From NCBI GenBank assembly GCA_027625915.1, contig JANTQA010000033.1:8556001-8620000 (forward strand): a stretch of 64,000 nucleotides of DNA, written 5' to 3'. The notes under the pieces were generated by a model, which was not told the origin of the DNA, did not search any database, and was given only the letters and a program-made list of their open reading frames with translations. The translations under genes and the position numbers were made by a program. Positions 1 through 64,000 of this stretch are shown in pieces (the stretch's first letter is position 1; the number at the start of each line of letters is the position of its first letter). This DNA comes from Anaeramoeba flamelloides. Lineage: Eukaryota; Metamonada; Anaeramoebidae.

Positions 1-2
1 AT

Positions 3-3000
3 GAAACAAACGAGGATGGCAATTTAGAAAAAAGTCTGAACGAAATTGATAATGAATCAAAAGAACCACAACCAAAGACTTTTCCTACACTTCAGGATAA
101 CCAAAAAAAAGAAGAATTACCAATAAATACAAGTTTTAATGAAAAGTCAAAAGAAACAATTCAAAAAAACGAAGAAGAAACAATTGAATTTACCCTTGGA
201 AATGGAAACGAAGATGAAAATATATTGGATCAAGAAGAAGAATCAAATGAAGAGAAAAATGAAAATTTTCAAAATCAAGAAGCGAAAACAATTAAAGAAA
301 ATAAAGAAGAAACGATTGAAGAAATAAATGAAAAAGAAAATGAAGAAAAAAATAAAGAAGAAACAATTAAAGAAAAAGAAGAAGAAACAATTGAATTTAC
401 CATTGAAAATGAGAACGAAGATGAAAATATATTGGATCCAAAAGAAAAAGAACCAATGAAAGAGAAAAATGAAAATTTCCAAGATAACAAAGAGGAAGGT
501 TTCCCAAAAAATGAAGAAGAAAATTTTGAATTTACGATTGGTGATGAAAATCAAGATGGAAATTCTAATGAAAATTCAAAAGAAGCAGAAATAATTGAAA
601 ATGAAGAAGAAACAATTGAATTTACCCTTGCAAATGAAAATGAAGATGAAAATATATTGGATCAAGAAGAAGAATCAAATGAAGAGAAAAATGAAAATTT
701 TCAAAATCAAGAAGCGAAAACAATTAAAGAAAATAAAGAAGAAACGATTGAAGAAACGATTGAAGAAAATGAAAATGAAACAATTGAAGATGAAGACGAA
801 AATGTAAATGCTAAGGAAAACAAGGAAGAAACAATTGAATATACTGATGAAAATGAAAATTTAAATGAAGATGAAAATAAAGAAAAAAACATTGAAAAAA
901 ATAAAGAAGAACAAATTAATGAAAACGAAGAGGAAACAATTGAAGAAACAACCAATGAAAACGAAGAAGAAACAATTGAATTTACCATAGGAAATGGAAA
1001 TAAAGATGAACATATATTGGATCCAAAAGAAAAAGTTTCAATGGAAGAGCAAAATGAAAATTTCCAAGAAATTAAAGAAGAAGGTTTCCCAAAAAACGAA
1101 GAAGAAAATTTTGAATTTACGATTGGTAACGAAAATCAAGATGGAAATCTTAATGAAAATTCAAAAGAAGAAGAAATAAAAGAAAACGAAGAAGAAACGA
1201 TTGAATATACAATTGAAGATAAAAATGAAACTTTAAATATCAATGAAAATACAAATGTAAATTTCAATGAAAAAAAAGAAGAGGGAAATGAGTTTACACT
1301 TGAAAACGAAAAGATTGATGAAAAGAAAGATGAAACAAATGAAGACAACAAAGAAAAACATATTAAAAAAAATAACATGGAAACAATTAAAAATGAAGAA
1401 GAAATAATTGAATTTACTATGGAAGATGAAAACCAAGATGAAAATATTAATGGAAATTCAAAAGAAGAAGAAATAATTGAAAATGAAGATGAAAAAATTG
1501 AATATACAATTGGAGATGAAAATGTAAATTTAAATGCTAAAAATAATAAAGAAGGGGTAATTGAAGAAAATAAAGATGAAACAATTAAAAATGAAGAAGA
1601 AAAAATTGAATTTACTATGGAAGATGAAAATCAAGATGAAAATATTACTGGAAATTCAAAAGAAGAAGAAATAATTGAAAATAAAGATGAAAAAATTGAA
1701 TATACGATTGGAGATGAAGATGAAAATGTGAATGATACTAATAAAAATAAAAAAAACAACATTGAAGATTATAAAGAAAAAATGATCCAAGAAAATGAAG
1801 AAGAAACAATTGAATATACAATTGATGATGAAACCCAAGATGGAAATCTTAACTTAAATTCAAAAGAAAATGAAATAATTGAATATACAATTGAAGACGA
1901 AAAGGAAAATATCAATGCAAATGTGAATGAAAATACAATTGAAAAAAAAAGCATTGAATACACAATTGAAATTGAAAATGAAAATGAAAATATAATTGAA
2001 GATGAAAATAAAGATGAAAATGAAGATAACACAATTGAAGATTATAATGAAGAAACAATTCAGGAAAATAAAGAAGAGATAATTGAATTTACTATGGAAG
2101 ATGAAAACCAAGATGAAAATCTTAATGTAAATTCAAAAGAAGAAGAAATAATTGAAAATAAAGATGAAAAAATTGAATACACCATTGGAAATGAAGATGG
2201 AAATATACACGAAAATAAAAAAGAAGGGAAACAAGAAATTGAAGAGAATGAAGATGAAATAATTGAATATACAATTGAAGACGAAATACTCAAAATCAAG
2301 AAGCGAAAACAAACTAATGAAGAAACTAATGAAGAAAAAAGCATTGAATACACAATTGAAAATGAAAATGAAAATGAAAATGAAAATATAATTGAAGATG
2401 AAAATAAAGATGAAAATGAAGATAACACAATTGAAAAAAACAAAGAAAAAATGATTCAAGAAAATCAAGAAGAAATAATGGAATATACAATTGATGATGA
2501 AAATCAAGATGGAAATCTTAATGTAAATTCAAAAGAAGAAGAAATAATTGAAATTAAAGATGAAATAATTGAATATACAATTGAAGATGAAAATGAAAAT
2601 TTAAATGCTAAAAATAATAAAGAAGGGAAACAAGAAATTGAAGAGAATGAACATGAAACAATTGAATTTACCATTGAAAATGAAAATGAAGAACAAAATA
2701 TATTGGATCAAAAAGTTAAAGTTTCAATGGAAAACCAAAATAAAAAATTCCAAGAAAATACAGAAGAAACAATCGAAAACGAAAACACAATTGAAAAAAA
2801 AGATCAAAAAGAAAATGAAAATAAAGATGAAAATGTAGATATCACCATTGAAAAAAACGAAGAAAAAATGATTCAAGAAGATGAAGAAGAAACAATTGAA
2901 AATACAATTGAAAATGAAAATGAAAATTTAACTACCAATGAAAATAGAGAAATCAACTATGAAAAAAATGAAGAAGAAATCATTAGAAACACACTTGAAG

Positions 3001-5400
3001 ATGGAAAAGAAGTTGAAAATATCAATGAAAATTCTCAGAAAGAAACAATTGAAAAAAACGAAGAAGAAACAATTGAATGTACTATGGAAACTGAAAATCA
3101 AGATGGAAATCTTGATGAAAATTCAAAAGAAGAAAATCCCAATAAAAATACAGAAGAAGTAATTGAAGAAAACATTGAAAACAAAGGAGAAAATAAAAAA
3201 ATAACAGATCAAAAAGAAAATGAAAATAAAGATGAAAAAAAAAATTTAAATGATAATAAAAATAAAGAAACCAGCATTGAAGATTATAAAGAAAAAATGA
3301 TTCAAGAAAATGAAGAAGAAACAATGGAATATACATTTGATGATGAAAACCAAGATGGAAATCTAAATGAAAATTTGAAAGAAGAAACAATTGAAGGAAC
3401 AATTGAAGAAAATGAAGATGAAAATAAAGATGAAAATGTAGATATCACCATTGAAAAAAACGAAGAAAAAACGATTCAAGAAAATGAAGATGAAGCAATT
3501 GAAAATACAATTGAAAATGAAAATGAAAATTTAAATGTTAATAATAATAATAAAGAAACCAGCATTGAAGATAATAAAGAAAAAACGATTCAAGAAAATG
3601 AAGAAGAAACAATGGAAAGAAATAAAAATGAAAATTTAAATGATAAAAATAATAAAGAAGGGGCTATTGAAGAAAATGAAGATGAAACAATTGAAGAAAC
3701 AATTGAAGAAAATGAGGATGAAATAAATGAAGAGGAAAATAAAGGAATAAACATTGAAAAAAACGAAGAAAAAACGATTCAAGAAAATGAAGATGAAACA
3801 ATTGAATATACAAATGATGATAGAAATCTATTGGATAATTTTGAACAAAAAGACAGGCCATTAGAAAGTGAAAATATTTTGGATAAAAATGAAAATGAGC
3901 AAAATATTTTAAACGAAAATGAAATCGAAGATGAAAATAAAATTATATTTCAAAATATCAACGAAAATAAAGAAGAAACAATTGGAAGATGTGGAAATGA
4001 AAATGAAATTTTAAACGCCAATGAAAATAGAGAAAAAAACTTTGAAAAAAATGAAGAAGAAAATAAAGAAGAGATCATTGTACACAGGATTGAAGATGAA
4101 AACGAAAATGAAAACGAAAATGAAAATGAAAATATAGAAGAAAATTTTAATGAAAATGAAAATGCTAAGGTAAATGAAGAAGAAATACTTAAACAAGGTA
4201 CTGAAAACCAAAATGAAAATTTTCAGAATAATACAGAAGAAACGATTGAAGAAAAAGAAGAAAGGATAATTGGAAGCACTCTGGAAGATGAAGATGAAAA
4301 TCAATTGAGTCACTTTAACCAAAAATACGAAAATAAAAACGGAAATGAAAATGAAAACGAAATCATTGAAAATACTATTGAAGAAGGAAATGAAGATGAA
4401 AATAAAGAAGAAACAATTGAAAGCACAATTGAAAAAGAAACAATTGAAAAAAATGAAGAAATAGAAACAATTGAAAATACAATTGAAAATGAAAAGTTAG
4501 AAGATAACCTCAAAAAAAATACCAAAGAAAACAATGAAGACAATGTATACTTTACTCTAAAATACGAAAATGAAGATGAAAATAAAAATTTGAATGATAA
4601 AAATAATAAAGAAGGAGTAATTGAAGAAAACAAAGATGAAACAATTGAAGAAACAATTGAAAACGAAGAAGAAATAATTCAATTTACCATTGGAAATGAA
4701 AATAAAGATGAAAATATATTGGATCAAAAAGCAAAAGTTTCGATGAAAGAGCAAAACCAAAAAATTCAAAATAATCAAGAAGAAATGATTGAAGAAAATT
4801 TACAAGAAACAATTGAAGAAGAAAAATTAAAAGAAAATGAAATTGAAAATAAATATAAAAATGAAATTGAAAATGATAAAGAAAAAAAAATATCAGAAAC
4901 TGAAAATATAGAAGAAACTTTTAATGAAAATAAAGAAAATGTAAATGAAGAAGAAATACTTAAGAATGATACTGGAAATGAAGAAGAAAACGAAATTGAA
5001 AATGAAAATACAATTGGAAATGAAAATTTAAACGCCAATGAAAATAGAGAAAAAAACTTTGAAAAAAATGAAGAAGAAAATAAAGAAGAGATCATTGTAC
5101 ACAGGATTGAAGATGAAAACGAAAATGAAAATGAAACCGAAACTGAAAATATAGAAGAAAATTTTAATGAAAATAAAGAAAATGAAAATGAAGAAGAAAT
5201 ACTTAAACATGATACTGGGAATGAAAATAAAATTGGAATGGAAAATGAAATTGAAATGGGAAGCATTATTAATAAGGATGAAAACCAAAATGAAAATTTT
5301 CAGAATAATACAGAAGAAACGATTGAAGAAAAAGAAGAAAGGATAATTCGGGATACTCTGGAAGATGGGGACAAAAATCAATCAAATAAATTAGAACAAA
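3..5400 (+). repeat. Degenerate acidic protein repeats
   Basis: About 30 imperfect copies of a unit around ETIE(F/Y)T(I/M)(E/G)(D/N)ENxD(E/G)N, often followed by ILDQ or by NSKEEEIIEN. Some DNA copies are almost identical: about 100 bases near 232 recur near 661, and about 100 bases near 4011 recur near 5029, so the tract is still expanding or being homogenised. The sequence is almost only A and G on the coding strand. It is probably intrinsically disordered with short coiled-coil potential. Confidence 0.9.
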
Positions 5401-8400
5401 AAGAAAATATATCAGAAAAAGAAAAAGAAAAAGAAAATGAAAATGATATAGAACCAAAAAAAGAAAAACAAAACGAAGAATTTGGAAAAGTAAATGAAAG
5501 AGATAACAAGATTAAAGATGAAAAAGAAATAGAAATTGTACATCAACAAGAACAACAAAAAGAGCATACATATAGCAAACCAAAAGAAATAGAAGAAGAA
5601 AAGATGATCCAAATGGAAGAAAATGAAAAATCAGAAAAGACAAAAGAAATTGAAAAAGAAATAAAGAAAGATCAAGTTAGCATTATTACTGAAATAGATC
5701 ATCTTGTTGTACCTCAAAATAAATTAGGTTCTTTGGATCAAAATATGGTAATTGGTGATAATGATATTTTATTGAAGGAAATGGAAATTATCCAGGTGAA
5801 CGACAATGGTTTACTCACAAAAAATATTGAACCTTCAGAATTATTAACAAATATATATGAACAAGTAGAAGGTGAAAATGATCTTGATGAGTTTATTGAA
5901 AATCTTTCTGAACCAGAATCAGATCTTGATTCAGAGCATTTATTACTTATCGAACAAGAATTAAATTCCAATGATTCAAGCTCTTTTAATTTTGAAGATG
6001 GTTTTGAATTTGAAGAAAATCAAGAAACAAAAGAGAAAATATTACAAATTGATAACTATATCCAGGAAATTTCTGTATCTGAAGCAGAATATAACCCAAT
6101 TTCAAGTTCTGATATTTCTTCATTATTATCATTAATGTATTCTTTTAATAACGACAATCAATTAAAACAGGAAAACGATGGGCCAAAAGTGGAACAAGTT
6201 ATGGATGAACTACACTGGCCTGAAAACATTAATCAATTTATGATTTCGGAACTTGAAAAATTAAAAAAAAGACAAGAAGAAAGGAAGAAAGAAGAAGAAG
6301 AAGAAGAAAGGAAACGGGAGCTGGAACTGGAACTGGAACTGGAAAGAGAGATAGAGAGAGAAATCCTAGCAAAAGAAAACGAGACTCATCAATATATGGA
6401 CATGGATATGTTCATGGATTTAAGTCTAGACAATAATATCGATAATAGTAACAACGACAACAATTATTCTTTTGAGAACCCCCAGCAAATACCAATGGAA
6501 GGAGATATAGGAAAAGAACCTGAACTGGACAGGGAAAACGAAGAATTAATCGAAGAAAACGATATAAATAGTATAAATAATACCCGAGAGCATCAATCCA
6601 AACAATTATTAGTAAAGTCTAATTCACAAATTATAATAGGAAATAAAATGTCAAATAATTCTTTTAAAATGAAAAACAATTTACCTTTCAGAATGACAAA
6701 AACGTATTCAGATTCGAATTTAATGCAAAAAAATAAACCAAATATCGGCTTGGATAAAATGAATCTCAAGAATCGATCGCCATTAACACAAAACAGATTA
6801 AATTTAACAAGTAATCGGTTGACATCGAATAAGGGTAAAAATAATTATTCTCCGAACAAAAAAAAGAAAAAAAACCCTTTAACGACACAGCAAGCAATAA
6901 GAAAAATGAATCAGAATATAGAGAATGGTATAATCTTTGGCAAAGAAAATTTTCTTTTTTCAAATCCAGAAGAAATTGCTAAATTTATTTACCAAAATAC
7001 TTCGTTGCACCCCGAGAAAATTACCGAATATATGTCCTTACCGTAAGCTATTATTATTATTTATTTTCTAATTGGCATTGTTATTAATCCATTTTTTATT
7101 TTTTTTTTTTATTTTTAATTTTAACAATTAATATATTAAAACCAAAATGGATAAAATAATAGTAATCAAACTTCAAAACTTGTATTGGAATATTTTTCAA
7201 AATGTTTTATTTTTAGTAACCAACCAATTTCTGAATGTTTAAGGTTAGTATATCAATTTTTTTTTTTTTTTTTTCTATTCTATAAATTTTATTATTACAC
7301 ACAATTTATTTCAAGTAAATCAAAAAAAAAAAATAGTATTATTGAGGAAGAAGTGTAAATTACACTCTAATTGTCCTTATACTTAATTTTTCCACCAGAA
7401 ATTTAAGCGGAAAATCATAGATTTCACGATTGTTAATTAATGAAAATAGTCTTGAACTGTCACAGTTTAAAATTATTTCATTAAAATTTAATTCAAAATT
7501 TCCTGTTGTTAAAAAAAAAAAAGCTTTTAAAAAGAGAAAATTTTGTCCTTATGAGAAACAACACTATTACATTATGATGGATGTGTTGTTGATTAACCTT
7601 TTTGGGAGAATGTGTACAATTTGAAATTGTCCACCTTCTGTCAATAAGGCCATTACAATTTATTTTTCATTTTTTGTTTAATTTTAAAGAGGGATTTTGA
7701 AATTAAATTTTCATTTTTTTCTTTTCTCAAAATTTAGCAAGTGAATTAGTTTCAATAATGTAGTTCAGAACTAACAATAATAACGTGATAATTTATCAAT
7801 AGTTTATTCGTCATAAAAAACAAATTAAAAATAATTTTAGATCATTGAATTTTTTCTGTTTTTTTCAAAAAGTTAAAATATTTATTTTTATATTAAATAC
7901 TTTTGTAATCTTAAAAATAAAGACATTTTTTTTTTTTTATTAAATGATTCATTTTTAAATTCTTTGGATTCTTTTTATTAAATACTGGGGAACATATATA
8001 TATATATATAAACTGAAAGGTTTAATTTTAAATTTAATTTTTTTTTTTTTTCGGTATATATTTTACCTTTGAATTTAAGTGAGGAAACTTAACATGGAAT
8101 TTTAATAAAATTAAAATGAGAATGAAATTAAATTTTTTGATCTTTTACAAACAATTTTTTTATTTTTTTCGCAATATTTAAAACAAATAATAAATAATTT
8201 TTTTTTTTTTTTAAATAAATATTCTTGACAATAAAATTAAAATAGACAATATTGGCAAAGATTATCAAAACCAACTTCAAGAAAAACGATCATTAATTTT
8301 TTTTATCAATTTGGAAATAGTTATTCACTTCAAAATCAAAAACTCTCATTACCACCAGGTATTTTATTTATTTTTTTTTTTTTTCACAAATTTTTTCAAG

Positions 8401-9060
8401 ATATAAATACTAACAAAAATATATCTAAATTTATTACTTTTTTATAATTATATATATATATATATATATAAATATATAATAACAGGCATTATATCCAAAA
8501 TAGCGTTTAAATTAGCATTACTCATACCATCAAAATCGCGAAATATTATAAAAGAAAGAGATGAATTTATTGAATTTTGTAAATCTTTAAATCGCGGAAA
8601 GACCATTAATACCGAATTTTTAGAGAATTCTTATGATGATGTAATGGAAAATCCAATAACCTTTTTCTCTTCAAAGCATGAAGGGCTCCTTACTAAGCAA
8701 GGAGGCAAAAGAAAATCTTGGAAAAAAAGATATTTTATTTTGGTTCCTCAATATTTATTATATTATAAAAATGTGAAGTCTATTCAACCATTGGGTAGAA
8801 TACCCCTGGAATCAGTAATTGTTAAAAAAGAACCAGATTTAAAAAAGAGTAAGCACAAATATTTATTTTCAATTGAGCTACCTAAAATGGATAAGAAACT
8901 TAAAAAAAAGCCAATTAAAAAAAATAAAAAAATTAAAAAAGCTGTTCGGAAAAAATATCTTCTTTCAACAACCTCAACACCAGAACAAGATTTTTGGGTT
9001 GAATTAATCCAAAAACATATCGATGTTTTAAGTTGTTGGTCAGAAAATTGGTTGTTTTAA
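3..9060 (+). CDS. Giant acidic-repeat protein with C-terminal Sec7 and PH domains (5' end outside window)
   Basis: Arf-GEF-like protein. Proposed exons are 3-7042, 7163-7243, 8246-8358 and 8486-9060, all with GT-AG borders and matching phases, giving at least 2602 residues. The frame is open from the window edge, so the true start lies upstream. Residues 1 to about 1800 are Glu/Asn/Lys repeats; a mixed acidic and coiled linker follows, then a Sec7 domain (about 2294-2475) and a PH domain (about 2476-2590, with GLLTKQGGKRKSWKKRYFIL). The Sec7 segment opens with NIENGIIF, PEEIAKFIYQNTSL and EYMSLP, typical of cytohesin-like Sec7. Exon 2 restores exactly the expected helix (VLEYF for VLHAF), which supports the splice model. 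The family catalytic glutamate in LPGE aligns with Ser2385 (KPTS), and NT(D/S)LH aligns with IPSKS, so exchange activity is doubtful. The family normally activates Arf GTPases at membranes, with PH binding phosphoinositides. The domain call is strong; the function is inferred. Confidence 0.85.
7244..8245 (+). other. Long intron of the Sec7-PH gene
   Basis: The donor GTTAGT follows codon fragment AG, and the acceptor AATAG precedes A CAA TAT TGG, so phase 2 is kept. The Sec7 alignment runs through the join without a gap (CLRQ/YWQRL against ALRQFLWSF). No coding exon is needed inside. The intron carries a dispersed repeat at about 7650-8040. Confidence 0.75.
7650..8040 (+). repeat. Dispersed repeat, inverted partner at 18160-18545
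   Basis: The sequence from TTTATTTTTCATTTTTTG to the TATATA-AACTGAAAGG segment matches the reverse complement of 18160-18545 over several hundred bases with indels. Both copies sit in introns, one in the Sec7-PH gene and one in the Furry gene. The family is unknown and I see no terminal repeats or coding capacity. Confidence 0.65.
8449..8471. repeat. (TA)n microsatellite
   Basis: A run of alternating T and A inside the short third intron (8359-8485) of the Sec7-PH gene. Confidence 0.9.
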
Positions 9061-10699
9061 AATATTCTTATTTATGAAATAATTCAAATTCCTTTTGTCA
9101 TTTTTCTTTTTTCTTTCTTTTCTTTTAGTTTTTTTTTTTTTTTAATATTAATTATTATAATTATGAATATTATACACCATTTCGGGCACGATTGTCACAT
9201 TTTGGAAACTATTATTTTTGCACAATTTTAAAAATATCACCACCCATCGAGTATATAATCCCTAACAAATATGTTGCTTAATCAGAAAAATGACAAAAAG
9301 AACAAATAAAAAGAATAAAAATAATTTTTTTCCAAATTTCTTTTTTTTATTAAATAAATCTATTTTTGAGAAAACGAACATGATCAAAACGGTCTTTGAA
9401 AATGGGCAATAATATTTTTCATATAATTAATGAAGTGTAGAATTTCTTTTTAAATATTATCAACAATAATACTGATATTTTCTTGGATTAATGTGAATTA
9501 AGATATGTTTAACATTAAAATCATTTCAGATCAACAGAACTGAAATATTTTACTAATTCAAACAAAAAATCAACATTGCCAATTGTTTTCTTCACCATTG
9601 ATGCAATAAATCATTTTTGTTTTATGAATTAGTATTTTAAAGGAAAAATCCAAAGTAAAATTTATATGTTAAACAGATAAGCATATTGATACCAAAGTTT
9701 GAACCTATCAACTTGTCCCATATTTGTTGTATAATCAACAATATTAAAGTGTTTAATTTTTTTTTTGAAACTTTTTAATCTTTTTTTTAATCTTTTTTAG
9801 TTCGTTTTTTTTTACCTTTTTATTCTGGATTTTTTTAAGAATTGCATATTTTTTGGATTTAAGGGAGTTCTTACATTTTACAAATTTTGAGTGCTAACAA
9901 TTTAAGAGAAACTGAATCATTCTAGCCATTTCTTTAATCAAAGGCATTAATATTTTAATGTATATGAGAGTTCGATATATCCTAAAATAATAATTTTAAA
10001 CCAATTAAAAAAGGGAAATCAAAAAAAATAAAAAATTGACCAAGAAAAAATAAATAAAAATAATTTATTTATTGATCTTATAGATAAAATTTGATACGAT
10101 TACTTCTTCTTTTTTTGGTTTCATTTTTAATTCTGAATCGAAAAATTTTTTAGTTGTAACAATTTTGAGTTAATAAATTACTTTTTATTTTTAAAGAATT
10201 TCAACAATGAATTTAAAAATCATATTGTCAACAAGCTATCTAATTCTAGTCTGGTTTCAGGGAATAGGATATTTATTGAATTCTTCTTCAGAAATCAATA
10301 TTTATTCCATCTATTTGTCTGATTTGAAAATTATATATTTTCGAGCAAATTGAAAACTCAAAATAATTCTGAATATTGATTGAAATTTTTTCCCATTTTT
10401 TCTTTTTCTTTGGTTTGAATATTTTGTAACTGTTTTTTTATTTCTAGAATTCAATCCATTTACTTTAATCGATGAAACAGTATTCTTTATTTTCGCTTTG
10501 TTTGTTAAAAATATTTGAAATTATAAATTTATTAAAAAATTTTACCCTTTTGGAATACAAATACCAATAGTTCAATTTCATAATTATCAATTTGATAACT
10601 TTTATTTAAGGTTTATTATCACTAAATAATGAAAAAAGAGATTATAATTCATTATATTATGTGAAGATTCAGTATTTTGGTTGTAAAAAGATTAGTGTC

Positions 10700-10835
10700 A
10701 TCATAGATTTCTTTATAATCAAAGTTTGTTGTAATTGGGTATTTATGATATTAGTGCACCATGGATCAAATAGCTCTAAAAAATCTATTATAAATATCAT
10801 TACACGATAAATTATTGACTTTTTTACTAATGATC
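10700..10835 (+). repeat. Dispersed repeat, direct partner at 15640-15785
   Basis: The core ATCAAATAGCTCTAAAAAAT with flanking ATATTAGT and GATAAATTA motifs recurs near 15690 in the first Furry intron. The copies are diverged and old. Confidence 0.6.
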
Positions 10836-11661
10836 ACTATTAAAAATTTTCATTTTTATATAATTTTTTTTTCATTCCTTTTCTCAAATCTAAAAATAGA
10901 AACTCAAAATATAGTATTCTGGTAGTTAATAATTCCTATTTAGAACTTTCCAAAAGTAACTATTTTTTTAATTTTTTAAATTTTATAGATTAACTCATTA
11001 ATCATCAAAATAAAAGCTTATAAACAGGGTATTTTTGTTTCCTTTTTATAAAAATCATTGTTACATCAATATATTTCCGATATTTCAGAAATAATTTGTC
11101 AAAAAAATCTTTTTATTTAATTATTTAATTTATGAAAAAAAATTGAATTTTTAGGCAATTAATTAAGATTTCACCACAAATTTAAGAAAGATATATTTTG
11201 CAGCTTTGTAGTCTGGTTATTGATAATTCAACCTTTCAATTTGTGGTAATATACAGATTTTTTTCAGAAATTGTTGGGTTAATATTATACCAAGGATAAT
11301 ATTTTTAATTGATGAGTTCTTGCAAAATTTAACTACTTGATTAATCCATTTTTTAGAGATATTTCAACTATGTCGGTAGAATGAACTTCATTTACACCCA
11401 ATAACAATATACTTTGATCTTAGGCTTTTCCTTGCAAGAAGCTAATCTCTAAACTGATCAATCTTAGCTTCATAATATTAGTTAATGATTGTTAAAAAAC
11501 AGAATTATTCTTGTTTTTTTTTTTCGTTACAGGACTTGTTCAGTTTAAGAATAATATATTGGAAGTTGTTTTATAAAAATATATTATAAATTTGGGTTTT
11601 TCTTGAAAATTTTGATTTCCCTTTTACACAACACTAGTATGAAAAAATAAAATTGACTGTT

Positions 11662-12086
11662 GTGGAAAAAAAGTGAAACTGGAAAAAAAGTGAAACAAGG
11701 TTTTTAATTGGGAACTTTACTGAAAATGAAAAGTAAAATCAAAAAAAAGAAGAAACCAATTAACTTCAAATAAAAACCCATTATATTATTTTCAATCAAT
11801 CCAAGAAATACAATCTAAATCTACTTGATTTATTGAAATTATAGGTGTGGTTTTGGAGATCTCAATAATAGTCAATTTTTTGAATAAAATTTTTAATAAT
11901 TGATCAATCAAAGAAAAACCCACACTAAAAGATAGTATTAAAAAAAAATGTTAATATGGCGAATACTTCATTTTGTCTTTATTTATTTATTTTTTCTTTT
12001 TTTCATTGATCTTACTTTGAATTTTCAGTAATGTTCCCAATTAAAAACCTTGTTTAACTTTTTTTCTTGTTTCACTTTTTTTCCAC
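11662..12086. mobile_element. Non-autonomous terminal-inverted-repeat element, family A copy 1
   Basis: The ends are near-perfect inverted repeats of about 80 bp, starting GTGGAAAAAAAGTGAAAC and including TTTTTAATTGGGAAC. The 425 bp element has no coding capacity. Related copies lie at 36944-37371 (opposite internal orientation) and 59161-60075. The internal GTGGTTTTGGAGATCTC is shared with copy 2. This is the best preserved copy. The transposase superfamily is unknown and no target duplication is clear. Confidence 0.85.
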
Positions 12087-12433
12087 AAAAGTGAAAAAAA
12101 AAAAAGTTAGACAAAACTACTCCATTGCTTAACATTTCATCTTGAATAATAAAGTTTATTCACAATATAATCAAAATTCCAGAACTTTAAATTCATGAAA
12201 CTATTGTATTTATTGTTGTTAGTATAAGTGCTTTTTTAAAAGTATCTAATCTAGAAAAAAGGGCATTTTTCGTGTAAAAAACTACAAATAAACGGAAGAA
12301 TGAATTATAGATTAATTCAACTTGGAGATATTTACTTTAATAGGTAATAACGAATGGTTATGAAAACATTGTAATCATCTAATAAAACTGAAACAGAGAA
12401 AAAAAAATTACTGATGATAATTATTGTGAGTGT

Positions 12434-12515
12434 CCTAGGTTTTTTTTACTTTTTGGAATAAACCGAAAATTTCTTAAAATTATCTGTTTATTTCAAAAAT
12501 TAAAAAAAACCTAAC
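12434..12515. repeat. Hairpin repeat with CCTAGGTTTTTTTTACTTT arms
   Basis: CCTAGGTTTTTTTTACTTT, then AATAAACCGAAAATT, then a matching return arm ending AAAAAAACCTAACGG. A second copy lies at about 30066-30152. It can fold into a long stem and looks like a small fold-back repeat. Confidence 0.65.
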
Positions 12516-14110
12516 GGAAAATCAAAAAAAAAAGATTTTTTTAAATTTATATTAATAAATAATTTCATAATAGTCGAAATAATTGGTTATCAGTTTGAAA
12601 TATTTTTATTAAATTTAAAATACTTTTAAAATATATGATTAGAACCTCTTAACTATATGAAAAAAAATATTCAAATTTTTTAGTATTAAATTTTAAAAAA
12701 ATCTTACTGGAAGATCGAATTTTCCAACTTAAATTGTTAAATATCTTTAAAAATATTTTTTGATCCAAGATCCTTTATCGGCTAATAGTGTTTATTATAA
12801 GTGAAGTTATCAAAAAGTGGAAAATTGGCAAATGTTTGATTTTTTTTAGAAAAAATTTTTTCATGATCGTGAATTCTGAAAAAAAAATAAATGTTTTTGA
12901 AATTCCAAAAAAATCTAAAGTTTAACAATTAATTTTGATTGAAAATTTAAAACTCGCATTTTTTTTTTATTAAATACCACCCAGGCCTCATTCTAATACT
13001 CACTAATTTGGATTTTCCAAAAAAAGAAGAAAAATTTCATTTTTTAACAAACATCTTAATTCTTTAGAAGCTAAAGGCTGATTAGCACTAACCAAAATAA
13101 CAGAACACCAAATCTAACGCAAGATAAACTTTTTTCATTCTTCAGGAACTGTAAACCTTTAGGCACTAAATTTCAAACAAGATAAATAAATTCTACTCAA
13201 TTTTTAAAGTTTCTTTGAATTTAAATGAATAAAAACCTTTCTTGAAACAGGTAAAAAAAATTTGAAAAATAGAAATTCTGAAAAAATTTGTAAAAATTAT
13301 TTACATTTAACATTTTTGTTGCAAAAGTAACAAAAAAAATCACATTTTAATTCGGATAATTTGCCAGTCTGTTTTCCTGGTACAATGTCTTCTAAGTGTT
13401 GAAGAAAATACATTACTCAAATAGTTTCCATGATTACCTCCCGAAATAGGGTTGGAAAGATTTATTGTTGATTAAATTGATTGTATTTAGTTTATTCCAA
13501 ACAAACTCTCTTACTCATGTTAAGGGGCGAAATAGTTGTGACAAATTGTTACATTTGAAGTTCATAATATTCTTTGCAAAATTTGCCATTGATTGTTTGG
13601 AATTTGAAACCTTTTTAAACAATTACCAAATAAACTTTTAATCGAAACAATTTCGAATTTACTGGTTTCAAATGTCAATGAAAAATTGTTAAAATAATGA
13701 ATTTCCATATACTTTGAATCTCATTTAGCAATCAATCCAAATAAAAATGAAATTTAAATTTCATTTTTCTCTTTATTGAAAACAAATTTATTCCAATTCA
13801 TAACCGATAAGTTTTCGATTTTAAGAACGAATTTGTTTCTAGGTTCGTGAATTTAACACCTTTTGTTTTTTTTTCATAATTCGAATTGGGGATTGACAAA
13901 ATTAAAATAAAAAAAAATTTTTTTTTCAAAATATTTTTTCAAAAATGTAAATCTCAGCCAAACATCAGTCCTAATTTTCGAAAACATAACAATACATAAA
14001 GGTATTTCATCAAAATAAAAATCTATAATCGTGTAGATTCATATTTATTTTTTCTTTTGTTCCTCAAAATTTAATTCCACAAATTTTTACAATTTTTTGA
14101 ATTTGTGTAA

Positions 14111-17100
14111 ATGGAGAAGATTGAACTAAACGGAATTAACATTTTAGTGTCAGTTCTTGTGGACTTTGAAGAAAAATTGTCACACAGTTTTTCGGATTTA
14201 CTCAATTCCACAGCAACGCTGAAAGGGATCAAGCAAAAGTTATTCAAAAAGAAGTTTGTGGGAAATACAGAATTTCAATTGTGGCACTGCTTCCCGCGAT
14301 CGCTACCATTTTACTATGAGTTTTTACAAACCTTCCACAGCCTCGGGCAGTATTGTCTTTCGCAGTCTATACAGCTCATCTTAAAGGTATTACCAGAATT
14401 GTCGCACACGTATTCCACAATGAACAGACACTCGAATAAGGAAAAGAAAAGTGGTCTCCCCAAAAAGATTAGTTCTTCAACAAATTTATACTCCTTAACA
14501 AAAAACAACAACAGCAGCGGCAGCAGCAACAACAGCAACACTAGCGATAAAGAACAAAACGAAAAAGAATCCGATTTGAATGAAAAAAAGATATCACCAC
14601 CACAAAACGAGTTTGACTTTGACTCGTTTTTAAATTTGCTAGACGGGTTTCAAATAGGTTCAGCCCATTGGGATATTGCAGTTTGTGTAATTGAATTATT
14701 TTGTGTTGATTTGATTTTCTATTTGCTTATTGGCTATCAAAATGCAGACGAAATACCCATCGAGTATGAATTAAATTATACAAAACTGAACCAAGACACA
14801 ATCATTTTGTTACGAGAATTTGCTTTTAGAAGCTTTTTACATAAAAAACCAAAGTTTGTTTTAAATTTTATTTATTTTTTTTTTTTTTTTTTCGATCTTC
14901 AAATGCGAAGGTTAGCTCAATTTTTCCTTCTTTTTTTTTTGATCTTTTTTGGATTATGACCCTCCAATAAAAGTAACTGTTCTTCTTCAAGTTAGACTTT
15001 GGGAATAAAAGAAGAATACAAGATATTTGTGTTTAGTTTTGCTTCCTGTTCAATAAGGCAAATTTATTTTCTTATCAAAAACATCCCTTTTCAATTTCAA
15101 ATCAAATCGAAACTTCGTTTGGTGCGTAAATAAAACACTTTTTAATTTTTTTCAAATACCAAAAAGAGAATTTGGAAAAGACCTTTTACTATTTTGAAAA
15201 ATACAAAAAAAAAAGTTAACATACACCAAAAAAAATTGCCTTTGCAAAACTTTTTACAAATTTTATCTTTTTCCCAACCATTTCCAAATTAAAAATAATA
15301 CTTTTCACAATCAAAGTTTTCACTTTTCCTTTTCAAGAAGGAAAATAACATTTTTTGTTTTTTCACAAAATAGTTTGGCTATTGATTTTTGAAAATTAAT
15401 TAATCACTTTTTTTTTTTTTTTTTTTTGAGATCTATTGATAATTCACTGAGAAATAATTCAACAGATATAAAAAGTGGGGTTGTGAGTTAATATATTCAA
15501 TTTGTTTGACATTAAAAGCAAGCAATAGCATTTTTCTGAAAAAAGAGATTGGAAAATATTTTCAAATTATTTGGAATTTAATAAGAATTAAATAATCTTT
15601 TGAGCAAAAATCTCTTTAAATAGATTATCCTCACCATAGGTTCACCCATAATTAAAGTATGTTACAATTTAGGATAAATCATATTAGTTCCCACAGAGCT
15701 CAAATAACTCTAAAAAATCTGATTATTAAATATATATAAAAAAGTTGATCTGATAAATTAACAATCTAATTGTTATCCTATAAAATTACTTTGTGCTGAA
15801 AATATTTTTTTTTATATCTATTAGGATAATGAAGAGAAAGGACAACAAAATATAGAAGTTAAGGAAGAACAAAGTATGAGTCGAAAAAAATAAAAATAAT
15901 ACCAATAATGTCATGAAATTAAATATTAAGACAACACTTTTTGCACATGTGTTTTAAACTATTTATTCAAATTAAAAAAAAAAATTAACAAAAGATAATT
16001 CTTAAATTATTAATCATAGTTTGTAGAATTTTTTGATTTTTTTTTTTTTGATAATGTTTATATCGCATTAACTACCGCTATTTTTAATAGAAGAAGGATG
16101 TAGTGTTTTTTTTTTTTTTTTTTTTGAATTTGGTCTTCAAACCATTTTATCATTTTAAAATTTTATCATTTTTTCACCCCCCCTTTTTATATTTAGATAA
16201 AATTTTCTTAATTTGAACATCTTTCGATAAATAAATATAATTTAATATTCTTACACTTTGTTAAAATGGATAACACCACCACAACTAATATTAATAAATA
16301 ATTAAATTTCACAATTGTTATTACTTTCTATTATCTTAAAAAATAATCTATACTTGTTATTTTAAAATAGATATTTGGAAACGAAATTATTTAAATATTA
16401 TCAAAAATTAATTATGGAACGATGGTCTGGGATATTGTCTCATTTATCAATAAATAATTTCCAATCAATATCCAAACGTTTTTTAAGTTGCTTTAATGAT
16501 GAATCAATTGCACTAGATCAAACATTAATAAATATTTATTATGGAACTAGAAATATTATTATTAAAAATTCTTCGCCATTTGATTTAAAAGATTTTTTTG
16601 AAGCTATGATTAAAAGAATCAATTCAACGACAAAGATAGAATTAAAAAGATACCAATTAGATTTATTATCAAATGTCATTTCCCAAATGGATTTGACTAC
16701 TGGAGAACATAAAGACAAATTTGGGTACATTGTGGATTTATGGAACATTTCAAAAAAACTTGAAAAAAAAAAATGCAAATGTAAGATATTTTTATTCATA
16801 TTATCACATTATAAAAAAAACAATAATAATAAAATAACAAGATTCTTTTCAAATAATTACATCCCTTTAAATATTCTGAACAAATGCCATTTTGTGAAAA
16901 AATATTTCTACAGTCATATTTTTATAATTTGCAATTATTTTAACTTGAGTAAACTTCACTTTTTTTTGATACTTTAGCCATTACAATTTTTTTAGGTACA
17001 AATTTTTAAAATTAAATATTTTGTCTTCTTTGTGAGATTTATTTTCTTAAGAAGAGTACCACTAACCAATAAGAATTCAGAAAAGAACTTAAGGAAAATT

Positions 17101-20100
17101 TGATTGAGCTACCATGATGCTAATTTTGATAAGGATCAATTTCAGTTACTTTTCCATTTTAAAAACTGTTTTTTTTTTTTCAATTGTAAAAGTTTATATT
17201 GGACACATGAACAATTTTTTTCAATATATTCAATCTTTGGAGTTATCATATATAAAAACAAAAGATAATTATTTCATAAATTAATTTTACAAAAGGCTTT
17301 GATTAAAAAAAGACGAAAAACTCAAAAGTAGAATTTTCATGTATCATGACTTCAAAAATTAAACTGCAAATGAATGTAAAAGGCCTAGAATCCTTTTTTG
17401 GTCTTTTCTCAAATCTATCTAATTCTTCATGTTTAAAAACCAAGTAAAACTGTAAATGAAATTAAAATTATCTATTTTTCAAAAAAAAAATACAATAAAA
17501 TCACTTCCCAAATTGATTTGAATATAGAAAACCACTAAATTTGAAAAAAACATTAAAATCTACAAAATGTATTCTTTAAAAAATGTTCAAAAGTTCAAAA
17601 AAAGAATTTACAAATAATTTTCAAGGAAAAAAAAAAAACTCAAAATATATATATATATATTTTGTGTTTTGTTTTGTTATTCTTAAAGCAAGTTGGCTGG
17701 CATTAACAAACCAAACTTTTAAAATAAAATAACAAACAAAAATCTTTGATAGATCATTCATTTTACAAAGTTAAAAAGAAAACCAGAATATTTTCATTAC
17801 TTTTTGAAAAAGCAAACCCAGAAACTCAAATCTTGACTAAATTTTTGATTTTACTTTCTCTAATGAGTAAATTCATTCACTTTTATGTTTTGTTAATTCT
17901 GAATAAGTTTTACAAGATGTATACAAAAATAGAAAACTTTTTCTTGATCGTAAACTAGAAAATTTTTTGTTTCTGTGGTTTGAAATTGAAAATGAATTAA
18001 TTTTCTAATAAGTATTTTAATAGGGACAAAATATTGCGCTTTTCAAGACTTCATAAAATAATTTTTTTTTTTTTTTTTGGGTAGATTAACAAGATTTGCT
18101 TTAAATCCAGAGATCAAATTCTTTATTCTTTAAAAAAAAAAAAATGATATACTTGAGAACAAAAAATTAAATTTAAAATTAAACCTTTCAGTTTATATAT
18201 ATATATTCTCAAGTGTTTAATAAAAAGAATCCAAATATTTTAAAAATGAATCGTGTAATAAATAAAAAAAAAAAATGTATTTATTTTTATGATTACAAAA
18301 GTATTTAAAATAAAAATTTAAATTTTCACTATTTTTCAAAAAAAACAAACAAAATTTCATGATTAAAATTATTTTTTGTTAATGTTTTTAAGATGAATTA
18401 ATCATTAATAATTATCTGATTATTATTTATTTATTCAGCCTATATTATTAAAACTTCCATCTTTATAAAATTTTCAGAAAAATAAACAAAATTTAATTTC
18501 AAAATTCCACTTTACAATTAAACAAAAAAATGCAAAATAAATTGAAGTGAATTTAATTTTTGATTTAAAAAAAAAAATTCTAAAAAAATAATTCAAATAA
18601 AAAAAGTGTTAAAAAAGTAAGTACATTAAACCATTTTGAAAAATTTTAATTGTAACAACTTTAATGAAAAATATTTTTTTAAAAGTGCCACCAGATATTG
18701 AAACTTTGAAACCAAAAAATCATTCGCTGCTCTATTTGTGAAAAGGAAAAGAACCTAAAGTAATTCAGAGTTGAATCTTTTCATTTTTCGATTTTTTGAA
18801 CATTTTTTTTGATTAAATTTTTGGTTTTATTAAATTTTGTTTTGGCTCTAGAAATGTGTTTATACGAACTATTGAAAATTAATCAAAGAGTAAACCAAAA
18901 AAAAAATACCAAAAAGGTGTGTATTTTAAACAAATATTTTCTTATAGAAGACCAAACACGAAAGATCACCCTTTTGAAATAAATTTGTTGACATCAAAAA
19001 TGAAAAAAAAAAACCCCTCTTTTCGAAGATTTGTTCTCTTTATATTCTTAATTTGAATGAATCCAAACAATTTATCACCTTGAATTTCTCTCTCCATTAC
19101 TATTCATTATTATTTATCTAAAAATTTTTTGTGACAAGTTTCCTTTCAAAATTCTTTTTTCAAATATTTATATCAAACAAAACCAAAATAAAGAACACTA
19201 TTTCAAAAATTAAAATAACAGTGGTTAAATTCTCTGAATCGAAAAAAAAACAGTTAAAAAAGATTCAACCCAAAATAAAAGAAAAAATTTCAATCAGAAT
19301 TCAGAATTATTTTTAGTTCTCATTTTAATGGAAAATAAATAATTATCAAATCAACAAACATGTCACATAATAAACATTTATCTCTGATGAGGAATTTCAA
19401 TAAATATCCTATTTTCTGAAACCCAAAACTAGAATTAGATGAATGAAATGACAATAGGATTTTTAAATTCATTTTGAGAAATTTTTTAGAAATAAAAAGT
19501 AATTTGTTAAATCAAATATTTTCCAATAAAAAATTTTTCAATGAAGAATTAAAAATGAAACCAAATTAAAGAATAAGTAGTAATTATCTCAAATATTACA
19601 GATAAGATCAAGAAATAAATGATTTTTATTTTGGTTTTTCTTGATCAATCTTTTCAATTTTTATTAATTCAATTTTTTATCTGATATGAAAATATATTAT
19701 ACTATGGATATCTGACACTCTGGTATTTATTAAAATATCAATTTATTTGGTTAAAGAAATGATTTGAATCATTTAGTTTCACATAAATGGTGGCACTCAA
19801 AATTTGAAAAATGTACTTACTTCCTTAATAATTCTTAGATTAATATTTTTCAAATTATTACTGGGCTAAAATTATTGGAAAATGGTTTATATCTACACAA
19901 TTATTGAAAGATTAAATTTTTCAAAAAAAACAAAAAATTTACAAAAATTAAATAATAATCTCAACCAAAACACCATATTTTTATCAAATATATCTTTAAT
20001 ATTATAGTTAGTGCTTTAAATTTAATGACGAAAATTGTCCAGCGTTCACCACAATTCTTTTTTAAAGATCACATTGATTCATTTTTATTAAAAAAGATCT

Positions 20101-22502
20101 TAAAAAAATGTAAATCTGAAAAGCAAAAGGAGAATTATTTAAATTTATTAATAAATTTTTTATTAGAGTGCAAAAAAAACGAGCCACCAACTGAAAAGAA
20201 GTTAGACTATTTCAATCCTGTTTCGTATTTAAATAATGCATTATGGCATTATTCATTAAACGGGCAATCGTTGATACCAGTTTTACGGTCTGATTATTCC
20301 AAATTGGAAGGTTTTATTATTAATATTGGGAAGGGACTATTTTTAAATAAAAAAACGAAATTTTCTACAAACATTACTCAATATTCAAAAATATTAGCAA
20401 TATGCTTTTTGGTTGATCTAGATTATACCTATAAGGAAATTTTCCCAAAATTGATCCAATCAAAGGAAGTTGATCAATTATTGGTAGTCTGTCGAACATT
20501 AATTATCTTAAATTTAAAGGAAATTAAAAGGCATTTAAAACAAAAATATGGATTAAGGTCTTTTGATTGTATTGGATTTGCATCAATTCGGCTAATAAAG
20601 CTATTGTTAGTTATTTTCCATACCATTGATGGAGAAATTAATTCAAAAAAAATGGGTATCAATGCAAAGGCATTAAAATTTAGTTATTTTACAAATTTAT
20701 TTTCAGACGAATTGCTATCAAATGAAGATGACGGTGGACCAATAATCGAATTTATTAATTCCTTAACAAATGAAAAATTAAATAACCAAAATAAAAATAA
20801 GGTATATTGGAATTTTTTATTACCCAATCAACAAGATATTACAAAGCATAAAATCATAAGAAAAAAAATTAATAATACTTTAAAAAAATGGACAAAATTA
20901 TTTTCAAATCAGACGAATTTAAAAGAATCTTTATTCAAATTATTTAGCTCAAATACCATTACAAATAAATTAAAATTTACTAATTTAATTATTAATAAAA
21001 ATTTGAACATTGAAGAAGACCATAATTTAACAAATTTGTCTTCGTCATCAAATTCATTATCTTTGTCGAAAATTGATTGCAAAATTCATCTCTTATCAGA
21101 AGTTTTCAAATTGTGTGCAATAATTAACCCGGAAAAGCATTTATTTTTTTCTAATGAATTGATTTATAATTATTTTTTACACCCAAATGAAGAATTGTCA
21201 ACAATTGCCTCGCATTCAATTCAATTATATTTATGTAAAAACCCTTCAAATTTTGGGCAAGTAATAAACAATTTAATTGATCTATTCACGAAACCGGAAT
21301 TTCTTTATCCGCAATGTCTCTACACCATTTTAACACAAATTTATAATTTAATTGAATTAATTGAAAAATTCGAAAAATTTTATTTAAAAAATTTTGATTT
21401 TTGTTATTTAAATTTTAGTAAAGAATCCTTTTTAAAATTAGATTGCTATTGCTTAATTTTTTTAACACAAAATTGTATAAAAGTTCGAGAAATTGCTTTT
21501 AATTTATTAAAAAAATTAACAAGCTTTAAAAAAAATTATTTAATCTTGAAGAATGATCAGAATAACAATAATAATCATAATAATGATAAGAATCAGGTTA
21601 ATAATAACCAAAGTAATAACAACAATAACAAAAATAATGAAAACGATGAAAAAATAAAAGACGATGGATTCAACACTATTTATAATATAATCATGAATAA
21701 TGAAGAAGTCATTTGTAAAAATGTACAAACTAATATTTTAATGGAATTAACTAATGGTTTGGAAAAAAAAAAAAAAATTTCAAAAGAGCTTTCAATTATT
21801 TTAATCAAAGATATTTTATCAACGCCGTTTTTCAATATTTGGATTTTGTATTTAGGTGAAATTGGAAAATTATTAGTTCAATTAGAATATTTAGATATAT
21901 TAGTAACATTAAAAGAACAAATATTTTCAATAATTAAAAATTTACAAATTCAAAAAACATTGAATAATGAAAATTATTTGAATGAAAATTCTTTATTATT
22001 TTTAATTGGGTTATTAAGTCTACTTTTTAGCACCATTGGTTTGAAAATAGAAAAGGATACAGAATTTTATAAATCATCTTATCATACTGGCTTAGTAGCT
22101 AGAAAAAAAAATAATTTAAGAAATGATTATTTTACAACTAAAGGAAAATTAAATAATGTGATACAACAAATTTGGAATGATTTATTTTCGAAAAATATTC
22201 AAAATAATTTAATTTGTTTAAAAATTTTATTTTATAACATACACCCATACTCTTTTTCAATAATATTACCTCCTTTGTTTGACTGGTTTGTTTGGATTGA
22301 AAATAATACACCAACCATTAATAGAAAAAGTTCATTAATGTCTTCAAACAAACAAAAAAAAAATTTCACTGCTAATATTAGTAATAAAAACAAGAATATT
22401 AAGAATTTCACTAATAATATTTCAAAAAATAAAAATAAAAATTTCAAAAGTAAAAACAACAACAAAAATATTAATAAGAGTGGTAATAATAATAATAATA
22501 AT

Positions 22503-22536
<34 letters not shown>

Positions 22537-24335
22537 GTAGTAGTAGTAGTAGTAATGATAATGATAATAATAATGTACAAATGAATAGAAGAAAAACAAT
22601 AAAAAATGTAGATTCTCAAACTTTTAATTTTATTATTTGTCAGTTAATAAAAATTGTTACTCAAAATAATAATTTGAAAAAAAGTTTAATGAAAGATCCA
22701 ATTATTGTTCCAATACTTTTTAAATTTTTAGATCAATTTTTTAAAATTTTTAAAAAAATTGGAATTTTTGATTTAAATAAAAAGCAATTTAATTTAAAGA
22801 TTTTTAAAGGTACATTTACTTCACATAATTTATTATTATTTCATGAATATATTTTAAATTTTTGTTTGATCCTTTTAAATATATTAAAGGCAATTTCAAT
22901 AAATTTTGAAAAGTCGGATTGCTTGAATATCACAAAATTAATTTATCCAATTTTAGTGGAAACTAATACCTTCCCCTATGAACAACGAAGTAAAATATTA
23001 TCGTTATTGGAAACGTTATCTGGATTTGGTAAAACTTCAAAACATTTTTATCAAAACATTAGTCAGTTGATTGAATATATTAAATTCAATATTAAAAAAA
23101 ATAAACAAAATTTGGATGAAATTTTATTGATACAACAAAATTTACCCAATATTGTATATTTAACAACTTCTCATTTAATCAAAATAACTACACTTTCAAA
23201 TATTTATCCGGAAAATTTTCTTCAAGAATATAATTGGCTTATTGAAATCGAAAAAAGGGGCTATAAGTGCTTGAAATGGTTATTAAGTGGCAAACTTGAT
23301 ATTTTCTTGCCGATTTTTTTTAAAAGCTGCTATCATAATATTGATAACAATATAAAAATCTTTCTAGATGCGATTTGCGAACAATTTTTTTTAACTGATG
23401 ATTTATTGAATCATAATCGAGAAAAATTAAATTATCATGATCAAAATATAAACACACTTGCTCTTCAAAATAATGATTTATTAAATTTCAAATTGGATAA
23501 AATGAATGGTGGTAGTAATAATAAATGTGATCTGAATTCATCTAAAAAGTCTAATAACAAAAGAAATAAAACACTCTTTGATAAAATTAATTTCCATTCA
23601 CAGAACAATACATTTTTAAAATTGATACAAGATAATGCGGGTAATTTATTGTTTTTAGGATTGGTTGGTTTATTATCTCAAAATGTTGATCAAAGATTAA
23701 ATTGTTACAAAATGCTGTGGAGAATTATACCGAGTAATTTAGGATTAAATTCTTCTTCTAATGAAGAAGAAGATCAAAAAAAAAAAATCATGGAAATTAA
23801 TCAAATATTTTATAACAATTATTCAAAAATTATCTCACCAAATTTTGAAATTTCACAAAAGGTTGCTTTTTTAATAAATGATGTTTGTTGTTCTCATTGT
23901 TCGTTTTTTTCTGAACATTTGCTATCTGAAGCCTTTTGGAGATTAAGTACTAGATTTGATAATCAGAATGGGTTTTTAAATGACCAATCAATTTCGAGAA
24001 ATGCCTTTTTATTAATGGACAAATGGATTAAAAATATTGGGCTCACTTCAACTAATATTTATATTGTTACCGATGCTTTTTGTAAAAGAGGCTTGTTATC
24101 AACGTTAGAGTTTTTGTTCCAAATTTTGTATTTAACAGTGGAAGAGGTGAAAATTCAAAATTCTGATATACCAGAATATGTTTTAAATATTTGGATTACT
24201 CTGACAAAGTCTACATCTTTAGAAATTTTTTTTAAAAACCATCAAGGTTTAAAGAATACAAATGATTTAAAATATAATAAATTGATCAAAGAACTTGATT
24301 TAAATTTTAATGAAAACAACAACACCACCACCACC

Positions 24336-24409
<74 letters not shown>

Positions 24410-27400
24410 TAATAATAATAATAACAATAACAACAATAATAATAACAATAAACAAAATGATGAAGAACAATTTAAAGAAAAAGAAAAGGATGAGGGTAAA
24501 AAAAATGATAGTATTAAATTTAATCAATATGAAAAATTGAAAAATAACAACATGTTAGATTGTAAATTTAGTTCAAATTTAATATCTATAATTAAATTTT
24601 TAGTGCAACACTCTAGTTTTCAACAATTACATAATGAGATGGCGAGAAAATTATTTTATCAAATTTCGATAATTTATCCAAAACAAACATTAATTCCGTT
24701 AGTTTATTCCTTTTCCTTACAATTTTGGAATGAATTAAATTCGAGTATAATCGGCTCTGTTGCCACCGATGATTTATCATTAATTTCAAAGATTTGTGAA
24801 ATTAGAAAAAAATTTGTATCAAACTTTGAAATAGATTTTGAAAGTATTCATACTTCAATTCGAATTTTAAAAAGCTTTGTAGAAAAAAAAATCCAAAATA
24901 TAATTCCCCATTTACCAACTATTATACATAGATTGATCATTTCAATTAGTTGTATTTCTTCTGAAAAAAATACCTTAAATAAAAAGCAAGAAAATTTTTT
25001 AGAATCCTTGATTGAATTATTAAAAACAATAATAAAAAATGTTTTAATATATATTAATGAGAATAAAAATAAAAAGTCGGGGGGTGATGGGAATGAGAAT
25101 ACAAAACAAGAACCAGAAAAGGATAAAGAAAATGAAAATGAAAATGAAAATGAAAATGAAAAAGAAACAAAAACAGAAAAAGTAAGGGAAAAGGAAAAAG
25201 AAAATAATAATAAAGAAGGGGAGGATGAAAAAAATGTTGAAGAAAACATAAAATTACTTTATTACTATATATTTGTGGATATTAAAAAAATGAAAAATTT
25301 TGGAATAATATTTGATGAAAAAAAAAAAATAAAAAATAATAATAATTCAAAAATTAATCAAAATTTATTCTATCGTAATAATAATAATAATAATAATAAG
25401 ACCGATAATGATAATGATAATGAATGTAATAAAATAAATATTTATGACTTTATTGAAAAATTATGTCAATTTTTGAGTAAAATTATTCCCAACATTAAAG
25501 AATTATGGGGAATTGAATCTGCCAAATATTCGTTGTTTTGTTTAAATACAAATTTCTGTTATTTTTCTTTAAAAATTTATAAACAGTTATTAAATCCATT
25601 AAATGAAACAATGTTAAATAGATTCACATTTACTATTTTTCGAACAGTAAAGGCCTTCTATAAAAAAAGAATTGAAAGCTTTCGGTTTTCAAAAACAATA
25701 ATGTATAATAAGAACTCAAAGTCTAAACCATTTTCCCAATTGAATAAAGCAATAAAAAATAGTAATAGCAATAATTATAAAAAATTCAATAAAAGGTTAA
25801 ACATGTATAATACACCAAATAAAATATTAACAAACCAAATTAATAATAAAAATGTTAATATTTCAGCTCAAATAATACTCTTTGAATTGATCCAAACTCT
25901 AAAGCAAATGACGAAAAAGATCATTCAAAATAAGAATTTCCCTCAAAATTCTGAAATTTTTTGGATAGTGACCTCCTTTTTACAATCTCAAAATTCTACT
26001 AATTTCAGACTGTATAAAATTTCCTTATCCTTTTTTAAATTATTAATTAAAAATAAAAATTTATTTGATTTTAATGATCAACAGTTTTTAAACTATAAAG
26101 CAAATTGGAGACAGCCATTTGAAGGTATACATGCATTATTATTCAAAGGCTTACAAAATCATGAAACTAGTGAAAAATGCTTCAAATTATTTTACAAATT
26201 CCTTTTTTGGGAAGAATCTCATTTTATTGAAATCAATAATGATAGATATTTAACTTCAATCATCATAATATTTTTTTCTTTTTGTATAAAATTAAAAGAA
26301 ATTAAAAACTTTAAAAAAATTAGTATGAAAAGTAAGAAAATTTCGAATTATCTTTCAACTTTTAATAATCATTTAAAATCTTTTGGTCACATTTTTAATA
26401 CTTTATCTGAAAATATCAATCAATTGTTAAATAACCAAGGCAGTGATAATGATGTTGTCAATGGCGGAAGGAGCGAGGAGAAAACAGAAAATGGAAATGG
26501 TGGCATAAACAAATTGGTAGTTGAAAATGAAACTAAAGAAAAGATTTCAATTCAAAATAATAATAATAATAATAATATTTATATCCAAATAAATAAAATA
26601 TTAAAAAAATGTTTAATTTTGATCGCAAATCAGATTTGTAAAGATTATTTGCCCAATGGCATTGTTCAGTTAAATTCTTTATTAATGCTATTATTAGAAA
26701 ACCCCAACGATTTGTATATCACAGAATTACTTGAATTTATTTGGAATATGTTAAATAACGAAATATTTCTCAAGGATATCAATAAATCAACGAATGTGTT
26801 GAAGCTAATTATTGAATTAAAAAACTTTAACAATTCGAAAATTAAAACAAAAATTTTGTCAAAGGTTATCCAATATTCGATAAAAAGAAGAGACACAATT
26901 AAAATTTCAAATGAATCAACCACTTTGAGGATTCCTTACACGGGCAATACCATTTATAGGTTAAGAGAAACAATCGACTCACTGGATTGCATTAATTCAA
27001 TTATTTATAAAAAGCATAATAAAACAAGATCGCAAGTCGACTTTTGGCAGGAAGAAAAAAAGTTTTTAGAAATATTGGTAACCAAATTTCAAAACTCAAT
27101 TCAAGTCAAGAATTTTGAACAAAATAAAAAAAAAATTAAAAAAAGCATTTATGAAATAAAAAATAAGAATTTATCAATACCAATCAATAAGGATGGTAAT
27201 AACACAGATAATAAAAATTCCAAAAAGACAAATCAACCACCAAAGAAATTTAGAAAAAAACGCAATAGATCCATTTCGAATCCAGATATAAAAATTAGCT
27301 CGCATATAATATCAGATTCCAATTTATCATCTTCGAATGATTCTTTCTTGATTGATAATATTGGTACAATCTCCACGGGTATCGAAGCACTCCAAGAATT

Positions 27401-28070
27401 TGAAACGCAATTAAACGAGCAGGGCGCCAAGTCTGATACCAATTCGTGGGATGAATACGACACCCAGGAGCTATCGGAAAATGGGATTAATTCTGGTTTA
27501 AGAGAAAGTATTTCTGGCCAGCAGCTAGAAGAAATCATTATCAAAATTAAAAGAAAGGAATCAATTATCAAAGGAAATAAAATCAAAGAGGTTAAGGGCG
27601 GTAACAATGGGAAAGGCAATGGAGAAAGTCTCGAAACAGACCTATTACAAAATAGAAAGATGTCTAAAAAAACAAAAAATCAGATAACCAATTTTTCCAA
27701 TTTAAAAGATCTTTTAAAAGACTCCCAATTAATCCAAGAATTTATTTCCTTTATTTCTTCAAACTGTGACGACAATGTGTTTTTAGCTTTTGATTTTTTA
27801 ATAAGCGTGTCAAATTATTTGTCATTAGATCCCCAAGATGCATTGCTAAACTCGAAATTAATTGTCGAAAGGTTTATTAACAATGATTCAATCGATAAAA
27901 TACAAATTTCAGATATTACCAGAATTGAAATAGAATTGGATTTCACTCAAAATATTGAAGACCATCCTAACAAAACACTGTTTTCAAGAGCAATAGATGA
28001 AATTTTAAAGCAATTAAAAGAACCACACCAAAAATTCCAATTGTTTAAAAATAACTCAGGCATGAAATAA
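14111..28070 (+). CDS. Furry-family HEAT/ARM scaffold protein (Fry/Tao3/Mor2-like)
   Basis: Furry proteins are very large HEAT-repeat scaffolds that support NDR/LATS kinases with Mob in control of polarity, morphogenesis and microtubules. Proposed exons are 14111-14853, 16371-16780 and 20008-28070. Phases match at both joins, giving a 3071-residue protein, close to the family size of about 3000. Family alignment runs through the N-terminal block (SLGQYCLSQSIQLIL for SLSEYCLPSILRTL), the second exon and the third (KDHIDSFLLKKILKKCKSEK), leaving no room for a missing exon. Low-complexity insertions interrupt the scaffold: Asn/Gly/Ser at about 1209-1241, about 38 Asn at about 1828-1866, and Glu/Lys at about 2081-2133. 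The ATG is preceded by an in-frame TAA. The two long introns are typical of this locus. The family call is confident; one-to-one orthology is not tested. Confidence 0.88.
14854..16370 (+). other. First intron of the Furry gene
   Basis: The donor GTTTGT is a weak form, and the acceptor AAAATAG precedes A TAT TTG GAA. Phase 2 is preserved (AA|A, Lys). It contains a diverged dispersed repeat (15640-15785) and long T runs. I see no gene inside. Confidence 0.7.
15640..15785 (+). repeat. Dispersed repeat, direct partner at 10700-10835
   Basis: Shares GCTCAAATAACTCTAAAAAA and neighbouring motifs with the copy upstream of the Furry gene. It lies within an intron. Confidence 0.6.
16781..20007 (+). 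other. Second intron of the Furry gene, 3.2 kb
   Basis: The donor is GTAAGA and the acceptor is ATTATAG before TT AGT GCT TTA. Phase 1 is preserved (T|TT, Phe). Short open frames inside (17746-17958, 19131-19316) look random. It carries the inverted partner of the 7650 repeat at 18160-18545. Confidence 0.75.
18160..18545 (-). repeat. Dispersed repeat, inverted partner of 7650-8040
   Basis: The reverse complement matches the first long intron of the Sec7-PH gene, including the AAACCTTTCAGTTTATATAT segment and the TTTTGAAATTAAATTTTG segment. Similarity fades at both edges. Confidence 0.65.
24336..24450 (+). repeat. AAT/AAC codon run coding for about 38 Asn
   Basis: A near-pure AAT tract within Furry exon 3, with AAC interruptions near its 3' end. 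It is in frame and preceded by a Thr run. A typical replication-slippage expansion, probably variable between strains. Confidence 0.95.
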
Positions 28071-28444
28071 ATAATAATGAATTGATTGTTCATTTTTTTT
28101 TTTTTTTTGTTTTTCAAAAAAAATGTCAAATTAATGTTTGTTGTTCTTCTTATTCTTTTTGTTTTTTTTTATTTGAATTGTTGAAATCTCATATTTTAAT
28201 TTATTCTTAACATTTATTATAAATAGATTGATTCAATTATTAATTGATTTTAGAATATATATACATGTATGTATATTTTTATTCGTAAATCATTTGTATA
28301 AATCAAAACAATGATAATATATATCTATATTTTTTTTTTTTTTCTTTTTTTGCAAATTCAATCATTATGTTTTATATCATAACAGTTTAAATAAACTTTT
28401 TTTTTTCCCCCAATTTTGTTTTTAATAATTTTTACCTTTTATGT

Positions 28445-28720
28445 TTATAATTGTTTTTTTATATCAAAAGGTCTAGGTATTGTCTGAAAACCTGAAATAT
28501 TTAAAATGATTTGATTTGCTCTTGTAAACAGGATAGTACAGATTATAGGCGGAACATTAAAGGGTGGATTTTGATTCAATTTGATAAGGGAAAAGGTATT
28601 ATGGTTAAAAATAATTTTCTGAAATGGAAAAAAAAAAAAATTGTAATTTTTAATGGTTGTGTAATAAGAATTAAAAATCAACCAGAAAGTGAAGTTCATG
28701 ATCGATCTTCAAAAATCAAC
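28445..28720 (-). other. Coding-like patch of unclear strand
   Basis: Base composition is less A/T-rich than the flanks. On the minus strand an 84-codon frame ends FTRANQIILNISGFQTIPRP before FDIKKQL, faintly like the C-terminus of LSm proteins. On the plus strand an AG acceptor before GATAGTACAG and a GTATTATGG donor bracket DSTDYRRNIKGWILIQFDKG. Neither reading yields a complete gene. It could be an exon remnant or part of a mobile element. Confidence 0.25.
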
Positions 28721-30062
28721 AATTAAAAAAGAGGACATTTTACGAAAAAAAGCACCAAATATGGGCACCCTATTTCCAATTTGAATGGTTATGAATTATT
28801 ATTTTGAAAACAACTGTACTAGTTTTGAAGTGTCGCACTTTGGTGCTTTTTGAGATCCCCAAGATTTTTTTCATTTTTTTTTTCGTTTCTCAAATGAATT
28901 ATCTTTTTCTCCAGAAGGTTACATAATCCTAACTTTGTTAAATATAGAGGGTTACAAAACAACCACAAATTCAATTAAATCGAATTAAATTGTTTGCGAA
29001 ACTGAAAGAAAATAATTAGTTTTAAATTGAAGAAATTTACCCATTTGGAAATATAAAATCAAGAAACCGGAAATTTTATTTTTTATTTTGAATTTTTTGG
29101 AATTGTGAATGCTTTTTAAACTTTTTATTTTTGTAATTGGATTTTTCAATGAGATCCTCTCAGAAATTTTTTTTTTTATTATTTGAATTTTGCCAATTAA
29201 AAGAACAGCAATTTCACAATATCCTTTTTAGGTTCAAGTCACCTTTAGAGTATTGATCCAATTCACAGTGAATGATAGTACCCATAATAATTACAAAAAA
29301 AATTTACCTTACAATAGAAAAGTATTAGAATAGTATTTCTTTTCAATCTAGCAAAAGTATATTTTAGGATAAAGTTGAGCATGATAAAAAAATGTATTTT
29401 TCTCTGTATTTCTACTCTTTGGACTGTGAATGAAAAGCAATCACATTTTTTATTTTTTTAAATTATTTTTACTTGATAATATCCTGATTTGGGACATAAT
29501 AAAGCATGTGTACACTGACTTGATTCTCTTTTACCATTAAAACTAATAAATATATATATATATATAGATAAAGTTAGATATATAAAGAATTTACGATTTC
29601 AAAAATTACTATATTTGTAAAGTGAACCAATTAACTAGAAAGGAATTGTTTTTAAAATGAAATTTTACAATTATTTAAAAAAGTTAATTTTTAAGATGGT
29701 TTGTTTTTCTAAAGATAACATAAAAGAAAAAAAAAATTATTATTAAAAAAACAATTTTTTAAAATTAGAAATTTTCTGCCTGGGAATTTTGTTCAACAAA
29801 AAAAAAATGTAAAGGGTTGTTACCATTTTATGTTTACAAAAAACCCAAGGTATAATATTTTTATCATTTGTAAATGTTTCATAACTTTTTCTATTTATTT
29901 ATTTATTTTTTTATTTTGAAGGGAGGAAATTAATTTCCTCTTACAGCCGTCAAGTTTTTTTTAATTTGAGAAATAAGAATAAAATTTTTGAAATTTTCTT
30001 ATAAATTAACAAATTAAAAAAAATACACCTTTGGTTTTCTTTATTTTTCTGTTTATTTGTGA

Positions 30063-30270
30063 AGTGTTCTAGGTTTTTTTTACTTTTTGTAATAAACAGA
30101 AAATTTTAATAAATTTTCGGTTTATTTCAAAAAGTAAAAAAAACCTAAGGAACATCGATCGATTTTACAAATAAAATAGAAAACCTCAAGAAAACCTAGG
30201 CACTCTACAGCACTTGACGACACTTTCCCTAATTTCAAAATTTTTGTTTAGAAATTATAATAAAGAATCA
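30063..30270. repeat. Hairpin repeat plus CACTCTACAGCACT tail
   Basis: A fold-back segment TTCTAGGTTTTTTTTACTTT with its return arm AAAAAAAACCTAAGGAAC is followed by GGCACTCTACAGCACT and GACGACACTTTCCCTAATTT. The tail recurs at 44310-44400 and its 16-base core recurs inverted at 62803-62818. The hairpin recurs at 12434-12515. Confidence 0.7.
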
Positions 30271-31357
30271 TAATTTTCTTTATCATTAAATAATGATAAA
30301 ATAAATAATGAGTCTTTGTTTCAATAAAAATCAAATTTATTATTTTTATTGATTTTGTTAATTTGAATTAGTTCTTTAATCCAAATTGTTCCATTTTTTC
30401 ATAGAATGGGCAGTAAATTTTTCTCTTTATAAGATATTTTTTTTGAATTTAACAAAAACTTTTATATTTTTTGAGAAATAGGAAATTTTATACCTAATTT
30501 TTGTCTAGCCAATTAAAAAAGAATGGAGTCACCCTTTTCCAAAATAGACAATTTTGGAAACCTACTTTTTTGTTTTGTTTAAAAAAAGTACGATCAAATA
30601 AAAATTACTAATAATCTAAAAATCAAAATATAAAAACTTTTTTATTATTGAATATCCTTTTTTCTATCTCTACTCTGGTTCCCTAATTCTCATTTTGGTA
30701 AATGAATTTGAATATTTTTTTTGTGAAAAATTGTTAAAATCATAACAAATTGTTGAACAATAAACTAAGAATGTAAATAACAAATATTTGCAGTTTGTAC
30801 AAGATTATTATAAATATATATAAACCTCAATCAAACAATTTCGAAATACCCAAAATCAAAAAAAAAACTAAAAAAACCAAAAAAACCCTCAATTTATTGT
30901 CTTTTTCCAAACTTAATATAAAATCGCATTTATATTAACTAGTATTATTGTTTTTTTAAGTTATCACTTTAATCCAAATAAAATAAAAAAATCTAAAACT
31001 CGAAAATAACAATCAGTGTGTCCAAAATAATGAAACGAGAGGTAAAAAAAATGTATTGGTAAATTTGATGAAATTACACCAATAATTGTTGATCGGCTAA
31101 ATGATAAAATACTATTGAACATTATTATATGATTATTCTATTTAACAAACTCAACATTAAATCTACGTCAGCCATTGAAAAAAATTTCCAGACCTAACGA
31201 AACAGATTACGTAAATCGAAAAAAGGAAATGAAAACCAAATAAAAAAAACAAAAATGAGATAGTTTGTAAAATAAAAAATTATTTCCAAATAGACTGTGA
31301 AGTTTAATATTGTTATTCTTTCAACTGTTTAAAATGTTTCCAAATTTTAGAATAAAT

Positions 31358-31381
31358 TATATATATATATATATATATATT
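31358..31381. repeat. (AT)n microsatellite
   Basis: Alternating AT run. Similar runs lie at 40902-40931 and 60830-60854. Confidence 0.9.
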
Positions 31382-31429
31382 CATTACAAGTATCATAAAC
31401 CTTAACCCATGCGCAATAAATGATTTCTA

Positions 31430-31550
31430 AATTTTTTAAGATTTTTAATAAATATGTAATTTTTCTAAAAAATATAAAACTTTATTTGTGTTCCCCGGTA
31501 GGGAGATTTATTGTAAACGAAATATAGGTTTATAATATTAAAATAAAACA
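31430..31550 (+). repeat. Dispersed repeat, inverted partner at 32960-33100
   Basis: AAAATATAAAACTTTATTTG followed by TGTTCCCCGGTAG matches the reverse complement at 33010-33070. The two copies face each other across 1.4 kb, so they could be the ends of an old element, though I see no coding region between them. Confidence 0.6.
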
Positions 31551-32091
31551 GTTTAATGTAAGAATAAAAATGATTGGGGGTTGTTTTTTTTTGATTTTGG
31601 AGTATTATTTTCAATTTTCGAAATTAGAATTTTCCCAAACATTTTTATTCGATAATATAGGGGTCAGAACTCTGCAACAAGGCAAAATTTTAAAATATTT
31701 TATTGGTGGTATTCTCTATTGACAAATTTTATAGATGCTAACTGTCAAAAAAATCGGATTGACTCAGAAACATTGAAAATTTAGTTTAGTGAGATTAAAT
31801 TTTTTTTTTTTTCCATTTTTACTTAAATAGAAAAACTTTAAATTCATTGTATTTCTCACATCATTAAAATTTTTTACCCTTTTTATTACCCTTTTAATCA
31901 TTATTACACAATCAATACAAAATCTTTGATACCTAGAATATTAATGTAATGGTTTTTTTTTTTTTATTTTTTGAGATAATTCTTTTGGTTAAAAAAAAAA
32001 AATGATTTGATAAACCTATTAAAAAATATTGCTATTTAATCAAAAGAATAGTTATAATTATTAAATTTTTAAAGTCATTTAAAAGTGTATA

Positions 32092-32287
32092 AAGTCAGTT
32101 TCACTTTTAAGGCACAAACTTTCAACGAAATTTAAGGCACAAAAAAATCTCAAATTAAGGCACAAAATTTGGAATTTTTTTTTTTTACAATTTATTTTAC
32201 TAGAATCCAAATGTTGTGCTTTAATTTGAGATTTTTTTGTGCCTTAAATTTCGTTGAAAGTTTGTGCCTTAAAAGTGAAACAGACTG
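32092..32287. mobile_element. TA-flanked palindromic miniature element
   Basis: Two arms of about 80 bases form a near-perfect inverted repeat around a short T-rich loop. The ends are (A/C)AGTC(A/T)GTTTCACTTTT and are flanked by TA on both sides, as expected for Tc1/mariner-type insertion. Each arm carries three spaced copies of AAGGCACAA, or AAAGCACAA in one case. No coding capacity. The high arm identity suggests a young insertion. Confidence 0.85.
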
Positions 32288-32959
32288 TATTAAAAATTGT
32301 GTTTTTGTTCTAAGATGATATTTGATTTTTTCAAAATAAAATATTGTTGAAGATATTTGTGAATTAAGTAATTTTATCCTCAAAATTCAAAAAAATAATT
32401 TTTTTTCTGACAAAAATGATTTTAATCGTTGAAAATTTTCCTCTGTAATAGACCAAATTAATCTTTATTCAGAATAATTTTTAAGATTCCAAATTTTTTG
32501 CAATTATTTTTCATTTTTTGAAAACCAAAAAACAACTTTTTTGGAGCAATTTGTTAAAAAAAAGATCTCAATTTTATTGAAAAATTTTGTTAAGTTACTA
32601 TCAAATTTTCATTTATTTAAACAACTTTAATTCAATTATTTTTAATGGTTAGGATTTTAATTAAATGACTAATCATTAAAGCAATAACATAATATAATTT
32701 TTGTTCAAAATTAAAACTTGACAACATAAAACCTAAAAGATTTTTGACTATTCTCAAGAATTAACTTAATTGTTAATAAAAAATATAGGTTGCTTTTTTC
32801 ATTTTATATTATAAACATGTGAATTTTGAATTTCAAAAAAATAGACTCAAATTAAAAAATTGCTGAAATGAGGACTCATCCATTTCATAAGCCAAAAGAA
32901 ATAATTACAAAAAAAAAAAATCAAAGTACCTTAGCAAGATTTCAATTCATTTTTAAAAC

Positions 32960-33100
32960 ATAATACTCCATTAAATGGAGATTTTTTGTTATTATAAACC
33001 TCTAGTTAGTTGGTAATAAACCCACTACCTTGGAACACAAATAAAGTTTTATATTTTTTAGAAAAATTGCATATTTACTTATAAACTTTTATATGTCCCT
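32960..33100 (-). repeat. Dispersed repeat, inverted partner of 31430-31550
   Basis: CTACCTTGGAACACAAATAA followed by AGTTTTATATTTTTTAG is the reverse complement of the 31.5 kb copy, with a few changes. Confidence 0.6.
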
Positions 33101-34530
33101 ACAACCCAAAAAACACTAAAATTGGAAAAATAAACAAATACTCTTCATTTATACAATTAAAAAAACTAAATGAAAAAATAAAAATGAATAAAGTTTCAAT
33201 TTAACTTTTTCTTGAAAACATTTTTTGCCAAAATCATTGAATTCACACTTGAAATTAAGTACATTTTTAGATGCACTATCTTGTTTTAACTAATTTACTC
33301 CAACAAATTCTAAATTATGGGAATTTTCTTTTCACAAAAGGGACTAATTTGGTCTTCAAATGTTTTTTTTTTATTTTTAAATGGTAAAATTAAAAAAAAG
33401 TTAAATTAAAAAGATAAACTCTATGGAAAAGCTTTCTAATTTAATATATTAACTTATTATTTGATTTCAAACTTTTCACAGCCCCAATTTTTCAAAAAAA
33501 AAAAAATAAAAAAGTGTACACTAATTTCAAAAAATATTTTTGATAATCAAAAGTTGAGAGTTTTTTTATTCTAAAAAAAATTATCCCAGTGGTTAATTAA
33601 ATTAATTTATAAGTTTAGATTTCGAAAAATATTAATCAGAAACAAATCGTGCTTAATTTTATTAAGGAGATATTAAAGCTTGGGTATTTGCAGATGTATA
33701 AGTGGGCGGTTTGAAACAAAAAACAAAATAATAATGAAAATAATAATTTTTAATATGATTTTGTTTCAATCAAAAATATTTTTGAAAAGTGACAAATTTG
33801 ATCCCATTCATAAATATGGTACTTTTTTAATAAAATTAATTGTGTACATTTTAGATGCTTCAGAAAAGGGTCAGAGAAATCATTTTATCCAACTCATAGA
33901 TCGAATTTTATTTTTTTAGTGTTTTTAAGATTTTTAACTACAATAGTACAATTATTTTTAAATATCATTTGTTTATGATTTTTCTTTTTTTTATTTCTAT
34001 ATTTTTTGAAAAATACCCTTTTTCATTTTAATATATTTTTTTATAACATATCTGATATTGTACTGACAAAAACCAAATGATTTTAATTAAATAATTGGAT
34101 AAGAATTATAGATTAAATGAAAATAGATTAATTTACAGAATCCATTTTTGATCTCAGAGATGAAATAAGTAATTCTATTATAACATAGCAATAATCTTTA
34201 ATTTGATTAAAAAATATTCAATTTTTTTATTAAAAATAATTTTCCGGTAAAAAAAGAAAATTGTAAATCAAACAAAAAAATAAACTATGAAAAAATCAAT
34301 AAAATAAAATTAAATGGGAAGAAGCAAATTTAAAATCGGTTTAAGAAAAAATCAATAGCAAATGATGATATTAAAATAACACGGTGAAATTGTTAAATCA
34401 GTTTTCTATAATAAAATCCCCAAATCTTCCTTGAAAAGTTATGCATTAGGGGATCAAAGGAACCGAAAATATTCAAGATTTAAATATAATATTGATTTGT
34501 TAGTATTCCTTTATATAAAAAATTCTAAAA

Positions 34531-34838
34531 AGGAAGGATCAAATTGCAAAATTTATCTCTAAAAATAGAGTAAATTTTTTAGGAAAGTTTTTATCAAAAA
34601 TTCAAAAAAAATCAAAAAATTTGAAAATATTACAAAAAATTTGAACAAATTGTATTCCTAAATTAAATTTTACTGAAAATAACCAGACCTTTACTTTCAA
34701 AATGGATTTTAACTTAGGTCAACCATTTGGTAGTCAATTGGATGTTGCATTGGTACAAGAAGAAAAAAAATCAAGGATTATATTTTGAAACACCAGATTA
34801 TAGTCTTTGTACACACATTATTTTGATCATTGTAGTAT
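34531..34838 (+). repeat. Dispersed repeat, direct partner at 51040-51330
   Basis: Shared landmarks in order are GGATC(A/T)AATT, AATTTTACTGAAAATA, TTACCTTCAAAAT-like, ATTTTGAAACAC(C)AGATTA and TTATTTTGATCA. Identity is moderate with indels. No coding capacity seen. Confidence 0.65.
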
Positions 34839-35505
34839 TGGATTTTTTTTAGAAAGCTGAATAAATATTTTGTTATATTTATTTTGCAATAAATAGTATT
34901 CACTAAATCAGTTTTATTATAAAAAATAATTTCTGCCACCAATCTCAAAAAAAATCCAATAATTTTTATTCTTAGAAATCTGAAATAATTCTTTTTCTAT
35001 ACAAAGTTAATTTCATCACGGTAGAATTCATTTTGAGTATTTTATTCAACTCTAATACAATTTTTAAATTTATTTTTCAAATTAAAAAAACTTTTTTAAA
35101 ATCGAAGTAATTTTTGACAAATAAAAAAATCAAAAGAAACGGAATTTCCAAAAAGAGACAATAAAAATAAAATCCAAATCTCACATCAACAACAACTATG
35201 GTAACACGCCTCTTTAAATATTGGATTAGTTTTGAACCATTTCCAAGATAAGAGGAATTATTACTAAAAGAAGAAACATTAAAAATTGAAAATTGAAGAG
35301 CAACATTTTGAGATTAAAAAAAATTTCATACTTTAGTGATCAGATCTTATTAAAGAGAAGAGACTTGCTCCAAACATTTACCTTTCCTTCTTTAAAAATA
35401 AAGAATTAATTCTAAATAGAGGAAAAATTAACCACAGAGTTTAAATCGAGGTCTTTTCATTTTTTTTCGTTAATTTCTAAAAGTATTTTTTATTATTGAA
35501 CAAGA

Positions 35506-38437
35506 ATGGGTGCAGAAAAAAAAGGATCAAAACACAAGAAAGTATACATTGACAAAGTCTTAAAACTTTTGGATACCTATCAAAAAGTTCTTATTGTTTC
35601 TTCCAATAATATTTCATCCAAACAAATTCAAATCATTAGAAAAGCACTTTTAAAAAAGGCTGTTGTACTTATGGGAAAAAATGTAAGTATTTGCTTTTTT
35701 CTTTTTTTTTTTTTTTTTTTTGGTTGATAAATCTTCCAAATAAAATAAAATTTTTTGCTCTCTAAAAAACAAACAACAAACTTCAAACAATAAAAAAAAA
35801 ATCAATCTCAAATACAAAAATTCAAAAAGTCCTTAATCAGAAGAGCATGTAAAATGTATGCAGAAAAAAACCCAAAGGTCAACGAGTTAATTCCTTTAAT
35901 CAAACAAAACATTGGGTTAGTTTTCACAAACGAGGATCCAAGAGAAATCCGTGAAATTATTGTTGAAAACAAGATCAACGCACCAGCTAAGGCAGGAACA
36001 ATCGCACCAAATGACGTTATCGTACCAAAGGGTGACACTGGTTTAGAGCCAACCCAAACAACATTTTTACAAGCCTTAGATATCCAAACAAGAATTGCCA
36101 AAAGACAAATTGAAATCCTTTATGATGTCAAACTTGTTTCAGAAGGTGAAAAAGTTGGATCCTCAGAGGCTACCCTTTTAAGCAAACTTGGAATCAAACC
36201 TTTTGTTTATGGAATGAAACTTGTTCGAGTGTAAGTTTTTCGCTTTAAAATTTTTTTTTTCTTTTATTTATTCTTTTTATTTTTTACTTTATTAACTTTT
36301 TTATTCTCTTTATTTTCCTTTTTGTTCTCTTTTGTTTGAAACAAAAAACATTTCTTTTATATTTCTTTTCTGAATTTAATATATTTCTTTCAAAAATATT
36401 TTGTTCTTTGCTTCTGATATTTTTTGCTTTTTTTTTTTTTTTTTTTTATCTACCTTATTCTTTATTTTCTTTTTCTTTTTCTTTGATCAAGTTTCTAAAA
36501 AAATCAACAACTAGTAGTTGTTAATATTTTATGTTCTCCTCTTGAACTTTGATCAAATCTTAATACCTAAAGATGTATAACAAAAAAGAATCAACAAAAA
36601 TTTCCAAACAAAAACAATTCATATTTCATTTTAACAATTATTTTATGAAACACTTTTCAAAACTTTTTGTTACACACATTAACGAAACGTGCTAACACTC
36701 TTTTTTTTCCAATCTCTCATTTGCTGGTATTTGAAATTTAAATGATCAAAAATTTCGGAACTTTTTTTTTTAATTCTGAAATCTTACTGTACTACGGATT
36801 CTATGTTTAACTCAATGTTTTGCAAATAAAGCACCAAAAAAAAGTTCATCAAAAATCGTTAGAGATCATTGATTACGATCTATTTCTTGGAATTAACTCT
36901 ACGAGAAAAAAAAAAAAAAGAAAATCAAAAGGAAGTGTCCATTAGGGAAAAAAAAGTTATAACACTATTTTTAATTGGGAACCTGAAAATTCAAAGTAGT
37001 GTCGATTAATAAAAGAAAAAATAAATGTTTCAAAGGCCAAATGGAGGAATCAAAACAATAGTAGTTTTTCTAATACTAGCTTTTGGTCTGAGGTTTTTCT
37101 TTGATTGATTGATCATTTTTAAAAATATGTTATAAATATTTGGCTATTTTCGAGATCTCCAAAACCACTCAAACGATTTCGCTATGAAAGGGGAGATTTA
37201 AATTGTGTTTTTTGATTTGATTGAAAATAATAGAAATAGATTATTATTTGAAGTAAATTGGTTTCTTCTATTAATTGATTTTACTTTTTCGTTTTCAGGT
37301 TTCTGTGATTCTATTAATGTTCCCAATTAAAAACCGTGCTTTACCTTTTTTCCCTGTTTCACTTTTTTCCCATTTAAATTTCAAATACCATTATTAAAAA
37401 ATACATTAATTTGTTTTAAAGATCTAATGGAAACTCAATTTATTTACTTTTATATTCACACTAAACAGATTACTGTTTTGATAAAGAAGGAAAAAATAGA
37501 GATATCATGTTTTTACTTGTGTTTATTTCTTTAAGGGACTAGTCTCTATTATTTTTTTTTTACCAATTTCTAAATAAGGATTCCTTATCTAGAAATAAGT
37601 TTAATATTGAAAATAAATAGGGGTTTTCAAATCTAAGTAATCGGCAAATAATTTTCTCAATCTCTATTAAATTTAGGTTAAATAATTTAATAGAGATTAG
37701 TCCCTTAAAACACTATTTATAAAAGAAAAAGAAAAGAAAATGAAGTGAAAATAAATCCCATTTAAATCTCAAATACCGGCATTAAACAATACATTAATTT
37801 ATTCCAAAGATTTAATAGAAATTCAATTCGTTTACATTTATATTTACACGAAACAGATTAATTTTTAAAATGAGACGAAAAAAAAAGGGGTTGATCTCTT
37901 TTCGTAATTTATTAAACAATCCATCTTTAAAAAAAAACTATTTGCTTTACAAGACTTTTCACAGAACAAAAACCTCTTCTAAATCTCAAAAATACTGCTT
38001 TTAACTCTTTTTTTTTTTTATTTTATTTTTTTTTTTTTTCAAATCAAACAAAAAGATACGACAATGGTTCAGTTTATGGTCCAGAAGTTCTTGATATCAC
38101 TGATGAAATGCTAAAAAAAAACGTCTTAGAAGAACTTGGAAACATTTCAGGAATCAGTCTTGAATTAGGATTCCCAACACAAGTTTCTCTTCCTTATTCC
38201 TTTATGAACAACTTTAGAAACATTCTTGCCATTTCCCTTGAAACAGGATATGAAATCAAAGAAGCAGAATCCATCCGTGAATTACTTGAAAACCCAGAAG
38301 CCTTAAAAGAGCTCATGGAAAAACAAAACGAAGGAGAAAAAGATGAAAAAGAAGATGAAAAAGAAGAAGAAGAACCAGAACCAGAATCAGAATCAGAATC
38401 AGACGACGACATGTTTGGTGGTGGTCTTTTTGATTAA
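35506..38437 (+). CDS. RPLP0: 60S ribosomal stalk protein P0 (uL10)
   Basis: P0 anchors the P1/P2 stalk on the large ribosomal subunit and helps recruit translational GTPases. Exons are 35506-35682, 35830-36230 and 38056-38437, with phases 0 and 2 matched, giving 319 residues, within the usual 310-325. Visible landmarks are MGAEKKGSKHKKVYIDKVLK at the N-terminus, the rRNA-binding region through LMGKN-SLIRRACK, GLVFTNEDPREIREII, NAPAKAGTIAPNDVIVPKGD, and VRV-YDNGSVYGPEVLDIT across the second join. The C-terminus is a Glu/Ser-rich hinge ending SDDDMFGGGLFD, the conserved P-protein tail. An AATAAA-type signal follows at about 38521. The second intron is 1825 bp, long for a highly expressed gene, and is filled with repeats. 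Confidence 0.97.
36944..37371 (-). mobile_element. Terminal-inverted-repeat element, family A copy 2
   Basis: The right end, read inward on the minus strand, gives GGGAAAAAAGTGAAACAGGG and TTTTTAATTGGGAAC, as in copy 1. The left end keeps TTTTTAATTGGGAAC but its outermost part is degraded. The internal GAGATCTCCAAAACCAC is the reverse complement of copy 1, so the element is inverted relative to it. It lies inside the P0 intron. Confidence 0.75.
37371..37500 (+). repeat. Direct repeat in the P0 intron, partner at 37757-37885
   Basis: CATTTAAATTTCAAATACC, then ACATTAATTTGTTTTAAAGA, and later CACTAAACAGATTA recur about 386 bp downstream with substitutions. Confidence 0.75.
37535..37704. mobile_element. 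TTAA-flanked miniature inverted-repeat element
   Basis: The ends GGGACTAGTCTCTATTA and the inverted TAATAGAGATTAGTCCC are each flanked by TTAA. A 170 bp non-coding element with TTAA target duplication resembles piggyBac-type insertions, but the superfamily is inferred only from the TTAA. An internal short hairpin AATAAGGATTCCTTATCT is also present. Confidence 0.7.
37757..37885 (+). repeat. Direct repeat in the P0 intron, partner at 37371-37500
   Basis: CATTTAAATCTCAAATACC, then ACATTAATTTATTCCAAAGA, and later CACGAAACAGATTA, in the same order as the upstream copy. Together they bracket the TTAA-flanked element. Confidence 0.75.
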
Positions 38438-40901
38438 ATAAGTTTCTTTTGAATTTTTTATTCTCTAAATACACGAAATTATATAATGGTTTTTGTTTTT
38501 ACCCTCTCTTTTACACTCAATTAATAAATAAAAAATTTCTGTAGATGTTCGATACTATCGTTATCATTCTAGTAAATTTATAATTTCGAAATATAAAATC
38601 AAAAAAAAAAACTAAAATAATAATAATAAATCTAAATAGGGGATAATATAATAAACCCTTAAAATATAAGAATTTTTTTTTTTTTTATTTTAATATTTGT
38701 AGAAGTGTTATTTTAACTCCATTTCACTCAAAGTTCCCAGCTAAAAATGAAAAATTACACTTTTTTTTGAAGAATTAACCAAACAAAAATTGTTTAGAAA
38801 TAATAAAATTCGGATTCGAGTTGAGATTCGTCAAAGAAATACCAAAATAAACTTTAAATTTCAAAAAAAAAAAATGTTGGAAACATTTTTGGGTTCCTTT
38901 CATTGAAATGTCTGGTGCAAATTTCTCAATTTGTTTGGGAAATTAAAATTGTTGACAATAAGATTTGTTAATAGTAATTGTATGAATTTTAAAAGAAAAC
39001 ACAAATCCACAATTTACTTAAAGTTAATTTAGAGTTTTCAAACTTTTTTTTTTTTTTTTCAAATTGACTTTTTAAAAAATAAAAAAGAAAAAGAAAAGAA
39101 GAAAAGGAAAAAAAAACAAAGAAAGGAAAAAAAAAAAAAATTGACAACATTAAAAAAAATTATTTGATCTAAAAATTGAAAATTTATTTTGAGAAGAATA
39201 ATGAATTAAACTCAATAGAATATATTCTATTTCTTCAATAAAATTGAACCACTTTGTCTGGAAAAAGAGTTTATATTGAAATTTTTATTTTTACTTTTAA
39301 TATTGATTATAAATTTACATTCAGGGAAATGCACTCTTCCATAGTATTCTATACAAATTCAATATGCTCTGTACCAATTCATATGCTTTGAATTTACCAA
39401 ATTGCACCAATTAAAAAAAAAAAAAATCGATTTTAAAAACCGATTAGGTGACTAAAATGAAGAGTATATAAAAAATAGGTCAAATTACTTTTTTGCTCAA
39501 ATTATTCACATTCAAATAAACTATTTTTTTTTGCACAGAACTTTTTTTTTTGATTATCAACTCAAAAATAATATTTGATGATCTTTTGATTTTTTTTATT
39601 TATGGCTGGGTTACTTATCGAAAAAATCATTTAAATTTCCGTTTTTAAAGAATTAGTATTGAATTTTCCACTGATCTAAAACAATAGATGAGGGAGAAGA
39701 TCTTATAAAGGTGTTTAAAAGGGTAAATTCCACTTAAAAGGGTTAATAATAATTTATTTGTTGGAAAGTCATTGCCAATATTTTAGGCTTAAATTTTTGT
39801 AAAACGGGTTAAATTTGTGAATGGGATTTTTTTTTTAATTTTAAATAAGCTAAAACAAAGGACAAAATTGAAGAAATGAATGGAAAATAAAATATTTGTG
39901 AAATTACTTCAATTTAGTTTGTAAATAACAAAAAAAAGAATATTTAATCGATTATCATACAATGTTTGAAAGATAAAAGTGACTCAAATTTAAAATTTAA
40001 GAAAAATAAATATATAAAATGGTTGCTATTTAAATTAAAAACCTTATTTTAAATAAATTTTTAATATATATTTAATTGTAGATATAAACTTCAATTTTTA
40101 ATTGAAGATTTTCCAAAGTCATGAAACAAAAAAAAAAAATTATTATTATTTATCAGGAGAGTACCATTAAAATATTTTTTTTTTTGAGAGGAAGTTTGAC
40201 ATTTAATATATACAGTGTGTATCACTTTAAAAGTGGAAATTTTGAACAAACTACAAGGTTTAAAAAAAATCAAAACTTTTGAATTTTTTTTTTTCAGATT
40301 TTTATTTACTTAAATTAATTTACGAAAACATTATTTTTCTTATTTGATATAGATTTTTCTGAGTTCCTAAAATTTATCCCAAAGTTTATATATTAGTTGT
40401 GAGAGGTATTTGAACAATATTTTTTAAAAAAATACAAATCATAATAGACTAAAAAAACTCCAACGTGAAAAAAAATTTTATGTCTTGGTATTCTTTTCGA
40501 GAAAAAATCACTTAAAATTAAACTTTTCAAATGATTTTAGTAATTTTAATATTATTCTTCAGATTTTAACATAATTTAAAAAATCACTTTTTTAAACCGT
40601 TTTAATATGGTCAACTAACAATAAGCCAAATTTCAAAATTAGGAGCAAACTTTTTTCTTATTATTATTTTCTTTTTTCATTTGTCTTTTCAAAAATACAA
40701 TGATTACACTATATTTTTATTTATTAATCTCTATTGGTTATTGTCTCTAAAAAATGTAGTAAAATAAATTATAATTCAATTAAAAAAACAATTAAACTAA
40801 TTTATATGATGAAAAATCTGCCCCTATTTTTGAAATCAAGCTTAAGTGTAATTATTATTATACTCTGGGTAAATTTTTAAGTGATTTTTCTTTGATAAAT
40901 C

Positions 40902-40902
40902 A

Positions 40903-40931
<29 letters not shown>
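40902..40931. repeat. (AT)n microsatellite
   Basis: A run of alternating A and T in the gap downstream of P0. Confidence 0.9.
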
Positions 40932-40935
<4 letters not shown>

Positions 40936-41639
40936 ACAAATATTAAAAACTATATTTCATAATAAATGGTCCAATATTTTTGTTTTTTACTTTTTTTTTT
41001 ATTTTTTTTGATTTGATTTTTAGACATAAAAACAAATATCTCTTGAGTATATAGAACCAAATATTAAAATAGTAATTTTTTAATTATAATAGATAACTTC
41101 AATTTATGACAATATTTATTTTCAAAATTTGATTTTCAATGGGACAATGATTTTGAAATGGTGTTTGTTTTAATAGATCATCATAAGAACAGCATAGATA
41201 AAAATACAAATAGTTGTAAATTTAAAATTCTGTTTACTTATTATCCTCTATTTAAATTACTCTATAAACAAAATATTTAATTTTTAATAAGTCATAATTA
41301 TTTTTGATACCTTGAGTAGCAAAATTAATTTACCAAATAATGATAAGAAATTTTTACCTTAATCTAAGTAGACTCGAAAATTATTAGAAAAAAGAAAAGA
41401 AATATTTTTTTTTTCGATATTTTCAATAAAAAAAGGAAATGGTCATCTGTAGTCAAATTCATTAAAAAAATAAAGAGAAAAAACGGGGAATTATTCGAAA
41501 GAAAAATCAGTAAAACACTTTATTTTTTTTTTTTAATCCCAAAAGAAAAAAACAGTAAACAAACTTACTTTAATAAATTTATATTTTAAACTGAACAGTA
41601 CAATATTATTGAAAATGATAATAAACTATTTTTCAGTCA

Positions 41640-41800
41640 AGGGACCCAGTTGTAATGTGTATAATACATGTGTTTAAAGGGTTTGCATAGATATTAGAAG
41701 AAAAAAATTATTTTGGAAATTTTCAAAATTGAAATCATTTTTTCACATTTTTACACATTTTTTGTTTTTTTTTTTTTCGATTTTTTTTTTAAAACGTCAA
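41640..41800 (+). repeat. Dispersed repeat, direct partner at 49070-49210
   Basis: GTGTTTAAAGGGTTTG is shared exactly, followed by a related ATATT...GGAATTTTCAAAAT(T)GAAATCAT segment and a T-rich end. Both copies are intergenic. Confidence 0.65.
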
Positions 41801-41970
41801 TTAAGTTGCAAAAAATTTTTTTATTGCAAGATCAATAGTTACTTGGTAAAAGTGTGTTATTCTAAGGTTATTCAAACCATGTAAAGATTGTTGAGAAATC
41901 TATTGATTTCTATTGCAATTCTATGAAGATAATTGATCTTGATATTTGTTTAATAAATGTGAAAAATTGT

Positions 41971-42074
41971 CACTTCATTTTCCTTTCCTTTTTCAAATAG
42001 AGACCACAAATACCAACAAACTCCGTTTGGGGGCTTGATTTCTAAAAGAAAAGTAAAGTATGGAAAATGAAGTG
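41971..42074. repeat. Short inverted repeat with CACTTCATTTTCC ends
   Basis: CACTTCATTTTCCTTTCCTT at the left pairs with AAGTATGGAAAATGAAGTG at the right around a GC-richer centre containing CTCCGTTTGGGGGCTTG. Possibly a miniature element; no clear target duplication. Confidence 0.55.
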
Positions 42075-43013
42075 AAAAATGTTTCATATTTATTATCCAA
42101 ATACCAGTAGAAGTTCAAAACGAACATCGTTGTTTTTCTCAATAGTCCCGAAAAAATTGAGTTTATCAATTTTTAAGAAAATCTATTGATTAATTAATTT
42201 TCTTTCAGACATATATCAACAATTCCCAGAGGTATATTATTCTTCCTATTTCTTATTTGTTCTTCAAATGGTCAATTCTATAAAATAATTGATATTTAAA
42301 AAAAACTTTGGGCCCCTTTGACTGAAACAGAGTTTATATCAAATTGATCATTTCTATTTAGATGTTTTCTGAATTCAATTTCGCATCATTGTATTGAAAT
42401 TTCCAAACACGTCAATTAAATTCTGAACAGGATCTTGTTTAAACATTTTAATAAAGATTTATACAACTATTAGTTTTTTAAAAATAAACAGACGATTCTC
42501 TAAATCTTTTTAAAAATGGTTGTACAATTTGAATTTTTTTGGAAAAACAAGAATTTAAAAAAAAAAAAGGAAATAAATAAGAAAGTGAAAAAATTCATAT
42601 TTTCGTTTTTTAAAGTTAATTTTCTTAAGAAATTCTTAAATTTTAAATTAGACCAATCATTCACACAATAAAAAGAGTTTTATTGATAAGTAAAATCCAT
42701 CACCAACTCGATCAAGGCTGAATTCAAAAACAAGAACTAAATTGAACTTTCTTGGAAATCTTTGAAAAAAAAAAAAAGCAAAAAAAATACAAATCAAAAT
42801 TATCTTTAAAAAAAAATCACAAAAATTTTTTGAAAATTTCGATTAACGTCTTAATGATGAGATTATTTTTAAAAAACTGGGAAATAAAAAGCCCAGATTA
42901 TAACATTAATGTTCTCTTCTTCCAAAAAAAATAACTTATTTTTATTTTTTTTTTTCACTTTTTTTTTTCAAAAATAAGTAATAATTTTAAATTAGCACTT
43001 ATCTTGTTTTGTT

Positions 43014-43763
43014 ATGTCGAATAGCCAAGAAGAAATCGAAAGTCAAAGTGAACCAAACACCTCTGATGAAGAAAAATATGAAAATGAAGAAGAAGACAAC
43101 ACAGAAGTTGTTGAGCAAGAAGATTTGGAAGAAATTGAGCAATTAATTAGCAATGGATCTCAAAAAGAAATGAAAGACTATATGGTTGGGCTTGTTTTTA
43201 ACACGAAGAAAATTGAAAAAAACCTGATGGATGTTGCAACAAAGGGTTTAGAATTGTTCAAAGAAAAAAATTCATTAATGACACAAGTGGAACAATTACA
43301 AGAAGAGTCCAAAGAAAGCCAATCACAAACAGATTTTTTACAAAATGTTATCAACCGGCTTGAGGACGATAACTCCAACCTGGAAAAAAAAAATGAATAT
43401 ATGCGACAAAAGATCGAAGAAGCTTGGTCTACAAATCAAAAATTTATTGACGAGCTAAGTGTTAAAGACCAAGAAGTTCATAAGCTTCGGATCCAATTAG
43501 AAAATGAAAACACTTTAAATTATGAGATTGAAAATTTGAAAGACCAAATCAATGAGAATAAAAAGGACAAGGAAAAATTAAAAACATTTAAAGACAAAGA
43601 AAGTGTTTTGCACAAACAAGTTTCAACCTTGAAGAAAGAAAAGGGTAAAAAATATTTTTTTCTTTTTTTGTTCTTTTTTATTCAAAAAAAAGAAAAAAAA
43701 AAAAAGAAAATTGATTCTTTTTTAATTTTCCAACAAGGAAATTTTTTTTTTACAACAAGTTAA
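43014..43763 (+). CDS. Coiled-coil protein with a CC1-box-like motif (possible dynein adaptor)
   Basis: The acidic N-terminus (residues 1-50, Ser/Glu-rich) is followed from about residue 60 by continuous heptad-rich coil to about 210. Residues around 78-92 read VATKGLELFKEKNSL, close to the AAxxGxxLLExNxxL pattern of the CC1 box in BICD, Spindly, TRAK and HAP1 adaptors, which contacts dynein light intermediate chain. This is pattern recognition, not homology evidence. A likely GT donor at 43645 ends the coil after KKEKG, and beyond it the frame becomes Phe/Lys junk, so the 3' end is unresolved. Splicing to 43736 or to about 43759 gives short tails; the gene may be truncated or have distant 3' exons. 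The ATG fits the preceding T-rich leader. Confidence 0.65.
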   Translation: MSNSQEEIESQSEPNTSDEEKYENEEEDNTEVVEQEDLEEIEQLISNGSQKEMKDYMVGLVFNTKKIEKNLMDVATKGLELFKEKNSLMTQVEQLQEESKESQSQTDFLQNVINRLEDDNSNLEKKNEYMRQKIEEAWSTNQKFIDELSVKDQEVHKLRIQLENENTLNYEIENLKDQINENKKDKEKLKTFKDKESVLHKQVSTLKKEKGKKYFFLFLFFFIQKKEKKKKKIDSFLIFQQGNFFFTTS

Positions 43764-43769
43764 ACTCTT

Positions 43770-45403
43770 TTTGGTAAAAGTGGAAATAAGACTTTAAAGA
43801 CAAAAAGGCAATTTGTTGAGTTAAGAATTTGAATGTTTAAGGTTTATTTTGGCCAATTTGTTCTTGTTAAATCAACAAATAAACAATATTTTGAAGCACC
43901 GAAGGAAATAAAATTACAAAAAGTGAAACAAATCACAGAAATTAACACAACCCTGAGGAAAGAATATTCTTTTAATAAGATTTCAAGCCATTTTTTGTTG
44001 CTAAAAAGTTCTTTATAGGTTATACCAATTTTAAAGATTTGCGCTCAACTGAAGTTTTTAGAATTAATAAAAATAGAGATCTTTGCTTATTTAACCAGAA
44101 TATGAATTAAAAAGATTTTATTTTTTTTTGATATGTAATTTAAGTTTTACAATTCCTGAAACTGGAAAAAAAATAACATGGCCTCCTATCCGAACAAGAT
44201 AATTTTTTTTCCAGTTTTTGGGATTGTAAATCTTAAGGGGGGGGGGGGTTAATTCCTCTAATTTGTTGTAAGATTTTCCAGAATTTAAAAGAAATTTAAA
44301 GAAAATTAATAAAATTAAAAAAAACCTAGCCACTTCACAGTACTCCACGGAACTTGACGACACTTCCCTAATTTCTAAACTTGTATTTAGAATTTTTTTA
44401 AAAGAATCAAACATATTTTTTTTATTATTCACTATGGATAATAAAGATACTGAATATTATTTTTAAATTTTAATTTAAAAATTAGTTTTTTTAATTCAGT
44501 AATCAAGACTTTACACACATTTTTATAAGATGGGCAGCTCCAGAGAAAATGGAAAAAGAATTTCTTCTTTTTTTATTAATAACAAAAGAGTTGACAAACA
44601 CAAATCCCTTAGAAATTTTGTTCTCTTCAAATCTTTTAGGCTTTTCAAACAATAAACTTTTTTTATCAAATTTTCTGTTTTCTTTCAAAAAGTTATGTCC
44701 CAAAAATCTCAAAATTTACAATTGTTTTTTTTGAAAACATTTATCGTTCTATGAGTCAAATCAGTTAAAGTTGAATGTACAAATCTTTAAGCATTTTATA
44801 TTTTGAATCATTTAATTTTTTGCACTTTTAATTTCAAAATTAACCAACCTTTCCTTTCATATTAATTAAATAATTTATAACATACATTTTAAACAGGAGA
44901 GACTCCAAAATTTTAAAAATTGATATCTCAAACCGCTTAAAACGAATGTACCCACCAATTTTAGTAACGATTTAAAAAACTTTTAACAAGTACCTTTTGA
45001 AAACAGTATCTTAATTTTTTTTTTCATCTTTTTATTTTAAATTTTGGAAAATGAAAAAATTATTCTGGAAATAATTTTTTTCATACAAATATTTGAGGGG
45101 AAAAAAATAATAATAAGTGTGAAATTATTGATTAAAAAAAGAAAAAATCAATATTGTACAAAATAAAAACAATAATAATAATTGAACATCTTTTACATTT
45201 GACCCTTATCAAGATTCCATCATTGAATGAAAGATAAAATAGAAACAATACATTAAAAAATATTTTAAAAACATAATAGTTTCACTTTTTTACAATCATT
45301 TTAAATTTTTGTATTCTTAATATAAAAGAAATTAAGATCAAAACAAATAATAAAAAAATATTAAACGATTCCAAATTTCAAAAAATAAATTAAAATAAAA
45401 AAA
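43770..45403. other. Interval with possible gene debris
   Basis: A 61-codon frame at 43833-44018 (EAPKEIKLQKVKQITEINTT) has coding-like composition and could be a 3' exon or remnant of the preceding coiled-coil gene. It also holds a run of 12 G at 44237-44248, unique in this AT-rich window, and the CACTTCACAGTACT repeat tail at 44310-44400. Nothing else is recognisable. Confidence 0.35.
44310..44400 (+). repeat. Copy of the CACTCTACAGCACT-type repeat tail
   Basis: AAAAAAACCTAGCCACTTCA, CAGTACTCC and CTTGACGACACTTCCCTAAT parallel the sequence at 30185-30240. Confidence 0.65.
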
Positions 45404-48400
45404 ATGAACCAAAAAAAAAAAAAAAAAACAATAAAAATCAAAATAATCATAAACCAATTATAGAGAAATTACATAAATCAAATAAATTTTCCTTAAAGCA
45501 ACAAAATTATTTAAGAGAACAACTTGATGCCAAGATTGATGAAAATAAATTACTTAAAAACAAATTTGATAACATTAAAAATTTAGAAAAAGAATTGGAA
45601 GAATTTCGAATTCATAATTCATGGCTAGAAAAGCTGTCATTAGAAAATCTAACATCATATCAATTTATTAACGATTTATCTATCAGATTCATTGAAAATA
45701 TTGAAAACAATATAAATATCAATGGGAATGAAAATGAAAATGAAAAGGGAAAGGGGAATGGGAATGAAAATAATCAAGAGAATGGGAAAGAAAAGGAGGA
45801 AAGACTGGAATTTGATAATTTTTTAAATCAAAATTTGCTTATTGAGGATTCCAATATAGCCATTCATCATATTAAAGACATGGTCAAAATGATAACTGAA
45901 AAAATTAACAGATCAAAAAGAAAAAAAGAAGGCCTTGGAGAAAGAATAAACAGTAATGAAATAAATGAGAACGAGAATGAAAATAAAACAGAAAATGAAG
46001 TAGAAATTGATATCACAAAATTCAATTTTTTAGAATTAGTGGATAGTAATGATAAAAGAAGGGTAGTTTATTTAAGTTTATTACTCTTATTACAATATTA
46101 TTTCACGAGATTAGAAAAAAAAACTGAAAAGGATCAAATATCAAAAAAAAGAATTAAAAGAAGAAGTTAGCGAATATAAAAACAAATACGAATTAGAACA
46201 AGACAAAGTAAATAAGATTACAAAGCGGTTAGAAGCATCACAAAATGATTTAAATAATTTGTCAAAGGGAAACACTGAATTCCAAGAATTGAAGAAGCAA
46301 TTAGAAAGTGAAATTCAAGAATCAACTTTAAGAGAAAATGAATTAAAAAAGCAATTAGAAGAAATCAAAACGACTCAAAAGCAAGTAACTGAAGAGTTAA
46401 AAGAAAAAATTGAAAGGCAAAGGGAAGAGTTCAATAAGGAAAAAATGAATTGGCAAAAAAAGAAATTAAGTTTTGAAAAGGATCTTGTAGAATTAAAACA
46501 AACAAATGAAAAGAGTATTAAGGAATTAAATGAAGAATTTGATGGAAAAAAAAAACAATATGAAAAGGAAATTAAGGAATTGAAAGATGAATTTAGCACC
46601 GCCAAAGAAGATTTAATTAGCCAGCATGAAAATGAAATTGAAGAGTTAAATTTTAAATTGGAAGGCACTGAAATGAATTTAGAAGAAACACAAAATAATT
46701 ATAAACGGATTAAAGACGATCTAAATAAAAAAACGAAACAATTTGAAAATAAAATGAAAAAAATGGAAAATGATTATCAAAATAAAAACAGATTCCAACA
46801 AGATCAAATCTCTTTAATTAAAAAACAACAAACGGAAATCGAAGAGCAATTGACCAATGAAGAAAGCTTAAGAAAAAAATATGAAAAGCAAAAAAAGGAC
46901 GCAGAAACAAAATTACAATTGTTGGAGAACAGATTAACTGGCTTCAAAACTAATAATGAAAATCTAAGTGAAAAGAATAATAAATTGCAATTATTAGTCA
47001 AGCAATTAGAAGACGAAATCAAAAACTTAAGAGAGCAATTAGAAGAAGCCCTTACACAGGAAATAATCATTACCAAGACGGAGATTAAGGAAAGTAAAAG
47101 CACAAGGCCAGCAAGGCAAGTGGATCTTTTTGAAAGAATGCTTAGCCATTGGATCAATAATAAATTAAAATTCGATCGTGACTTGAATCATTTGTTGCCC
47201 ATTGGCACCAAGTCACCAGATTTGGTCTTTGCCATAAAGGATGGGTTGCTATTATGTAAATTAATTAATGCGTGTGTGCCAGAGACCATCGATGTCAGGG
47301 TGATTAACACCTTTAATGAAGAGATCGATTTCGATTCAGGTCGGGAGTCCGTGTTAGAAAACCATACCCTGTGCATTAATTCCGCTCTGGCCATCGGCTG
47401 CAGTATCAAGGGCATCAAGCCAACATCATTAATCGATGAAGAGGAAACCCCGTGTATCCAACTGACATGGGAAATCATTAAGCAGGGGCTCTTGGCAAGG
47501 GTCAATTTAAAGGACCATCCGGAATTAACAGAATTAACCCTAATGGAGAAGGAAACAATGGAAACTCTCTCTAAATCAACGCCCGAGGAATTGATTATCA
47601 AATGGTTTAATTACCATTTATCATCTGCAGGCAACCAGAGCAAGGTTACAGATTTTTCTGATTCAATGAAAGATCCAATGCTCGTGGCAGTGTTATTAAA
47701 CCAATTGTCACCCAAAAGATGCCCCATTGAGCCAATAATACATGAAGAAGACCCAGACAGCAGAAACGAAATGATCGTCAAGAACGCAGAAAGATTAAAT
47801 GTCAAGGATTTCATTTCCATAGATACGCTTGATAGTAATAATGAAAAATTAAATTTGGCGTTTTTAGCAAACCTCTTACAAATTAGAAGCGGAATCATCC
47901 CAAAAACAAAAGAAATTAAAACCAGCTCGTTGCCAGATTTTGGAACAAGAGAGGAAAGAAGCTTTAGAAATTGGATCAATTCCCTTGGGGTGAACCCAAA
48001 GGTCCATAACCTGTATGAAGATTTAAAAGACGGTGTGATTTTACTCCAAGTGATTGATCATGTGCAGCCTAAAACAGTAAACTGGAAGCGGGTCACAATG
48101 AACTGTACTAACCCCTTCCAGAAAGTGGGCAATTGTAATTATGTAGTAGAATTAGGTAAGCAACTGAAATTGAGATTATTAACCACAGGGGGGGAAGACA
48201 TCGTCCAAGGTAAAAAGGTCATGTTGCTGGGCTATGTCTGGCAATTGATGAGATTCCATGTGATGGAAATCCTAAAAAAATTAAAGGTGCTCAAGGGTAC
48301 ACGGGTAGACGACTCTTCAATGGTCAAATGGGGTAACACCAAAGTAAGCAATTCTGGGAAAAGTTCTTCGATTAAAAGCTTTAGAGATAAGGGCCTATCA

Positions 48401-48649
48401 TCCGGGTTGTTTATAATCGATTTAATTTACTCCATAAATACCAGAGCTGTAAATTATAACTATGTTTCAGATGGTAATTCAAATGAAGAAAAATCAAATA
48501 ACGCCAGATACGCTATTTCCTTAACTAGAAAATTAGGTGGTACTGTGTTCTTATTGCCTGAAGATATCATCGAAGTTAAAGATAAAATGATCTTAACACT
48601 TGTTGGGGAATTAATGAGAATTGACCGTGTTTTAAAATCAAAAAATTAA
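45404..48649 (+). CDS. Coiled-coil plastin/fimbrin with four calponin-homology domains
   Basis: Actin-bundling protein of the plastin family. Four CH domains fill the 3' half: CH1 about 47120-47500 (HWINNKLKFDRDLNHLLPIG, DGLLLCKLINACVPETIDVR), CH2 about 47560-47910 (ELIIKWFNYHL), CH3 about 47945-48270 (RSFRNWINSLGVNPKV, LKDGVILLQVIDHV) and CH4 about 48310-48640. Usual plastins carry two EF-hands in front; here there is instead about 560 residues of coiled coil (45430-47090), interrupted by an Asn/Glu/Gly-rich stretch near 45700-45800. The annotated frame is not continuous. ATG 45404 leads into an 18-A run, after which the coding frame is shifted by one, and the frame shifts back between 46115 and 46150, where there are 9-A and 8-A runs. 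Homopolymer errors in the assembly are the simplest explanation. No intron is needed. The family call is firm; the exact start is uncertain. Confidence 0.85.
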
Positions 48650-49069
48650 TTATCTTTTTTTTCTTTTCTTCTTTCTTTTTATTATCTTCATCTTTTTATT
48701 TTTTCTTTATTATTTTTTTTTCTAATTTTAATTAGAATCTAATAATATTTTTATTTTTTTAATATCCACATTGTTTTATTTTTTTTTTTTTTTTATTTTG
48801 ATTTTTCATTATTTGAATTTTTTTTAAATATAATATTTTATTTTTAGCTTTTTTTGAAAATTTTAAATAATAAAAATTTTGTTCTTTAAAATTAATTCGT
48901 CTCTCTTTGATATTATTATTATAATTTTTTTATAATTATAATTTTTCAAAATAAAAAATTTATTAATCTTTCTTTCAATTTATTTTTTTGTTTGTTTTTA
49001 TGCTGTGGATTTTCATTTAAAGAGTTGAAAAAATGTTAAAAATTAATAAATATACAAAAGTATTGTCAA

Positions 49070-49210
49070 ATCAAATGTGTCCAACAGATACTTGGGAATG
49101 ACTCGTGTTTAAAGGGTTTGGAAGGATATTTCAATAAAAAATCTATTATGGGAATTTTCAAAATTAAAATCATATTTTCAAATTTTACTTTTTTTTTTCT
49201 ATTTTTTTGT
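49070..49210 (+). repeat. Dispersed repeat, direct partner at 41640-41800
   Basis: Shares GTGTTTAAAGGGTTTG and the following TTTTCAAAATTAAAATCAT-type segment. Confidence 0.65.
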
Positions 49211-51039
49211 TAAAACTCCTCTTCTTGGATTGAAAAAAAGAAAATTGTATCAAAAAAGATTTTTTTTTTTATTTCTCTTATAAATTGTTTGAGAAGGTTC
49301 AATAAAGTTCATTTTTCCAAATAACGGTTTACACATACAATGCTACAAATTACAGTTCATATTTTTTCTTGAAGAGTAAAATAGTTAATTATTACAATAT
49401 TTTAAAAATAATTAGAATCACAACTTTAACAAAAATAAAAAAAAATTTTGATTTTGACAAATTTAATTTTTTTGAAACAAAACGAGAATATAAAACACAT
49501 GTTATTGTACAGACTTTGTAAAATATTCCAATGTTTTAAAAAGTTATTTTCATAACTTTTATCTTTTTACAGAAACATTGTATTATTTTTTTGAAATGAG
49601 TATATTATTTTTAATCTAAATGAAAAAAAAAACAAGAGAATATAAAAAATTTATTAGTTTTTCTTAACTGGTTTAGAATATCTTCATTCTTTATTTTTTC
49701 TAAACAACAAATAAAGGTAGTTATTTTCAAAAACGTGGTATTGAAACCGATATACAAAACCAATTATCAACTTTAGAGAAATGAATAATCTTTTTTATAA
49801 GATATATTTTTCTCAATTTATTTTTAGTAAAAAAGATATAATGAATTTGTTAGATTTTTAGATCAAAAAATATAAAAAAAAAATTTGTTAAGGATTTTTT
49901 TTTTTATTAAAATCCCACCTTTTTGTAAGTTATAATACTTATTATGAAACATTATCATTGAATTTAAATTGTCTTCTAAAAAGGAAAGAAAAATAAACCA
50001 AACATAGAATGTTAGGAGATGAGACAAAATTGATCATATATTTTCTTCCGAATATTAATTAAATTTATTGAAATTTATATGAATAGGTAAATATTTTTTT
50101 TTCAAATATTAAGAAAATAAGCATTGAACTTTTATTATCGTAATTAGTTATTTGATAATATCTGTATTTTTTTTATTTGAATTATTAATTTGAATTAATT
50201 TTATTTATTGGGAAATATTTAAAAAATTTAATTATAATAAAATAAAGTCTATGGAAATTTATAATATTGGGTTTTTACTAACCCAGAGTAAAACTTAAGA
50301 TTGGATTATTAATTATTATTTAAAAATAATCAAATTAAAAAAATTTTCCATAGAGTTGAAGTTGAAATATATAGGTTTTTAAAAATGTATTCATCCAATA
50401 TTTTGAATTTAATGCTTTGATCGTTTTTCTTGTGTTTTTTTTGTTGAACATAAAGAAAAAAATGATTCCGAATTGTGCTCTTTGAATAAACAAAACAATA
50501 TTCTTTAAAATTTTAAAATAATTCTTCGAATTTTTTTAACCTTTGGTTGATTTTTTTATTAACATTTATTCGAAAAATTGGTTGTTTTATTTTTAAAGTG
50601 GATTTTGATTTGGATTCTCAACAATACTAAGATTTCTTTCTCCTTAGATCAAAGAAAATAAATTTTTTAAAATTATTCAAAAAAAATGCCATAGGTTGGA
50701 TTTTATACTTTTGAAATTTGAGAAAAATTAATCAATCTTTTAAAAACAATAATTTGTTTATGAAAATATCTTTAAAATTAAGTTTGGTTTTATTGTAATA
50801 AAATTTTGTCTTTGGTTCGAAATTTGAAGATTTGGTAATTGTTTTGTGTTTGAATTAAAATTTCCTACTATTTTCAAAATAACATATAATGGAATTTTTA
50901 ATTGGTATTCCATTATATCTAATTAGAAAATAAAAAGTGGTGTGTTTTTTTAGAGAATACCTCTACATAAATCGATCAAATAAATTGGCAATAAATCATA
51001 AGTAAATATGATATTGTTTTCTTAAAGTTCCACTATTAA

Positions 51040-51330
51040 AAAAGAAATCCTAAAAATGAAGGATCTAATTGGAATGAAAATTTTGACCAATCATAAACAC
51101 CATCAAAAAATCAAGAAAATTTTAAACAAATCGCATCCTATAGATAATTTACTGAAAATATAAGTGGGGTTTTACCTTCAAAATTGATTTAACTTTTGTA
51201 TACTATTGGGTATTTGATTGATATTTTACAATGAAACAACAGAAAGAAAAAAGAAATAAAATTTTATTTTGAAACACAGATTAAAGTCTTCTCATTGACT
51301 TTATTTTGATCACTGTTTAATATATTTCTT
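51040..51330 (+). repeat. Dispersed repeat, direct partner at 34531-34838
   Basis: The same ordered landmarks as the 34.5 kb copy, including TTTACTGAAAATATAAG, TTTTACCTTCAAAATTG, ATTTTGAAACACAGATTA and TTTATTTTGATCACTG. Confidence 0.65.
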
Positions 51331-51640
51331 TAGTTTACCAGTCACTTATAGAAGAATATAATTTTTTTCTGGATAAAAACTTGATGCATTTTCAATTCAA
51401 AGATCTTGAATTCTATTTTTTTAGAATCGATGTTTTGTTTGTCAAATCTTTTACAAGAAACAACTTATGAAAATAAGCAAAATTATCAGTTGATCAATTC
51501 AAAGATATTTACAAATATTTAACGGTTATAAATTTTAAATTTTATTTTTTTTTACATAAATTTGAAAACATTTCTTTCAAAAAATCAATTTTATTTCAAT
51601 CTTTCTTATTTTCATAAAGAACAAACTACCTTTCTTCAAA

Positions 51641-52540
51641 ATGAGCAACTCCAACAATTTTAAAGAAAATTATACCACTAATCTGTTTATAAAAAGAAGA
51701 AAAACAGCATACCTCCCACGAAGATTAACACCAAAAAAAAATTCGAACTGGAACAGAAGAAATTCAATTCGTTCACCTGCAATGAGAAGAAACAACAAAA
51801 GCACCACAAAGAATTATAAAAAAAACCCAAATAATTATAAAAGAACTCCTAAAGCCAAATATAAAGGAACACCAATCAGACAACCAAAAAAACAAACGAA
51901 TAAATCTTCAATCAAAAGAAATCAAAAAAAAAGCTATGAAAGAAAAAAAACACCAACTATTCGACAAAAAACACCCTATTCCAAAATCAATTCAAAGAAA
52001 AAACCAAAACAACAACCCAAACAACAACCACCATATGAACAACGTTATGAACAAACTTCAACATCTTCATACTTTCTGCCACTCCAATCAAGATCCAAAA
52101 AAGAAATTACATCGACACCACGGATATTGTGTGATCAAAACAAAAGACAAGCTATTTTAAAAAATTCTGTCAAATATATACTCACACCTGGTAAACTAAA
52201 AACAAGAAACACCCCATTCAAAACCCCTTCTTCAAGGTACGATTACTTTTTTTTTAATTTTTATCTTTTATGGTTTTTTTTTGATTCACCTTGCAATTTT
52301 GACTCTTTATTTTTTTCAAACACTTATAGGCGAAAAAAAACTTGTATTCAGCAAATAGGTCAAATGTACCGAGAATTAACAACACCTAAAACACCAATCC
52401 GGTTGGATTATTGCAAGGAATTAAGTGAACCTGACTTAATGTCGTTTACCCCGATCAAAACTCCAAAATTTAAAACATTTACAAATACAAATTTCTCAAA
52501 GCCTTTGTTTTTTGATGACAATCAAAATTCATTAATCTAA
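51641..52540 (+). CDS. Basic, TP-motif-rich protein of unknown function
   Basis: Exons 51641-52236 and 52330-52540 give 268 residues. The 93 bp intron (GTACGA donor, CTTATAG acceptor, AG|G Arg) is a multiple of three and free of stops, so retention would add a Phe-rich 31-residue insert. The protein is very rich in Lys, Arg, Asn, Thr and Pro, with about 13 Thr-Pro sites (LTPKK, RTPKAK, GTPIR, KTPTIR, KTPYSK, LTPGK, TTPKTPIR, TPIKTPK), the minimal target of CDK and MAP kinases. There is no signal peptide, membrane segment or known fold; it is probably disordered. The composition would suit a chromatin, spindle or cytoskeletal substrate of cell-cycle kinases, but that is inference. I do not recognise a family. 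Confidence 0.75.
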   Translation: MSNSNNFKENYTTNLFIKRRKTAYLPRRLTPKKNSNWNRRNSIRSPAMRRNNKSTTKNYKKNPNNYKRTPKAKYKGTPIRQPKKQTNKSSIKRNQKKSYERKKTPTIRQKTPYSKINSKKKPKQQPKQQPPYEQRYEQTSTSSYFLPLQSRSKKEITSTPRILCDQNKRQAILKNSVKYILTPGKLKTRNTPFKTPSSRYDYFFFNFYLLWFFFDSPCNFDSLFFSNTYRRKKTCIQQIGQMYRELTTPKTPIRLDYCKELSEPDLMSFTPIKTPKFKTFTNTNFSKPLFFDDNQNSLI

Positions 52541-53180
52541 AATTTTATGTTTATATTTTCAATATTCAAATTTTATTATAACAAAAGGTTTAATTATAAA
52601 TAAAAGATTTAAGAATATTTGAAATATTTTGTTATTTTTTTTAATTTGTGCCTCGCTTTCTTTTTTGTAAAACACTTAAAAAGTAAAACCATAAAAAAAA
52701 AATACCCTCTTTTAAAAATAAAAAGAAATTTACAAGCTATTTCCAATAAAGTGGGTCAAAATTGTTGATAAATATATTTATTAAACCTAATCTTCAAAAA
52801 AGTATTTAAATATACAAAATCATTAACTACGGTTTATTGATTGTTGTTAATGATTCAATTTGTTTATTAGTATTGTATTAAATCAAATAAAAGATATTAA
52901 ATTTTCTGATCTCAATTTTTTCTAATATTTTAGGAGTGAATATTGGCCTTTAGGATTTACTTTTTGATCGAATAAATTATTTTCATAATGTTGTTTAATC
53001 TCAACAATTTTTCAAAAAGAATTAAAAAAATATAATTTCATTTAATTGTTTATAAAATCATTTTTAACCCTTTCCATATTTTCTAGTTTTTTATTGAAAT
53101 TGGCCATACATTGTTTTCACCAAAAAAAATGTTATTTTCTTTTTTGGCAAATATTGGTAATATTTCAAACATGTAACATA

Positions 53181-53992
53181 CAGTCAATCCAAAGCTACAG
53201 CTGTTCCAAGGCTACCATGAATTTTTATATGAATCAAATTTTGATGCTGATATAGATTTTTCAAAAGTTGGATATGAGGATAAGAAAGCTGATATTGAAA
53301 AAAAATTTTCACAAATGACCTCATTTGAAAGATTTTCTTGTGATAAGATCAAAAATATTTTCTTTTTTTTAAGAGTAACTTTTAAGTGGCACCTCAACAG
53401 ATTTTCCAGGTTTGAAGCAATTTAGGGATCTGAAAATTAATTTTTCTTGTATCAAAAGAAAATTTTTCAAATATCAGCTCATTTGTGAAAATTTTTTTTC
53501 AATATCAGCTTTCTTATCCTCATATCCAACTTTTGAAAAATCTATATCAGCATCAAAATTTGATTCATATAAAAATTCACGGTAGCCTTGGAACAGCTGT
53601 ACCTTAAATAAAGTTTATTAATCATCTATTTTGTTTATATTTTTTTATATCAACTTATTTATGGAAAAATATTTTCAATATAAGTTTTTCTTATTCTTTT
53701 ATTCTTCTTTTTAAAAATCTATATCAACATCAAAATTTGATATTGATAAATTTTCACAGTGGATTTGGATTGACTATTTGTTGTTTCTTAATGAATTTTT
53801 GATGTTTAGAGTCATTTTGGGTTCTGAAAATTTATTTTTTGAAAATCAGAAAAAATTCTTGAATATTGAATCATTTAGGATTTTTTTTTTTTCAATATGA
53901 GCTTTCTTATTCTCATATTGAACTTTTTAAAAATTTATATCAACATCAAAATTTGATATTGATAAAATCTCATGGTGGCTTGGGTTTGACTG
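53181..53992. mobile_element. TA-flanked inverted-repeat element, outer copy (Tc1/mariner-like)
   Basis: The left end CAGTCAATCCAAAGC and the right end GGCTTGGGTTTGACTG are inverted repeats, each flanked by TA. CAGT termini with TA duplication are typical of Tc1/mariner-type elements. The 5' end is split at a TA by the inner element (53198-53599). A further internal right-end-like segment near 53700-53775 suggests more than one insertion or an internal duplication. No coding capacity. Confidence 0.8.
53198..53599. mobile_element. TA-flanked inverted-repeat element nested in the outer copy
   Basis: The ends CAGCTGTTCCAAGGCTACC and GGTAGCCTTGGAACAGCTG, each flanked by TA, have arms of about 125 bp with high identity. 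Removing it and one TA restores CAGTCAATCCAAAGCTACC, which matches the outer right end CAGTCAAACCCAAGCCACC read inward. That is direct evidence of insertion at TA. The internal arm sequence is related to the outer element, so both belong to one family. Confidence 0.85.
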
Positions 53993-54039
53993 TAAATAAA
54001 ATTATTCCAAAATTTTTTATTAATATATTTTCAAGGTGA

Positions 54040-54310
54040 TGGGCTTTGGTTTTCCTGAGAGATCCATTACCACCGATTTTTTTTGTTCTTATTTTCATTT
54101 TCTTTATTTAAAATAATATCATCAACTAATTATTATCAAGTTTGCAGATGATTTAGTCTTAATCAAATATTCTCTTCTAGTTCCTTTTTTCGGGATCAAA
54201 CATTGAACGAAATTCAAGACACAAAAAATTATCTCGAATTTTGCTCATTTTTTGGAATTCTTTACAAATTATTTGGAAAGAATCTTGATTGTTTACATTA
54301 ATTTGTAAAT
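54040..54310 (+). mobile_element. Non-LTR (LINE-type) reverse transcriptase fragment
   Basis: In one frame GFPERSITTDFFCSYFHFLY resembles the GVPQGSVLSPLLFxIYIND motif, followed by IIIKFADDLVLIKYS, the (Y/F)ADD catalytic box. Shortly after, in another frame, RDQTLNEIQDTKNYLEFCSF resembles the helix after the ADD box. The reading frame is broken by a stop and a shift, so it is a dead 5'- and 3'-truncated LINE remnant. Confidence 0.75.
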
Positions 54311-54576
54311 TTATTATACAATAATGTTTGCAGAAAGTTGGTGACTTGTAAGTGAAACCGACTCTCTATGTTTTCGAGAAAAAATGGGACAATTCATTAC
54401 TTAATTACTAAAAATCAACTGCAATCCGATCTTGTGAAGTATAGTTGTTTATTGAGAGTCGATTAACTGGTGATCATTTTTTTCGGAGAGAAAATCAAAA
54501 TTATATTTCTGTGTTTATTGTTTTGATTTGGAAACAATCTCCTTGTTATAATTTGAGTTTGGCCTGGAAGAACGAA

Positions 54577-54681
54577 AAAAATGAGATTGTTCGAAGTGAC
54601 ATAAGATGATATTAATCGTCTTTCTTCGAACTCCTCAATATCATCTTAGCACTAGAACAATCTCATTATTTTGAGTCTGGA
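54577..54681. repeat. Long inverted repeat (hairpin)
   Basis: AATGAGATTGTTC and TAAGATGATATT on the left pair with AATATCATCTTAG and GAACAATCTCATT on the right around a short centre. The arms are about 40 bases with a few mismatches. It could be a 3' structure of the neighbouring LINE relic or a miniature element. Confidence 0.75.
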
Positions 54682-54814
54682 AGGAGAACCAAAACGAAAA
54701 ATTATAAAAGGTGATTGTTGAACAAATGAAACAATATGAGATGCTATTTATTTTTTAACTCGGGATCTAACTCGTCAAAACAACAAACAAACAAATAAAT
54801 TTAACCGAAACAAG

Positions 54815-55086
54815 TAATTTGTTATTTTTGATGGTACTTTGAAGAACCTACTCTTCAAAGGATCTCATTCTCTCAATGTATTTAGTGAAAAGATTGAAGT
54901 TAAATTTTGAATTTTCATTGTCGGTGACAAAACTTTGTTTAAATTTTCTAGAGATAAACTAGATCGTTCATCCATTCAAGAGATCTATCTCCGCTTTTAT
55001 TTTCCGTTTGTCAGCCAATTCTCGAAAACCATCAAACTTAAAAATCTGCATGCATCTATTGGTGTTATTGAGTATGAAGTATTTTG
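54815..55086 (+). pseudogene. Decayed coding-like stretch of unknown origin
   Basis: Balanced composition and segments such as DGTLKNLLFKGSHSLNVFSE and RSSIQEIYLRFYFPFVSQF look like former coding sequence, but the reading is broken. It lies downstream of the LINE-type fragment and could be part of it or of another element. No family is recognised. Confidence 0.4.
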
Positions 55087-55612
55087 AACAGTACTTAAAA
55101 ATTTCTTAACTTGACAGAGTAAAAAAAAATGTTTTTTTTTTTTTTTTTTTCATAAATGATCATTTATTTTTTTCCCCTTTCCAAAAAAACCTCTTATAAC
55201 TGGTCTCTAAATGGTTTCTTTTCTCTCCTTTTTTCGATGAAAAAAGAGAACAAACAAACGAATTTTTTTTTTTAAAAATGATATTGCTTTTTTTTGGAAA
55301 AGAGAAAAAAACAATGTTTGTAAATAGACATTGTTTTCAATAAAGAAAAGGAATTTATTCTTTTTCCAAACTTTCCCCAAATGATCAATCACTTTTTTTT
55401 TAGTTTTTATTAAACAAGTATTTTGGTTCCTTTGACCAAAATATGTGTTCAACTGGGTTTAAATAGAGACATTGGCAAATCTCAGTGTTATTGATTAAAC
55501 AACGTAGTAAATAAAAATTTCAAAGTACTGTTAAATAACTTTAAATTTCAGATTTAAAGACAAAATTATTGGTAAAATACATCTTCATTCACTTTGTTAG
55601 AATCGGGAATAA

Positions 55613-55792
55613 GAAGATCAGAAAATTCCCAAACTTTGCCTAATAATACAAGGAATTCTCAAAATCTTTCCACAACAACTACAATGCTATCCTAAACTTT
55701 TAAGCGTTCTAATCTCTTTCTTATCTGTAGTTATCAAAAATTATTTACTTAAATTTTCTCGTATAAAAAAGTTTATGTTTAAAAAAAAATAA
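55613..55792 (+). other. Coding-like open stretch, unassigned
   Basis: Fifty-nine open codons with a helix-like, Leu/Ile-rich reading (PKLCLIIQGILKIFPQQLQ) in a locally less A/T-rich patch. There is no start codon. A second short frame at 56028-56210 ends SEKLEFEYL. They could be exons or remnants; the evidence is weak. Confidence 0.2.
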
Positions 55793-56944
55793 ATAGCAAT
55801 TATATTCTTATTTTTTTAGAAGGGTGTTAAGGTGTTCTTTTCTAAAAATTTTCTCAGACTTTTGGCTAATTTGTCAAAAAAAAAAATATCAAAAATTGTT
55901 TTTTGATCCTAATTTTAAAATACATTCACTCAATATTTAAAAGGATGTGAATTGAAATGTTTTTCCAGTATTTGGTAAATTTCTAACATATCACTTTATA
56001 AATTTAAATAAACAAAATTTTCCAAAATTGAACAAAACACAAATTCAAGATAAAAATCATACAATCATTGAAATCTTTTTTCTACTTTTTGAAAGAGATC
56101 ATTCGCTTGGACAAAAAACTAAATTTTTTTTTCAAATTTTAAATCAACATCCTGACAATTCTTCATTTCCAAAACAAAAAAGTGAAAAATTAGAATTTGA
56201 ATATTTGTAGAAAAAAAATTTTTTTTTGTGTTCCTAATCTTTCAAAAATAATAATTTCACAATTCGAAAAAGAAGTGGAAATGGTATGTCTTTCAAAATT
56301 GTAACTTTTTACAATTTATGAGAAAACATTTTTCATAAAGTAAAAAATTTTATTAAAATCAATAAAAAACATCTAAAAAAAAAAATTCCAGTTAAAATCA
56401 AATACAAACTCTAAACGAAGGTTTTCATTGGAAATGGTTTAAGAACAAAGATCACTCAAATCAGACATAAAAAAAACAATAGATCAATAAAGTAGGAAAT
56501 AAAACAAAAATAAAGGAAATAATTTTTATTTCAAAAGGAATTATTTTGAGAAAATAGAAAAATTGAACCAATACCCGAAATTTTATAAATTTAGGAACAA
56601 ACGAGTCTTGGTAGCAATTTAATTTTTCCAAGATAAAAATAAAAGAGAAAATGTTCTTTAAATAAAATTGAAAAAAAAGAAAATGTAAAACGAAGAAGAA
56701 TAAAGAAAAAAAAAAAAATGTAAGGACAGAAAGATGATAGAAACACGCATAAATGGTTGCTAAACAGATAACCATTTAATTCTAAAAATGTGAAATTCAA
56801 ACATCTTTCTGTATTTTAAGAAAATAAAAAAAGAGAAAAAAAAAAAATTAAAAAAGTGATTTTTTGAAAAACCACTGAATAAAAAATACCAAAATTGTCA
56901 TTTTCAAAAAAAGTCGAAGAAAGACAATGTCAAGTGTGAGTTCT

Positions 56945-57718
56945 TTAATTTCTGCCCCAATTGAATATCATGCGCTTTCTACTTCTGTCATTGATTTTCA
57001 GAAATCCAATTCTTTCCAAATAGGTAATTACACCGCGTTGCAAATTTTTGGAAGAAACAACACCTTGATTGATTTGGTGGTAGATAACAAAAAGCCTTTT
57101 GTCAATTACAATCTTTTTTTTTGTCTCAAGTGCATCTGGAAAGCCCGACAACAGTGTTGAGTCGTACAATTTGAAAGCCATGAGCCTTTGGTTCCAAGAT
57201 GGGCTTGGATTCGTCATCAAGAATTTGCCAAGCTCTTCAAATGTTAAATGATCTCTATTTTCAAGTGTAATTTCGTTTGTAATTGTATTTTTATCCGAAC
57301 TTAGATCTGTTGTTGGGCTTTGTGGCTCTTGTTCTCGATCATCAGATGAGATCATTTCTTGCATTCTCATCTTTTCGGGGAAGTGCCTCTTTTTGAGTGA
57401 TCTTTGTTTTTTGTTCTTTGAGAGAAGTCTTGTGAGAATGTATAGTCCAACGGAAGACTATTTGCAAGCAAAAAGTTCATGATTTCATTTTGTAGAAAAA
57501 CAGAGATTGTTAAATAATTGAAAAATACATTTAGTAAAAGAGGAACAAAGAGAAAATATTTGAAATGTAAAAATCAATACAAAGTTGCTTACCGAATAAT
57601 CAAAATTTCCACCTGAAAGGTATTTCCAGGCTTCAGATCTTTCACAACCAAGTTCATTAGAAAAACTAGAAACTAATTTTTCTCGTTTGTCAAAGTGAAT
57701 AGGTGTTTTAAGGGACAT
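56945..57718 (-). CDS. Small UBA-domain protein
   Basis: The minus-strand gene has exon 1 at 57718-57593 and exon 2 at 57457-56945, joined across a 135 bp intron (GTAAGC donor, AAATAG acceptor, phase 0), giving 212 residues. Residues about 12-52 form a UBA-like three-helix domain (LVSSFSNELGCERSEAWKYL then SGGNFDYSSSVGLYIL), resembling the ubiquitin-binding UBA of p47/FAF-type adaptors; the domain spans the intron join, which supports the model. A Ser/Asp/Glu linker (about 75-105) leads to an unrecognised C-terminal block of about 100 residues. No UBX or UAS domain is seen. A longer start at 57745 is in frame (nine extra residues), but the 57718 ATG directly precedes the conserved part. It may act in ubiquitin-dependent processes; this is inferred from the domain only. 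Confidence 0.75.
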
Positions 57719-59160
57719 TGATTGAAAAGTTAATAAAAAATACAAAATGATAAAAATTAAAAAGAAACGAAAAAAAATTTATTAAAAAAAAATGATTGTC
57801 TTTTCAGAAAAAATTCGAAAACTTATGAAGTGGAAAACAAAAACTTGGTTAGGTTGAGTATTAAGATAAACTCCTTGTTTTTTCACAAAGATTTTTTTTT
57901 GGCGAATTTTTTTTTCAAATTTGGAAATTCTTATAATTCACTTTATTGAAGCAACACACCAGCTACCGGAAAATCCAAAAAAGAAAGAATGCAAAAATAA
58001 GATATTAAAAAATTCTAAAATAATTAAAAAATCAAAAAAAAAATAACTCACTAAAATAACAATTTCACTTCAAAATGTTCTTTATAAAAAAAATTTATAA
58101 AACTTTTCAACTCTTCAAAAAATAATTTTTTTTTATTCACTTTTCCATTTAGATAACTTCAAAGAAGCACCTAAAATTATAATTTGGTGTTTTTGTGGGA
58201 TTTTGTTGAAGGTTTTTTTAGATTTTTTGTCAGAAAACAGTAAAAGTCTTTAACTAAAATTGTTAAAAAAAAATTTATAATTAAAAAACTTCAAAACGAT
58301 CATTTACAAAAAAAAATTTTTTCTTGAACCACACAAAGTAAAAAGTGGAAAATGTATAATCTGAAATTATAGGCCAAGTCTCAATTCTTTTTATTTTTGT
58401 TTATGGACATTGTGTAATTATTCTAATTATTTGGAAAAGACAAATAACTAAATTCCGAAAAAGTGAAATGCTTTAAAATTGTTTGTTTTTTTTTTGAGAA
58501 AACACCAGATTATTTATTAACCAAAACAATAAACCATTGAACTCACCAACAAATTGAAGTAAAAAATAAGTCCCTGTCAAGTAATCACATTTGGACAATA
58601 CTTGAAGCAGTTGAATTCAAAAACAGTTTTATCCGTTTAACAATTAATTTTCGAGTCTTGAAATTTTTTAAATTTGCTTTAAATGAAGAATTTTTTCAGC
58701 TTAACTTCAATCCAGAATTGGGAAAATGATCCTATTCGGGATACTCTCTTATTTAAAATGTTTTGAAAAAGAGTTCGCAAATTTATTTGCATAAAAATCA
58801 TACACACTATTTTTTATTGATGAAAAGAAATCAAAATGTCTTCAAAAGAAGAATATTTTCAAAATTGGATTCAAAAGAACTCTCATGTAATCTTCCTTTT
58901 TCTTGATTGCTGAAATAGCTAATAAATATAAAAGTTAAAAAATTTACAATTAATTTTGTTTTCACTAAGATCTTTTTCACTTTTTGTCCCTTTCATCAAA
59001 ATATTAAAATGGACGAATCGATTAAACCTGAACCAACGATACTAAAAAGCTGCTTCTCATTAATTCTCAAAAAAGGGATATTTTTTTAAACAATAGAATA
59101 GCAATTCTTTGCCAAATTTTTTTTTCAAAAAATGCAAGTAATTCTAATAATCATTCAAGA

Positions 59161-60075
59161 AAAAAAGTGAAACAGGGAAAAAAAGCTCAACTGGGTTTTT
59201 AAATGGGAACCTTAATAGAACCTGAAAAGGAAAAATACAAACAATTATAAAGAAGGACCAAATTATCGTTTAAATAATAATCCATTAGATAATTTTCAAT
59301 CAAGTCAACAATTACAAGTAATTTAAACCTAATTTTGTATTAAAGTTTGAGTGTGGTTTTGGGGATTGCAAAAATAGAACAATTTTTTCTACAAATTTAT
59401 AATAATAAAGCAATCAAAGAAAAACCCCGATAAAAAGATATTACTCTTTGTTGCAAAATTAATGGAACAAAATTTTCATGCAGATTTTGAAAAAAAGATT
59501 TTTTAAATCAAGTAACTTTTCGAAATTTTTAAATACTGTTATTGTCCATTTAATAAATGAAAATTTTTATTTTGATTTCCAAAAGGAATATTCACTATTA
59601 CTGCTACAACCAAATTAGCAGAGTAAAAAGTTTTTCTTTGAGTTCTCAAAGGAAATATAATTTATTGTCGAACAATATCGTTTCTTTAAGATCTTGTTAA
59701 TTTAGTATTTGGGTTTTCTTCAGCTTTACTATTAGAAAAATATTTTGGGATGTGAACTCAAAATTTTCATTTTTTAATTGGATAATAAGACTATTGAAAA
59801 AAGAAGCTTAAACTATTCATTTACAAAATTAGAATTGGGAACTTTGATGATTTATAATAAATCATTGAGATGTGTTTTTTTGGAAAACTGAATGAAAATT
59901 TTGATTTTCATATTTGGCAAGTAACAGTATAAAAAAAAATATTAGTATATTAAATCCTCCCTTTCATCTTGAGTCATTTATTTTTTCTTATATTAATAGG
60001 TATTACTTTGAATTTTCATTAATGTTACCATTGAAAAAATCCATTGTCTATTTTTTCCCAGTTTCACTTTTATTA
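59161..60075 (+). mobile_element. Terminal-inverted-repeat element, family A copy 3, carrying an insertion
   Basis: The left GAAAAAAAGTGAAACAGGG with TTTTTAAATGGGAACCTTA pairs with the right TTAATGTTACCATTGAAAAA and CCCAGTTTCACTTTTATT. The interior AGTGTGGTTTTGGGGATTGC matches copy 1 in the same orientation. It is about 490 bp longer than copy 1 because of an insertion at about 59453-59925. More diverged than copy 1. Confidence 0.75.
59453..59925. mobile_element. Insertion within family A copy 3
   Basis: This segment is absent from copy 1 at the matching place. Its ends share CAAAATTTTCATGCAG (left) and, inverted, CAAAATTTTCATTCAG (right), so it is itself an inverted-repeat element. No coding capacity. 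The boundaries are approximate. Confidence 0.55.
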
Positions 60076-60829
60076 AATGATAAATCTTCAATAATTGAAT
60101 TAAAACAAAAAATAGCGAATTTACTTGATTTGAATCATGTCGTACTTTTTTTTTTACAATTAAGAAGACTTTTAATACTTTTTTTTTCCTTTTCTTTTTT
60201 TTAGGGTTAACAGAGCCTATCAAATACAATTTATTGAGATCTAAAATCAAAGAAATTAATTTTTTTTCAAGTAAATAAGAATGATTATTGTTTCAAAAAT
60301 ACTGTTCAAGAATTCAATATTCCATTTTTCAATCCAAAATGTAAATATTTTTATTAAAATAAGTTTAATTTATATTAAACCTCTTATTAAGACCCATTTT
60401 TAAAAAAGAGAACCTAAATTATTTGGCCAACTTTTCAACAAATCAGATTTTTTTAAGCGATATTTGACAAAAATACAAAAATAAAACTAACATATTCATT
60501 TTAAAGCATGAAATTTTTTGATTTATTTTTTATTTTAAGATATTTCCTTTTGTTTTTAAAGATATTTAGAACCAGGCAATTTAAAATAATTAACAAATAG
60601 TGAGCCTACTCCCATAATCAAATAATGACTTGAAAGGAATACTCAATTTTAGATTTAAAAACACTTTTTATCTTAACAAGATCAAAAAACAAATAAACTT
60701 TTATAAATTGAAAATTAAAAAAATTGAAGAAAAAAAAGATAATTCTAGTTTAGAGAAAACCAAAATAAAATCAGAAAGAAAAATAAAAATATTTTATTAC
60801 TTTGAAAATTTAAATTTTATTGAAAAAAT

Positions 60830-60854
60830 GTATATATATATATATATATATATA
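60830..60854. repeat. (TA)n microsatellite
   Basis: Alternating TA run in a gene-free region. Confidence 0.9.
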
Positions 60855-61959
60855 AGTAGTTTTAAAAGAGGGGAAAGGTAATTTTTATTTTGATAAAAAG
60901 TAATTAAAAAAAATGTCAGTTTTATATCTCGATTACTGAGAAAAAAAGCGTTAATAAGAAAAAAATCAATGATTCAGACCCTCTTTTAACGATTTGTAAT
61001 AGAAATCGTATTTAAATCTCACCCACAGAATAATCATTGATTTGAAAAAATTCTCACAGATATTGAACTATTTGTTAATCGGAATTTAACCACAAAAAAC
61101 AAATAATTTGTTAATAAAAATTAAAAACATAAGTGTGATGAATTGTTACAAATCTTAATAAAACCGAAAATAGAAATTGAATAAAACACCCACTTTTGAT
61201 TTTGAAGATTAAATTTTTCAATGAAGTATTATCTAATAATTATATTTTTTTTATTGTTTATAAGTAAAAAATAGTACTATTTTCAAAAAAAAAACATTCC
61301 CCTTAAAGGATTTGCAAGATATTTTTATCATGAAAATCAATAGAGTGCATACTTTCACAAGAATATGATTAAAATTGAGAAACAAAATTCCTGATCAACT
61401 TTACTGATTGTAATTATAATTTTTAAATTTATCCATTTTTTCCCAATTATTTTATAAGTAAAAAAGTTTTAAACCCAAATTACTATTTTTTTGTATTTTG
61501 AATTTCAGAAAAATAAAAAGAAAAATATGTTAAAAAAAAAAGAATTTATGAGTAATATAACTTTCAGTAAATACTAGATTTTATACGAGTAAATAACTTT
61601 AAAAATTAATTTTATTACAAAAATAAAATGTAAATAAAGGAAATATCAAAACATTGGAAATTAGAAAAAATCATTCATCTATTTTGTTCGTAAATATTTT
61701 TTAAATTTCTTGTGATTTGTTTCAGATTCTCAATGTTTTTTTTTTTTTTTTTAATAGATATAATTATAGCTATTCATTATTTATTAATTGAATTAAAAAA
61801 ATTTAAAGAAAAAATATTTAAAAATAATAATTCTTTGTTGTTTCGATTGATATTAAAAAAATGATTTAATACAATTAGTCATATATTAGTTCATTGAGCG
61901 CCCAATAAATATATTAGAAATCAAAAAAATCAAAATACGACAATAAAAATATTTAAAAA

Positions 61960-62720
61960 AATCAGGAATTGGACTTTATAAAGGAGACCCCCAGTTAATT
62001 TTTGGTTTATTATCCACTTTTTACTTGAAAATATAAAAGATTAGTCCATCATGTTCAAAAACTTAAAGAGGATTTAATTTTAATAATGGAAGGACCAATT
62101 TCAGATATTGACAACAAATTAATATTAATTTTTAACGTTATCCAAGAATTTAAAATGAAACTAAATCTTAATAAAACCTTAAAATCAATCCAATTATCGA
62201 AATCAAATGCTTAGAAATTGGTCTTGAAAAAGAGAAACATTTACAAAAAACTTCAAAAAAGTAAAATAAAATTTTAAACAAATCAAAAATAATATTTAAA
62301 AAGTAAAATTTAGCTAATGGTATAAAATACCAAATGATCAAACCAATATTCATTAATAAATTATACTATGGATTACCATATTTTAATTTCAGTCAAAAAT
62401 TTTTGAACAAAATAATAGTTTGGATAAATAAAAAAAATCACAAAATTTTTAGAAATTATCACAAATTCTAAAAGAATCATTTTTAAAACTGAAGCAAAAA
62501 TTTACCAGGTCAGAATTTAAATCTATAAAAGAAGATTTAAACTCTAAAATAAATTAAAAATTCTTCTTTTTAAACATATATCAAAAACAATAAAATTTTC
62601 AAATAAAGATAATAAAAATATTATTTGAAAGTTGAAAACTTTAAATTATTTGATATGAATTTTAATCAAAATAGAGAAACTGTAATAAAAAAACATCTCT
62701 GGATGGAAAGATCAGGAAAA
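61960..62720 (+). mobile_element. Decayed non-LTR (LINE-type) reverse transcriptase
   Basis: GLYKGDPQLIFGLL resembles GLRQGDPLSPLLF; further on EDLILIMEG resembles ADDLILI, then LILIFNVIQEFKMKLNLNKT matches the helix with the LNxxKT motif, and INKLYYGLPYFNFSQKFLN matches the thumb-side region. These lie in order but in different frames with several stops, so it is an old inactive relic. Its start and end are unclear. Confidence 0.65.
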
Positions 62721-62784
62721 ATTTAAAAAATATTTGGTATAATTATAATATAAATAAAAATTTTTCTCCTGCGGTGTCATACAG

Positions 62785-62830
62785 TGCTTCAAGCCCCGGC
62801 AGAGTGCTGTAGAGTGCCCATATTTTCCAT
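62785..62830 (-). repeat. Inverted copy of the CACTCTACAGCACT repeat
   Basis: AGTGCTGTAGAGTGCC at 62803-62818 is the exact reverse complement of 30199-30214. The local sequence AAGCCCCGGCAGAG is one of the most GC-rich patches of the window. Confidence 0.6.
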
Positions 62831-63028
62831 AATTTACCAGAAATGGAAAACAATCAAAGATTTTACTCCATTATGTTAAATTCTGAATAAACGAAGTAAG
62901 ATTTTCTTGCGGTTTTATTTTTAACGAATAGAATCTATTGAATCTCCGAATAAACAAAAAACTCAATAAAAACTAACACTGTTTTTTTTTTATTTTTAGA
63001 AATTAAAATATTTTTTTTTGAATCAATC

Positions 63029-63799
63029 AAATATTCTCAAAAATACCCGAAAATCAAAAATACCCGAAAATTTTTTAATCACGAAAAAACACTTTATGAA
63101 CAACTTCTAAGATTCTATAGTGCCAATATACTCAGTTTAAAGGTAAATTTGGAATTTTATTTTCGAACTTTTTTTTTGACTGAAGATATCAAAATTCAAA
63201 AAATATAAATTTTAGGGAATGGTATTCAGCCCATTTTTTGTGAAAGAACGTGGTATCTTGGATGAATGTAACCATTCTGATCATTGCGAAATGGTATTAA
63301 CTAAATGAGAGAAAATTTATTTGTAATGAAAATTTCTAATTGTTTATCATTACCCATAATTTTGTGATCTTAAATACAATCTAAAAATAACCGAGTAAAA
63401 TATAATCGTACAATAGTTGCTCATACCCTACACAAGGTTACCCAAGCCAAACTCTATTTAACTCACCATTCAATAAATAGGAACTAGTTTAACCAAAACG
63501 GACAACCACATACCATACCAAACCTAAAACAACCAATACCAATACCCTGACAAACACAAACACGTACCCTAATAAGTGTCAACTATTACTCAAATTTGCT
63601 CAAAAGGGACCAAAAACTCTTAAAGGGTCTAAAGTAGAAAATTCATAAAAAATATTTTGACTGAACGTAAAATTGTAATTTTACCATTAAACTAAGTATA
63701 CAGACATTAGAGTATCTCCGAAGTTGTTCAAAAAGTTTTTTTTCGTGATCAAAAAAATTTTCGGGTATTTTCGATTTTCGTGTATTTTAGGGAATATTT
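63029..63799. mobile_element. 771 bp inverted-repeat element with C-rich core
   Basis: Arms of about 115 bp: the left begins AAATATTCTCAAAAATACCC, and the right, read inward, begins AAATATTCCCTAAAATACAC. Both contain AATACCCGAAAATTTTTT, ATCACGAAAAAA and TGAACAACTTC. The core at about 63400-63600 is depleted in G and rich in C on this strand (many ACC and CCA steps). No coding capacity and no clear target duplication. Confidence 0.8.
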
Positions 63800-64000
63800 C
63801 TAACACTCTCTTTCAAAATATTTTTTTTTCATTTTGAAATCAAGTACCCAAAAATAATATTTTGTAATATATGAAAATTTTTTTCAAAAGGGTTTCATGT
63901 ACTTACTTGCTTAAGAAAGTCTCTATTTGGTAAATAGTTCAAAATTCAAGTAAATTCTTATTATTTAAATTTCTTCAATAAACAGATTTTTAGTGTTTTT

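Follow-up and report, generated by a model that had tools for sequence, protein, structure and literature searches.

The glutamic finger of the Sec7 domain is described, in passages of PMC1950683 and PMC4525183, as common to Arf GEFs. Among the systems closest to the locus reported here are the cytohesins, for which the relevant sections of PMC6948192 describe an autoinhibited state—the linker between the Sec7 and PH domains and a polybasic C-terminal helix restrain the exchange site—together with an allosteric site, centred on the PH domain, that binds Arf6-GTP. Sec7 proteins without the catalytic residue are already known: human BIG3 is presented in part of PMC4096751 as having a Sec7 domain that lacks FRLPGE and its glutamate, a condition conserved among its orthologues and making GEF activity unlikely, and an excerpt of PMC6639074 has it binding Rab2A-GTP. 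Another Sec7-bearing protein, FBXO8, brings about the ubiquitination of Arf6 and is possibly no GEF, according to passages of PMC2721971 and PMC4644846. For the organism itself, sections of PMC11550330 describe the genomes of Anaeramoeba as rich in A+T, give over 1100 ribosomal protein genes for A. flamelloides and also report that membrane-traffic families are expanded; the term 'Sec7' is absent from the main text of that genome paper. A search of open-licence literature found no paper on the Sec7 domain with Anaeramoeba, and the titles and abstracts listed in searches of open-licence work on Sec7 diversity and inactive Sec7 domains show no expanded family of the kind proposed below.

The window, that is, the whole stretch of 64,000 nt that was analysed (C34:8556001-8620000), holds the gene reported here. 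Like cytohesin-3/Grp1 and ARNO (cytohesin-2), which give its best PDB matches whether the tandem or chains of one domain are considered, it encodes a Sec7 domain followed by a PH domain with a Grp1-type phosphoinositide signature. Unlike the cytohesins, it has neither the finger Glu nor NT(D/S)LH, its linker is 12 residues shorter, no polybasic helix is seen and its N-terminus is a giant acidic region. With BIG3/ARFGEF3 it shares a Sec7 domain without the finger Glu; unlike BIG3, which is related to the large BIG GEFs, it carries a PH domain, and Pfam detected no HUS or HDS domain in its exon 1 or C-terminal part. Like FBXO8/Fbx8, it bears a Sec7 domain and may not be a GEF; unlike FBXO8, it shows no F-box or any other Pfam family in unspliced exon 1 (E≤1) and no F-box in its C-terminal part.

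Gene model and domain architecture

The gene is predicted to consist of four exons on the forward strand (3-7042, 7163-7243, 8246-8358 and 8486-9060), in keeping with the three introns of an earlier sequence-only reading; these join in frame across GT-AG borders and splice to 2602 codons within the window, the stop codon lying at 9058-9060. A predicted start ATG stands 33 nt upstream of window base 3, immediately 3' of an in-frame stop, so that the full protein is predicted to have about 2613 residues. Exon 1, inside a single open frame of 2347 codons (3-7046 in the window), encodes a Glu/Asn-rich acidic repeat, a linker and the start of the Sec7 domain (6885-7042), where a Sec7 match from the organism's own genome also falls; Pfam places the whole domain at residues 16-190 of the spliced query. 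Intron 1 (7043-7162; GT-AG, 86.7% A+T) is followed by exon 2, of 81 nt and phase-neutral, with the Sec7 helices preceding motif 1, and by intron 2 (7244-8245; 1002 nt, 81.3% A+T), in which no forward-strand frame reads PGE. Motif 1 lies in exon 3, and beyond intron 3 (8359-8485; 91.3% A+T) exon 4 supplies the end of the Sec7 domain, the PH domain (8674-9021, by Pfam) and the stop.

In the stated frames, the Sec7 portion of exon 1 had a codon score of 0.23; exon 2 scored -0.03, exon 3 scored 0.08 and the two parts of exon 4 scored 0.24 and 0.07, compared with values between -0.49 and -1.15 in all frames of the three introns. Because a second open frame of exon 3 scores nearly as well (0.01 versus 0.08), it is the alignment and the paralogues that decide the frame of this exon.

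Over its first ~1900 residues the protein is made up of a degenerate repeat in which Glu, Asn, Lys and Ile abound (29.5% Glu and 18.2% Asn; the net charge is -455), with 30 matches to a repeat core such as IEFTI or IEYTI. The sequence-only reading had called this region a tail; since it stands before the Sec7 domain, it is an N-terminal arm instead. Cytohesins carry an N-terminal coiled coil; in the window protein, a further charged stretch was spotted by eye near residues 2100-2165.

The surrounding DNA, which is eukaryotic (76.6% A+T across the window), also holds a ribosomal P0 gene and a Furry/Mor2-like frame, and it encodes a protein in which four CH-domain stretches occur; near-identical P0 loci number 11 in the genome (96-100% identity). 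The A+T content and the number of P0 copies are in keeping with A. flamelloides as the probable source. Scans of the window for tRNAs and Rfam families returned no hits, exon 4 had no match in a phage collection, and pattern scans of viral contigs and of genome contigs gave 31 and 121 matches, respectively, none of them confirmed.

A Sec7 domain without its active-site motifs

Pfam searches with the C-terminal 323 residues recovered Sec7 (PF01369; E 4.6e-23) over profile positions 5-183 of 183 and PH (E 1.7e-16), and the closest PDB match of the tandem was cytohesin-3/Grp1 (1.9e-24). The proposal of a full-length Sec7 domain is thereby upheld, and a chance Sec7 match is rejected by the profile together with the cytohesin-3 alignment; the unspliced exon-4 frame reached Sec7 at 0.02 only. 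The interval first assigned to the domain, 7163-8643, leaves out its exon-1 portion, which begins at 6885.

The phmmer alignment to cytohesin-3 runs without gaps through motif 1 and sets FRLPGE against LSKPTS and NTSLH against IPSKS, bearing out both of the replacements read initially from the sequence. KPTS (8268-8279) occupies the place of LPGE, with Ser2385 in window-frame numbering (8277-8279) at the column of the catalytic Glu, and IPSKS (8524-8538), placed by the family alignment as well, stands in for NT(D/S)LH. Across the Sec7 part, identity to cytohesin-3 is 25% (42/171 columns), and 46 of the 62 hydrophobic columns of cytohesin-3 are retained. Five of the 25 motif columns are identical; as 40% of same-size block pairs in the domain match cytohesin-3 equally badly, the motif columns are at background identity and not below it. 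Scored alone, the two motif peptides did not rise above the window background, so their assignment rests on the full-length match.

Neither L[PA]GE nor PGE occurs in any forward-strand frame of 6858-9060, a search that a splice-split motif would escape, and a hidden canonical exon was rejected on this ground; this includes 7244-8245, the interval in which a canonical LPGE would have spoken against the sequence-only reading. The sole literal NTSLH in the forward-strand frames of 6858-9060, at 6996-7010, lies elsewhere in the domain and was rejected as motif 2, as it aligns with the KGEGL part of cytohesin-3. A single sequencing slip was likewise rejected: the codons for L, G and E differ from those for K, T and S by at least two bases each.

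A family of Sec7-PH paralogues

Searches of the genome (254 Mb, 76 contigs) gave at least 89 matches with a Sec7 query and at least 115 with the spliced Sec7-PH tandem. Exons were grouped into one gene by their nearness on a contig, and membership of the family required a match of 1.2e-18 or better in the last exon, or in the sole exon of a one-exon gene; with the window gene counted, 17 genes qualified. The genome thus has at least 17 family genes. The reads cover motif 1 and the last exon, exon 2 of the paralogues being left out, and the Sec7 matches left unread include C34:9314607, C1:10872426 and C37:6864561. The paralogues share a layout in which a long first exon ends in the Sec7 start, a separate exon carries motif 1, and the final exon encodes the remainder of Sec7 together with the PH domain; in C46 and C64, all parts lie in one frame. 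The idea of one odd gene was rejected on the strength of these paralogues.

NT(D/S)LH is present in none of the 17 genes: in the motif 2 columns, the first-position N, the fourth-position L and the fifth-position H never occur, and the second-position T occurs in two. The IPSKS of the window gene resembles the IPSDK of C57 and the IPSEK of C29, which are also its relatives in the tree. At the finger, Glu is gone from 12 of the 17. Five genes keep it, in motifs of the IPTE/IPIE type (C46, C64, C24:20250, C32 and C24:6099); Asn is found in five (C33, C34:1425, C1, C48:2708 and C26), Asp in four (C61, C22:1808, C29 and C57), Lys in C48:8533, Thr in C24:12179 and Ser in the window gene. The sequence-only reading had proposed a search for paralogues with the same substitution; Glu-less relatives do exist, but the Ser itself is found in the window gene alone among the 17. 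The finger column ranks 7th of 38 for variability within exon 3 of the family. Two similar genes outside the 17, C22:2336938 and C61:2295035, have last exons (1.8e-6 and 1.5e-5) without NT(D/S)LH and with a degraded PH signature; partial reads of the two did not reveal a motif 1.

The PH domain of the window gene carries the phosphoinositide-binding signature KQGGKRKSWKKRYF...YY, intact when aligned to Grp1, as the original proposal of retained membrane targeting would predict. The inositol-phosphate contacts of Grp1 we take to be K273, G275-G276, R277, K279, T280, R284 and Y295, and the contact columns of the window gene read Lys, GG, Lys, Lys, Ser, Arg and Tyr. By alignment reading, the signature is intact in 13 of the 17 family genes, the window gene among them, and is departed from in C48:2708, C26, C57 and C29; the three nearest relatives of the window gene (C48:2708, C57 and C29) are all among these departures. 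The linker between Sec7 and PH is 12 residues shorter than that of cytohesin in all 17. No polybasic C-terminal helix follows the PH domain in the predicted window chain, which ends just past it; the chain ends 15-18 residues after the last Trp in 16 of the 17 genes, and the window chain has one additional Trp at its terminus.

Other Sec7 genes of the genome

The 53 Sec7 genes read in the genome include 23 that have lost the finger Glu. Nineteen canonical-type genes with the finger Glu occur in the same genome; here and below, the labels BIG-like, GBF-like and cytohesin-like are our own presumptive assignments by resemblance. Nine BIG-like genes (L001-L009) have LPGE with LHTDAH, five GBF-like genes (L010-L014) have LPxE with NTDM or NTDL, and five cytohesin-like genes have IPGE, with NTDAH or NTDLH in the four whose motif 2 was read. 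A further nine cytohesin-like genes are decayed or intermediate: Glu is kept in six and lost in three, and motif 2 is altered in all nine.

Eight BIG-like genes (L016-L022 and L024) resemble the window gene in having the finger Glu replaced—by Asn in four, Ser in two and Asp in two, as aligned by eye—and motif 2 altered, to LYxNLKN or similar, also by eye. Unlike the window gene, those of them that were scanned carry HUS/HDS domains: among the other Sec7 genes, L017, L019, L020, L024 and L033 were scanned with Pfam, which found HUS in all four of the scanned BIG-like Glu-less genes and HDS in two of the four, PH not being reported.

Phylogeny and selection

Trees were built from exons 3 and 4 only. 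In the larger Sec7 tree, the 17 family genes were set against 17 other Sec7 domains: human cytohesin-3 and, from the same genome, two cytohesin-like genes, seven of the nine decayed genes, two BIG-like genes, one GBF-like gene and four of the eight BIG-like Glu-less genes. The family formed one clade with support of 100/99, and of 100/100 when the PH domain was included with two outgroups. Within it, the window gene clusters with C48:2708, C57 and C29 (95/94 with PH included; 90/82 in the larger Sec7 tree), on a long branch (length 1.07) and with a best identity of 39%. Those four BIG-like Glu-less genes fall together with canonical BIG-like genes (support 81/89), and because of this grouping the BIG-like set is probably of separate origin; the sequences thus suggest two origins of Glu-less Sec7 sets, the PH-bearing family and the BIG-like set.

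We estimated dN/dS by the Nei-Gojobori method (own script) for seven close pairs drawn from 11 genes, three of the pairs sharing genes; the window gene, having no close partner, is outside these pairs, and the constraint measured is that of its paralogues. The Sec7 values cover exon 3 and the Sec7 end (91 codons), that is, only the second part of the domain. The Glu-keeping pairs gave 0.301 (C46/C64) and 0.121 (C32/C24:6099), and the Glu-less pairs 0.032 (C61/C22), 0.135 (C29/C57), 0.155 (C33/C1), 0.422 (C33/C34:1425) and 0.359 (C1/C34:1425). The PH values for the same pairs, in the same order, were 0.201, 0.083, 0.103, 0.363, 0.095, 0.151 and 0.098, the Sec7 part being less constrained than PH in five of the seven. 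With Sec7 values of 0.03-0.42 in all seven pairs, five of them Glu-less, the domain is maintained, and the part of it that was compared is constrained also without the Glu.

Functional interpretation

Taken together, we consider it probable that the window gene belongs to a lineage-specific family of Sec7 scaffolds which are recruited by phosphoinositides and no longer carry out exchange by a glutamic finger. The pseudo-GEF with a retained fold and PH targeting that was first proposed is well supported, as both motifs are lost here and motif 2 in all 17 genes, and the purifying selection on the Sec7 part in all seven paralogue pairs, five of them Glu-less, adds to that support, as does the intact PH signature of this gene. 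In such a protein, the PH domain would recruit the chain to 3-phosphoinositide-rich membranes and the Sec7 fold would serve as a non-catalytic protein-binding module for an Arf-family or other GTPase or for another partner, the sequence-only reading having suggested that an Arf-like GTPase may be bound or sequestered; the strongly negative N-terminus of ~1900 residues may act as a spacer or as a binding arm or surface. The shortened linker, the missing polybasic helix and the motif loss would, by this argument, be expected together if no exchange is left to restrain. The interpretation is also favoured by the single clade that the family forms, by the loss of the finger Glu in 12 of the 17, by the hydrophobic columns retained and by the 19 canonical-type genes that keep the Glu. 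Against it stand the long branch of the window gene, the departures from the PH signature in its three nearest relatives, in C26 and in the two similar genes outside the 17, and the background identity of the motif columns. Inactivity need not extend to the whole family, since five of the 17 keep the Glu in IPTE/IPIE.

The main competing explanation, which we regard as unlikely, is that the protein remains a GEF whose exchange relies on some other residue or geometry and perhaps acts on an Arf or Arl that has diverged. Purifying selection on the Sec7 part of the paralogue pairs fits this explanation, as do the five family genes with Glu and the four with Asp at the finger; in the window gene, however, Ser stands at the finger, NT(D/S)LH is lost too, and a column as variable as the finger is unlike a conserved new catalytic residue. 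Somewhat less likely again is an effector governed mainly by its PH domain, the surface of which would bind active Arf, with the Sec7 fold structural: the PH domain does resemble that of Grp1 and keeps its signature, and the cytohesin site that binds Arf6-GTP is centred on PH, according to the portion of PMC6948192 concerned, but the polybasic C-terminal helix, which forms part of that site, is absent from the predicted chain. That the gene is simply decaying, its motif losses reflecting relaxed constraint, seems improbable; the long branch and the intermediate decay of nine other Sec7 genes in the genome point in that direction, against which stand an intact frame of ~2613 codons with GT-AG introns, an intact PH signature and paralogue pairs under purifying selection. 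Least of all do we credit a wrong exon model with a canonical motif 1 in another exon, since the exons, though predicted from sequence, with a long intron 2 less A+T-rich than introns 1 and 3 and a nearly equal second frame in exon 3, give a collinear, gap-free alignment through motif 1, share their motif-1 exon with the paralogues and leave no forward-strand PGE in 6858-9060.

Returning to the scaffold interpretation, a Glu-less Sec7 protein as such was already known from human BIG3, as described in part of PMC4096751. New here is the occurrence in one genome of at least 17 related cytohesin-like genes without motif 2, in which the finger changes and close copies are constrained. The Sec7-PH family and the BIG-like Glu-less set form a natural series for the roles of Sec7 beyond exchange. 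More tentatively, and with somewhat less than even confidence, we propose that in this lineage Arf GEFs gave rise at least twice, from cytohesin-like and from BIG-like forms, to families of Sec7 proteins that do not catalyse exchange and that have expanded and been maintained; the Sec7 fold would then have become a binding module of general use, and the branch with a PH domain may comprise phosphoinositide-steered scaffolds or competitors of active GEFs.

Sequence features of the window gene

Within the window gene, which encodes a Sec7-PH protein, a literal NTSLH occurs at window positions 6996-7010, but we rejected it as motif 2, NT(D/S)LH, since it falls in the wrong part of Sec7. A plain motif search would falsely score motif 2 as present. 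Intron 2 (window 7244-8245) spans 1002 nt at 81% A+T, whereas introns 1 and 3 measure 120-127 nt at 87-91% A+T; intron 2 possibly holds an insertion.

Other genes of the window

An intron-containing ribosomal P0 gene lies at 35500-38437, and the genome holds 11 near-identical P0 loci. The Furry/Mor2-like frame at 19959-28070 (2703 codons; PF14225, 1.1e-9) contains poly-Asn tracts. The frame at 46115-48649 carries four CH-domain stretches (PF00307) and is presumably fimbrin-like, judging by resemblance.

Sec7 relatives elsewhere in the genome

In the two members of the Sec7-PH family (at least 17 genes) on contigs C46 and C64 (L032, L033), the entire protein is encoded in a single 673-aa frame, a layout that differs from all other members read, including the window gene. 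Two further similar genes (C22:2336938 and C61:2295035; L082-L085) have a degraded PH signature; NT(D/S)LH is absent from their last exons, and motif 1 was not found in the parts of these genes read.

Among the matches listed, nine cytohesin-like genes (L088-L101) show partly degraded motifs, with motif 2 changed in all nine and the catalytic glutamate of motif 1 retained in 6/9 (e.g. IPNE, CPNE, and CTNE). Eight BIG-like Sec7 genes among these matches (L016-L022 and L024) lack this glutamate, and their motif 2 reads LYxNLKN or similar; they constitute a second Glu-less Sec7 set in the genome.
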